45,713 nucleotides of DNA from a virus. The position numbers were made by a program, and so were the translations under genes. Location: the IMG/VR virus record IMGVR_UViG_3300037488_001445, positions 1 to 45,713 of that record; one strand, given 5' to 3'. Below, in pieces: positions 1 to 45,713 of the stretch. The notes beneath the pieces were generated by a model. The model was given only the letters and a program-made list of their open reading frames with translations. It searched no databases and was not told the DNA's origin. Every line of letters begins with the position of its first letter. Positions within the stretch are counted from its first letter, which is position 1.

Positions 1-127
1 GTTCCGCCACGAGCGCGTCGAGGGCTACACGCGCAGGCTGAACCTGCAGCCGAGCATGATCGCGCGGCACATCGACGAGCAGATCCGATTCTCGGTCCTG
101 CAGCCGACGATCCGCGACACGTTGCGC
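1..127. repeat. Terminal direct repeat, left copy (circular overlap)
   Basis: These bases are identical to 45587-45713. The repeat lies wholly inside the giant reading frame and the frame is kept across the join. A 127-base exact overlap is what a de Bruijn assembler run with k=127 leaves at the ends of a circular contig. I therefore read it as an assembly overlap on a circular or circularly permuted genome, not as a packaged terminal repeat. A real short terminal repeat, as in T7, cannot be fully excluded from sequence alone. Confidence 0.93.
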
Positions 128-1315
128 ATCCTCAACGACGGCGACATCGCGGGCGCGCTGCAGACGGTGGACCACAGTGCCAAGGAGCTGATGCTGCTGC
201 CGTGGTTGCAGCGGGTCGCCAACCAGAGCAGCACGAAGCGCGGCGCCCTGCCGATCTGGGATCGGTTCGTATCGTCCATCACGCGCAACAGCGTGCTGGC
301 GTCGATGGCTTTCTCGATCAGCCAAGCACTGCAGAACACGGCCAACGTGTTCCCGGCCCTGCTGAAGGTCGGCCCGGTGCATCTGGCCGGCGCGTTCGGG
401 TGGTATCTCCACAACCCGATGGAGGCCACGAGGGAGGTGCGCAAGGCGTCGGCGTTCATGCGAGCCAAGGTCGAGGCCAACCTGCGCGAAACGCACTCGC
501 GCATCCGGTCGATCGAGCTGGCGCAGGGCGACCTGGGCAAGGGACTGGAGTGGATGCGCCTGCACTCCCAGTTCTTGATGCAGACCACGCAGTCGTGGGG
601 CGAGATCATCGCCTGGCGCGCGGCCTACCAGCAACACCTGGCGCAGCGGAAGGGCTGGGCGACCGAGGACGTGCTGCACGCCGATGCCGTGGCGCACGCG
701 GACAGCATCGTCATCCAGACCCAGGGCGACCAGAACCCCGAGTCGCAGGCCGCCTACGCGACCGGCACGCCGCTGATCAAAGCGCTGTTCCTGTTCCAGG
801 GCTACTTCAGCACGATGGCGAACCTGAACGCGACCTCGTTCGCCCGGCTCTACCGCGACATGGGGTGGAAGATGGTCTACTCCCCGCGCACCGCCATGGC
901 GTGGTTCCTGGGCATGGCCGCCCCGATGTTCGTCGGTGACGCGATCGCCCGGATGCTGACGGATCGCTGGGACGATGAGGAAGACGACGACTGGACCGAC
1001 CCGGTGCTGCGGTCGTTCACCACCTCGCAGTGGAGTGGGTTGACGGCAATGGTCCCCGGAGTTGGCCCGATCCTGCGCGCCGGTGCCGCGAGCTACGACG
1101 ACAAGCCGTTCAACGACCGCATCGACGTGTCGCCGGTGATCTCGGCGCTGACGATGGCGACGATCGGGATCGGGCGACTCTACGGCCGCCTGGAGGCAGG
1201 CAAGCCGTTTGAGTTCCGCCAGTGGCACGACCTCGCGACCATGATGACTGTCTGGTCGGGGGTGCCCTTCTCCGCGGTCACCAAGAACGTGCGGATGCTG
1301 GGGCTGGACGACTAA
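1..1315 (+). CDS. Giant polyvalent virion protein, C-terminal part (residues ~4298-4734)
   Basis: This is the 3' end of the gene that starts at 32697 and runs off the right edge; the reading frame (codons starting at 2, 5, 8...) continues exactly. It codes for about the last 437 residues and stops at TAA 1313-1315. The part holds three hydrophobic stretches: near nt 290-420, nt 770-960 (around the LFLFQGYFSTMANL segment, followed by a Trp/Met/Gly-rich stretch) and nt 1130-1180. An acidic DEEDDD run lies between the last two. Such hydrophobic C-terminal domains are common at the ends of phage polyvalent proteins, and membrane insertion during ejection is a reasonable inference. An internal ATG at 56 should not be taken as a start, because the frame is open upstream. 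See the entry at 32697 for the whole protein. Confidence 0.9.
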   Translation, partial: FRHERVEGYTRRLNLQPSMIARHIDEQIRFSVLQPTIRDTLRILNDGDIAGALQTVDHSAKELMLLPWLQRVANQSSTKRGALPIWDRFVSSITRNSVLASMAFSISQALQNTANVFPALLKVGPVHLAGAFGWYLHNPMEATREVRKASAFMRAKVEANLRETHSRIRSIELAQGDLGKGLEWMRLHSQFLMQTTQSWGEIIAWRAAYQQHLAQRKGWATEDVLHADAVAHADSIVIQTQGDQNPESQAAYATGTPLIKALFLFQGYFSTMANLNATSFARLYRDMGWKMVYSPRTAMAWFLGMAAPMFVGDAIARMLTDRWDDEEDDDWTDPVLRSFTTSQWSGLTAMVPGVGPILRAGAASYDDKPFNDRIDVSPVISALTMATIGIGRLYGRLEAGKPFEFRQWHDLATMMTVWSGVPFSAVTKNVRMLGLDD

Positions 1316-1682
1316 GCGGAGGGACACTTAGCCCGGTGTCCCTCCGTGTCCCTAAGCGCACGGAAGCGCAAAACAAGCGCAGCGCTTCCGTGCGCTTCCC
1401 GGTGCTAGCCCGTCCCGCGGTCCTAAGTCGTTGCGGGACGCGGGACGGTCGCGCACGGGTGCCGGCCGTTCCCGGCCGTTCCAGAACGTTCCAGAACGGC
1501 GAGATGGGCACGAACGGGCATTGCCCGTCTTTGCCCATCAAGCGAAAAGAAGGGAGAGTAGGCAGTTGCCTTTGTGCCTACTTCGCACGCGCAAGCGGAA
1601 AGCTGGCAGAGTTGGCAGTTGCCAACTGCTAGCCGGGGTTGGGCGTTCCGCTTTCCGCCAGCCGCCGACCTACGAACTGGGC
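1316..1682. other. Hairpin-rich non-coding region after the giant gene
   Basis: I found no convincing gene in these 367 bases, but they are dense in perfect inverted repeats: 1318-1327/1336-1345 (10 bp), 1356-1369/1382-1395 (14 bp), 1411-1418/1433-1440 (8 bp), 1475-1481/1494-1500 (7 bp), 1503-1510/1532-1539 (8 bp, enclosing 1514-1520/1522-1528), 1558-1564/1575-1581 (7 bp), 1595-1603/1650-1658 (9 bp, enclosing 1611-1617/1620-1626). The series tiles almost the whole gap. Possible roles are a cluster of terminators, a structured RNA, a replication origin or a packaging site; the sequence does not decide. Confidence 0.75.
1318..1345 (+). terminator. Hairpin just after the giant gene stop, probable terminator
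   Basis: A perfect 10-bp stem (1318-1327 with 1336-1345) and an 8-base loop begin three bases after the TAA of the giant gene. There is no T-run behind it, so it is not a textbook intrinsic terminator. Its place at the end of the longest operon supports termination or 3'-end protection. Confidence 0.5.
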
Positions 1683-2072
1683 ATGGATGCCACCCAGCTG
1701 CAGACCCAGGTCGCCCAACTCCAAGAGGCAGTCGAGGCGATTGGATCGAGCCTGTCGCAGGTGCGGTCCGGCCAGCTGGTGGTGGGCAAACAGACGAGGG
1801 TGACGATCGGCTCCGCCTGTGCTGTCGGCGCCCTGGTCCTGGCCGGCGTGGTCGCCTACCTGGGCGGCCAGCAGACGCTGCGCACCGAACTGCTGGTGTC
1901 GCAGCAGAAGGTGCAGGAGAGTATCCTGCTCCTGCAGAACGACGTCCTGGGGCTGCGCCGCAGCCTCGAGCAGACCGACCGGTCGATCATTCACCACGCC
2001 GACCTGCGCGAATGGAGCCTCGCTCTGCGCGCGTCGAACCCCAACCTGCAGGTGCCCGATGTCCCCCGCTGA
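1683..2072 (+). CDS. Single-pass membrane protein, candidate inner-membrane spanin (or holin)
   Basis: 129 residues. Residues 1-39 are Gln-rich and look coiled-coil forming. Residues 40-61 are one clear transmembrane segment (Ala/Val/Leu/Gly). Residues 62-129 are polar with heptad-like Leu spacing. The last 14 bases overlap the start of a lipoprotein gene. A single N-proximal membrane span followed by a coiled periplasmic part, overlapping a lipoprotein gene, is the usual arrangement of two-component spanins, which fuse the inner and outer membranes at the last step of lysis. No endolysin lies beside it, and the protein could instead be a one-span holin. The ATG at 1683 was chosen because it follows the hairpin-rich gap and the protein begins cleanly there; a longer frame upstream runs through the inverted repeats and is unlikely. 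Its position between the late operon and a convergent terminator fits a lysis cassette. Confidence 0.6.
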   Translation: MDATQLQTQVAQLQEAVEAIGSSLSQVRSGQLVVGKQTRVTIGSACAVGALVLAGVVAYLGGQQTLRTELLVSQQKVQESILLLQNDVLGLRRSLEQTDRSIIHHADLREWSLALRASNPNLQVPDVPR

Positions 2073-2556
2073 ATCACTCCTCGCCCGCTTCCCTGCCATC
2101 CTCACGATCGGCCGCACCATGCTGGTGCTGGCTGTTGCCTGCCTGCTGGCGTGCCTGCTCACCGCATGCGCTAGCTCGGCGGAGGCGATCCAAGCCGCCC
2201 CCGCGGTCGCCGGCGCCATCGGCACGATCGCCGCGGCGTGGGTCGCCTCGCTGCAGCAGACGGGCGCCATCACGCCCGAGCAGGCCGCCGAGTGGCAGGT
2301 CATGGTCGGCGGGATCCAGAGCACCGTCGACGCCTTCCAACTGGCGGCGAAGGCGACTGCGCAGGCGATCGGTCAGGTCCGAGCGGACCTCGCCGCGACC
2401 AAGGCCGGCGGCATCACGACCGAGCAGGTGGTCGCCGGCAGCGCTCTGGCCACGACCGCGGCAGTCGCCGCCGTGCAGAAGCTCCGCGGCCCGAGCGCCA
2501 CGCCGGACGAGCGGCAGCGTCGCCGCGGCGGGCAGTCGCCCACCAACGCGCACTGA
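2059..2556 (+). CDS. Lipoprotein, candidate outer-membrane spanin partner
   Basis: 165 residues. The N-terminus has a hydrophobic stretch (about 21-36) ending in the lipobox L34-T-A-C37, so it should be exported, lipidated on Cys37 and anchored in a membrane. The mature part is rich in Ala, Thr and Gln, with two further weakly hydrophobic helices (about 45-65 and 125-142). The start overlaps the preceding membrane-protein gene by 14 bases in another frame, the signature that suggests a spanin pair. Against this, outer spanins are usually short and proline-rich, whereas this one is long and alanine-rich. An unrelated phage lipoprotein, for example one for exclusion or host-surface alteration, is the alternative. 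The lipoprotein call itself is firm; the spanin role is inference. Confidence 0.65.
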   Translation: MSPAESLLARFPAILTIGRTMLVLAVACLLACLLTACASSAEAIQAAPAVAGAIGTIAAAWVASLQQTGAITPEQAAEWQVMVGGIQSTVDAFQLAAKATAQAIGQVRADLAATKAGGITTEQVVAGSALATTAAVAAVQKLRGPSATPDERQRRRGGQSPTNAH

Positions 2557-2560
2557 AAAG

Positions 2561-2583
2561 CGAGGGGGGCTACTCCCCCCTCG
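2561..2583. terminator. Bidirectional terminator between convergent operons
   Basis: A perfect 9-bp G/C stem (2561-2569 with 2575-2583) and a 5-base loop lie between the + strand lipoprotein gene (stop at 2556) and the - strand recombination operon (stop at 2633). Read on the - strand, the stem is followed by CTTTT, so it is a good intrinsic terminator for the - operon. It may also stop + strand transcripts. Confidence 0.75.
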
Positions 2584-2632
2584 TTGGCCCAACTGCGCAG
2601 CGTGGTCGAGCCGCGCAGCCGCAGGCCGAGTG

Positions 2633-3412
2633 TCACGCGTACTGGGTCGCCTTGGCGAGCTCCGCGAACCGCTTGTCGTATCCGGCGCGGACTGCCTTCT
2701 TGCCCGCCGAGTCGAGCTTCGGCACGACCCGGCCGAGGTAAACCTGCAGCGCCGGGATCGTCTGGATGGACTCCATCTCGCTCAGGACCTCGACGTCGGA
2801 GTATCCAGCATCCTCCTCCGATGGCGTGGCTGGCTCCTGCTGCGACGAAGGCTGGTCGGCCTGCTGTTCGCCCTTCTTGGCGAAAGCCTTCTGGACAGCC
2901 TTCTCGGCCTTCTGGGCAGCCTTGGCCTTGGTCTGCTGCTCGAGGAAATCCGCCTGCGTCCGGGTGTTCGCCTGCGCCCGCTGCTGCGGCTGGACGCCTT
3001 GGCTGGCGTTGCCGTCATCGTCGGTCTCGGACAAGCAGAGCAGTGCCTTGATCTGCTGGCGGCGCCAGTAGGTGCAGCACGAGGCCAGCGCATGGGTGCC
3101 GGTGCGATCCGGTGCCAGCAGGTGCTGCGTCTCGATGCGCTCACCGGACGCGGCATGCCAGAGCTGGGTCGTGAGAATCGGCGAGCGCGGGTCCAGCATC
3201 TCCAGTCGCTGCATCAGGAGCAGACCCTCGGCGTGCAGCGCCGGCTCGACGCTGGCGAGCACGCTCTCGAGGGTGGCGTAGTCCGACCCGTAATGGTCGT
3301 TCTTGCGGTCGCGGGTGGCGGAGCCGAACTGCTGCTTGGCCTTCAGCAGAGCCGGCAGCAACTTGAGCGGGGGGAGGGTGACGGGAGCGGGCGCGAGGTT
3401 CGTGTCGGTCAT
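2633..3412 (-). CDS. erf: ERF-family single-strand DNA annealing protein
   Basis: 259 residues. Residues about 15-125 carry the hallmarks of the ERF superfamily: a conserved block near 37-60 (KNDHYGSDYATLESVL), then an Ala/Glu-Gly turn, a THALASCCTYWRRQQ stretch that matches the 'TYARRY' block, and an LLCLSETDDDGNA block. ERF proteins form rings on single-stranded DNA and anneal complementary strands in phage recombination and genome circularisation. The middle (about 135-200) is a Gln/Lys/Ala-rich linker. A small C-terminal domain (about 200-259) ends with a repeated Ala-Lys pattern. It lies 25 bases downstream of a RecB-like nuclease on the same strand, the common pairing of an annealing protein and its exonuclease. 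The two are the only genes on the - strand. Confidence 0.9.
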   Translation of the reverse strand: MTDTNLAPAPVTLPPLKLLPALLKAKQQFGSATRDRKNDHYGSDYATLESVLASVEPALHAEGLLLMQRLEMLDPRSPILTTQLWHAASGERIETQHLLAPDRTGTHALASCCTYWRRQQIKALLCLSETDDDGNASQGVQPQQRAQANTRTQADFLEQQTKAKAAQKAEKAVQKAFAKKGEQQADQPSSQQEPATPSEEDAGYSDVEVLSEMESIQTIPALQVYLGRVVPKLDSAGKKAVRAGYDKRFAELAKATQYA

Positions 3413-3437
3413 GGTAGGTCTCGAGTGAGGGGGTGGA

Positions 3438-4271
3438 TCAGAAGGCGGGGACGAGGGCGGGGCTGGCCCAGTCGGGCCGGTAGCCGTTGGCGGCCTGCCA
3501 TGTGAAGAGCAAGCCGAGGAAGGTGTGCCATCCCTGCTGCAGGTCGGGCTCGTCGGCCCAGACGATGGCCGCGTTGGGGTTGGCCCGGTCGATGAACACG
3601 ATCCCGGTGCGCGCCTGCGGCATGCCCAACGCGTCGCGCGTCGAGGCGAGCTGCATCAGGTGGTCATCCCAGAGACGCTCATCGCTGATGCTCTTCCCCG
3701 CCTTGACCTCCTTGGTCTTGAAGTCGAGCACGCAGCCATGGCCGCCGAACGCGCTGCGGCAGAAGGCATCGGCAGTCGTGCCGTAGCCAAGGATCGAGAC
3801 GACCGTCTGCTCGGTGGTCCACGCATCACGCGGAGCGATCTGGGTGAGCAGCGCACCGACCGCTGCGACCCAGGGGTCGGACCAGTCGCTGGTGGCCAAG
3901 AACGCGTCGATGGTCGCGTGCAGTTCGCTGCCGCGGCGGGCGCTCTCGATCGCGGTCTTGCTGCTGTCCTCGAGGATGCGCTCGATGTAAGCCTCGTCGC
4001 TCTCGCCGGTGGCGCGCGGCAGCGTCAGGGCTGCCATGAGCACCTGCTGCTCGCGCCAGTTGTTGAGCTGCTTCTTGTCCTTGATCTGGCGGATGGTGCT
4101 CTGGCCGGGAGCCAGTTGCAGTTCGCGAGCCTGCCGCAGGGTGACGTCGACCATCTTGGTCGGCTCGCCCTTCTTCTGCGTCTTCGCCGGCACCTGCTCG
4201 ACGAGGGTGGCGTGTCGGTCGTACCAGTGGCCGGATTCAGTCTTGCGCTTCGGAGTGTTTGTGGTGGTCAT
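3438..4271 (-). CDS. RecB/Cas4-like PD-(D/E)XK exonuclease
   Basis: 277 residues from the ATG at 4271. The motif order is that of phage RecB-like nucleases: a helix with Glu116 (RGSELHATID), Glu154, Asp168 in the GTTADAF turn, and Asp183-Phe-Lys185 in CVLDFKTKE, the D-x-K catalytic core. These enzymes chew duplex DNA to give single strands for an annealing protein; the ERF gene directly downstream is the expected partner. The frame is open for a further 115 codons upstream, but that stretch runs back through the divergent gene start and lacks family features, so the short form is chosen. No strong ribosome site was seen. Metal-dependent nuclease activity follows from the family; the link with ERF is inferred from adjacency. 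Confidence 0.8.
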   Translation of the reverse strand: MTTTNTPKRKTESGHWYDRHATLVEQVPAKTQKKGEPTKMVDVTLRQARELQLAPGQSTIRQIKDKKQLNNWREQQVLMAALTLPRATGESDEAYIERILEDSSKTAIESARRGSELHATIDAFLATSDWSDPWVAAVGALLTQIAPRDAWTTEQTVVSILGYGTTADAFCRSAFGGHGCVLDFKTKEVKAGKSISDERLWDDHLMQLASTRDALGMPQARTGIVFIDRANPNAAIVWADEPDLQQGWHTFLGLLFTWQAANGYRPDWASPALVPAF

Positions 4272-4343
4272 GCGTGGCACTGTAGCGTCATCACACCGCA
4301 GCGCAAGGGTAGTGCGAGAAATCTTTGCGGCTACGCTGCCGGG
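4272..4343. promoter_or_regulatory. Divergent intergenic region between exonuclease and resolvase genes
   Basis: This 72-base gap is the only divergent gene junction in the genome, so it must hold control signals for the leftward recombination operon and probably for the rightward early operon. On the - strand a weak sigma70-like pair can be drawn (TTGCGC, 16 bases, TACAGT), with only partial match. A TGTGATG sequence on the - strand (around 4291-4298) resembles the TGTGATAGC motif found near 4790 and 6067. No strong ribosome site is visible for either gene. Confidence 0.45.
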
Positions 4344-4772
4344 ATGGACACCCGACTCGACGTCGCGAGCCTCGCCGCCCCGATTCGCCTGCAGGCCCCC
4401 TGGCCGCCCCGCGAGGCGTCCCCGAACTGGAGCGGGCACTGGCGGTGCAAGCACCGGGCACTGAAGAGCTACGCGTTCGCGGCCGGCCTGGTGCTCGGCC
4501 CGCAGATCAGCCGGCAGACGCGGCCGTGGCTGCAGGCCGCAGACCCGATCGAGGTGGCCATCGCGATGTTCCCGCCGCCGGCGAAGCGTGGGGCGAAGGC
4601 TCGAGCGCGCGACCACGACAACGCGCTGGGCAGCTGCAAGCGACTGCTCGACGTCGTGGCCAGAATGCTGGGCGTGGACGACCGTCTGTTCCGGCCGCGT
4701 CTAGTGATCGGCGACCCGGTGGACGGCGGCCGGGTGGACCTCGTGCTGCAGCCGTTCCGGGTTGGCGATTGA
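4344..4772 (+). CDS. RusA-like Holliday-junction resolvase
   Basis: 142 residues. It follows the RusA plan: an N-terminal strand region with PPREASPNWSGHWR (the family's 'SPNxRxHWR' block), a central variable part, then the acidic active-site block Asp90, Asp92-Asn93, Lys99 and Asp103, followed by VDD (111-113) and a short terminal strand. RusA enzymes are small homodimeric nucleases that cut four-way junctions made by recombination or branched replication, clearing DNA for packaging. The gene sits next to the ERF/exonuclease operon but on the opposite strand, so the three probably act in one recombination pathway. A consensus promoter for the next genes overlaps its 3' end. Confidence 0.88.
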   Translation: MDTRLDVASLAAPIRLQAPWPPREASPNWSGHWRCKHRALKSYAFAAGLVLGPQISRQTRPWLQAADPIEVAIAMFPPPAKRGAKARARDHDNALGSCKRLLDVVARMLGVDDRLFRPRLVIGDPVDGGRVDLVLQPFRVGD

Positions 4773-4797
4773 CAGCGGCGTGGCCGCGGGCTATCAC
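4769..4797 (+). promoter_or_regulatory. Strong sigma70-type promoter for the small-gene operon
   Basis: A perfect -35 box TTGACA (4769-4774) is followed after 17 bases by TATCAC (4792-4797; four of six matches to TATAAT). The next ATG starts at 4804, where transcription should begin, so the message may be leaderless. The -35 box overlaps the TGA stop of the resolvase gene. This is the best host-type promoter I found and would drive genes 4804-10659. Confidence 0.65.
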
Positions 4798-4803
4798 ACG
4801 GCC

Positions 4804-5019
4804 ATGATCACGAACCCCACCGCTGTGCCTTCGGCGCGGCGCAAAGCTGCCGAGGAAGGTGCCATCGTTTACCGCGGCAGTCCCTGCCCCAAGTGCAACA
4901 GCCGGCAGCGCTACGTGCTGTCTGGTCGCTGCCGAGCCTGCCAGACCGCGACCGCGAAGGCGGCTCGCATCAGCCTGCGAGAACTGCGCGCCGCCGCGCG
5001 CAAGGAGCAACAACCATGA
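4804..5019 (+). CDS. Small zinc-ribbon protein
   Basis: 71 residues. Two Cys pairs, C28-P-K-C31 and C43-R-A-C46, form a likely four-cysteine zinc knuckle, with a basic Arg/Ala/Lys-rich C-terminal helix that could touch nucleic acid. Similar tiny Cys4 proteins are common in phage early regions, but none of known exact function is matched here. An in-frame ATG at 4762 would add 14 residues but lies within the resolvase gene and upstream of the promoter's start point, so 4804 is preferred. The stop overlaps the next start in an ATGA, implying coupled translation. Confidence 0.7.
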   Translation: MITNPTAVPSARRKAAEEGAIVYRGSPCPKCNSRQRYVLSGRCRACQTATAKAARISLRELRAAARKEQQP

Positions 5020-5180
5020 CACCGTTGGACCGCTTGCTGCGCGACCTCGAGGTGGACTACGAGCTCGCCATGGAACGGCGCCGCGTGCGAGCGCAGCGCA
5101 AACACCAGGAACGGATGGCGCTCGTGGCCGCCGTGGTGCTATTCGTGGCGGGCTGCTGGCTCGCTGGGGTGGGGCTGTGA
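5016..5180 (+). CDS. Small membrane protein
   Basis: 54 residues. The first 33 residues are highly charged, with an acidic-then-basic helix. Residues about 34-52 form one hydrophobic span (Ala/Val/Leu/Phe/Gly) that ends the protein. It has the look of a tail-anchored membrane peptide, with the charged part in the cytoplasm. I do not recognise a family; a holin-like or host-takeover role is possible but unproven. It is joined to both neighbours by 4-base overlaps. Confidence 0.6.
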   Translation: MTPLDRLLRDLEVDYELAMERRRVRAQRKHQERMALVAAVVLFVAGCWLAGVGL

Positions 5181-5701
5181 GCCCTGGCGTTCTTCCCCAC
5201 CTGAGCGTGGGGGGTAGGGGGGACTCTGTACCGCAGGGTGGTTCTGTACCTGCCTTCCTGGCTGGTACCAGTACCAATAACAACCAGGAACCCAGGCACG
5301 AGCTCAACCTCGCGGATGTACTGCTGAGCCTTGGCCTCTGGGTGACGCGCCGCGACCACCGCGAACACACGGCGCAATTCGTCGAGGCTCTGGGCTTCAC
5401 GGCCGAGCAGGTGGAGCCGTTGCTGCGGCACATCATGGCGATGGCCGGGACGCAGAGCATCGGCGCCGGCGAGATCGTCAACCTGCTGCGCGACCGCGAT
5501 CGCTTGAAGGCAGCGGTCGAGGACTGGTCGAAGGTGGCGGCGAAGAACGCCGCGCGGCCTGCGCTGGCACCGGGCGAGGCTGTCCGCCGCATCGACAGCG
5601 AACGCGTGCGTCAGTTTGAACTGGACTGGGCGGATTACGAGCGCAGGAAGGCTCAAGGCTTGACCGACGAAACCCCGAGGAAACTCCCATGGCCGAAGTG
5701 A
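5177..5701 (+). CDS. Hypothetical early protein
   Basis: 174 residues from a GTG that overlaps the previous stop (GTGA). Residues 1-45 are Gly/Ser/Asn-rich and probably disordered. Residues about 45-105 look helical, with an HNLxx-like pattern around LGLWVTRRDHREHTAQFVEA. Residues 105-150 hold a charged region with a RDRDRLKAAV helix, and the C-terminus is basic. The start is uncertain because the first 40 codons have low complexity. No family is recognised. The gene overlaps the next one by 13 bases. Confidence 0.55.
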   Translation: MSPGVLPHLSVGGRGDSVPQGGSVPAFLAGTSTNNNQEPRHELNLADVLLSLGLWVTRRDHREHTAQFVEALGFTAEQVEPLLRHIMAMAGTQSIGAGEIVNLLRDRDRLKAAVEDWSKVAAKNAARPALAPGEAVRRIDSERVRQFELDWADYERRKAQGLTDETPRKLPWPK

Positions 5702-6057
5702 ACGACCGCAACTCCAAGTTCGACCCGAACGCATTCCTGGTGAAGAAGATGCAGGCCGCAACCATCGAAGCCGACCGGCAGCGAGTAGTGATCGCCAAGC
5801 TGGAGACGGAGCTGGTGAGCGCGAAGGCGCAGCTGCGCCGCTGGTCACCTCTCGGCAGTGACAGGGCGTGGGTGCCGAACGAACACGAGAAGTCGGACAT
5901 CCAGCACCTGCACGACATCGCGCGGGACGGACTGATGACAGAAAGCGAACTGGGCCAAGCCAGCATCGAGATCGAGCACACCCTGCTCGGCATTCGGTCG
6001 ACGTGGAAGTGGCCGGACAGCCGCGTGCGCTGTTTTGTGGCGATTGAAGTGGACTGA
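5689..6057 (+). CDS. Hypothetical coiled-coil protein
   Basis: 122 residues. Residues about 15-52 make a long helix with Lys/Glu/Ala heptads (VVIAKLETELVSAKAQLRRW), likely a coiled coil. The second half is mixed helix and strand with several Trp. No enzyme motif is seen. It starts with ATG 13 bases inside the preceding gene and belongs to the same coupled operon. The function is unknown. Confidence 0.6.
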   Translation: MAEVNDRNSKFDPNAFLVKKMQAATIEADRQRVVIAKLETELVSAKAQLRRWSPLGSDRAWVPNEHEKSDIQHLHDIARDGLMTESELGQASIEIEHTLLGIRSTWKWPDSRVRCFVAIEVD

Positions 6058-6075
6058 CCATCGCGCTGTGATAGC

Positions 6076-6297
6076 ATGCGCGGCATGACCACTCCCTCTC
6101 TTACTGCCGCGCGCGCCGCGGCTCCGATAATCTGCCGCCTAGCCGACCGCGGAATGCGGACCGAGGACATCGTCGAGCACCTGCTCGAGGTCACGGGCCT
6201 TCGCTTCGTCAAGCCAGAGGACGTTGAGCTCGTGCTGAACGAGGAGAGCGCTGCTCTTCTCGGTTGGAAGGCCGACCAGGACGAGGGCGACGAATGA
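6076..6297 (+). CDS. Small hypothetical protein
   Basis: 73 residues, or 70 if the second ATG at 6085 is used. The chain is mostly helical: an Ala-rich N-terminus, a RTEDIVEHLLEVTGL helix, and an acidic end (QDEGDE). It could be a small protein-binding or helix-turn-helix-like domain, but no signature is decisive. The gene follows an 18-base gap that includes a TGTGATAGC motif, so an extra promoter or operator may precede it. Its stop overlaps the next tiny gene (ATGA). Confidence 0.55.
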   Translation: MRGMTTPSLTAARAAAPIICRLADRGMRTEDIVEHLLEVTGLRFVKPEDVELVLNEESAALLGWKADQDEGDE

Positions 6298-6380
6298 GCC
6301 GCCGCGCACGCGTGCGGCTCGAGCGTTGGGGCGCGAAGTTGCTGCTGCTGGGGTTCCTTGCCATGGCTCTGTTCGCATGA
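6294..6380 (+). CDS. Micro-protein of 28 residues with one membrane span
   Basis: The first 15 residues carry six Arg and a Lys, and residues about 16-28 are Leu/Ala/Phe-rich. The layout is that of a positively charged N-terminus with a short membrane anchor. The gene starts in an ATGA overlap with the gene before it and ends in an ATGA overlap with the gene after it. That symmetrical coupling is the main reason to believe it is translated. The function is unknown. Confidence 0.45.
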   Translation: MSRRARVRLERWGAKLLLLGFLAMALFA

Positions 6381-7021
6381 TCGTCATGCCCGCCAACAAC
6401 ACCGGCATCGTGATGGGCTGGCTCTGCGGCCGGTTCCCGAACCGGCTGGGCCACCTCTACAGCCCAGGCGGGCTGACGCGCACGCACGCGTGGCTGCCGT
6501 TCGCGCTCGACAACGGCCGGTTCGTCTGCTGGCAGAAGCAGCAGAAGTGGGACGAAGCCGCCTACCTGGGCATGTGCGACCGGGTCGCGCAGATGAACCA
6601 CAAGCCGCGGTGGCAGTTGGTGCCCGACGTGGTGGCCGATGCGGCGGAGACGCTGCGCGAGTGGGACCGCTGGGCGCACCGACTGCGGTCGCGCTATGGC
6701 TGGCCTCTCGCGTTCGCGGCGCAGGACGGACACCGGCCGGAAGATGTTCCTGCCGAGGCCGAGGTCGTGTTCGTCGGCGGCACCACCGAATGGAAGCGGG
6801 CCACGATGTCGGACTGGTGCGATGCGCGCCAACGCGTGCACGTCGGCCGCATCAACACCGACCGCTGGTTGTGGGAGTGCGACCGCATCGGCGTCGAGTC
6901 CTGCGACGGCACCGGGTGGTTCCGCGGCGACCAGGACCAGCTCGACGGGCTGATCGACTACCTGGAGCGCTCGACGGACGGACGCGGGGATCCTCGTGGC
7001 CCCCTACTGTGGGGAGGCTGA
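6377..7021 (+). CDS. Possible TGT/DpdA-like base-exchange protein
   Basis: 214 residues. No domain is certain, but the order of blocks resembles the tRNA-guanine transglycosylase fold: PFALDNGRF near residue 47, an LVPDVVADAAETL block, LAFAAQDG, VVFVGGTTEWK (TGT proteins have a Gly-Gly substrate loop), VHVGRIN and SCDGTGW. Phage DpdA proteins of this superfamily swap guanine in DNA for a 7-deazaguanine, which blocks restriction enzymes. Here the neighbours are a C5-cytosine methyltransferase and a PP-loop protein, which suits a DNA-modification cluster. Against it, I see no queuosine-precursor genes (folE, queD, queE, queC) in the genome, so a precursor would have to come from the host. The start is the ATG overlapping the preceding stop; an earlier in-frame start lies inside the micro-gene. 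Confidence 0.45.
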   Translation: MIVMPANNTGIVMGWLCGRFPNRLGHLYSPGGLTRTHAWLPFALDNGRFVCWQKQQKWDEAAYLGMCDRVAQMNHKPRWQLVPDVVADAAETLREWDRWAHRLRSRYGWPLAFAAQDGHRPEDVPAEAEVVFVGGTTEWKRATMSDWCDARQRVHVGRINTDRWLWECDRIGVESCDGTGWFRGDQDQLDGLIDYLERSTDGRGDPRGPLLWGG

Positions 7022-8088
7022 TGCGCTCGCTGCACCTGTTCGCCGGCGGCGGCGGCGGCCTGCTCGCCGACCTGCTGCTGGGCCACCGACCTGTCTGTGC
7101 CGTCGAGATCGACCCGAACGCTCGAGCGGTGCTCGAGGCGCGTCGAGCTGACGGTTGGTTCCCTGACCTTGCTGAGATTCACGATGACGTTCGAAACTTC
7201 GACGGCTTCAAGTGGCGAGGCCGGGCCGACATCGTCGCCGGCGGTTTCCCCTGCCAAGACATCAGCCTCGCCGGCAACGGTGCCGGGCTCGCCGGCGCAC
7301 GCTCCGGGCTCTGGTGGGAGATGTGGCGAGTCATTCGCGAGGTGGGACCAAGATACGTCTTCTTGGAGAACGTCGCAGCGATCACTGGCCGGGGGATGGA
7401 TCGAGTTCTTGGTGCCCTGGCCGGCAGCGGGTGGGATGCGGAATGGATCTGCCTTCAGGCGTCGGCAGTCGGAGCTCCGCATCGAAGAGACCGCTGGTGG
7501 TGTCTGGCTCGGAACCCCGACAGCCGGGGACTCCCGCAGTGGGGGGAGGTCGGCGGAGTTTGCTGCTGGACGACTGCCAACGCCGTGCGAAGCGGTGATG
7601 CTGCCCACGCCGACAGCGGACGACGCGAACAACTGCGGGGCACCGAGCCAGATGCAGCGGAACACGTTGCCGCTCAATGCGATGGTGATGCTGCCGACGC
7701 CTGTCGCGAGCAGCGCGAAGGTGACGCGGATGCGATCGGGCGGACGACCACCGATGACCTACCTGCCGACGCCGACCGAGACCGCGAACGCGGACTCGCC
7801 GGCGATGCAGAAGTGGCCAGCGCACCGTGCGCTGATGGAGGGCCAGCAACTGCCGGATGGGACGCTGCCGGCGTTGAACCCCGACTGGGTGGAGCTCCTG
7901 ATGGGCTGGCCGGTTGGCTGGACCGCAGCGCCCGAGGCTACTGGTCCGGCGACTGGGAGACCGAGCCTCGAGTTGCCGATCGGCAACCTGGACGAGTCGC
8001 ACGACTGAGGCAGTTGGGGAACGGTCAGGTGCCGCAGTGTGCGGCAGCTGCGTTCCGAGTGCTGTGGCAACGACTGGAGCAAGCATGA
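7021..8088 (+). CDS. dcm: C5-cytosine DNA methyltransferase
   Basis: 355 residues. The family motifs appear in order: motif I LHLFAGGGGGL at residues 4-14 (S-adenosylmethionine site), an Ile-Asp acidic turn in VEIDPN, motif IV GGFPCQD with catalytic Cys78, motif VI LENV, motif VIII SAVGAPHRRDRWW, and a C-terminal LRQLGNGQVPQ that completes the fold. The enzyme methylates cytosine in a specific DNA sequence, probably to shield the phage from host restriction. No partner endonuclease is nearby. The target-recognition part (about residues 165-300) is low-complexity and rich in Ala, Asp, Arg and Gly, with repeated 'DAD' and 'HADS' pieces. The same DNA in the +1 frame is open and protein-like (see 7097-8008). 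The gene starts on the last base of the preceding gene's stop (TGATG) and overlaps the next by ATGA. Confidence 0.88.
   Translation: MRSLHLFAGGGGGLLADLLLGHRPVCAVEIDPNARAVLEARRADGWFPDLAEIHDDVRNFDGFKWRGRADIVAGGFPCQDISLAGNGAGLAGARSGLWWEMWRVIREVGPRYVFLENVAAITGRGMDRVLGALAGSGWDAEWICLQASAVGAPHRRDRWWCLARNPDSRGLPQWGEVGGVCCWTTANAVRSGDAAHADSGRREQLRGTEPDAAEHVAAQCDGDAADACREQREGDADAIGRTTTDDLPADADRDRERGLAGDAEVASAPCADGGPATAGWDAAGVEPRLGGAPDGLAGWLDRSARGYWSGDWETEPRVADRQPGRVARLRQLGNGQVPQCAAAAFRVLWQRLEQA
7097..8008 (+). CDS. Alternative-frame ORF inside the methyltransferase gene (possible overprinted gene)
   Basis: The +1 frame relative to dcm is open for 303 codons, and its translation looks like a protein and not like noise. 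It has SPAKTSASP opposite the Pro-Cys-Gln motif, then WDQDTSSWRTSQRSL, GGMRNGSAF, LGTPTAGD, several copies of LPTP(T/C/V), and finally LNPDWVELLMGWPVGW. I recall this block order from phage-encoded proteins found with C5 methyltransferases; that memory needs a search. No ribosome site or clear start was found (GTG at 7097 is only the first possible one). It may be a second product, a frameshift product, or a conserved pattern forced by the dcm frame. Confidence 0.35.
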   Translation: MPSRSTRTLERCSRRVELTVGSLTLLRFTMTFETSTASSGEAGPTSSPAVSPAKTSASPATVPGSPAHAPGSGGRCGESFARWDQDTSSWRTSQRSLAGGWIEFLVPWPAAGGMRNGSAFRRRQSELRIEETAGGVWLGTPTAGDSRSGGRSAEFAAGRLPTPCEAVMLPTPTADDANNCGAPSQMQRNTLPLNAMVMLPTPVASSAKVTRMRSGGRPPMTYLPTPTETANADSPAMQKWPAHRALMEGQQLPDGTLPALNPDWVELLMGWPVGWTAAPEATGPATGRPSLELPIGNLDESHD

Positions 8089-8429
8089 ACCTCTTCGAAG
8101 GCCCGCACATCGAACGACTGCGGCGCGCGCGCGAAGCCGGCGAGGACGGCATGACGCGCGCCGCCGAGCACGCCGACCGGGAGATCCCGCGGTGGCAGGA
8201 CATGGCCTACGCCGCAGCCTGCACGTCAGTGCGAGAGATGCCAGCGTGTTTCACCTTCGAACAGCTGCGCGCGGTCGTCGCCGTCGAGGATCCGCCTGAC
8301 CTCCGCGCGTGGGGCGCAGTCTGCCAGCGAATGGTCCGAGAACACGACATCGTCGCGACCGGGGGCTATGCGCCGCGCATCAGCGGACACGGCACGCCGA
8401 CGCGGCTCTACAAGACGGAGAACCAGTGA
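8085..8429 (+). CDS. Probable winged-helix DNA-binding early protein
   Basis: 114 residues. After a charged helical N-terminus, residues about 58-114 fit a winged helix: FTFEQLRAVV, then a DLRAWGAVCQRMVREHDIVATGGY unit (recognition helix plus start of the wing) and a basic RLYK end. Small phage proteins with this 'RAxGxVxxxLxxxGxI' pattern are often found among replication genes, and binding to the phage origin or a role in host takeover has been proposed for such families. The assignment is by pattern only. It is coupled to dcm (ATGA) and to the next gene (GTGA). Confidence 0.5.
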   Translation: MNLFEGPHIERLRRAREAGEDGMTRAAEHADREIPRWQDMAYAAACTSVREMPACFTFEQLRAVVAVEDPPDLRAWGAVCQRMVREHDIVATGGYAPRISGHGTPTRLYKTENQ

Positions 8430-9061
8430 ACTACGAACACATGATCCGAACGGAGTGCGACATCATTCTCGCCAACCTAACCATGGCGCAGCAGAGCCTG
8501 GAGATTGCGCCCGTGGCGAGCCTCATCGATCCGAACTGCCGGTCGATCCGCATCAACCTGCGCGACGCGCGAGGCATCGCCCGCACGACCTACACGAAGG
8601 GCCGGTGGCCCATGGCCCTGCTGTTCGCAGCGAGGGAGCTAGGGCTGTCGGACTGCCAGACTCTGATCGAGCCCGACTGCCGGCCTGGTGCGATCCTGCC
8701 GACAGAGTCCACGACGACCTACCGACTGGAGCGCGCCGCGGCACGACTCGAGAATGCAGCGGCGCTGCTCGAGGCCGCGGCGAACAGCCCGTATCCGAAG
8801 GGGTCGAGCCTTGGCGCGGCGGATGCGGCTCTCATGCAGGCGAGGGGCGATGCGAAGTCGTGGCACAGTTGCTACGACAGCGCGATCAAGGAGCGCGACG
8901 AGGCACGCGCCAAGCTCGCCGCCGTCCAGCCGGTGCTGGATGCGGTGGCTCGCTACTGCGCCGCCGAGAACGCCGCAGAGCTGTCGCTTCACTGGCGACC
9001 GTTGCGAGACTACGCCGACCGCCGCCGCAACGAGGCGACGCAGCAGGGGGGTGCGTCGTGA
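8426..9061 (+). CDS. Hypothetical early protein with coiled region
   Basis: 211 residues from a GTG overlapping the preceding stop; an ATG at 8441 is an alternative start. The first 100 residues look globular (alpha/beta). Residues about 105-180 are an Ala/Glu/Arg-rich helix series (RLERAAARLENAAALLEAAA, then KERDEARAKLAAVQPVLDAV) that should form a coiled coil. This layout recalls phage 'ead/Ea22-like' proteins only in its C-terminal part. The function is unknown. Confidence 0.55.
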   Translation: MNYEHMIRTECDIILANLTMAQQSLEIAPVASLIDPNCRSIRINLRDARGIARTTYTKGRWPMALLFAARELGLSDCQTLIEPDCRPGAILPTESTTTYRLERAAARLENAAALLEAAANSPYPKGSSLGAADAALMQARGDAKSWHSCYDSAIKERDEARAKLAAVQPVLDAVARYCAAENAAELSLHWRPLRDYADRRRNEATQQGGAS

Positions 9062-9351
9062 CCGCCCCGCTGGGAGGGGCGGCGTTGTTCCGTGCTGCCG
9101 CTAGGGCGATGGGGCAGTGGGACAACGCTCCGGTGATTACGGACAGTAACCCTTGGGGCTATGCGGGCACGATGATCCAATGGCTTCGAGACCATGGAGG
9201 CGTAACTCTGGGGACGTTGCCACTTGGTTTCCATCTCACTAGCCATCGAGATCCCGACATGGAGGTCTACGCGATCCAGTCGCAGGCGCGCATCCCTGAG
9301 AGCCTCGCGCGGCTGGTGCTGCGGGTCGCGGAGTTGGAGGGGAAACCATGA
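9058..9351 (+). CDS. Hypothetical small protein
   Basis: 97 residues starting at a GTG in a GTGA overlap. The chain is a compact mix: an Ala-rich N-terminal helix, a stretch rich in aromatic and Gly residues (NPWGYAGTMIQWLRDHGG), a strand pair, and a C-terminal helix (PESLARLVLRVAELEGK). I know of no family match. Its place within an unbroken coupled operon supports expression. Confidence 0.5.
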   Translation: MTAPLGGAALFRAAARAMGQWDNAPVITDSNPWGYAGTMIQWLRDHGGVTLGTLPLGFHLTSHRDPDMEVYAIQSQARIPESLARLVLRVAELEGKP

Positions 9352-9404
9352 CCAACCGCATCAAGCCGCCGGCCAAGGCGACTGTGCCGGGGTGCTGCGA
9401 ATGA
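9348..9404 (+). CDS. Possible 18-residue micro-ORF linking two genes
   Basis: The ATG overlaps the stop of the gene before it, and its own stop overlaps the ATG of the gene after it, both as ATGA. The peptide is basic with a Pro-Gly-Cys-Cys-Glu end. It may be translated only to pass ribosomes from 9351 to 9401, which would otherwise be a 50-base gap in the coupled chain. There is no evidence for a function of the peptide itself. Confidence 0.3.
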   Translation: MTNRIKPPAKATVPGCCE

Positions 9405-9892
9405 CCACGCGCCAAGGCCGCCGCCGCCGGCACAAGCGGCACAAGCGGAGCGCAGGCGCCGGGCCAGACTTCGGCACTGGTATCCGGGCACCGCGCCGCC
9501 AGCGGATGGAGTGGACGATGACCGAGCACGTCATGCGCAACGAGGAGCGCGCACACAGTGCGAGGTTCCAGCGCTGGCACTTCGCCAAATACCTCCGCTG
9601 GCCTTCGGGTGCGCTCCGACTGCTGATGGAGAAGATGAACGGACGCAGCGATCGGTTCGACCAGCTGGTGTGGCACACGCTCGAGCAGGACCCTCCCAGG
9701 GAACGGGACCCGCGCTACCACCCGGTGATCGCCGACCCGTTCTACGTCGCCCTCTTCGACATGATGGATGGGCAGCCAGGACTGGCGCGTCGTTACGACG
9801 GCGGCCAAGGTGCGATGAGTGCCGCCGTCGATGGGATCCGCCAAGCAGTTCGCGAGGCAAACTGGCTGATCCCACCAGGGAGCACGCAGTGA
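9401..9892 (+). CDS. Hypothetical basic protein
   Basis: 163 residues. The first 35 residues carry a dense Arg/Lys/His cluster (TRQGRRRRHKRHKRSAG) that would bind nucleic acid. The rest is Trp/Tyr/Met-rich and helical, with WHFAKYLRWPSGALRLLMEKM near the middle and a conserved-looking DPRYHPVIADPFYVALFDMM block. No family is recognised. If the basic head is disordered, the true start could be the ATG at 9509 (MEWTM), but the ATGA coupling favours 9401. Confidence 0.5.
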   Translation: MTTRQGRRRRHKRHKRSAGAGPDFGTGIRAPRRQRMEWTMTEHVMRNEERAHSARFQRWHFAKYLRWPSGALRLLMEKMNGRSDRFDQLVWHTLEQDPPRERDPRYHPVIADPFYVALFDMMDGQPGLARRYDGGQGAMSAAVDGIRQAVREANWLIPPGSTQ

Positions 9893-10659
9893 TCGCCCTG
9901 TCCTTCGGCGGCGGGGTGAACTCGACCGCGCTGCTCCTGCAGTGCGTGCGCAAGCTGATGACTCCCACCCTGGTCCTGTGGGCCGACACCGGTGGCGAGC
10001 TCCCCGAGACCTACGAGCACGTAGAGCGCGTGCGCGCCTTCTGCGGCCTGCACGGCATCGACTGGGCCACGGTCACCAACGCTGGCCGCGGCCAAGGAGA
10101 CAGCCTCGAGGCGAACTGCCTGCAGCGGAAGGAGCTCCCCAGCCTTGCCTACGGGTTCAAGGGCTGCTCGGCGAAGTGGAAGCGCCAGCCGATGGACCGC
10201 TACCTGCGCACCTACCCGGCAGCCGTGGCGACCTGGGAGCGCGGCGCCAAGGTGGGCCGCCTCATCGGCATCGACGCCGGCGAGGCGCACCGGTCGGCGC
10301 CGCCGAACGACGCCCGCTACTGGTACGACCGGCCACTGGTGAACTGGGGGTGGGATCGCGAGATGTGCGAACGCGCGATCCGCGAGCACGGGTGGCCAGT
10401 GCCGCCAAAGAGCTCGTGCTTCTTCTGCCCGGCCATGCGCGTCTCCGAGATCCTCCAGCTGGGCGAGAAGCACCCGCAGCTGCTGCAGCGCGCGCTCGAC
10501 CTCGAGGCCAACGCGGTGACCACCAGCGTCCAGGGACTGGGCCGCCGCTTCGCTTGGGCCGACGTGGTCAACCAGGACAGCAGGCAGGCAAGACTCCCCT
10601 TCGCCGACACCACGCCCGCGCCGCCCTGCGGCTGCTACGACGAGGCCAGCGATGAGTGA
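9889..10659 (+). CDS. PAPS-reductase-like PP-loop protein
   Basis: 256 residues from a GTG overlapping the previous stop. The N-terminal SFGGGVNSTAL (residues 5-15) is the PP-loop that binds ATP, as in PAPS reductase, DndC and QueC-type enzymes. It is followed by VLWADTGGELPETYEHV, the usual second strand with an Asp-Thr-Gly turn. Later blocks are GCSAKWKRQPMDRYL and KSSCFFCPAM, whose Cys residues may carry a metal or take part in catalysis. Phages carry many such proteins, and a role in sulfur- or base-modification of DNA is often suggested. Here it closes the operon that also codes for dcm and a TGT-like protein, which supports a DNA-modification role but does not prove it. True assimilatory PAPS reduction is less likely in a phage of this size. 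Confidence 0.8.
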   Translation: MIALSFGGGVNSTALLLQCVRKLMTPTLVLWADTGGELPETYEHVERVRAFCGLHGIDWATVTNAGRGQGDSLEANCLQRKELPSLAYGFKGCSAKWKRQPMDRYLRTYPAAVATWERGAKVGRLIGIDAGEAHRSAPPNDARYWYDRPLVNWGWDREMCERAIREHGWPVPPKSSCFFCPAMRVSEILQLGEKHPQLLQRALDLEANAVTTSVQGLGRRFAWADVVNQDSRQARLPFADTTPAPPCGCYDEASDE

Positions 10660-10698
10660 TCCAGTGGACGAGACCGACACGTCTGGCTAGGATCCGCG

Positions 10699-10735
10699 AG
10701 CCGGGAGTCATCGCCCCGGCTGGGTTTCTCCTTTC
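10699..10735 (+). terminator. Intrinsic terminator after the early operon
   Basis: A 7-bp GC stem (10699-10705 with 10715-10721) and a 9-base loop are followed by GGGTTTCTCCTTTC. It lies 40 bases after the PP-loop gene stop and before the tail-fibre gene, so it probably separates early from late transcripts. Confidence 0.6.
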
Positions 10736-10751
10736 GTGACATCGCTCTTTG

Positions 10752-10780
10752 CCCCCGCCGACCGGACCAGTCGACGGGGG
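10752..10780 (+). promoter_or_regulatory. Hairpin over the tail-fibre ribosome site
   Basis: Bases 10752-10762 pair with 10770-10780 in ten of eleven positions around a 7-base loop. The 3' arm ends in GGGGG, the only purine run close to the proposed TTG start at 10789. In the folded RNA the ribosome site would be hidden. It could equally be a second terminator hairpin. Confidence 0.4.
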
Positions 10781-10788
10781 TCCCTACC

Positions 10789-12045
10789 TTGCCGACCCCG
10801 CGCCGCAGACCGTCACAGGCAACCCCGCGCAAGTTGAACCGCAGCAGCGCAGGTGCCGCCGTCGCCGCCAACGATCCCCGCCTCGAGCGCGGCGTCGAGG
10901 TCTGGTTCGCCGGCAATCTCATCGCCGAGCGCCGGCGCCTGCTGCTCGTCGAAGGCTCCAACGTCACGCTGACCGTGGCTGACGATGCGCCCAACGACCA
11001 GGTGACCGTCACCGTGGCTTCATCAGGTGGTGGCGGTGGGGTGATCGACGGGACCTACGGCGACATCACCGTCAGCGGAGTCGGTACCGTTTGGGACGTC
11101 GCCGCTGGAGTGGTCACCACCACCGAACTCGGCGGCGACATCACGGCGGCCGGCAAGGCGATCCTCAACGATGCGAACGCCGCGGCGCAACTCGCGACGC
11201 TCGGCGCGCAGCCGCTCGACGCGACCCTGACTGCTCTGGCCGGGCTCGCGACCGGCGCGGACAAGCTCGCCTACTCGACCGGCACGGACACCTTCTCGCA
11301 GGCGACCCTGACAGCCGCCGGTCGAGCGATCCTCGACGATGCGACTGCCGCAGACCAACGCACAACGCTCGGGGCGCAAGCTCTCGATGCGACCTTGACC
11401 GCCCTCGCTGGCCTCGCAACCGGTGCGGATCAGATGCCGTACTCGACCGGCGTGGACACCTTCTCGCAGGTTGGCACAACCTCGTGGGGACGGGGGCTTC
11501 TGGGAGCGGCAAACGCGGAAGCGTCCCGCGTGCAACTAGAGCTGGATAAGGTCTACGACGACGCGCCCATCCAGGCCGTGACGATGCTGACGACCTACGA
11601 GGTGCTGTGCACCAAGTCGTTCAAGCTGAGTGCGGGCGACACGGTGGAGATCGAGGCCACGGGTACCATCCTCAATAACAGCGCGGCGAACCGCACCTAC
11701 ACGTTCCAGTTCGCCTGGGGTGGATTGACGCTCGAGGTCGTCGACGGTGCGGTGACCACGTTTCACGCGACGCAGCGAACGGCATTCCGGGTGCGGGCGG
11801 TCGCAGCCGTCAAGTCCAGTACCTCCTGCGCGGCCTTTGCCGAGACGCACCGAAGCGCCATGACGGCGGCCAATACTGGCGGCAGCGGTTCGTCGGCGAC
11901 CTTCCGATTCGGGTGGGAGGTCAGCGCCTCGGACATTACCGGCACGCAAACCATGGAGCTGCGCGCCAAGTCGTCCGCCGCGACCGCGACCCAGACCCTG
12001 ACAGTCCAGACGTGGCGCATCCGGCGCATGCCGCAGCGCCTGTAG
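10789..12045 (+). CDS. Tail fibre / receptor-binding protein
   Basis: 418 residues. After a basic, probably disordered head, residues about 30-80 form a beta-rich attachment-like domain (ERGVEVWFAGNLIAERRRLL, then VTLTVADDAPNDQVTVTV), followed by a poly-Gly hinge. Residues 118-229 are two tandem 56-residue repeats rich in Ala, Leu and Thr, with the 'TLTALAGLATGADKLAYSTG' element seen in many phage fibre shafts. Residues about 250-418 are a Thr/Ser/Ala-rich beta domain, the likely receptor-binding tip. Fibres bind the host surface before DNA delivery. No ATG is available near the 5' end; the TTG at 10789 has a GGGGG run 8 bases upstream, so it is the best start, with a second TTG at 10834. It lies between the early operon terminator and the packaging genes, far from the other tail genes on the linear map. 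Confidence 0.8.
   Translation: MPTPRRRPSQATPRKLNRSSAGAAVAANDPRLERGVEVWFAGNLIAERRRLLLVEGSNVTLTVADDAPNDQVTVTVASSGGGGGVIDGTYGDITVSGVGTVWDVAAGVVTTTELGGDITAAGKAILNDANAAAQLATLGAQPLDATLTALAGLATGADKLAYSTGTDTFSQATLTAAGRAILDDATAADQRTTLGAQALDATLTALAGLATGADQMPYSTGVDTFSQVGTTSWGRGLLGAANAEASRVQLELDKVYDDAPIQAVTMLTTYEVLCTKSFKLSAGDTVEIEATGTILNNSAANRTYTFQFAWGGLTLEVVDGAVTTFHATQRTAFRVRAVAAVKSSTSCAAFAETHRSAMTAANTGGSGSSATFRFGWEVSASDITGTQTMELRAKSSAATATQTLTVQTWRIRRMPQRL
11140..11475 (+). repeat. Two tandem 168-base repeats in the tail-fibre gene
   Basis: Copy 1 is 11140-11307 and copy 2 is 11308-11475. Each codes for 56 residues starting with (I/L)TAAG and containing the shared core LDATLTALAGLATGAD. The copies are the same length but differ at many codons, so the duplication is old or kept under selection for shaft length. 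Confidence 0.85.
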
Positions 12046-12072
12046 CCCTTCGCTTCCGTGGCCGTTACGACC

Positions 12073-12420
12073 ATGGAACCACCTCGCCATCAAACTCCCC
12101 GACCTCGACCTCGACCTCGTGAACCCAGACTAGACCAACGACTGCGAGTCTCCGACTCCGATGTGCGCGCCCTCCTATGCCTACGGGATTGCGGCTGGGG
12201 CATTCGGCGGCTTGCCAAGCACTTCGGCATCTCACTGGCGCAGACGCATCGCATCGCCACGGGCATGCTCAGGCAGCAGCCGTCGCGCGTGAACGTCGCC
12301 GTCGCCAAGCGCATCGTGCGCCTGCGCGCCCAGGGCGAGACCATCTCCGGCATCGCTCGTATGCTCAACCTGGGACGCTGGGTCGTCCGAAGGCTGCTCT
12401 CCAATGCCGAAGAAACGTAA
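12073..12420 (+). CDS. Helix-turn-helix protein next to the small terminase
   Basis: 115 residues from ATG 12073; a GTG at 12058 would add five. A Pro-Arg repeat (PRPRPRPRE, from tandem GACCTC units) forms the N-terminal tail. Two helix-turn-helix-like units follow: GWGIRRLAKHFGISLAQTHRIATG (about residues 45-68) and GETISGIARMLNLGRWVVRRLL (about 88-110). Both have the hydrophobic spacing of a recombinase- or sigma-type HTH. It overlaps the terminase small-subunit gene by 17 bases, so it may help in recognising the packaging site, or it may regulate the late operon it heads. Neither role is proven. Confidence 0.65.
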   Translation: MEPPRHQTPRPRPRPREPRLDQRLRVSDSDVRALLCLRDCGWGIRRLAKHFGISLAQTHRIATGMLRQQPSRVNVAVAKRIVRLRAQGETISGIARMLNLGRWVVRRLLSNAEET

Positions 12421-12964
12421 CAGGCGGAAGCCAGGCACAAGCCCGAACGTGGGGCGACCTCAAGGTCCGAGCGCTCGGCGCACGGCCGCCGTCGAGGAGA
12501 GCCTGCTCGACTGGGTGCGAGCCGGCAAGAGCACCCAGAGCTGGTGTGCGGCCAACCAATGGAACGAGAGCACCATCTGGCGATGGTCAGGTGAAGAGCC
12601 GTTTGGTCAAGCCTTCGCGCGCGCGCGTGCGATCGGTGCGCTGGCCATGATCTACCAGTGCCTCGACATCGCAGACGACACCTTGAGGGACGTCAACGTG
12701 ACCGACGATGGTCGCGAGGTCCCGAACAGCGAGTTCATCAACCGCAGCCGGTTGCGCGTCGACACCCGCATGAAGCTGGCCGAGAAGTTCAACCCGGCCC
12801 TCCTGGGCGCGCGCACCGCACTGACCGGGCACGCTGATGCGCCGCCCGTGGTCGCGGCGCCGCCGAACGACCTCGCCGCGGTCAACGCCATCACCCGGAT
12901 CTTCGCCGTGGCGCAGGCGCGCAAGGACGCAGCCGAGGCCGCTGCCGCCGAGGCCGAGGAGTGA
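12404..12964 (+). CDS. terS: Terminase small subunit
   Basis: 186 residues. A basic N-terminus (KKRNRRKPG) leads into an HTH: SLLDWVRAGKSTQSWCAANQ and NESTIWRWSGEEPFGQAFARARA, which is the small-terminase pattern of Sf6-type phages. The middle has the IADDTL...VNRSRLRVDTRMKLAEKFNP-like block (here FINRSRLRVDTRMK) that belongs to the oligomerisation core. The C-terminal 40 residues are Ala/Glu-rich. The protein forms a ring that picks the phage DNA and hands it to the large subunit, encoded immediately downstream with a GTGA overlap. No pac or cos site could be defined. Confidence 0.85.
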   Translation: MPKKRNRRKPGTSPNVGRPQGPSARRTAAVEESLLDWVRAGKSTQSWCAANQWNESTIWRWSGEEPFGQAFARARAIGALAMIYQCLDIADDTLRDVNVTDDGREVPNSEFINRSRLRVDTRMKLAEKFNPALLGARTALTGHADAPPVVAAPPNDLAAVNAITRIFAVAQARKDAAEAAAAEAEE

Positions 12965-14547
12965 ACCTCGAGCAGGTGCGCGAGCTCTGGCCGTTCCTGA
13001 CCGCGGAGGAGCGCGTGCAGGTGTGGGCCGAGGTCCAGAAGGACGGAGCACTCTGGCGGCCGTTCCCCGGCCCGCAGTCGCTCGCCTACGACTGCCAGGC
13101 GGATGTCATCGGCTACGGCGGTGCAGCTGGTGGCGGCAAGTCTGCGCTGATCGCCGGCTGGGCTCTCGAGAAGTCCGAGCGCATGCTGGTGCTGCGGTCC
13201 GACAAGGCGCAGACCGCCGGCGTGATCCAATACCTCGAGGAGGTGCTGGGCACCGACAAGGGGCTGAACCGCCAGATCGGCTTCTGGAACATTCCGAACA
13301 AGCTGCAGACCCTGGTCGAGTTCGGCGGCCTGAAGGATCCGGGCGCCCACAAGGTCTGGCAGGGCCGCGCGCACGACAAGGTCGCCGTCGACGAGGCGAC
13401 CGAGTGTCGCGAATACCAGGTGCGGTTCGTGATCGGCTGGAACCGCAGCAGCAACCCCGCTCTCAAGCCGCAGACGCTGCTGACCTTCAACCCACCGATG
13501 GACGCGAAGGGCCGATGGATCATCGCCTTTTTCGCCCCGTGGTTGGACCGCAAGCATCCGCACCCTGCACTCCCTGGCGAGCTCCGCTGGTTCACCTCGC
13601 GCGACGACCAACCGGACTACGAGGTGCCCGATGGGCGCCCCTTTGTCTGGGGACCGGACAAGAGCCCGGTCTACCAGATCCCGCCGGGCACGCTGCCGGT
13701 GGACGTGATCCAGCCGCAGTCGCGGACGTTCTACCCCGCCAGGGTCACCGACAACCCGGTCTACATGGCGACCAACTACCTGAGCACCCTGCAGGCTCTC
13801 CAAGAGCCGATGCGCAGCAAGATGCTATACGGCGACTTCGATGCCGGCGTCGAAGACAGCGAGTGGCAGTGCATCCCGACAGCCTGGATCGAGGCTGCCA
13901 TGGCCCGCTGGAAGAAGCCCGACGTGCTCGAGCCCATGGACTGCATGGGGGTCGACGTCGCCCGCGGCGGCAAGGACAGCACCGTGCTCGCCATGCGCCA
14001 CGGCAACTGGTTCGACGAGCTCGTGGTGATCCCCGGCAAGGACTGCCGCGACGGGTTCCGAGTGCTCGCCGCCGTGGCCGAACACCTGCGCGACGATGCC
14101 ATGGTCGCCATCGACGTGGTCGGCGTGGGTGCCTCGCCGTTCGATTTGCTGCGCGAGCGCAAGTATCGCACGATGGGCGTCGTCGCCGGCGCCACGGCGA
14201 CCGGCAGCCCGCGCAAGGGACGCCTGCGGTTCTTCAACACCCGCTCCCAGCTGGTCTGGCAGTTCCGCGAGTTGCTCGACCCGGAGGCGAACAACGGGGT
14301 GGCGCTGCCGCCCGACCGTGCCCTGCTGGCCGACCTGTGCGCCTACTGGTGGCGACCGTCAGGCGATGCGATCCAGGTGGCCAGCCGCGAGGAGATCATC
14401 GACGAGATCGGCCGCAGCCCGGACCGGGCGACCGCGGTGATCCAGGCCGCGATCCCGACCGTGCCGTCCCGCGTGCTCGCCGAACGCAGGCTCGAGGCGC
14501 GGAAGCGTAAGGGACGCCGGACCTACAACCCGATCGAAGGGTTCTAG
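12961..14547 (+). CDS. terL: Terminase large subunit (packaging ATPase-nuclease)
   Basis: 528 residues from GTG 12961. Walker A is GGAAGGGKS at residues 53-61 (Lys60), Walker B is KVAVDEATE with Asp144-Glu145, and a coupling-type TFNPP block follows at about 178. The nuclease domain starts with CMGVDVARGGKDSTV (Asp332), then AIDVVGVG (a second acidic strand), the usual order for the RNase H-like fold. The enzyme drives DNA into the prohead with ATP and cuts it at start and end. It lies directly after the small subunit. The sequence alone does not tell whether packaging is headful or site-specific. Confidence 0.95.
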   Translation: MNLEQVRELWPFLTAEERVQVWAEVQKDGALWRPFPGPQSLAYDCQADVIGYGGAAGGGKSALIAGWALEKSERMLVLRSDKAQTAGVIQYLEEVLGTDKGLNRQIGFWNIPNKLQTLVEFGGLKDPGAHKVWQGRAHDKVAVDEATECREYQVRFVIGWNRSSNPALKPQTLLTFNPPMDAKGRWIIAFFAPWLDRKHPHPALPGELRWFTSRDDQPDYEVPDGRPFVWGPDKSPVYQIPPGTLPVDVIQPQSRTFYPARVTDNPVYMATNYLSTLQALQEPMRSKMLYGDFDAGVEDSEWQCIPTAWIEAAMARWKKPDVLEPMDCMGVDVARGGKDSTVLAMRHGNWFDELVVIPGKDCRDGFRVLAAVAEHLRDDAMVAIDVVGVGASPFDLLRERKYRTMGVVAGATATGSPRKGRLRFFNTRSQLVWQFRELLDPEANNGVALPPDRALLADLCAYWWRPSGDAIQVASREEIIDEIGRSPDRATAVIQAAIPTVPSRVLAERRLEARKRKGRRTYNPIEGF

Positions 14548-14586
14548 CGTTCCCCATTCCGACAGGCGCAGGGCCACGCTGCCAGC

Positions 14587-15093
14587 GTGGACATCAGACC
14601 CTCAACGCTGGCCGACATCCCGCGAGTGGTCGAGCTCGCCCTCGAGTATGCGCGTTCGGGACACCTCTCGGCGATCCTGCCGAGCGAAGAGGGACAGCCC
14701 GCCGGCTACTGGGACAAGCTCTGCACGCCCGCGTTCAAAGCGCTGGCCACAAGCAAGGACTCAGCGCTGCTGGTCGCCGAGATGGGCGACGGGCGCATCG
14801 TCGGGTTCCTCGCAGGCGTGCTGGCACCCTTCTGGTTCGCCGATGTCACGGTCGCGCAGGTGCTGGGCATCTACGTCACGCCAGGGTCGCTCTCGACGCG
14901 CGCCGGCTCGACGCTGATGGACGCCTGGCGCGCGCTCCCCGGAGTCGCGGCCTGCAAGATCCACGCGGCCAGTGCACCGCTGAGCTCCGATGGCGGCGAT
15001 GGCTACGGCTCGGTGCTGCGGCATCGCAACTTCAAGGCGATCGAGACCATCTACATGCGCGGAGCCCAGAAGGCGCCGGCAGTGAGTTACTGA
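14587..15093 (+). CDS. GNAT-fold acetyltransferase-like protein
   Basis: 168 residues from GTG 14587. The start MDIRPSTLADIPRVVEL is the classic opening strand and helix of GNAT domains. It is followed by a LLVAEMGDGRIVGFLAGVL strand pair and VLGIYVTPGSLSTRAGSTLMDAW, which fits the acetyl-CoA pyrophosphate loop region although the usual R-x-x-G-x-G/A pattern is altered to SLSTRAGS. The C-terminal end KAIETIYMRGA closes the fold. GNAT-like proteins occur beside terminase and portal genes in many podophages and may be virion proteins or modify host proteins. The substrate is unknown. The stop overlaps the next ATG (TGATG). Confidence 0.65.
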   Translation: MDIRPSTLADIPRVVELALEYARSGHLSAILPSEEGQPAGYWDKLCTPAFKALATSKDSALLVAEMGDGRIVGFLAGVLAPFWFADVTVAQVLGIYVTPGSLSTRAGSTLMDAWRALPGVAACKIHAASAPLSSDGGDGYGSVLRHRNFKAIETIYMRGAQKAPAVSY

Positions 15094-15428
15094 TGGGTGG
15101 CATCTACTCAGCCATCGTCGGTTCCACCGTTGGCACGGCCGTGTCGGTCTACCAGGGCGAGCAGCAGCGCAAGGCTGCAACGCGCAACCTGCGCGACCAG
15201 AGAGCGGCGCAGGACCGCGCCCTCGCCTCGACGCTCGCGCAGGAGCGCCGCAGCGCCGAGGAGATCGCTCGAGCCAACCGCCGCGCGCCCGACATCGGCG
15301 CGCAGCTGGTGGGCGCGATGGAGATCGCCGCGATGGGCGGCAACCGCGCAACCCTGCTCCGCGGCACGCGACCGTCGGTCGATCCCGTGGCCATGCAACC
15401 GTCCGAAGGCACACTCCTGGGGCAGTGA
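15093..15428 (+). CDS. Small helical protein before the portal gene
   Basis: 111 residues. A Gly/Val/Ala-rich segment (3-20) could touch a membrane. A long charged helix follows (about 23-70; Arg/Gln/Glu/Ala), probably coiled-coil, and the tail is Pro/Gly-rich and flexible. Small proteins of this kind between terminase and portal are often minor virion or head-completion proteins in podophages; I do not recognise a specific family. It is tightly coupled to the gene before it and abuts the portal gene. Confidence 0.55.
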   Translation: MGGIYSAIVGSTVGTAVSVYQGEQQRKAATRNLRDQRAAQDRALASTLAQERRSAEEIARANRRAPDIGAQLVGAMEIAAMGGNRATLLRGTRPSVDPVAMQPSEGTLLGQ

Positions 15429-17141
15429 ATGGACCAGATCCAGCAACAGGTGAAGGGCGCCGGGCTACTGCGGCAGCAACGGCTGACGCAACTGCAGACC
15501 GAACTGCAGCCGTGGATCAACGACTGGGAGATGATCGGCCGTCGCCTCGCCCCACAGCACGGTCGCTGGCTGAATGATGCGAACCAGCGCAACAGGCCGC
15601 GCACCAGCGAGTCGATCGACGTCATCGACAACACGGGCACGATGGCCGTGCAGACGCTGCAGAACGGCATGATGAGCCTGGCCTTCTCGCCGGCCCGCCG
15701 CTTCTGGAAGGGCACCATCGCGGACAAGGACCTCGCCGAGTGGCAGCCGGTCTCCGAGCACCTCGCGATCATCGACGATGCCGTGGGCACCGTGCTCGCG
15801 ATGAGCAACTTCTACCGGGTGACGCACGAGGGGTTCGCCCCGCTCGGCGTGTTCGGCATGAATGCCGTGCACCTGCGCCAGCACCCGAAGCGCGGCATGT
15901 GGCTCTACCCCTACGAGATCGGCGAATACTCAGTCGCCGGCAACGAGGAGAATGAGATCGACACCATCTACCGCCAGTTCGCGATGACGACGGTGCAGAT
16001 AGTCGAGCAGTTCGGCTGGGCCGCGGTCAGCGACCGAGTGAAGACCTCGTGGAACCATGGCCACCTGGGCCACTGGCACACGGTCGTGCACGCGATCGAA
16101 CCTCGAGCCCACCGCAAGCCGCAGAGCCTCGCCGCCCGCGACATGCCGTTCGCGTCGATCTACTGGGAGTTGAGCCAGTCGAAGACCGACGAGGTGCTGC
16201 GCGAGAGTGGCTATGAGGAGTTCCCCGTCGTGGTCCCGCGATGGTCCACGCGCTGCGGCGAGGTCTACGGCTACGGCGCCGGCACCTACGCAGTCGGCGA
16301 CACGGGCGCGCTCAACCACCTGGGCTACCGCAGCTCGCAACTCGTCGACTTCGGCGTCGAGCCGCCCGTCCAGGGGCCTTCGGCACACTCGCAGGACGAG
16401 CCTTCCTTCCTGCCTGGCAGCCTCACGCACAACGAGCAGCCCGGCACGCAGCCATTCAAGCCGGTGTGGCAGCCGACGCTCTCGCTCGGCGAGCTCAACG
16501 TCGAGCGCATGGACACCCGGCAGCGCATCAACCGGGCGTTCTTCGTGGACATGTTCCTGATGCTCTCCAACATCAGCGACACCACGCAGCGCACCGCCGC
16601 CGAGGTCGCCAAACGCGCCGAGGAGCAGCTCGTGCAGGCCGGCCCGGTGGTCTCGAGGATCAACCGCGAGTACGGCGAGCCGGTGCTGAAGTTCGCGTTC
16701 CGCGTGGCGCAGCAGATGGGTCTGATCCCGCCGCCGCCCGAGGAGCTGCAGGGCCAGCGCTGGGAGATCGAGTTCGACTCGGTCTTCGTCCAGGCGCAGA
16801 AGTTGATCGGCACCGCGAACAACGACCGGTTCATGGCGAGCATCGGCCCGGTGCTGGCCTACGACCAGACGCAGGTCGACGTGCTCGACGGCGAAGCGAT
16901 CATCCGCGACTACGCGTCGCGCTACTCAATCCGCCCCAAGAACCTGCGCAGCCCGAAGAAGGTCGCCGAGCGCCAACAGTCGCGCGCCGCGGCGATGGCA
17001 GCGAAGGAGCAATCCGCGATCCTGGCCGAGCAGGCCGGCGCCGCATCGAACCTCGCTGGTGCCGCCGCAACGGGCGGCGCACCGGCAGATCAACTGTCCC
17101 AGCTGGTTGGCTACAACTCGCCGCCGGCGCAATCCTACTGA
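15429..17141 (+). CDS. Portal (head-to-tail connector) protein
   Basis: 570 residues. It matches the podovirus connector family (T7 gp8-like): an N-terminal helical part with WINDWEMIGRRLAP, then SIDVIDNTGTMAVQTLQNGMMSLAFSP (written here only as a region, about residues 59-87), a FYRVTHEGFAPLGVFGMNA block, an acidic YGYGAGTYAVGDTGALN block near residue 280, and MLSNISDTTQRTAAEVAKRAEE near 377, which is the crown/stem helix. Twelve copies form the ring through which DNA enters and leaves and to which terminase and tail bind. The last 60 residues are Ala/Gln-rich and flexible. Confidence 0.9.
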   Translation: MDQIQQQVKGAGLLRQQRLTQLQTELQPWINDWEMIGRRLAPQHGRWLNDANQRNRPRTSESIDVIDNTGTMAVQTLQNGMMSLAFSPARRFWKGTIADKDLAEWQPVSEHLAIIDDAVGTVLAMSNFYRVTHEGFAPLGVFGMNAVHLRQHPKRGMWLYPYEIGEYSVAGNEENEIDTIYRQFAMTTVQIVEQFGWAAVSDRVKTSWNHGHLGHWHTVVHAIEPRAHRKPQSLAARDMPFASIYWELSQSKTDEVLRESGYEEFPVVVPRWSTRCGEVYGYGAGTYAVGDTGALNHLGYRSSQLVDFGVEPPVQGPSAHSQDEPSFLPGSLTHNEQPGTQPFKPVWQPTLSLGELNVERMDTRQRINRAFFVDMFLMLSNISDTTQRTAAEVAKRAEEQLVQAGPVVSRINREYGEPVLKFAFRVAQQMGLIPPPPEELQGQRWEIEFDSVFVQAQKLIGTANNDRFMASIGPVLAYDQTQVDVLDGEAIIRDYASRYSIRPKNLRSPKKVAERQQSRAAAMAAKEQSAILAEQAGAASNLAGAAATGGAPADQLSQLVGYNSPPAQSY

Positions 17142-17150
17142 GGCCCAACC

Positions 17151-17498
17151 ATGGCAGTCACCGCAGTCACTACCACCCAGCCCCCGCGCATGAAGTCGAA
17201 GGTCCACATTTGGACTGCGATGGCAGGCGCCACGACGAACACCGGCGAGCCGGTTGACGTGCTGGGCTACTCGAGCCTGCTCTTCGGCGTCCAATACATC
17301 AGCGGCGGCACCACCACCGTCGGACTGCAGGGGTCGCACGACTCCACGTTCACGAACCCATTCTGGCTGACGGCACCGACTGTCCCGACCGTTTCGGCTC
17401 CTGCAGCGATCGTGATTCAGAGTCCGCCGCGCTACGTGCGCCCGGCAATGGTCGGCGTGACGGCAGCGAGCTACACCGCTTCCATCATTGCGCGCTGA
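17151..17498 (+). CDS. Small beta-rich structural protein, unrecognised
   Basis: 115 residues, rich in Thr, Val, Ala and Gly, with alternating hydrophobic residues that predict beta strands (VLGYSSLLFGVQYISGG, TVGLQGSHDSTF and others). No signal peptide or enzyme motif is seen. A GAGG site lies 7 bases before the ATG. Placed between the portal and an exported protein, it could be a minor capsid or decoration protein. That is inference from composition and position. Confidence 0.5.
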   Translation: MAVTAVTTTQPPRMKSKVHIWTAMAGATTNTGEPVDVLGYSSLLFGVQYISGGTTTVGLQGSHDSTFTNPFWLTAPTVPTVSAPAAIVIQSPPRYVRPAMVGVTAASYTASIIAR

Positions 17499-17502
17499 GC
17501 TG

Positions 17503-19431
17503 ATGCGCCACCTCCTCCTCGTGCTCCTCGCCGCGTTCGCCGCGGCGCAGGAGTCTCTCGTCGTCGCCAACTACGCCACCCAGGCCCAGCGAGGCTGGGT
17601 GTTCGTGGCCACGCCCGAGGTCGCCAAGCACGCCACCGGCTGGCTCAAGACGGACGAGGGGCAGTTCTCGCCATACGTGCGCGAGACCGGTGGGGTGCGC
17701 GTCTGGACATCCCTGCCGGCCGGCGGCATGGCCAAGCTCTTGTGGATCGACAAGCCCCGCGAGTCCCCAGGCTTCGCGTGGCACCCGGTCGTCGAAGTGA
17801 ACGCGATGCGCTTGTTGCCCTACTGGACGCTCGGCGACGAGCGATCCCAGCCGGCGGCCCTGCGCGTCACCTACGCCAGCGATGCAGTCCTGCGCGTGCA
17901 CCTGCGCACCGTGTTCGCCACGCGTCGGGTCTCGATCGACTGCTGGCTGACCGTCACCAGTGGCGAGCCCAACATCGAGCTCGTGCAGTCGGCGACCTAC
18001 GGCGACACCCGCAACGATGGGCAGCCGCAGTCGGTGATCCTCCCCGAGCTCCGCACATGGTGCGACGGCGGCCGGATCGTCGACGACGAGTGGAGCCGCC
18101 ACGGTCTCGGCTTGGCTACCTGGACGCCTGGCGCGATCTGGTATCAGCCCACCGTGCTGGCCGGCACTCGATGGCATAGGTCCTCGAGATTCGTCCTTCG
18201 CGGCGCGATCATGGCCGCCAACGACCCTGCCCGCCTCGAGGGTCGCCCCCTGGTCGGCATGTCGCTCGGCTGGCAGGGCAAGTGGGGTCCCTTCGGTGTC
18301 GTGCCGGCCGCCAACACCGACATGCTGCAGCAGGTGGGCCGCCAGAAGCAGGCGTGGTTCGCGCGCCCCAACGGCTCCTACGCGCAGCTGCGGCCTGAGT
18401 GCCAGGGGTTCGCCTCGAGCACCGGCGAGAACCAGGGCTTCGGCTGGGCGTCGCACCATGCCGTCAGCACCGGCGAGCCGTGGCCGATCCTCGACCTGCT
18501 CTGGCAGGTGGAGGCGTATGCGATCAGGCCGACCGGCAACCGCGAGCCCGATGGCAGCCCCATGCAGGCGATCGCGCACCCGTCTGCCAGGACGATGAAC
18601 CAGAGGCCCGACCTGAACCTGGGTCCCTCTGACCGTCTCGGCTGGCCCGGCATCAACGGCATCGCCTGGATCCCGGCGCCGACCTCGGTCGCCTACGCCA
18701 CCGAAGACGACGAGCACCGGGCACCGGTCGAGCTCGCAGCTGCCGCGGCACTGACGCGCGATCCGCTGGTCGAGCAGATCATCGACGACCTGATCCAGTT
18801 GGACGCGACCGACGTCTACGTGCGCGAGCACCGCGTCCCTTCCGCCCGGTCGATCGGCCGCACTGCGCTCGCCTGTTCCTGGTGGGTCTGGCTTGGCCAC
18901 CGCGAGGCGGAGCCCATCCTGCGCGCTCGCCTCGACGATGCGCTCACGCTGCGCGCCGCGAGCTGGCAGGGCGCCCCGGTCGCCACGATCGGCCCGCCCG
19001 ACCAGGCGAAGTATGGGTGGTTCATCGGCGGCACCCAGACCCCGGTGATGGGCTGGCAGCCGTGGCAGCAGGTGATCGCCGCCGGCGGCCTGCGTGCAGC
19101 CGGGTTCGTGCTGAACGAGCAGCGCTACGTGCTCGCCGGCCAGGAGCTCGCCACCATGGTGCTCAACGAGGCATACAGGGTGCAGGCAGGCAAGTTGAAG
19201 CACGCCTACGCGATCGCCTACCAAGCAGGCCAACCGCTGGCCGATGACCGCTGGCCGATCACTGGCGACCTGCGCGAGATCTACAACGACTACGTCTACG
19301 CGATCCCCGACACGGACACCTGGACGGTCGGCGCCGCGCTGATCGCACCGACGCATCCTCGAGCCGAGGTCGTGCGTTCGTCGACGCCCATCCGCACGGG
19401 CATGAACGCTCGCTGGCGCGCTTTGCGCTGA
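17503..19431 (+). CDS. Exported-looking 642-residue protein of unknown function
   Basis: The first 16 residues (MRHLLLVLLAAFAAAQ) form a signal peptide with an Ala-x-Ala cut site. The next 300 or so residues look all-beta (many Val/Trp/Thr strands). Residues about 400-620 look helical, in a repeated pattern that could be an alpha/alpha barrel, with Trp-rich loops such as GWQPWQQVIAAGG. The two-part plan, beta sandwich plus helical toroid, is known from polysaccharide lyases and related enzymes, but I see no diagnostic catalytic motif and make no enzyme claim. A signal peptide is rare in the head-tail operon of a podophage. Start: ATG 17503 is preferred over an upstream in-frame start at 17488, because it begins exactly at the signal peptide and does not overlap the preceding gene. 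Confidence 0.65.
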   Translation: MRHLLLVLLAAFAAAQESLVVANYATQAQRGWVFVATPEVAKHATGWLKTDEGQFSPYVRETGGVRVWTSLPAGGMAKLLWIDKPRESPGFAWHPVVEVNAMRLLPYWTLGDERSQPAALRVTYASDAVLRVHLRTVFATRRVSIDCWLTVTSGEPNIELVQSATYGDTRNDGQPQSVILPELRTWCDGGRIVDDEWSRHGLGLATWTPGAIWYQPTVLAGTRWHRSSRFVLRGAIMAANDPARLEGRPLVGMSLGWQGKWGPFGVVPAANTDMLQQVGRQKQAWFARPNGSYAQLRPECQGFASSTGENQGFGWASHHAVSTGEPWPILDLLWQVEAYAIRPTGNREPDGSPMQAIAHPSARTMNQRPDLNLGPSDRLGWPGINGIAWIPAPTSVAYATEDDEHRAPVELAAAAALTRDPLVEQIIDDLIQLDATDVYVREHRVPSARSIGRTALACSWWVWLGHREAEPILRARLDDALTLRAASWQGAPVATIGPPDQAKYGWFIGGTQTPVMGWQPWQQVIAAGGLRAAGFVLNEQRYVLAGQELATMVLNEAYRVQAGKLKHAYAIAYQAGQPLADDRWPITGDLREIYNDYVYAIPDTDTWTVGAALIAPTHPRAEVVRSSTPIRTGMNARWRALR

Positions 19432-19443
19432 TAGGATCCCGCG

Positions 19444-19510
19444 CGCCTGGTTGTGCATGCCAGGCGTCGGAAGCGAAGTGCGCCGCCCTCGGCTCGTCGT
19501 CGAGGGTGGC
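19444..19510 (+). other. Two hairpins in the 133-base gap before the Bbp19-like gene
   Basis: The first hairpin is 19444-19450 with 19460-19466 (7 bp). The second is 19482-19491 with 19501-19510 (nine pairs and one G-T wobble). Neither has a T-run. They may weaken read-through from the exported-protein gene or stabilise the capsid-gene message that starts downstream. No other gene is seen in the gap. Confidence 0.45.
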
Positions 19511-19564
19511 ATTTACCGCGCCGCCCGTTCCTGAATCCGCCAGCCCCCGTGTGAGGCTGCAGGC

Positions 19565-19936
19565 GTGTTCAGTGACCCGCAAGCCATCGCCGAGGACCGC
19601 CACAACCGCAAGGTCGCAGACCGCGCGGGGCAGTTGGCCGACCGGCAGGAAGACGCAGACCTGCGTGAGCTGATCGCTCACGAGTGGGGTCGCCGCCTGC
19701 TTTGGACCCTCGGCCGCGCCGCTCGCGCGACGCCAGCCACGATCGCTGACACCACGAACGTGCACGAGACCTTCTTGCGTCTCGGCCGCGCCTCCGAGGC
19801 GTGGCGGCTCCTGCAACGCACGCTCGCGATCTCTCCGCAGACCTACGCGCAGATGGCGCAGGACGCAGCGAACCATGACCGAACCCTCCTCGACCGTGCC
19901 CGCAACGAACTCGCCCTCGACGCAGCCAACGGCTAA
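19565..19936 (+). CDS. Bbp19-like small virion protein
   Basis: 123 residues from GTG 19565, with a GAGG site 10 bases upstream. The core RELIAHEWGRRLLWTLGRAA followed by a Thr/Pro loop and NVHETFLRLGRASEAWRLLQRTL matches the pattern of the short helical proteins named after Bordetella phage BPP-1 Bbp19 ('GRxxLxxLL...tfxxGxRxvgxxLL'). They lie in the head gene cluster of many podophages; their exact role is not settled. The gene's last 62 bases overlap the scaffold gene in another frame, an unusually long overlap for this genome. Confidence 0.55.
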   Translation: MFSDPQAIAEDRHNRKVADRAGQLADRQEDADLRELIAHEWGRRLLWTLGRAARATPATIADTTNVHETFLRLGRASEAWRLLQRTLAISPQTYAQMAQDAANHDRTLLDRARNELALDAANG

Positions 19937-20543
19937 CCCCGTTGCCGCGCCGGTGGCAGTCCCTGGTATTCAGCCGACGCAGTCCGCGCCGGCGCCAGGT
20001 TCGCAGCCCCAGCCTGTGACGACGCCGGCGGTGGAGCCGGTCGCGCCAGTCCCTGCAACCGCATACGCGCTGAAGATCCCCGAGGGCACCGCCCTCGACG
20101 CATCTGTGGTCGCGGCATTCGGAACGCAGGCGCATGGCGCGGGGGTCACGCAGGAGGCAGCGCAGAAGATGCTCGAGGCACTGGCGCCGATCGTGGCCCA
20201 GTCCGAGACATCGAAGCATCAGGGCACTGTCCAGCGATGGCAGCAGCAGGCCGCAGCCGATCCGAGATTCGGCGGCACGGCCAAGGCTGCTGAGGTCGCC
20301 GCAAGTGTGGACATGGCCCTCGAGCGCGCCGGCACGCCGGCTCTGCGCGAGCTGCTCACCAAGAGCGGGCTGATTGAAGAGCCCGATCTCCGCTACCTGC
20401 TTGCGCAGACCGGCCTGGCCTTCCGGCCAGACGGTGCACCTGTGCGGGGCACGCCAACCGAGGGGAAGCCCACTCGGTTCCAAGGCGTGATGACCCCCGA
20501 GGCTGCGGCCAAGCAGATGCCATACACCTCAATGAGGAAGTGA
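19875..20543 (+). CDS. Capsid scaffolding protein
   Basis: 222 residues. The first 60 are Pro/Ala/Thr/Gln-rich and disordered. Residues about 62-190 are helical, with a TAYALKIPEGTALDASVVAAF block and WQQQAAADPRFGGTAKAAEV, which is the common 'W..e...DPefGG' block of phage scaffold proteins. Then come ALRELLTKSGLIEEPDLRYL and a basic C-terminus that ends just before the capsid gene; scaffold tails of this kind bind the coat protein. It directs prohead assembly and is later removed. Its place right before the major capsid gene agrees. Confidence 0.8.
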   Translation: MTEPSSTVPATNSPSTQPTANPVAAPVAVPGIQPTQSAPAPGSQPQPVTTPAVEPVAPVPATAYALKIPEGTALDASVVAAFGTQAHGAGVTQEAAQKMLEALAPIVAQSETSKHQGTVQRWQQQAAADPRFGGTAKAAEVAASVDMALERAGTPALRELLTKSGLIEEPDLRYLLAQTGLAFRPDGAPVRGTPTEGKPTRFQGVMTPEAAAKQMPYTSMRK

Positions 20544-20550
20544 GTCTGCA

Positions 20551-21603
20551 GTGACCGATTACACACACAGTTGGCCGACGTTGCTGGACACGGTCCAGAT
20601 GTTCGGCAAAGACGGCAAGCTCATGCCGTGCGCCGAGACGCTCACTCGCGAAAACGAGTGGCTCGACTTCATGCCCTGGGTCGAGGCGTCGGACTGGAAC
20701 GTCCACGCCTACAACAGCATGACCGGGCTGCCGACGACCTACATCAAAAAGGCGAACCGCGGCGTGGTCCCGAGCCTTGGCACCGAGGCGCGTCAGATGG
20801 ACCCGTTGGCGGTCCTGACGTCGCTCTCGCAGATCCACGACGAAGTGCTGAAGCAGTCGCCCAATCCCGAGGCGGCGCGCTACCGGCACGACAAGAAGCA
20901 CATGATCGCGCTCGGCAACGAGCATGGTAGATATCTGATCTACGGCGATCCAGGCAACCAGTCGGGTGAAGTGCTCGGTCTGACCCAGCGCTACAACGAC
21001 CCGGCTGCCGGCAACAGCGACAACCTGCTGACCTGCGGCGGCACCGGCGCGGACAACACGTCCATCTGGCTGCTCGCTGTCTCGCCCGACACGATCGCGT
21101 GCCCCTACGCGCGTGGTTCGATGGGCGGCCTCGAGGTCGAGGACCTGGGTCGCCAGCTGGTGCCCACATCGGCGATCACGTCGGCCGGTCCGCCCGAGCA
21201 GCTCGTGGCCTGGACAACCGAGTTCAACTTGCGGCACGGGCTCGCAGTCATGGATTGGCGATACGCCAGCCGCGCCTGCAACCTGTCGCTCTCGGAGCTC
21301 AAGTTCCAGTCGGGTGGGCAGAACCTCGACTCGCCAACGCACATCTTCCGCGTGATGTCGCGCATGCAGGACCGCATCCCCGGCAGCGGTGCGGGCACCC
21401 AGATGTTCTACCTCGCTGGTCGTGGCGCTCTCAGCTACCTGAAGCTGCACGCCATGGACAAGAGCCAGAACGTGCTCTCGGTGCAGGACGGTCTGAACCA
21501 GTTCGGCATGCCGCGCCAGGAAGTCCGCTTCCAGGGCATCCGCGTCTTGCGCGCCGACGCACTCAACATCGACGAGGCTCTCGTCGCCGGAGTCACCCTG
21601 TGA
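20551..21603 (+). CDS. Major capsid protein
   Basis: 350 residues from GTG 20551, with GAGGAAG about 12 bases upstream. It looks like an HK97-fold coat protein of the BPP-1-like podophages: an N-terminal arm with WPTLLDTVQMFGKDGKLMP, an E-loop-like stretch (TGLPTTYIKKANRGVVPS), a spine region near LTSLSQIHDEVL, and C-terminal strands around VRFQGIRVLRADALN. The repeated alternation of long helix and beta sheet and its place after the scaffold support the call. The downstream GC hairpin (21615-21632) may favour high output of this gene. Several hundred copies would build the shell. Confidence 0.85.
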   Translation: MTDYTHSWPTLLDTVQMFGKDGKLMPCAETLTRENEWLDFMPWVEASDWNVHAYNSMTGLPTTYIKKANRGVVPSLGTEARQMDPLAVLTSLSQIHDEVLKQSPNPEAARYRHDKKHMIALGNEHGRYLIYGDPGNQSGEVLGLTQRYNDPAAGNSDNLLTCGGTGADNTSIWLLAVSPDTIACPYARGSMGGLEVEDLGRQLVPTSAITSAGPPEQLVAWTTEFNLRHGLAVMDWRYASRACNLSLSELKFQSGGQNLDSPTHIFRVMSRMQDRIPGSGAGTQMFYLAGRGALSYLKLHAMDKSQNVLSVQDGLNQFGMPRQEVRFQGIRVLRADALNIDEALVAGVTL

Positions 21604-21614
21604 CCTGACCAGCC

Positions 21615-21632
21615 GCCGCCCTAGCGGGCGGC
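21615..21632 (+). terminator. GC hairpin after the major capsid gene
   Basis: A perfect 7-bp GC stem (21615-21621 with 21626-21632) and a 4-base loop lie 12 bases after the capsid stop. There is no T-run. It may partly stop transcription or protect the 3' end of the capsid message; genes downstream still need read-through or another promoter. Confidence 0.5.
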
Positions 21633-21668
21633 GAGCGGTCTCACCTTCAACTACCAGAGGACAGACAC

Positions 21669-22217
21669 ATGAAAGATAATCTCATGGTGCTCGCCGACGC
21701 ACAGGCGATCACTGCAGCCGGGAACGGCACTGGATACGGTGCAATGGAGCACGCCTTCAACCTCGGCGACGCGCGAGACTTCGCCAACGGCATCGACGAA
21801 CTGACCTGCGTCATCACCATCAAGACACAGTTCACCACCACGAATCCCGACGACAGCATCCAGTTCGATTGCATTTCCGCTGCGACTGCCTACACGCAGA
21901 CGACAGGCGCGACGACGATCGGCAGCCAGGAGTCCCTAACGAAGCACGGCACCTCGAGTCGCTTCTTGGCCCTCGACTTGACTCCGGGCACGCAGATCGA
22001 GCTGAAGCTCTCTCCGATCACGGCCAAGCGAATCCTGGGCACCTACCTCCCAGAAGGTCAGGGGGTTGCCCCGACGCAGTGGGTGTGTGGCTCCTTCAAC
22101 GTGCGAACGGTGCTCCTGGCACTGATCGCACCGACCGGCGGCACCTTCGACTGCGAAGTGACCACCGAACGGGTGCGCGGGCAGAAGTACTACGACCAGG
22201 CTCGCAGCGTCGGCTGA
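21669..22217 (+). CDS. Bbp16-like capsid cement/decoration protein
   Basis: 182 residues with an AGAGGA ribosome site 8 bases before the ATG. The pattern is that of the Bbp16 family found next to the coat protein in BPP-1-like phages: an opening LMVLADAQAITA, then NLGDARDFANGIDELTCVITI, a Thr/Asp-rich middle, a G-STIGSQESL-like turn, ITAKRILGTYLPEGQG, and a closing VTTERVRGQKYY strand. BPP-1 cement protein clamps the shell from outside. The assignment rests on pattern and place only. Confidence 0.6.
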   Translation: MKDNLMVLADAQAITAAGNGTGYGAMEHAFNLGDARDFANGIDELTCVITIKTQFTTTNPDDSIQFDCISAATAYTQTTGATTIGSQESLTKHGTSSRFLALDLTPGTQIELKLSPITAKRILGTYLPEGQGVAPTQWVCGSFNVRTVLLALIAPTGGTFDCEVTTERVRGQKYYDQARSVG

Positions 22218-22228
22218 TACTGACCACC

Positions 22229-22519
22229 ATGGCAAAGCAACGCACAGTCGGAATCCTCCTCGTCGACTACTTCGACAACTATCGCCTGCACCTGAAGGGC
22301 CAGGCGATGGTGTGGGAGGGTCCGCCGCTCGGCAAGGTGCGACCACCTCGCAACCCTGTCGAGCGCGCCATGTGCGATGCCGCCACTGCTGAGTTCGGCT
22401 TCGGGACGGACGACGAGCAGGAACCAGTGCAACAGACCACCGGGCAGAGCTTGGGCTACGAAGCCAGGCCGAAGCCCAGGGTGCGCCGTACTCCAAAGAG
22501 CGCGGACGCACCGAGCTGA
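22229..22519 (+). CDS. Hypothetical small protein
   Basis: 96 residues. Residues 1-50 look folded (RTVGILLVDYFDNYRLHLKG, then a MVWEGPPLGKVRPP turn). Residues 50-96 are acidic, then basic and Pro/Arg-rich, and probably disordered. No known family is recognised. It ends 29 bases before a strong terminator, so it is the last gene of the head sub-operon. Confidence 0.5.
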   Translation: MAKQRTVGILLVDYFDNYRLHLKGQAMVWEGPPLGKVRPPRNPVERAMCDAATAEFGFGTDDEQEPVQQTTGQSLGYEARPKPRVRRTPKSADAPS

Positions 22520-22548
22520 TTCGAGCACGCGAGGCTCGAGTGAGGGGC

Positions 22549-22581
22549 GGCCGGCTCGTCGTGAGGCGTGCCGGCCGTTTT
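22549..22581 (+). terminator. Intrinsic terminator closing the head-gene block
   Basis: A perfect 7-bp GC stem (22549-22555 with 22570-22576) is followed directly by GTTTT. The next gene starts at 22595, only 13 bases later, so the terminator must be leaky or regulated for the tail genes to be made from the same promoter. This is one of the two most typical terminators in the window. Confidence 0.65.
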
Positions 22582-22594
22582 AACTTGGTGGACC

Positions 22595-25357
22595 ATGGAC
22601 CCGATCACACGCAACCAGGACCTCTACCTCCGCTCCCGCGACGTCCCCGTGATCGTGGAGTCGCAGATCGAGCAGCCATGGCCATACACCGGCGGCGCCT
22701 GGGTCACTGACGCGCAGACCGGGTTCGACGGCACTGAGTCCAACGCGTTCGACTGCGACATCTTCACCGGGTTCGTGCCGAAGACGCTCGACCAGCAATT
22801 GATGGCAGGCGGGCCGATCACCACGACCACGCTGGCGTGGCCGGCTCGGCTGCAGGCCGTGCACATGAACCTGATCCCTCGAGGGGTCAACCGTGGCAAG
22901 GCCATGCTCTGGCCGGGCGCGGTTGTGTTCGGCACGCTCGGCGGCGCGTGGCGCAACGGCAAGGAGTGGAGCTTCCAGCCCTGGTCGATCGTGGACCCGA
23001 CCGTCGCCCCGATGACCGCGCAGCACTTCCTGCTGCCGCTGGCCGAGCGCGAGCGCAACGGCCCGGCATCAGTCACGCCGGTGGTCGGCTCGCAGTGGTT
23101 CTCGACTGGCGCCCCGCACGGGTTCGCAACCGGCGACCGCGCGTGCGTGAGCACCAGCGGCACCATGCCGGCACCGTTCACCGTCGACACCAACTACTAC
23201 GTCGAGGTGCTGACCGCGACGACCTTCCGCCTGCAGCCGCAGACCTACGATGCCGATCTGATCCTGCAGCCGACCGGCGTGCCGGTGGTCATGGTCAACG
23301 CGGGCACGGGCACGATCAGGGTGACGAAGGATTTCCTGCACACGCTCTTCTGCGCCGGGCAGGCGTGGAACCATCGCGGCCACCTCGTGGTCGCCGGCGG
23401 CACCCGCTACGAGATCAGCCGGCAGTGGCGCCACAACACCTACTCGCACACCTGGGTCTGGGATCCGACCGCGACTGCCGACCTGTGCTACACGGCCGGC
23501 GGCACAAACCCTGGCGCCACGCCCAGCGGCGCAGTCGGTCCGTTCGCCAACCTCGAGCGCGTGGACATGGGCAAGGTGTCCGGCTCGCCGACGCACTACG
23601 AGAGTGGTTACGGCCGTTGGATCCAGGGTCCCGACCTGACCGTGGCGCGCTACTACCCGACGCTGGTGATGACCGCGCCCATGACGGCAGGGCACGGCGT
23701 GCACATCGGTCGCACCTGCGGCCTCGTGGTGGGCGGCGACGACAACCCTAGCGACAACGACCCCATCGGCCAGATCAACGGCACCTACGAGTCGCTGGTC
23801 CAGAACGCCGCGCCGACCTACGCCAGCCCAGGCAGCGCGAGCAACCACGGTCTGATCAAGGAGGACGACGGCGGAGTCTTCAGCTGGCCCGGTCCCAGCG
23901 ACTGGAACGCGACCACGAACCCGTGGCCGGACGGCAACCCGTTCGAAGACGGGCTGTTCTTCTTCCCGCACATGCACCTGCTCTCGAGCGGGAAGCTCTT
24001 CATGGCGGCTTTTACGCATCGGTCGGCCACGCTCGACCACGATGCGAACCCTGGCACCTGGACGCTGACCGAAGGGCACGACGATCGCCCTGGCCTCATC
24101 AACGCGTTTCGCTACTACCCGTCCAGCACCCATGTGATCCTCGACGGCACCGACGTCGTGCTGCGCATGGGTGGCGGCCAGACCCCGGTGCTGCAGACCC
24201 CGGTGCTGCCGACCCTGACCATCGCCACGGTGGTCGGCGACACCATCTTCGGCACCGCTGGGCACTCGTTCACGGTTGCCTACCCGGTGACGGTCACGAA
24301 CGTCGGCGGTGCGCCGCCTGGCACTCTCACGGTCGCGACGACCTACTTCGTCATTCCGGTCGATGCTTCGTCGCTGAAGCTCGCAGCGACCGCGGCAGAC
24401 GCGATCGATGGCATCGCGATCACGCCAGGCGGAGTGGGCAGCGGGTCGAATCGCATCTGTGCAGACACGATCACCAACTACGGGCGATCAGTGTTCGCCC
24501 CGCTCCTGGGTGGCTACCGACCGACTGCGTGGCCCGAGCTCCTGCTCGACACGCGCACCGTCGACCAGATCACGCCTGCCGTGGCGGCATCGCAGTGGAC
24601 CGTTGGCCCGGCGATGAACCGCGCGCGCTCGCTGCAGAACGTCGTCTGGCTCGCCGATGGCGGCCAGATGGCCATCGGCGGGGTGAACGTCGACGACGCC
24701 GTGGCCGCGAACGTGCCGCCGGCGATTCACCCTCTGCTGATGCCGATGGCGGCAGTCGGTGGCGGGCACATGCACGAACCCGATACCGGAGAGGTGGAGA
24801 ACGGCTTCGTCTACCACCTGACCTGCGAGCTGCTGCGCTGGCGCGGCACCCGCTGGGAGGCGCTCGACTGGGCGTCGGCCGCAAGCCGCCGCGACTACCA
24901 CAGCACCGCCCTGCTGCTGCCCGACGCTCGAGTCCTGGTCGCCGGCGGCGAAGGCCGCGCGATCGACTTCGAACTGTTCGAACCGCCCTACCTGAAGCCC
25001 TCGACCGACCACCCGGACATCGAGGTCACCCGGCCGACGACCGTCCAGCTGGACGTGGCGCTCTCCGACTCGACCTACCCGGTCGCCTACGCCAACACCT
25101 ACCAGGTGACCTGCGCCGCCCTGCCGGCTGGCCAACGAATCGAGCGCGTGACCCTGGTGACCCCAGGCAGCGCCACGCACCACCGCGACTGGTCGCAGCA
25201 GTTCTACGACCTCACGGTGGTCGCCACCAATGACCCGTCGGAGGTCACCGTGACCATGCCGCCGAACGCGAAGCACATCCGTCCCGGCTACGCGATGCTC
25301 TTCGCGATCACCAACCTGGGCGTGCCCAGCGAAGCAGTCTGGATCCTCCTGCCATGA
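22595..25357 (+). CDS. Galactose/glyoxal oxidase-like (copper radical oxidase fold) protein
   Basis: 920 residues. The C-terminal 130 residues match the early-set domain that ends galactose oxidase-like enzymes (VTMPPNAKHIRPGYAMLF, TNLGVPSEAVW). Kelch-type strands precede it (HLVVAGG, GLVVGGDD, GGQMAIGG, DARVLVAGGEG). The active-site residues of the family can all be placed: Cys253 in LFCAG (the Cys of the Tyr-Cys cofactor), Tyr354 in VARYYPT, Tyr768-His769 in DYHSTALLLPD, and His862 in ATHHRD. The family uses one copper ion to oxidise primary alcohols or aldehydes, making hydrogen peroxide. Two phage-type 'TNYYV' beta modules (about residues 163-245 and 552-619) are inserted. It has no signal peptide and sits between the cement-like and tail-adaptor genes, so it is probably a virion part acting on host sugars. 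Activity is inferred. A longer frame from 22568 would start inside the terminator. Confidence 0.8.
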   Translation: MDPITRNQDLYLRSRDVPVIVESQIEQPWPYTGGAWVTDAQTGFDGTESNAFDCDIFTGFVPKTLDQQLMAGGPITTTTLAWPARLQAVHMNLIPRGVNRGKAMLWPGAVVFGTLGGAWRNGKEWSFQPWSIVDPTVAPMTAQHFLLPLAERERNGPASVTPVVGSQWFSTGAPHGFATGDRACVSTSGTMPAPFTVDTNYYVEVLTATTFRLQPQTYDADLILQPTGVPVVMVNAGTGTIRVTKDFLHTLFCAGQAWNHRGHLVVAGGTRYEISRQWRHNTYSHTWVWDPTATADLCYTAGGTNPGATPSGAVGPFANLERVDMGKVSGSPTHYESGYGRWIQGPDLTVARYYPTLVMTAPMTAGHGVHIGRTCGLVVGGDDNPSDNDPIGQINGTYESLVQNAAPTYASPGSASNHGLIKEDDGGVFSWPGPSDWNATTNPWPDGNPFEDGLFFFPHMHLLSSGKLFMAAFTHRSATLDHDANPGTWTLTEGHDDRPGLINAFRYYPSSTHVILDGTDVVLRMGGGQTPVLQTPVLPTLTIATVVGDTIFGTAGHSFTVAYPVTVTNVGGAPPGTLTVATTYFVIPVDASSLKLAATAADAIDGIAITPGGVGSGSNRICADTITNYGRSVFAPLLGGYRPTAWPELLLDTRTVDQITPAVAASQWTVGPAMNRARSLQNVVWLADGGQMAIGGVNVDDAVAANVPPAIHPLLMPMAAVGGGHMHEPDTGEVENGFVYHLTCELLRWRGTRWEALDWASAASRRDYHSTALLLPDARVLVAGGEGRAIDFELFEPPYLKPSTDHPDIEVTRPTTVQLDVALSDSTYPVAYANTYQVTCAALPAGQRIERVTLVTPGSATHHRDWSQQFYDLTVVATNDPSEVTVTMPPNAKHIRPGYAMLFAITNLGVPSEAVWILLP

Positions 25358-26391
25358 CCACGAACGCCAACCTCTGCCCGTCGACCGTCGACCTGTTCTT
25401 CGCGCGGAACGACACCCGGCCGTGGACCTACACGATCCGCAACGCCGATGGCACGCCGCTGGACATCACGGGCTGGGCGTTCCACCTGCTGGTGGACGAA
25501 CTGCAGGACCCTCCCGATGCCTCGACGCAGGTGGGCGACGTGGTGGGCGTGGTGGTCGATGGAACTTCCGGGCAGGTGGAGTTCGCGTTCTCGCCGTCGC
25601 TGGCCGCGATCGACGCCGGCATCTACTGGTGGGACCTGGTCGCCGTGCTGCCGTCGCCGACCACGGCCACGCTCGCACATGGATCGATCACTTGGCTGGA
25701 CGAGCCATGCCACTGCCTGCCGCTGACTGACGTGGACCTGTGCAACATGGCGCTCGGCTTCATCGGCCATGGGCAGAGCATCGCCTCGCTGTTCCCGGCT
25801 GACCCGTCGCAGGCCGCACAGCTGTGCTCGACCTACTACGAGACCGCGGTGTCGGCGGTGCTCGAGATGCACGGCTGGACGTTCGCCACCCGGCACGTCG
25901 CCCTGACTGCCCTGACCAGCGAGCGCGAGGAGTGGCCCTACGCCTACGAGGTGCCAGACCGACTGCTGCGGGTGCTGCAGATCCTGCCAGCTGGCGCGCA
26001 GCAGGACGTCGTCGACCTCAGCATCGCCGGCCAGGACTACACCATCGAGCAGATGCCAGAGGCGGAACACGGCACCACCGAGCACACGCACTCGCACGGC
26101 GCCACGCACCGGATGCTCTACTCCAAGGTGCCTGACGCGCGGCTGCGCTACATCGAGGAGTGCGACGACGCGCGCATCTTCCCGCCGCTGTTCCGGCTCG
26201 CGGTCGCCTACCACCTCGCGTCGATCGTCGGCCCGACGCTGCTCGGCGGCAGCGATGCCGCGGCAGCGACCGGCGAGAAGATGGCGCGCATGTTCTCGGC
26301 CTACCTCGCGCAGGCGCAGAAGCACGACACCCGCAACCGCCGCGTCAAGCCGACCTACACGCCTGGCCCGGTCAAGGCTCGGAGGTACTGA
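25354..26391 (+). CDS. Tail adaptor (T7 gp11-like) fused to a BppU-like N-terminal domain
   Basis: 345 residues. Residues about 10-115 are an immunoglobulin-like beta domain of the kind found at the N-terminus of baseplate/BppU proteins: RNDTRPWTYTIRNADGTPLD, ITGWAFHLLVDE, then IDAGIYWWDLVAVL. From residue about 125 a second domain starts with DLCNMALGFIGHGQSIASL, followed by QAAQLCSTYYETAVSAVLEMHGW and YAYEVPDRLLRVLQ, the usual order of the head-tail adaptor (tail tubular protein A) of T7-like phages. It would form a 12-mer under the portal, and the extra domain may hold fibres or the oxidase-like protein. It overlaps both neighbours by a few bases (ATGA and TGATG). Confidence 0.75.
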   Translation: MTTNANLCPSTVDLFFARNDTRPWTYTIRNADGTPLDITGWAFHLLVDELQDPPDASTQVGDVVGVVVDGTSGQVEFAFSPSLAAIDAGIYWWDLVAVLPSPTTATLAHGSITWLDEPCHCLPLTDVDLCNMALGFIGHGQSIASLFPADPSQAAQLCSTYYETAVSAVLEMHGWTFATRHVALTALTSEREEWPYAYEVPDRLLRVLQILPAGAQQDVVDLSIAGQDYTIEQMPEAEHGTTEHTHSHGATHRMLYSKVPDARLRYIEECDDARIFPPLFRLAVAYHLASIVGPTLLGGSDAAAATGEKMARMFSAYLAQAQKHDTRNRRVKPTYTPGPVKARRY

Positions 26392-29339
26392 TGCCGAGCA
26401 CTCGCACCTTCATCCGATCGTGGCACGGTGGCGTGATCTCGCCGCAGATGACAGGCCGCATCGACGCCAACCAATACCAGGCGGGCGCCGAGGACATCGA
26501 CAACTGGGCGGTGCTGCCAACCGGGGTCCTGCGCCGGCGCCCCGGCCTGGAGGACATGGGTGCGGCCAAGGGCACCAAGGTCGCGCTGATCGAGTTCGAC
26601 GCCGGCCCAGGCGACGCCTACGTGGTCGAGCTCGGCAACCTCTACGCCCGCTTCTGGCGCAACGGGGAGCGCATCGTGGTCGTCGGCCGGGCGTTCCAAG
26701 CCAGTGGCCCGGCCACGGTGATCGTCGGCACCACGGTCACGCAGAACACGCCAGCGCACACTCACCTCGAGGGCGACATCGTGCGCTGGACGACCACCGG
26801 CACGCTGCCGGCACCGCTGGTGGCGGGCACCAACTACTACGTGCGCAACGTCGTGGCGGGCACGACCTACGAGCTCAGTCTGACCCCGACCGGGCCGATC
26901 ATCTCGTTCACGTCGGTGGGCGCCCCGACCAACACCGTGCACCGCGTCTACCAGCTCGGCGCCGTCGTGCGTCAGAGCAGCGTCGACTACTACTGCCTCG
27001 TCCAGAACGCGAGCACGCCGCCTCCGAGCCTTGGGGTCTGGTATCCGCTGGCCGACGCCGGCGGCGGCAGCAGCATCTACGAGATCCAGACCCCCTACAC
27101 GCCGGCGCAGCTGCTGGACCTGAACCACGACCAGGTCAACGACATCACGACCATCGCGCACGTCGACCAGCAGCCGCGCGAACTGCGCCGCTACGACGAC
27201 ACCTTCTGGACGTTGGTTGCCATGCAGGCCGAGGCGTCGCTGCTGGCCCCCAGCGGCCTCGCGGCGAAGATCGTGCGCGGCACTCGAGAGCCGTGCACAT
27301 CGATCACCATCGCCAACCCTGCCGTGCTGACGTTCGCCGCCGCGCACCGGTTCGGGGTGAACGACGGGGTCTACGTCAGTGGCTTCACCTTCACCCCGGC
27401 CACAACAGTGCTGAAGGATGGGTTCTACCAAGTCAACTACATACCTATCACGACGACGCTGCAGCTGCGCACCTACGACAACACGGTGGTGAGCACGCTG
27501 GGTCTGGTCAGTTCAACCACGGGCACGCTGCAGTATTGGCCACGCGAGGCCGAGGCCACGGCGGAATACGTCATCACCACGATCAGCCCAGACGGCAGTG
27601 AGTCAGAGCCATCGGCCACGCTGTCGGTCTTCAACCGGCTGGACGCAGAGGGGGCGCGCAACATCCTGACGTGGGACGACGTCGCAGGGGCGCTGCGGTT
27701 CATCCTCTACCGCCGCCGCGACGGCATCTTCGCCTACCTTGGCGAGGTCGATGGCAAGACCGCAGCGCCCTCGTCGACGGTCGCCTTCACGCTGTCGGCA
27801 GCGGGCAGCACCGTCAACTGGACCGCGCATCCGCTGAAGGACGGGCAACCCTTCCGGCTGACCCCGGCACTCGGCGGCAGCCTGCCGACAGCCACGTCGG
27901 CAGGCAACCTGCTGTCGACGACCACCTACTACGTGCGCAACACGGGCACCAACAGCTTCTATTTCGCGCTCGATCCAGACGGTGCGATCATCACAGGTGG
28001 CGTGGCCGGCGTCGGCACGAGCACGGCATCCGGTCGCCGGTGGTTTCAAGACGATGCGATCACGCCCGAGGGCAGGACTCCGCCGCTGCGCGACGACGAC
28101 GACCTCGTCACGGTCGGCAACTACCCCGGCGCCGTGGGCCACTACCAGCAGCGCCGCTTCTTCGCCGGCAGCACCAACGATCCGCAGCGGTTCCTGGCGA
28201 GCAACAGCTCGACCGAGTCGGCCTTCTCCTACCACCTGCCGGCCCTATCCACCGACCGGCTCGACTGGGATGTGGCGGTGCGCCGTCGCGCCGAGATCCG
28301 CCACCTGATCCCGCTGCAGGATCTGCTCGCCCTGACGTCGTCGAGCGAGGTCCGCATTCGCCCGGTCGGCTCCGATGTGCTCGGCCCCAGCACGATCGAC
28401 AGCGCAGCGCAGACGCACGTCGGCTGCTCGCGCGTGCGGCCTCTGCTGTCGCAGGCGTCGGTCCTGTTCGTCAGCGACCGCGAGCAGCACATCGTCGCTC
28501 TCGGCTATGCGGTGACCGCGCAGGGCTACCTGGTTGACGACACGAGCCTCCGCGCCTCCCACCTGTTCGATGGCTACGACATCCTCGACAGCGCGCAGCT
28601 GAAGGCGCCCTACCCGATCGACCTGTGGCTCCGCAGCGACGGGGTCATCCTCGCCTGCACGTCGGTGCCGAGCGAGCAGGTGACTGCGTGGTGGACGATC
28701 ACCACGGACGGCACCGTCGAGGCGATCGCGGTCGAGCGCGACGGGCGGCAGGACCGGCTCGTGGCGGCCGTTCGCCGGGAGGTCGATGGCGTCGAGGTGC
28801 TGCGGCTCGAGCGACTCAGCGAGTGGACGTCGGTGCTCGAGGACTGGGTCGGCTCGGACGCCGGCATCGTGGTCGCCCCGGCCGGCTCGGCAGTCATCAA
28901 CGACCTCGGCCACCTCGAGGGTCTGCAGGTGCAGGTGGTCGCCGATGGGCGCGTGCACCCACCTCGGACCGTCACTGGTGGGCAGATCGTGCTGCAGAGC
29001 GACACCTACGAGCGCGTGGTCATCGGCCGCGGCTACACCTCCAGGGTCGAGACGCTGCCGCTCTCGCTGCAGTTCGAAGCCTACGCCCAGGGTCGCACCA
29101 TGAACGTCATCGACGCCACGCTGCGGGTGGTCGAGACCTCGGCGAACATGGAAGTGGGAGCCATCACCGGCGCCGCGCGCCTGCTCTGGCCACAAGGCCC
29201 AGGAGCGCAGCGCACCGAGGATGCCCGCCTGACCGTCCCAGGGCTCTGGCAGAAGGGCGGGCGCATCTACATCGAGGCGGACGACCCGCTGCCAGCTACG
29301 CTGGTGGCAATGACCCTGCATGTAGCCATCGGAGACTGA
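26391..29339 (+). CDS. Tail nozzle protein (T7 gp12-like, tail tubular protein B)
   Basis: 982 residues. The N-terminus has the standard nozzle opening: SWHGGVISPQMTGRIDANQY, GAEDIDNWAVLPTGVLRRRPGLEDMG, then VALIEFD and a YVVELGNLYARFWRNG strand pair. Two 'NYYV/TYYV' modules (about residues 118-180 and 477-547) are built into the beta-propeller-like middle. The later part has PGAVGHYQQRRFFAGSTNDP and LTSSSEVRIRP, typical of this family. It forms the hexameric tip of the short tail through which DNA passes. It follows the adaptor gene, as in T7. Confidence 0.85.
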   Translation: MPSTRTFIRSWHGGVISPQMTGRIDANQYQAGAEDIDNWAVLPTGVLRRRPGLEDMGAAKGTKVALIEFDAGPGDAYVVELGNLYARFWRNGERIVVVGRAFQASGPATVIVGTTVTQNTPAHTHLEGDIVRWTTTGTLPAPLVAGTNYYVRNVVAGTTYELSLTPTGPIISFTSVGAPTNTVHRVYQLGAVVRQSSVDYYCLVQNASTPPPSLGVWYPLADAGGGSSIYEIQTPYTPAQLLDLNHDQVNDITTIAHVDQQPRELRRYDDTFWTLVAMQAEASLLAPSGLAAKIVRGTREPCTSITIANPAVLTFAAAHRFGVNDGVYVSGFTFTPATTVLKDGFYQVNYIPITTTLQLRTYDNTVVSTLGLVSSTTGTLQYWPREAEATAEYVITTISPDGSESEPSATLSVFNRLDAEGARNILTWDDVAGALRFILYRRRDGIFAYLGEVDGKTAAPSSTVAFTLSAAGSTVNWTAHPLKDGQPFRLTPALGGSLPTATSAGNLLSTTTYYVRNTGTNSFYFALDPDGAIITGGVAGVGTSTASGRRWFQDDAITPEGRTPPLRDDDDLVTVGNYPGAVGHYQQRRFFAGSTNDPQRFLASNSSTESAFSYHLPALSTDRLDWDVAVRRRAEIRHLIPLQDLLALTSSSEVRIRPVGSDVLGPSTIDSAAQTHVGCSRVRPLLSQASVLFVSDREQHIVALGYAVTAQGYLVDDTSLRASHLFDGYDILDSAQLKAPYPIDLWLRSDGVILACTSVPSEQVTAWWTITTDGTVEAIAVERDGRQDRLVAAVRREVDGVEVLRLERLSEWTSVLEDWVGSDAGIVVAPAGSAVINDLGHLEGLQVQVVADGRVHPPRTVTGGQIVLQSDTYERVVIGRGYTSRVETLPLSLQFEAYAQGRTMNVIDATLRVVETSANMEVGAITGAARLLWPQGPGAQRTEDARLTVPGLWQKGGRIYIEADDPLPATLVAMTLHVAIGD

Positions 29340-29340
29340 C

Positions 29341-30087
29341 ATGGGCGCACCTTTCGACTTCGGAATGATGCAGGAGCCGAACCACCCGGACGCGATGCCA
29401 CGCTCGCAGCCGGTGTTCGGTCCGGCTCCTGCCAGCGGATCGCGCTACCGGGACATCTGGGGGCCGCAGACGCAGAGCTCCCCCCTGTCGTCGATGCCAG
29501 CACCGACCGGGCAGTCCCCGTCGATGGTCGGCAGCGGCGCCGAGTCTGCTGGCACCATGGGCTCAGTCGGCAACGCCATGGCCGCGGCCGGGTTGGCGAT
29601 GAAGACGGTCGGCGCCTACTACGACGCGCTCGCCGCCCAGAACCAGATCGAGAGCCAGGCCTTGAACCTCGACATGCGCTCGCGGTTCGGGCTGATCAAC
29701 GCCCGCGCCGCCGAGGCCGATGCGACCTACATCATGCAGGCCGCCGCTCGACAAGCGCTCGGCATCGGCATGCGCCGCGCCGGCGAACGCGCCGACCTCG
29801 TCGCCTCGATCGGAGCTCGCGGCGGCTCGGCCGGCACCGGCAGCGCCGCCGAGGTGGTCGCCACCTACGACTACGGCACGCTTCTCGAGAAGTACACGCT
29901 CGACGCCAACGCGATCAGGCAGCGCGAGGCAGCGCGGCTGCAGGCAGTCAACCTGCGCGGCCAGGCGGACATGGATGCCGTCAACGCCGCGAACATGCGC
30001 CGCATGGGCAAGACCATCAACCCCTGGATCTCCGCTGGCACCGCCCTCATCGGTGGGTCCGGCCCCGTCATCCGCAACTGGCAATGA
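29341..30087 (+). CDS. Internal virion protein (T7 gp14-like position)
   Basis: 248 residues. The first 65 are Pro/Ser/Gly-rich and flexible. Residues about 70-95 are Gly/Ala-rich and could insert in a membrane. Residues 95-230 form long helices with the pattern of podophage core proteins: ALAAQNQIESQALNLDMRSR, then RRAGERADLVASIGARGG and TGSAAEVVATYDYGTLLEKY, ending with REAARLQAVNLRGQADMDAV. In T7, gp14 leaves the head first and forms a pore in the outer membrane. The position after the nozzle and before two larger core proteins matches the gp14-gp15-gp16 order. The stop overlaps the next start (ATGA). Confidence 0.7.
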   Translation: MGAPFDFGMMQEPNHPDAMPRSQPVFGPAPASGSRYRDIWGPQTQSSPLSSMPAPTGQSPSMVGSGAESAGTMGSVGNAMAAAGLAMKTVGAYYDALAAQNQIESQALNLDMRSRFGLINARAAEADATYIMQAAARQALGIGMRRAGERADLVASIGARGGSAGTGSAAEVVATYDYGTLLEKYTLDANAIRQREAARLQAVNLRGQADMDAVNAANMRRMGKTINPWISAGTALIGGSGPVIRNWQ

Positions 30088-32687
30088 TCCCCAACCCCGC
30101 AGCGCAGAGCATCCCGAACCTGCAAGGCCCGACCCCGCAGGCGCAGGCACCCATGGGCACGATCGGGCAGGACCCGCAGCGCGGCCAGATCTCCGAGGCG
30201 GGGGATGCCGTTGGCTACTCTGGTGCCAACCTGCAGGTCGAGTCCCGACGCAGGCAGTACGAGGCCGAGCGAATGCGGTTCGAGGCGGAGAGGCTGCAGG
30301 ACAAGCTGGACAACAGCGATGCCCGGTCCGGGCTGACCCAGTTGGGGTTCACCCAGTCGCAACTGCTCGTCGACCCCAATGACGGGTTCCTTTGGACCGC
30401 TGGCCGCAACGCGCTCGAGCGCCGGCCGCAGGTGCTCGGAGCCTTCGGCGAACGCATCCAGGCGATCGAGGGCCAACTGCAGACCCAACGGGCCAAGCAG
30501 GTGTTCCGCCAGGGAGCCGAGCTCCGGGCCTTGGAGCTGATGCAGCGCGTCGACGCGCACGCCGGCCGGGCGGCGAACGAGTTCGCGGACGAGGCCGACC
30601 AGAACGAACTCGACCAGGCATCTCAGGAGGCGATCGACGCCCACGGGCTGCCCGGCATCGACGGGGTGCTGAACAGCACCTACCGGGTGCGGAAGGACAT
30701 CGCGCTCGGCGCCTTCGACCGGCTGGCCGAACGCAAGGGGCTGCGGATGAGCGATCCGAACTACCGCTCCCTCCGCTTCGCTGTCACCGGCCGCATCGCC
30801 GCCGGCGTGGTCGATCGGCTCGCCGAGAAGGACCCGTTCGCGGCCCAGGACTACGTCGACAGCCTGCGCGATATCGATGTGTCGCCCGGCATGCGCGCCA
30901 AGATGCAGGAGAAGGTGACCGACCAAGGCGACCAGCGTCTCGGCGTCGTCGCCGCCGGCGAGATGCTGCGCCAGTTCAACGACCCCGACGTGGCCGCCGC
31001 CTCCCTGTTCCAAGCCTACAGTGCCCCAGGATCGCCGATCTCGGAGCGGACCTACAGCCGCGCCCAGAAGGAGATCGCCCAGCAGGCCGAGGGCGTGCGC
31101 CGCCAGAAGGCGGCTGCCGAGACCCAGGCGATGGAGATAGCGAAGCGCTGGCTGATCGGCAACCCCACGGCGGGCTGGGACGATCTGCCGGTCGAGTACA
31201 AGGGGCCGGTCGAGAAGTCGTTCCAGCGGGACAATCTCATCGAATGGCTCAAGGACGACAAGCGGGTGGCAACCAACCCGGCAGCCTACGCCGCGTTGCA
31301 GTCGATGCCGGACGCCTACTGGCGCAACGTGACCGACGAGGAGCTGCAGCGCGACTGGGCCGGCCAGATCGCACCCGAGGACATGAAGGGGGTGCGCGCG
31401 CAGTCGGCAGTCGCCAAGGGCTCGCAGGACCCTGGGGCGAAGGACGTCGTCGACGCAAAGGACCTGGACCGCATCGCCGCGTTCGACGGTCTGATCTTCG
31501 ACAACCCCGATCTCCCCAAGCAGCCGCCTGGCCAGGAGCTGATCTTCCTGAAGTTCCAGGCGCGGACCGACGAGCTGGTCAAGGTCTACGCCGACGAGAA
31601 GGACCCGAAGCGGCGCCGCGAACTGGCCCGGCAGGCCGCGCTGCGCGAGAAGGACTCCGCGGGCAACTTCGTCTGGAACAAGAAGCCCGAGGAGCGCGCC
31701 GCGGCCACGTTCGAAAGCGGCGGCGAGAACTTCGTCCCGGCCAATGTCGTGAAGGGCTCGACCTACAACGAGGTGCACGAAGCCTACGCCCAGATGGCCG
31801 AGGAGCAGGGCATCCCATCGGTCGCGAACCCAGCGCTGCGGCGCCTGTTCACCCTGCGCGAGCAACGAAACCAAGACCTCTTGCCTGGAGCCCTCCAGTC
31901 TGCCGTCGAGAAGCAGATGCGCGTGGCCATGGCCGGCAGCATAAACGAGTTCGACCTCGCGAAGCGCATCGTCGAGAACAAGGCGAAGCGAGCCGCCGAG
32001 CGCGAGGCCGATCGCCGGCTCTACCCCGGCACCGTCTCGTGGCTCACGCTGCAGCGACACGGGCTGATCAAGGACAGCCAGTCGGCCGAGGACGATATCA
32101 CCGCGGGCACGGTGCCCGCCTATGCCGACGACATCGTCACGCGGCATCGGCGGGATCGGGACCAGGGGGTGGCAGCCAGCAACTCAGGCGGGCTCTCACT
32201 CGCGGCTGGCAAGCGCATGGAAGAGCTCGCCGGCAAGACTGTCGGCCCGATCGTCCCCGGCCACTTCTCGGTGCCGCGTGTCGGCCAGACTGAGACGCAG
32301 TCGGTCGTGGGCATTATGAGTGCCAGGGAGCGCGACGAAGCCATCCAGCGGCTGGAGGCTCTCACCTTCTCGAAATACGACGACGTCGCCGCCCAGAACC
32401 TCGAGCGTGACCTGCAGCAGGTGCTGGCCAACGGTGGCCGCGACCACGACCCTGCGGTGCGCTTCCTGCGCGCGCGGACTGCGTTTGCAGCCAAGTCGGT
32501 GGTGCCTTCCAATCAGCAGCGCATCATCGCGGAGAGAGCATGGGAGGCGTGGCTGCAGGATGGTGGCGAGTACTGGGAGGAGTGGGAGCAAAGCGGCAAG
32601 CCCAAGGCGAGCATGCCACTGGAAGGCACCTGGGAGCAGCATGTGCAGTTCCGCGCCAAGGTCGCGCAGTGGGGCGTGGGCAAGTAA
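30084..32687 (+). CDS. Internal virion protein (T7 gp15-like position)
   Basis: 867 residues, highly charged and almost all helical, with Arg/Glu/Ala/Gln heptads (for example RRQYEAERMRFEAERLQDKL at about 52-71). A Pro/Gln-rich head of about 40 residues comes first. No enzyme motif was found. Proteins of this size and make-up between the gp14-like gene and the last large gene are core proteins that are sent into the cell and build the periplasmic part of the ejection channel. The call is by synteny and composition; sequence likeness to T7 gp15 is not visible. It ends 9 bases before the GTG of the giant gene. Confidence 0.65.
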   Translation: MIPNPAAQSIPNLQGPTPQAQAPMGTIGQDPQRGQISEAGDAVGYSGANLQVESRRRQYEAERMRFEAERLQDKLDNSDARSGLTQLGFTQSQLLVDPNDGFLWTAGRNALERRPQVLGAFGERIQAIEGQLQTQRAKQVFRQGAELRALELMQRVDAHAGRAANEFADEADQNELDQASQEAIDAHGLPGIDGVLNSTYRVRKDIALGAFDRLAERKGLRMSDPNYRSLRFAVTGRIAAGVVDRLAEKDPFAAQDYVDSLRDIDVSPGMRAKMQEKVTDQGDQRLGVVAAGEMLRQFNDPDVAAASLFQAYSAPGSPISERTYSRAQKEIAQQAEGVRRQKAAAETQAMEIAKRWLIGNPTAGWDDLPVEYKGPVEKSFQRDNLIEWLKDDKRVATNPAAYAALQSMPDAYWRNVTDEELQRDWAGQIAPEDMKGVRAQSAVAKGSQDPGAKDVVDAKDLDRIAAFDGLIFDNPDLPKQPPGQELIFLKFQARTDELVKVYADEKDPKRRRELARQAALREKDSAGNFVWNKKPEERAAATFESGGENFVPANVVKGSTYNEVHEAYAQMAEEQGIPSVANPALRRLFTLREQRNQDLLPGALQSAVEKQMRVAMAGSINEFDLAKRIVENKAKRAAEREADRRLYPGTVSWLTLQRHGLIKDSQSAEDDITAGTVPAYADDIVTRHRRDRDQGVAASNSGGLSLAAGKRMEELAGKTVGPIVPGHFSVPRVGQTETQSVVGIMSARERDEAIQRLEALTFSKYDDVAAQNLERDLQQVLANGGRDHDPAVRFLRARTAFAAKSVVPSNQQRIIAERAWEAWLQDGGEYWEEWEQSGKPKASMPLEGTWEQHVQFRAKVAQWGVGK

Positions 32688-32696
32688 GTTGAGCGG

Positions 32697-35600
32697 GTGA
32701 TCGACGACTCGCTGCAGCCGCTCTCGCCAGAACCAACGCAGGACCCGCAACCGGTGGCAACGCCGGCACCGGCTGTGCCCTTGTGGGAGCAGGTCAAACA
32801 GGCGCACGCGCAGAAGGTGCAGGCCGAGTTCGACCGGCAGTTCAACCCGACCCCGAAGGACCTCGAGCAGAGCATGCTCGCGTCCGTCCGTGGCGCGGCG
32901 AGCCTCGACCCGACGCTGATCTCCACGATTCGCGAGTATGCGAAGGCGGCCGGCGTGTCGCCGATCGGTGCCGAGAACGACGTCGCGGTGCTCAAGTCGA
33001 TGGCGCGCGAGCGCCAACTCGTCGACCAGCAGGTGGCGCTGCGCAACCCGGCACTGGCGAAGTGGCTCAGCAACCAGGAGATGGCGGCGATCAGCGAGGA
33101 CGACGTCGACAACCTCGTCATCTGGGACAGCTGGTTCGCCAACGTCGGCCGCCAGCTGCGTTCCGGCGTTCGCCAGACGCAGCTCGGCTTCATGGGTGCC
33201 AGCATCGCCGCCTCCGAGACCGGCAAGCCGACCGCGAGGCAGGCGCGCGAGATCGCCGGCATGCAGCTCCAGATCGCCAAGGCGCAGGACGACGCCGGCT
33301 GGACCACGGCCATGTTCAATCCGGTGGGCCAGATGCTCGCCACGGTGCCCATCGCATCCGCCGCGGCATGGGCCGGTGCCCGCTCGACGGCAGCCTTCAC
33401 CAACCACCCGCACGCGATCGCCCTCGGCGGCACGATCGGCGGCGGCCTTGCCGTCTGGGGTTCGACCGCGGTCATCGAAGGCGGCAACCACTACCTCGAC
33501 CTGATCCGCCGCGGCATCGACCCGGCCAACGCCAGGAAGGTCGCCAGCTACTACGGCATCGCCGCCGGTGCGCTGGAGACCATCGGCGCCGGCATCGTCA
33601 CCCGACCCATGCGCGCCATGCTGCTGGCGCGCGCCGCCGAGAAGGCGGGGCAGATCCTGACCAAGCGCACCAAGGGACAAGCCCTGCGCCGCTCCGCCTA
33701 CGACTGGTTCGAAGGCGCCGCCGGCGAGGTCACGACCGAAGTGGCGCAGAAGATCGCCGAGAACCTGGCCACGGCGAGCGCCATCGGGATGCAGGGCCGG
33801 TCGTGGCAGGAGCTCACCAAGACCCCCGAGGATGCCGTCAAGTGGGGCGACGAACTGGGCGAGACCTTCGCCGCCACCCTCATGGCCATGGTGCCGCTGG
33901 GCGGCATCCTGCCCGGCGTGCGCGTGATGCACGACCTGCGCCAGTTGCGGCGCGCGTCGGGTGAACAATCCTTCATGCAGGGGATGCGCGACCGGCTGAA
34001 GGACCTGAAGACCCCAGGCAAGTCGCCCGATGGGTTCCACGACCTGCTGAAGGAGCAGGCGGCGAAGCTCGAGGCCGAAGGCGGCCCGACCACCGTGCAC
34101 GTCGACCGGCACGCCGCGACGCAGGTACTCAACCAAGCCGACGAGGTCGCGGACCAGAAGCAGGCCAAGGCGGCCGGCATGACCGCGGAGCAGCTGCGCG
34201 CCAGCCGTGCCGAGGGCACCCGCGGCGCCGCGTCGGAGGAGCTCGCCAAGGTGCTGCCCGAGGTGGCCGCGCAGCTGAACGACTCGAACGCGGCGACCGA
34301 CACCATCGAGATCCCGCTGCACCTATGGATCTCCAAGGTGATGGGCACGCCTCTCGAGGACGTGCTGCGGGATCACATCAAGCTCGACCCCAACGGGCAC
34401 ACCTACTTCGAATCGCAGGTCCTGGGCCGCCGCGTGTCTGCCGAACTGGCGACCATGCGCAAGACGGTCAAGGAGCAGGGCGCGGCAGCCGAGCAGTGGC
34501 AGGCCGAGGCGGACGAGATCGAGGCCGAACTTGCCAAGGCTCTCGTGGGCACGAAGGTGCACAAGCTCACCGGCCGCAACTCCGCCACGACGGCGCAGGT
34601 GGTCACGGCCATCGTGGTGAACCGGGCGAAACGGGCGAAGCAGACCCCGAAGCAGTTTTGGTCCACGCACGGGGTGCGCTACCTCTCGGAGCTGACCGAC
34701 CCCGATGGCGTGCGCGCAGCCCTGGACTCGGCGATGGGCCGCGGGCCGCGGCCGACCGCGCCGAGGCCGCCGGCACCGACGACCGAGATGGGCGGCGCCG
34801 ACCAGATCCGCATCGACGACGAGCCTGGCGCGCAGCCAGCACCGACCGAGGAGTCCGACCCCGATGCCGAGCCGGACGCGCCGGCGCCCCAGACCGATGC
34901 GCAGCCGGTGCCGATGGATTCGCTCCGCGGCGTGCTGCAGCACTACGAGACCGTGCTGGGCGACCCGCAGATGGCGGACACCGCGCTGCGCGTCCTCTCC
35001 GCCGCGGTCGGTCCCGAGGGCATCGCCGAGATCCGCGCCGGCCGCGACCCGGTCGGCACCACGCCAGAGTCCATCCGCGCACTGGTGCTGGCCATCGAGG
35101 ACGCCGGCATGCAGGAGCGCGATGCGCTCAACGAGGCCGAGCAGAACAGCGATGCGGTGTTCGACCAGACGGTCGAGTTCCTGCGCCGTTCGCCTGAAAG
35201 CCGCCGCCGCACGCTGGCGCGTCTTGGCCTGAAGCCGAAGCCCGACAACAAGCCGCACAGCACGCGCGAGGTGGCCGCCTTCCTGACCGCGCGGCAGCGG
35301 CAGAAGTATGGGGAGATCCCCGCCGACAAGGAGGGGCGCACCGACGAGCAGGCGAAGAAGATCGCCAACTGGATGGTGGCCGAGGTCGAATACGAGGCCG
35401 AGAGCCCGAACAGCGCGATCGGTTGGTACACGAAGAAGTTCCAGGCAGCGCTCAGCCGACTGTCGTCGGTGTTCCCCGAACTGCGCGAGAGCGCCGACGC
35501 ACGCGCCACGATCACTGCGCTGGTCGCGATCACCAGCGATGGGCTCGCTGTCGGGCCGAACTTCCTGTTCGCCGCGGAGCTGTACGAGAACTGGCGCCCA

Positions 35601-38600
35601 GGCGGCAAAACACCCGGCCGGTTCACCAGCATTCGCAAGCACAACCGGGTGGCTCCGCTCGCCACGCTGAAGCGCTTGGAGGCTCTCTACGCCGAGATGA
35701 CTCCGAGCCGAGCCCACGAGCTCCTGCTGCGCGAGGGCACGGTCAAAGAGCTGAAGGCCATGGCGAAGGCCGAGGGCTGGACGTTCAAGCCAGGAGCGGG
35801 CTACCTCGTCACGACGCGGCTGCCCTACAGCGCGATCGCGTTCGGGCCGAAGATCGGCGCCTTCTGGGCCAACCTCATGGGCTCCACCGGATACCTGACG
35901 ATGGACCGGTGGTGGTGCCGCACGTTCAACCGCTACCGCGGCGACATGGTGCTCTCGGTCGGCGACCAAGCGCTCGCGGCCTGGGCCGAACTGCTGGGGC
36001 GCAGCGACCTGTCGCGCGACCAGCTCATCAGCGAGACGGTGGTCTGGGAGGAGCGATTCGCTCAGCGCAACTGGAAGACCCAGCTGGCCGTCCTGGTCGG
36101 CAAGTCGGAGCCGGGCAAGAAGGGCGAAAAGGCCGAGTGGATGAAGAAGGCGAAGGAGCTCGCCGGCGCCCGCTTCGACGAACTGCTGCTTGAGCACAAG
36201 CGGGAACGCAAGGCGCACACCATCTGGAAGCTCGCGTTCCAGTCGCTGCGCGATGCGCCCGACAACGCGACCGACCGCGAGTTTATGATCCGCGCCGCCG
36301 CGTTCGCGCAGGCGAAGTTGAAGAAGCGGGGCACCACCCTGTCGATCGCGGACATCCAGGCGGCACTGTGGTATTTTGAGAAACGGCTATTCGCCACGGT
36401 TGGCGCCCGGCCGAAGTTCGGTATCTCCTACGAAGAGGCTGCAGAAAATGTCGTCACGGCTGCGCAACTCCCGGCCCGATCTGATGGACTCGCAGGGCTG
36501 GCCAGAATGGCAGCTGAAACTGCAGAACGGGTCGCCCGACTCCGAGCCGAAAAAGCTCGTCGAGCTGCTGCTAAAGATGGAGGCAGCGTCTACGTCGAAG
36601 GCGAAGAGCAGCTCCTCGCAGAGTCCGACGAGTCCGAGAACCTCAACCAATCCGACTTCGTCGAGCAGCACTTCCGCGTCGAGGACGTCCCCACAACCGG
36701 ATTCCCCGACCGAGGAGACATCCTCGACCAGTCCGTCGATGACATCCCCGGAGGCGTAGCACCGGGCCTCGAGGTCCTCATCGACTTCACCACCGACATC
36801 GACCTGGACGCGGTCGAGAAGGTGCGAATCGGACGCCGCACGATCAAGTCGCCGGCGGAAGCAGCGGAGGCCGCAGCGCACTTGGCGCTCTCCGCGCGCG
36901 AACAGATCCAGGGCATCGTCACCGACGACCAGGGCAAGGTAATGGGCATCGTCGGCGGATTCCGCGGCGGCCCGGTGAGCACGAACAACGATCCGACAGT
37001 GCTGCTCGACCTCGCGCTGATCAAGGGAGCCGCAAAGGTCTGGTGGGTGCACAACCACCCAAGCGACGACGAGACGTTGTCGAAGGCCGACCTAAAGTCG
37101 GCGGCAAGCCTGCACCGCATCCTGTCGGGGACGAACATCTTCTCGATGGGCATCATCGCCATTCGCGCCGCCGACAAGAACGGCGACCACGCGTGGCACT
37201 GGTCGAACAGCAGCAACACCGACCAGAATGGTGGCAGCACGCGCGTGAACAAGGGGCACACGGTGCCGTTCCTCGAGCGCGTCATTCGCAGCGTCGACAC
37301 GTCGCCGCGAATGCTCTTTGGCCAGGACGTCGACGACTTGCTGCGGGCGAGCAAGGCCAAGGGTCGCGACGGCATCCTGCTACTGGATCCCCAGAACCGC
37401 CCGCTCGGCTTCATCGGCATCGATGGCCAGGCGATGATGGAGCTGACGCAGCAGGGCCGGCAGCACACGCTAATGGCATGGCTTGGCCTGGCCTCGGCCT
37501 ACAGCGCGATCGTGGTGCGCAGCACCGGCACGGCCGCGGGCGCTGCGAACGTGGGCATGGCGCTGCTGACCTTCGGCATCCAACTGCAGGGGTTCCTTGA
37601 GTGGAGCCCCAAGTTTCAGGAATACATCAGGAGCACGCCGCAGGCACCGTCGAGCAACATCTTCTACCAGGAGGACATCGACTACCGCGGCCTGCACCGC
37701 GCGCCGATGCGCGACTACGGCGCACCGCTGCACGACCTGACGCAGATGTATCCCGACGACGTCTACGGACCGAAGGGGGCGCAGTTCTACGGCGGCGGCG
37801 GCATGGCCAAGGATCGCGCGCTCGACGAGAAGGCGATGGACCTGCTGCGCAGCCTGCGCGGCCAGCCCGACGCGCGCGTCACGGTCTACCGGGCGGTGCC
37901 GCTCGATGCGCCGTCCGCGATCAATGCCGGCGACTGGGTGACGATCACCGAGGCATACGCGAAGCAGCACGGCGAGAGCGCGCTCCGCGGCGAGTATCGC
38001 ATCGTGCAGCTTACCGTCGCCGCCGACGAACTGTTCACCGACGCGAACAGCCTGCACGAGCAGGGCTACGACCCGCGCCCCGAGGTGCTGTTCCAAGAGG
38101 ACACCGAGCCACCGGCGCCGCCGCGTAGGGACGACAGGCAGTTGTTCGCGATGAAGAACATCAACTACATGCCGGACCTCGTGGGAGAGCTGGGGTTCCT
38201 CGCGCCGTCGATCGGAGTCGCCAACATCAACAGCCCCTACACCGACTTCGGCAACGCCACGCTGATCGGCCCGTGGACGCTGGTGAACCCGCACACGACG
38301 CCCGTCTTCTCAGCGGACAGCTGGAGCGAGACGTTCGCCGGCTCGATCCGCACGCGGACCCAGGAGCTGAAGCTGAAGAAGGGCGGGGTCATCGGCACCT
38401 ACCTGGAAGGTCTCGCCGAGGAGATGGAGCGGGTGGCCGAGCATGACGGTCTGCTGCCGTCGATGGTGCGCCAGTGGATTATGAAGCCCTACGTGCCCGA
38501 CAACACGGTGACGCTGAGAATCCTGGGCAACATCCAGCAGGACCACCGCGAACTCGGTTTCGACACCAATGAAGCTCGAGCGTGGCTATCCCGCGCCGCG

Positions 38601-41600
38601 GAATGGCAGGCGACGCATAGCACGAAAATGCTGGTGGCGACGACGAGAAGCCCGCGCATCAGCGTCGACCACAACACTTCGACGTTCAACCAAGTGCTGC
38701 GGCGCATGGATGCTCTGGCGGAGGAGAACACCAGGGCACCGATCAGCAATGCGAACCGTGCGCTCCTGCACAACATCGTCCACAGCAACCTCGACCCACT
38801 GAGCGAGCTCGTCGCATGGGCTTGGGATCACCGCGAACTGTGGACGAATCCGCGCAACGGACAGGTCAAGTGGAGCAAGGAGCTCGAGGCGCATGCCAAG
38901 GAGGCCGGGTGGTGGGACCTGCCGATCCTGAAGCTCGCGCGCGAACTGTGGCTGCCGAATAATGGCAAGACGTTCGCACCCGTGTTTGACGGAGGGCAAT
39001 GGCTCGACCGGGACTACGGATGGCAGGAGTCGACGTCGGCGGCGATCGCGCTCGCGCAGGCAGTCCTGATGGTGGTGCATCACATGGATGTCGACGAGTT
39101 CACCAGGAGGCTCATCGGGGCACCGTTCGTGGATGTCGAGACCGGCCCCAATCTCGACGAGTGGGCCTATGCGATGCGTGTGGGACCGTGGTCGCTGATG
39201 ATGGTGCCCCCCAATGACAACCTGGGGAAGGTGGACCAAGCCAGCGAGGCCATACAGAAGCTGTTCGACAGCGAAGCGGTCCGCACCATCCGAGAGATCG
39301 ACGTCGCCAGAGGAGGTGCAGCGAAAGCCGACTGGCGCGAGGCGACTGCCGAGAACCTCGCCATCGCCATGGCGAAGGTGAAGCCGCGGACCGACCGCTC
39401 GCCGAGTTCGATCGGCGAACTGCGGGCGCACCTTGCCCAGCGCTTCGACACCTGGCAGCAGATGATGGAGCAGGGCAAGACGATTGTGTCGGGCCACGAG
39501 CACAGGGTCTCGCTGCAGGACCTCGAGTTCGCGCATGGCGACCTCCAGGCAGTCATGCGCGACGCCTACCAGAAGGAGCGCGACGATCGATTCAACGCGC
39601 AAGGCGTCGACTTCAAGGGTCCCGACCTGAACAAGACTCCGAGTGGCTTCAACACCACCGAGGACGAGGCGGCCTACCAGATCGCCGAGAAGGTGCTCTC
39701 GCAGTTGGCACCGCACGCACGCGAAGACGAGGCGGCCGTGCGCCGCATGCTGCTGCCGCTGACCGCGGAGCCAGGTGGTCGCATGCTGCCGCTAGTGCCG
39801 ACGTCGGGCCTGGACGTCATCGTGCCGAAGCTGATCGCCTTCGCGAAGGCCGCGCGCGAACACCGCGTGGACTACTTCGAAGCGAAGCCGCAGCGCGTGG
39901 TCGCGATCCGCGAGTTCACTGGCTACGTCACGCACGAGAAGGACAACGTGCCGCAGTGGGTGACCGACAACGGGCTGAACGTCTACAAGTATGGACCGCA
40001 GCACCCGACGCTGACCACGCAGCGCGAAGCGATCCAGGCGGCTGTGCAAGCCTTGGAGAACCAGGACCCCGGCTCGATCCTGTTCCAAGAGGAGGACGTC
40101 GCCGACCCCTACGCTCCTGGCGAGTTCGGCTTTTACTCAGCGCTGCGGCAGCACATCCTGCTCGCCGGCCGCGAGATGACCGCTGGCCAGTGGCTGCAGG
40201 AGTTGTCGATGCTCCGCAACCAGAACAAGCTGAAGCAGGGCGAGCTCGACTGGACGGGCATCGAGGACAAGCTCCTCGACATGAAGGAGCGCGACCCGTC
40301 GCGCAAGCTCTCGCCGCAGCACGTCGAGGCGATGGGCGACTTCCTGACGGTGGCAAGCGTGCACCACGGTCTTCGGCGCGACCCATCGGACCCGGCAAAC
40401 GAAGCGCTGAACCCGACGACCGTAGGTTGGACTCTGCGCACGGAGTACGAACGCGCGCAGGAGATGATCGACACGCTGCTCACGAACGATGACTGGTTTG
40501 CATTCGGGGTCGAGAATCATCTGTTCCTGAATCAGGAGGCTGCGGACCGGGTGCGGGACCTGATGGAGCAGATCCGCAACAGCCTCGACCGGGACCTGGG
40601 GGACGACTTCTTCGACGTCATCGAGATGGACCGGGAAATCTACGAGTACATCAGAGACAACTCCGACGACTGGAACGCGATCTCCCTCCAGCTGTCAGTC
40701 ATTGGCGAGGGCGGCGACCCCGACTTCTCCGCGACGGACAGACCAGCCGGCGACTCGGATGAAGCATCGGACTACCAGAGCGACGCCCCTCCAGGTCCCG
40801 CGACGGACCCGTGGGAGTTCTTGGTCAACTACGACGCCAAGGGTGCGAAGGTCTACCAGTCGTCGCACTGGGCCGATGCCAACGTCTTGGTGCACGTTCG
40901 CGGCGACAATCGCACGCTGGCCGATGGCACCGAGGCCATGGTCGTGCACGAGGTGCAGAGCGACTGGGCGCAGGGAGGCACGCGCGATGGGTTCGAAGGC
41001 GAACTCGCGACCGACGAACTACGCCTTGAACTGCTTGAGACGCTTTGGACGGAGCCGGCGCTGGGTAAGCCGAGCGTCATGGTGCCGGATCGCGGCCCGA
41101 ACCCGGCAGCCCGCCTGCTCACGGTCAAGAACGACGAGGAGCTGCAGGACTGGCTGAAGGAGGCCACGAAGCGCATCGAGGACTTGGACGAGGGTGGTCC
41201 CAACGAACTGCAGGATGGAGGGCCGCAGGTTGCGCTGGCTCTCGGCGACATCCGCGGTCTCGCCAAGATGCGCGCCAAGGACATGCAGAACGGGGAGTCG
41301 AAGGCGCAGCAGCGTCTCGAGCAACTCCGCGCCGAGCACGACAAGTTGCGCGACCGGGCACATGGCGGCGCCAGGGCACAGCGAGCACCGGATGGGCCGA
41401 TCGTCGGCAGCAACGCGGCGGCGATCGAGCTCGGAGTCAAGCGAGCGATCCAGGCCGCAGTCGGCGCGGGCGCGAAGCACCTTGCGCTGACGACGGGCCT
41501 GCTGCAGGACATCAAGAACAACGGTAACAACAACTCAGTGCTGCTGAATGTGGAGGTGCCGATCGCGCTGGTCGGCAACTCCCCGGACTACGACCAACCG

Positions 41601-44600
41601 TTGCCCGACGAGTTCAAGGTCCTGCTACCTGGGACGCAGGTCGTGCAGCCGTTGGAGACGTGGCTCGATAACCAAGGGGTGCCGCAGGAGGAGTGGCCTG
41701 CCGTGCGGGCGCAGGCGAAGAAGAAGTGGGATGAGCTGCGCAACGGCAAAGGCACCGCGGGCGAAGAGGCGAATCTCAAGCAGAACCTTCGGTTCCGGTT
41801 GCACGCCACGCTCGCGAACCCGATCGTGCAACGGGACAAGGACCGTGCAGTCACCTACGACAAGCTCGCGCGCAAGTCGTTCGACAAGTGGGCGAAGGCT
41901 CTCGGCGGCACCGTCGTCGAGCGCCCTCTGATCTACCAGGAAGCGACAGCAGGGAGGGTGGTCGAGAGACCCGAGATGACGACGGAGCAGCTCGTTAGCG
42001 AGTTGTCGAAGGCGCAGGCCGGACTCCAAGCGCTGCACCGGCTCACGCAGCAGGCAATCGCAGAAAGCACCAACCAGAGCGCACCCATGCCGGGGTCGGC
42101 CCAGTGGCTCCGAGAGGGCCAGACGGAGGCGGATCTCGAGGGACGCCTTGCCGGTTGGCTACAGAGCGACAATCCTGGGTCGGAATGGGACTGGAGGCAA
42201 TCCATCAGTCAGACCGAGCGGGTTGTGTTTAACCAGTACGACGGAATGCTGCGGGAGTTGGTCGTGGAAGCGATCGACAACAACGGCGGCGAGGTGTCGG
42301 CGATTGACCGCGAGCGATGGGGGCTCATGCCCGGCGACTTGCTCCTGGGACTGGAATCGCGGATCAGCCACGCCTCCAAGAAGTTCCCGGCCCTCCACCA
42401 AGCGCTCGTGGCGCGCAATGCCCTAAAGCTCACATTCGACCAGATGTTCATGCTGGGGTGGAGGCCGACGCAAACCGCGCGCAGCACGACGCCAGTCATC
42501 AAGGAACAGACGACGCCGGTGCCGGTGCTGGAGCTGACCCCGCAGGTGGAGGCGAACGTGCGCGCCGGCATGCCGCTCTGGTCGCGCGAAGGCACCCGAC
42601 GCGGTGCGTTCCTGCCTGAGCTGTTCCTCGTGCTGCTGTTCCGCGGCGCGAACCTCTCGACGATCCTGCACGAGATGTCGCACTGGTATCTCGTCGACCT
42701 GATGAAGACGGCGAAGTCGGGACAGGCGACGGCGGAAGAGCTCGCCGAGCTGAATGCGATCCTGGGCTGGATGGGCATCGGCAGCGTCGAAGAGTTCGAC
42801 GCGTTGCCGGCCGATCAGCGCACCGCACTGCACGAACAGTGGGCGTACATGTTCGAAGTGTTCCTCGCCGAAGGGCAGGCGCCGTCGTTGGCGCTGCAGG
42901 AGGCGTTCGGCTTCATCCGCCAGTGGATGGTGGACATCTACGGCGACACGGCCGAGAACCGGGCGCGCGTGTTCGAAGAGAAGTTCGGGCGGCCGATGCC
43001 GACGCTCGACCCGCAGGCGCGGCACTTCTTCCAGCGCATGATGGCTACCGACCAGGAGATCGCCGAGGCCGAGGCTGTGCGCGAACTGCTGCCGCAGTTC
43101 AGCACGCAGGCCGAGAGCGGCATGGATGATGCGCAGTGGGCGAACTACCAGCAGCAGTGGGCTGACGCGAAGGGCGAGGCCAAGCGGCGCCTCGACGCGG
43201 CTGCGTCCACGGAAGCGAAGCTGCTGGCCAACCTGCGCGCCAAGGTGGTCGGCGAGATCGACCGCACCGCGGCGCAGGTGCGGCAGAAGGTGGAGCGAGA
43301 CGTTCGCCAGCAACTGCTCAGCGACCCCTACTACAAGGCCCTTTCGTGGATGCTGTCGGGCCGTCTGAGCGACGACCCGAACGACGTCGGCAGCAAGGTA
43401 TCGTCGCACCAGATCGACATCGACGCGGCCGAGAAGATCCTCGGCCCGGCCGACTGGCAGTTGATGGTCCAGCGCTACGGCACCGGCGTCGGCACGCCGT
43501 TCGGCCGCAAGCATGGGTTCAAGCCGGACCAGTTGGCGGAGATGTTCGAAGTCGGCACGGGCGAGCAGTTGCTGCGCGAGATGCTTCGCCGGCCGACGCT
43601 CGAGCGTGCGATCCTCGACGAGACCAACGCGCGCATGCTGCGGGACCACAGTCAGTGGGAGAACCCCGACGAGCGCGAGGACCTGATCGCCGAGGCACTC
43701 CAGGGCGAGATGCGCGAGCGCATGTTCGCGCTCGAGGTCGTCACCATGGAGGAGGCGATGCGCCGCGCCGCGGACTCGACGCAGGGCGCCGGCCGCCTGC
43801 AGTCGCTCGCCGAACGCATGGCCGCCGACCTCGACGACCAGCTGGGCGCGGCGCGGAAGCGCGTTAAGGAGCTCGAGGACGGGCGACTGCAGACCGCGGA
43901 GGAGACCCGGCTGCGCGCCGAGCTCTTCGCGATCCGCACCGAACTGGCGCAGTTGCGGCAGGGCGAGACCACCGCGGAGTCCGACCAGCAGATGGCGAGG
44001 CTGACGGACCAGCGTCGGGTCCTTACCGAGCAGGTAAATGCTCTCCAGCCGCAGGAGCTCCAGACCGCAAGGCAGGAAGCCAGCGACCTGCTCGAGCGAG
44101 CGGAGGCTGCACGCCGGCTGGCACGCGAGCCGATGACCAGCGAGCGCATCGTGCAGGCCGCAGCCGCCGAGGCAGCGCGGCGCGTGGTCGACGAGACTCC
44201 GCTGCGCGATCTGCGGCGACTGCGCCGGAGGGCGGAGCAGGCTCTCGGCACCGCCGCCCGGCGTGGCCGCGAGGCAATCCGGCGAGGCGACATCGGCGAA
44301 GCGCTCGACGCGGCGCGCTCGAGGCTGCGGCACATGGCGATTGCGCGGCAGGCGATCGCTGCGATGCGCGAGGCCGAGCGTGGCGCCAAGATCGTGCGCA
44401 ACCTGTGGAAGCAGCGCGACGACGAGAAGACCGCGAAGAGGCGGGACGTCGACCTGGTCAACGCCGCGCGCGCGATCGCCGCGTTATTCGGCATGGGCAC
44501 GCCGGCGGCCAACCAGAAGGACTGGGTCGAGAACCTGCGCAAGTACAACCCGACCCGGTGGGCCGAGGTCGAGCCGTGGCTGCAGCGGGCCGAGCGGGCC

Positions 44601-45713
44601 GCGGCTGGGCTCACGCCGAACGCGCCGCGCGGGCTGGGCATGGCGACCGACTTCCGCGACCTGAGCCTCCGCGAACTGCGCGAGGTGTGGGACCAGATCG
44701 AGTCGCTCTGGGACCAGAGCCGCCGCGACCACCTGATCCGCGTGGGCGAGGAGATGCTCGCCTTCGACGTGGTCAAGGCCCGGCTGCTGGCGCCGCTGCA
44801 GGCGCAGATCGACAAGCACGCCGGCAGGCCGCCGCAGTTGGGCCAGGCGGACTGGCGCGTGCGCCTGAATCGGCACTTGTCGTCGCTGAAGGCATACCTG
44901 CGCCGCGTCGATCACTGGGCCGAGTCGGTCGGCCCGGCGTGGCAGAACATGGTCGTGCGCCCGATCCGCGAGGCTGTCACGAGCTACCGGCTGCAGGCAT
45001 CGGCAGAGGTCCGCACCTACCAGCTGGCACTCGAGCGAGTGGCGGCCACGATCACCCAGCCGCAGATGCTGGACTGGGTCATCGACACGACCGACGCCGC
45101 GGGCCAGCCGATGCAGCGCACCATGTGGCGGTTCGGCCGCGGCAACGGTGGCAACGGCATGCTCGAGGTGATCGGCGCCTTGTTGCACTGCGGCAACGAG
45201 TCGAACTACCGGAAGCTCTTGCTGGGCTACGGCTGGGCGGAGGAGACCGACGACGGGGTGCTCGACGACCGCGAGTTCCGCGAGTTCCTCGACGAACTGT
45301 GGCAGCAGGGCAAGCTCACCCGCGCGCACATGGACTTCGTCCAGGGTGTCTGGGACCAGTTGGAGAGGCTGAAGCCGGCGGCGCAGCACGCGCATCGCGA
45401 GGTCTTCGGCACCTACTTCAAGGAGGTCGAGGCTCGCGAGTTCGTCGGCGCGTGGGGTGTCATGCGTGGTGGCTACGTGCCGGCACGCATCGACCCGCTC
45501 TACGCCGACCCAGGCGCCCAGCGCTACGCGTCGATGGAGGAGCTCCGCCAGGACTTCCGTTCCTCGATGCCGGCGACTGCCAGCGGGTTCCGCCACGAGC
45601 GCGTCGAGGGCTACACGCGCAGGCTGAACCTGCAGCCGAGCATGATCGCGCGGCACATCGACGAGCAGATCCGATTCTCGGTCCTGCAGCCGACGATCCG
45701 CGACACGTTGCGC
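32697..45713 (+). CDS. Giant polyvalent virion protein, residues 1-4339 (continues at window start)
   Basis: The frame from GTG 32697 has no stop to the window end and goes on through the circular join to 1315, giving about 4,734 residues. Order: Pro-rich head (1-30); helices; Gly/Ala-rich hydrophobic stretch (~205-300), perhaps membrane-active; Pro/Ala/Asp linker (~682-740); a conserved-looking domain (~885-1160; NWMVAEVEYEAESPNSA, LPYSAIAFGP); JAMM/RadC-like domain (~1400-1510; His1452, His1454, Ser1462, Asp1465); ART-like domain (~1665-1798; Arg1732, GDWVT); GFLAPSIGV domain (~1815-2000); HEVQSDW domain (~2670-2960); zincin motif H3325-E-M-S-H3329 with Glu3387; coiled coils (~3700-3900); hydrophobic C-terminus. 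It has the place of T7 gp16 and the make-up of polyvalent proteins, so it is probably injected with the DNA to counter host defences. A lytic-transglycosylase motif was not found. Confidence 0.88.
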   Translation, partial: MIDDSLQPLSPEPTQDPQPVATPAPAVPLWEQVKQAHAQKVQAEFDRQFNPTPKDLEQSMLASVRGAASLDPTLISTIREYAKAAGVSPIGAENDVAVLKSMARERQLVDQQVALRNPALAKWLSNQEMAAISEDDVDNLVIWDSWFANVGRQLRSGVRQTQLGFMGASIAASETGKPTARQAREIAGMQLQIAKAQDDAGWTTAMFNPVGQMLATVPIASAAAWAGARSTAAFTNHPHAIALGGTIGGGLAVWGSTAVIEGGNHYLDLIRRGIDPANARKVASYYGIAAGALETIGAGIVTRPMRAMLLARAAEKAGQILTKRTKGQALRRSAYDWFEGAAGEVTTEVAQKIAENLATASAIGMQGRSWQELTKTPEDAVKWGDELGETFAATLMAMVPLGGILPGVRVMHDLRQLRRASGEQSFMQGMRDRLKDLKTPGKSPDGFHDLLKEQAAKLEAEGGPTTVHVDRHAATQVLNQADEVADQKQAKAAGMTAEQLRASRAEGTRGAASEELAKVLPEVAAQLNDSNAATDTIEIPLHLWISKVMGTPLEDVLRDHIKLDPNGHTYFESQVLGRRVSAELATMRKTVKEQGAAAEQWQAEADEIEAELAKALVGTKVHKLTGRNSATTAQVVTAIVVNRAKRAKQTPKQFWSTHGVRYLSELTDPDGVRAALDSAMGRGPRPTAPRPPAPTTEMGGADQIRIDDEPGAQPAPTEESDPDAEPDAPAPQTDAQPVPMDSLRGVLQHYETVLGDPQMADTALRVLSAAVGPEGIAEIRAGRDPVGTTPESIRALVLAIEDAGMQERDALNEAEQNSDAVFDQTVEFLRRSPESRRRTLARLGLKPKPDNKPHSTREVAAFLTARQRQKYGEIPADKEGRTDEQAKKIANWMVAEVEYEAESPNSAIGWYTKKFQAALSRLSSVFPELRESADARATITALVAITSDGLAVGPNFLFAAELYENWRPGGKTPGRFTSIRKHNRVAPLATLKRLEALYAEMTPSRAHELLLREGTVKELKAMAKAEGWTFKPGAGYLVTTRLPYSAIAFGPKIGAFWANLMGSTGYLTMDRWWCRTFNRYRGDMVLSVGDQALAAWAELLGRSDLSRDQLISETVVWEERFAQRNWKTQLAVLVGKSEPGKKGEKAEWMKKAKELAGARFDELLLEHKRERKAHTIWKLAFQSLRDAPDNATDREFMIRAAAFAQAKLKKRGTTLSIADIQAALWYFEKRLFATVGARPKFGISYEEAAENVVTAAQLPARSDGLAGLARMAAETAERVARLRAEKARRAAAKDGGSVYVEGEEQLLAESDESENLNQSDFVEQHFRVEDVPTTGFPDRGDILDQSVDDIPGGVAPGLEVLIDFTTDIDLDAVEKVRIGRRTIKSPAEAAEAAAHLALSAREQIQGIVTDDQGKVMGIVGGFRGGPVSTNNDPTVLLDLALIKGAAKVWWVHNHPSDDETLSKADLKSAASLHRILSGTNIFSMGIIAIRAADKNGDHAWHWSNSSNTDQNGGSTRVNKGHTVPFLERVIRSVDTSPRMLFGQDVDDLLRASKAKGRDGILLLDPQNRPLGFIGIDGQAMMELTQQGRQHTLMAWLGLASAYSAIVVRSTGTAAGAANVGMALLTFGIQLQGFLEWSPKFQEYIRSTPQAPSSNIFYQEDIDYRGLHRAPMRDYGAPLHDLTQMYPDDVYGPKGAQFYGGGGMAKDRALDEKAMDLLRSLRGQPDARVTVYRAVPLDAPSAINAGDWVTITEAYAKQHGESALRGEYRIVQLTVAADELFTDANSLHEQGYDPRPEVLFQEDTEPPAPPRRDDRQLFAMKNINYMPDLVGELGFLAPSIGVANINSPYTDFGNATLIGPWTLVNPHTTPVFSADSWSETFAGSIRTRTQELKLKKGGVIGTYLEGLAEEMERVAEHDGLLPSMVRQWIMKPYVPDNTVTLRILGNIQQDHRELGFDTNEARAWLSRAAEWQATHSTKMLVATTRSPRISVDHNTSTFNQVLRRMDALAEENTRAPISNANRALLHNIVHSNLDPLSELVAWAWDHRELWTNPRNGQVKWSKELEAHAKEAGWWDLPILKLARELWLPNNGKTFAPVFDGGQWLDRDYGWQESTSAAIALAQAVLMVVHHMDVDEFTRRLIGAPFVDVETGPNLDEWAYAMRVGPWSLMMVPPNDNLGKVDQASEAIQKLFDSEAVRTIREIDVARGGAAKADWREATAENLAIAMAKVKPRTDRSPSSIGELRAHLAQRFDTWQQMMEQGKTIVSGHEHRVSLQDLEFAHGDLQAVMRDAYQKERDDRFNAQGVDFKGPDLNKTPSGFNTTEDEAAYQIAEKVLSQLAPHAREDEAAVRRMLLPLTAEPGGRMLPLVPTSGLDVIVPKLIAFAKAAREHRVDYFEAKPQRVVAIREFTGYVTHEKDNVPQWVTDNGLNVYKYGPQHPTLTTQREAIQAAVQALENQDPGSILFQEEDVADPYAPGEFGFYSALRQHILLAGREMTAGQWLQELSMLRNQNKLKQGELDWTGIEDKLLDMKERDPSRKLSPQHVEAMGDFLTVASVHHGLRRDPSDPANEALNPTTVGWTLRTEYERAQEMIDTLLTNDDWFAFGVENHLFLNQEAADRVRDLMEQIRNSLDRDLGDDFFDVIEMDREIYEYIRDNSDDWNAISLQLSVIGEGGDPDFSATDRPAGDSDEASDYQSDAPPGPATDPWEFLVNYDAKGAKVYQSSHWADANVLVHVRGDNRTLADGTEAMVVHEVQSDWAQGGTRDGFEGELATDELRLELLETLWTEPALGKPSVMVPDRGPNPAARLLTVKNDEELQDWLKEATKRIEDLDEGGPNELQDGGPQVALALGDIRGLAKMRAKDMQNGESKAQQRLEQLRAEHDKLRDRAHGGARAQRAPDGPIVGSNAAAIELGVKRAIQAAVGAGAKHLALTTGLLQDIKNNGNNNSVLLNVEVPIALVGNSPDYDQPLPDEFKVLLPGTQVVQPLETWLDNQGVPQEEWPAVRAQAKKKWDELRNGKGTAGEEANLKQNLRFRLHATLANPIVQRDKDRAVTYDKLARKSFDKWAKALGGTVVERPLIYQEATAGRVVERPEMTTEQLVSELSKAQAGLQALHRLTQQAIAESTNQSAPMPGSAQWLREGQTEADLEGRLAGWLQSDNPGSEWDWRQSISQTERVVFNQYDGMLRELVVEAIDNNGGEVSAIDRERWGLMPGDLLLGLESRISHASKKFPALHQALVARNALKLTFDQMFMLGWRPTQTARSTTPVIKEQTTPVPVLELTPQVEANVRAGMPLWSREGTRRGAFLPELFLVLLFRGANLSTILHEMSHWYLVDLMKTAKSGQATAEELAELNAILGWMGIGSVEEFDALPADQRTALHEQWAYMFEVFLAEGQAPSLALQEAFGFIRQWMVDIYGDTAENRARVFEEKFGRPMPTLDPQARHFFQRMMATDQEIAEAEAVRELLPQFSTQAESGMDDAQWANYQQQWADAKGEAKRRLDAAASTEAKLLANLRAKVVGEIDRTAAQVRQKVERDVRQQLLSDPYYKALSWMLSGRLSDDPNDVGSKVSSHQIDIDAAEKILGPADWQLMVQRYGTGVGTPFGRKHGFKPDQLAEMFEVGTGEQLLREMLRRPTLERAILDETNARMLRDHSQWENPDEREDLIAEALQGEMRERMFALEVVTMEEAMRRAADSTQGAGRLQSLAERMAADLDDQLGAARKRVKELEDGRLQTAEETRLRAELFAIRTELAQLRQGETTAESDQQMARLTDQRRVLTEQVNALQPQELQTARQEASDLLERAEAARRLAREPMTSERIVQAAAAEAARRVVDETPLRDLRRLRRRAEQALGTAARRGREAIRRGDIGEALDAARSRLRHMAIARQAIAAMREAERGAKIVRNLWKQRDDEKTAKRRDVDLVNAARAIAALFGMGTPAANQKDWVENLRKYNPTRWAEVEPWLQRAERAAAGLTPNAPRGLGMATDFRDLSLRELREVWDQIESLWDQSRRDHLIRVGEEMLAFDVVKARLLAPLQAQIDKHAGRPPQLGQADWRVRLNRHLSSLKAYLRRVDHWAESVGPAWQNMVVRPIREAVTSYRLQASAEVRTYQLALERVAATITQPQMLDWVIDTTDAAGQPMQRTMWRFGRGNGGNGMLEVIGALLHCGNESNYRKLLLGYGWAEETDDGVLDDREFREFLDELWQQGKLTRAHMDFVQGVWDQLERLKPAAQHAHREVFGTYFKEVEAREFVGAWGVMRGGYVPARIDPLYADPGAQRYASMEELRQDFRSSMPATASGFRHERVEGYTRRLNLQPSMIARHIDEQIRFSVLQPTIRDTLR
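45587..45713. repeat. Terminal direct repeat, right copy (circular overlap)
   Basis: This is the exact second copy of bases 1-127. The codon frame of the giant gene ends on base 45713 and resumes at base 128, which shows that joining the two copies restores one uninterrupted gene. Confidence 0.93.

Follow-up and report, generated by a model that had tools for sequence, protein, structure and literature searches.

What kind of protein takes up about a third of a small viral genome? The question is raised by a 45,713-base stretch of virus DNA (the window), both ends of which share an exact overlap of 127 bases. Joined once over this overlap, the window gives a circle of 45,586 bp in which a single stop-free frame on the plus strand (as are all features of the giant protein and its cassette given below) runs from a GTG at nt 32,697 to nt 45,713 (codons 1–4339), continues over the join and reaches its stop codon at nt 1,315. 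The segment nt 2–1,315, of which bases 1–127 repeat the window end, specifies residues 4298–4734 plus the stop and matches PHROG 9880 (E = 1.6e-62). The frame opens just three codons ahead of the GTG, and the next in-frame start is the GTG at nt 32,754. A preliminary description of this DNA claimed that the overlap keeps the frame, and recomputation returned the same values: a product of 4,734 aa encoded by 14,205 nt, or 31.2% of the circle. Stops in random frames would occur at about 0.023 per codon at the base composition of the window, giving a probability of around 1e-48 for 4,734 codons without one. GC3 is 0.83–0.94 and GC2 0.38–0.55 in every segment of the protein, and this continuous combination of high GC3 and low GC2 is the pattern of a single coding frame from end to end.

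The join depends on the 127-base overlap, which looks like an assembler k-mer and not a biological repeat, so an artefact of assembly or circularisation could have fused two genes. Against this, four relatives (L014, L015, L002 and L003) align without a break over residues ~3900–4727 (BLASTP, 30–35% identity), spanning the join at residues 4339/4340, evidence for the circle that does not depend on the assembly. Relatives also carry the N-terminal and C-terminal cores in a single ORF. An artefact is extremely improbable, and the protein of ~4,734 residues, described earlier as split by the window ends, is confirmed.

The giant protein belongs to the family of Bbp10 of Bordetella phage BPP-1 (PHROG 9880). 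Its N-terminus and C-terminal part match PHROG 9880 (two profile matches, E = 3e-152 and, for the segment nt 2–1,315, 1.6e-62), and BLASTP matches many relatives. Known members include Bbp10 (2,052 aa) and the proteins of DC33 (3,125 aa), ctQRb9 (3,209 aa), ctEw122 (2,792 aa), Ab9 (2,839 aa), Carin1 (2,854 aa) and JessA (2,039 aa), and gp16 of OANV1 (2,986 aa) has been reported as Bbp10-like (PMC9239159). Relatives of the C-terminal part are encoded by at least 551 IMG/VR stretches. The head-tail connector gene of the window also matches the BPP-1-like phage group (33–36%), and the neighbourhood is common to the family: capsid, tail tubular, internal protein, endolysin-type, giant and fibre genes. 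Within it, the giant gene is the last and largest of three genes that form an ejection-type cassette, with tail-fibre-type genes after it, which bears out the earlier placement at the gene position of T7 gp16. The two upstream cassette genes specify an internal-virion-protein-like product (nt 29,341–30,087, 248 aa; PHROG 418, E = 2e-4) and an endolysin/transglycosylase-like product (nt 30,084–32,687, 867 aa; PHROG 1044, E = 1e-5). The gene immediately after the giant (nt 1,574–3,505) returned no family match. Exact-peptide scans with the endolysin-type gene, the terminase and the late payload detected no close sister phages, and a host search in bacterial genomes found just three distant MAG fragments. 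Among the relatives, Limnohabitans phage DC33 (L014, PQ492659.1) is filed under Inoviridae in its record, although it has the gene set of a BPP-1-like tailed phage. Two Bbp10-type proteins (L016, nt 7,691–13,849; L021, nt 9,610–15,729) bear annotations as beta/gamma crystallin-motif or lysis proteins.

Comparison of 64 complete proteins, the window protein included and with lengths taken stop to stop, revealed a fixed layout: an N-terminal core (N-core) of ~550 aa, a slot of variable content, and a C-terminal part of ~1,300 aa made up of an HExxH zincin domain followed by helices. The N-core is present in 63 of the 64, and the stretch from the zincin domain onwards measures 1,282–1,340 aa (interquartile range). 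In the window protein, the N-core (aa 40–600, nt 32,814–34,496), conserved in 62 of the 63 complete relatives, includes a candidate LPD22 domain (PF18834; aa 79–152, nt 32,931–33,152) that scores just below the Pfam cut-off (E = 2e-6; 28.4 against 28.6 bits) and is clear in relatives L052 and L126 (Pfam). A Gly/Ala-rich hydrophobic stretch (aa ~205–262, nt 33,309–33,482) lies where the virion RNA polymerase (vRNAP) of phage N4 has predicted membrane helices (PMC12633501). The zincin-like domain (aa 3302–3480, nt 42,600–43,136) carries HEMSH at nt 42,669–42,683 and the second motif HEQWAYMFE; HExxH is invariant in all 16 aligned sequences and at least 90% conserved in a set of 57, across which the second motif never varies at E79 and E86. 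It is followed by a long region (aa 3481–3900, nt 43,137–44,396) predicted to be helical (AlphaFold2, pLDDT 80) and by the C-core (aa 3901–4339, nt 44,397–45,713, continuing to aa 4734 at nt 128–1,312), where conservation across the family is highest. The window protein thus shares with Bbp10 a homologous C-terminal part with zincin, the N-core, the cassette position and a nearly or fully cysteine-free composition, but its slot is 2,702 aa long; that of BPP-1 has 241 aa, and the longest relative found, L047 (truncated at its 3' end), reaches 2,081 aa.

The slot starts with a Pro/Asp/Glu-rich linker (aa 601–740, nt 34,497–34,916). The clearest payload domain is of the RadC/JAB type (domain D; aa 1383–1481, nt 36,843–37,139; PF04002, E = 1e-9, 38.6 bits against a cut-off of 22.1), and its HxHPS...SxxD motif is intact, as HNHPS...SKAD (HNHPSDDETLSKAD). 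Upstream of it lies domain C (aa ~871–1290, nt 35,307–36,566), which is DUF7178-related, occurs in about 34 relatives with 23 columns unchanged throughout, GPKxG and TxDxW among them, and is modelled as all-alpha (pLDDT 76). Its invariant K1052 and D1070 are 18 residues apart, a spacing equal to that of the Nth-type sequence compared, and the PDB match that ranks first in probability and TM-score among those listed is a DNA glycosylase (7ou3), yet at E = 0.83. A gap-free alignment with Nth was not significant (P = 0.4), and the HhH-GPD Pfam model PF00730 did not match. An HhH-GPD DNA glycosylase fold is possible for domain C, as a lead rather than a result. Domain F (aa 1658–1795, nt 37,668–38,081) was recognised by a profile match to PHROG 2579, a mobile phage domain that stands alone or within other architectures in unrelated phages. 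In those other phages (L101–L131), the domain is likewise nearly free of cysteine (one in 3,461 aa), perhaps a sign that the proteins carrying it are ejected. An assignment of this domain as an ADP-ribosyltransferase-type (ART) domain was discarded, the profile comparison being not significant (P = 0.1).

Further along the slot, domain G (aa ~1810–2450, nt 38,124–40,046) has weak matches to proteins of Cobetia phage Carin1 and Acinetobacter phage Ab9, segment H (aa ~2455–2700, nt 40,059–40,796) has a match in L047, domain I (aa ~2701–3090, nt 40,797–41,966), with the motif HEVQSDW, occurs in eight relatives, and segment J (aa ~3091–3295, nt 41,967–42,581) returned no match. Defence-system models also gave none, and ART-PolyVal, the commonest payload among relatives, is absent from the giant. 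The joint presence of RadC, PHROG 2579 and domains C and I was seen in no other examined member. Since most payload segments lack a recognised family, the case for payload activity is built on RadC and on analogy with the relatives.

Among the 64 complete members, the shortest slot has 87 aa, the longest 2,702 aa and the median lies near 864 aa; the slots of L040 and L041 were wrongly measured as short. The window protein has both the longest slot and the greatest total length, so the extreme size proposed for it stands within its own family. The next longest, L047, has at least 3,883 aa (its 3' end is cut) and is followed by L013 (3,506 aa, stop to stop); the loci carry at most 10 kb of upstream flank, and longer members could therefore have been lost. 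The load of enzyme-like cargo domains in the window looks like the largest and most mixed seen in the family. The earlier yardstick, 3.6 times the length of T7 gp16, is not retained: the family already spans 2,000–3,500 aa, and the proper measure is a slot of 2,702 aa against the median of ~864 aa.

Slot contents turn over within the family. Pfam searches of 51 slots of relatives found ART-PolyVal in 29, and also DUF7178, PBECR RNases, GNAT, C5 methylase and SAM lyase domains. On a tree of the C-terminal part (FastTree), where the window protein sits on a long branch of unsure exact placement, the ART domain changed 11 times, domain C eight times, domain I five times and possession of a slot longer than 600 aa nine times. 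The most direct case is a pair of loci, L056 (nt 5,531–10,018) and L093 (nt 6,356–10,018), with C-terminal parts that are 90% identical and slot edges that are 97% and 94% identical. Their middles (~1,104 and ~829 aa) are unrelated, DNA agreeing with protein, and the ART domain is present in L093 and absent from L056. This is a natural payload swap between near-identical flanks; the N-cores of the two share 46% identity, so the payload is not the sole exchanged tract. In the window protein, payload GC3 (0.83–0.88, PHROG 2579 excepted) is lower than that of the chassis ends (0.93–0.94), in line with separate histories.

The giant protein excludes cysteine. It contains two in 4,734 aa, whereas the composition of the remaining genome predicts 57.5 (Poisson P = 2e-22), and the products of both upstream cassette genes have none. 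The same holds across 98 relatives (15 cysteines in 229,378 aa), and in seven relatives cassette residues contain 12 in 25,950 compared with 273 in 31,661 elsewhere. Known ejection-type proteins are alike in this respect: T7 gp15 and gp16, P22 gp7, gp16 and gp20, N4 gp50, gp51 and gp52, and ten further vRNAPs (11 N4-like vRNAPs in all) have no cysteine. The lack of cysteine in vRNAP, and its likely connection with passage through tail and periplasm, have been published (PMC3715699, PMC2784036, PMC5795418), and the lack and has been used for guessing a vRNAP (PMC10747016); an extension of the signature to the payload-bearing Bbp10/PHROG 9880 family was not found in the literature searched. Composition of this kind, together with the cassette position, indirectly supports packaging and ejection of the giant protein but does not prove them.

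The preliminary description regarded the giant as T7 gp16 grown by added domains. In both phages the genes of a small and a middle internal protein precede that of the large protein and a tail-fibre gene follows; both large proteins lack or nearly lack cysteine, and T7 gp16 is known to be ejected. However, gp16 is 1,318 aa long, lacks a payload slot and has no detectable homology to the giant (hhalign P = 0.96; hmmsearch scores no higher than those of reversed decoys), and profile searches gave no signal for gp15 either. No transglycosylase domain was found in the giant chain (Pfam, PHROGs, NCBIfam), and the endolysin-type match falls in another gene, at nt 30,084–32,687. Descent from gp16 is therefore very unlikely, and the likeness of the N-core to the N-terminus of N4 vRNAP is better supported. 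An N-core profile matches N4 vRNAP residues 134–452 at E = 2.5e-7 (hmmsearch), above all 3,300 block shuffles, with a reciprocal match in L052 (E = 4e-6) and profile–profile P-values of 4e-5 to 5e-8 against the N4 N-terminal region. Two other vRNAPs match more weakly at the same place; in the shuffle test of 11 vRNAPs, N4 alone is clear and the others are marginal. The evidence for this resemblance, drawn from sequence profiles, is of moderate strength.

N4 vRNAP (gp50, Schitoviridae) is like the giant in other ways: it too is the third gene of an ejection cassette, is without cysteine and has an HExxH domain followed by a helical C-terminus. They differ in that the middle of the N4 protein is an RNA polymerase and its C-terminal region is not alignable with the Bbp10 family. 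Profile comparison showed no sequence relation between the two C-terminal regions, the C-terminal part had no fold match in the PDB, and none of the vRNAP Pfam models matched the giant, while N4 itself matches four. Iyer et al. (PMC5512222) cite the N-terminal 998 aa of N4 vRNAP for injection and the C-terminal 1,400 aa for encapsidation, and report that searches with its N-terminal region retrieved N4-related phages and prophages only. Tentatively, and with somewhat more against the idea than for it, Bbp10-type giants and N4 vRNAP could be two versions of one podophage delivery chassis with an interchangeable payload bay, holding a polymerase in N4 and effector enzymes in the giants, with payloads exchanged by recombination at the edges of the bay and cysteine kept out of the cargo for its passage.

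The giant also resembles the polyvalent proteins described by Iyer et al. (2017, PMC5512222), as previously suggested. A domain search, one of the checks proposed, recovered PHROG 9880, RadC, PHROG 2579 and the zincin motif, with LPD22 just under its cut-off, and by these assignments the chain combines several functionally unrelated domains in a late-gene context, as polyvalent proteins do. Large late-gene proteins mixing unrelated domains, LPD22 and zincin-like peptidases all figure in the relevant sections of that work. The giant differs in that RadC is listed there among the domains confined to polyvalent proteins of conjugative elements, whereas here it sits in a phage chassis, and in that a fixed chassis-and-slot layout was not found in those sections.

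The giant is thus probably an ejected polyvalent virion protein, a delivery chassis built around a payload slot. The frame, the family, the arrangement of chassis and slot, the turnover of payloads, the exclusion of cysteine and the conservation of the zincin motif are established here; packaging, ejection, zincin cleavage and all payload activities are inferred. The C-terminal ~1,430 aa (zincin and helices) probably direct the protein into the head, the role that the C-terminal 1,400 aa have in N4 vRNAP, and on entry the N-core with its Gly-rich hydrophobic stretch would probably engage the envelope. The protein would exit unfolded through the tail, accompanied by both upstream ejection proteins, a route that may account for the avoidance of cysteine in all three. 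The zincin domain, as its motif and its position at the border of payload and C-terminal part suggest, may cut the chain and free the payload. Once in the cytoplasm, the payload domains (RadC/JAB, the possible DNA glycosylase-like domain, PHROG 2579, the HEVQSDW domain and others) would be active during the first minutes of infection, their probable targets being nucleic acids, nucleotides or host defence. Of these steps, packaging at the start and early action at the end lean on reasoning from N4 and from polyvalent proteins.

A purely structural ejectosome or channel protein, with the long middle as scaffold or spacer and no enzymatic payload delivered, would agree with the gene position and the helical C-terminal part, and the members with slots below 100 aa (L006, L012, L061 and L087) indicate that the chassis can exist without payload. 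This reading is nevertheless unlikely, as many members carry recognisable enzyme domains in their slots, RadC in the window protein retains its motif, and the wholesale slot swap between near-identical chassis is as expected of cargo and not of a spacer. That the protein is a lysin, a cell-wall enzyme, is barely credible; record annotations and PMC9239159 label Bbp10-like proteins as lysis-related, but the giant has no cell-wall hydrolase domain (Pfam, PHROGs, NCBIfam), and the endolysin-type match belongs to the neighbouring gene, as the record note for bbp11 likewise has it.

The preferred reading, an ejected chassis with a payload slot, turns the vague notion of a giant polyvalent protein into a testable device with fixed delivering ends and a reloadable bay, and makes absence of cysteine a sequence signature that flags ejected proteins. 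Should the ends suffice for delivery, they would constitute a natural phage carrier of large proteins into bacteria, and the bays of the relatives would amount to a collection of weapons used against host defence in the first minutes of infection.

Other parts of the window genome also deserve mention. Two genes within one short region, encoding a C5 cytosine DNA methylase and a PAPS-reductase-like protein (nt 6,358–8,088 and 9,511–10,659), are possibly a DNA-modification pair. A tandem repeat (nt 11,158–11,470; 168 bases, 1.9 copies) lies within a tail-fibre gene. At nt 17,485–19,512, long frames overlap on both strands (675 aa on the minus and 647 aa on the plus strand), the plus-strand frame being without a family match. 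Among the tail genes, nt 22,568–25,357 encode a 929-aa protein with a galactose-oxidase-like Early set domain.
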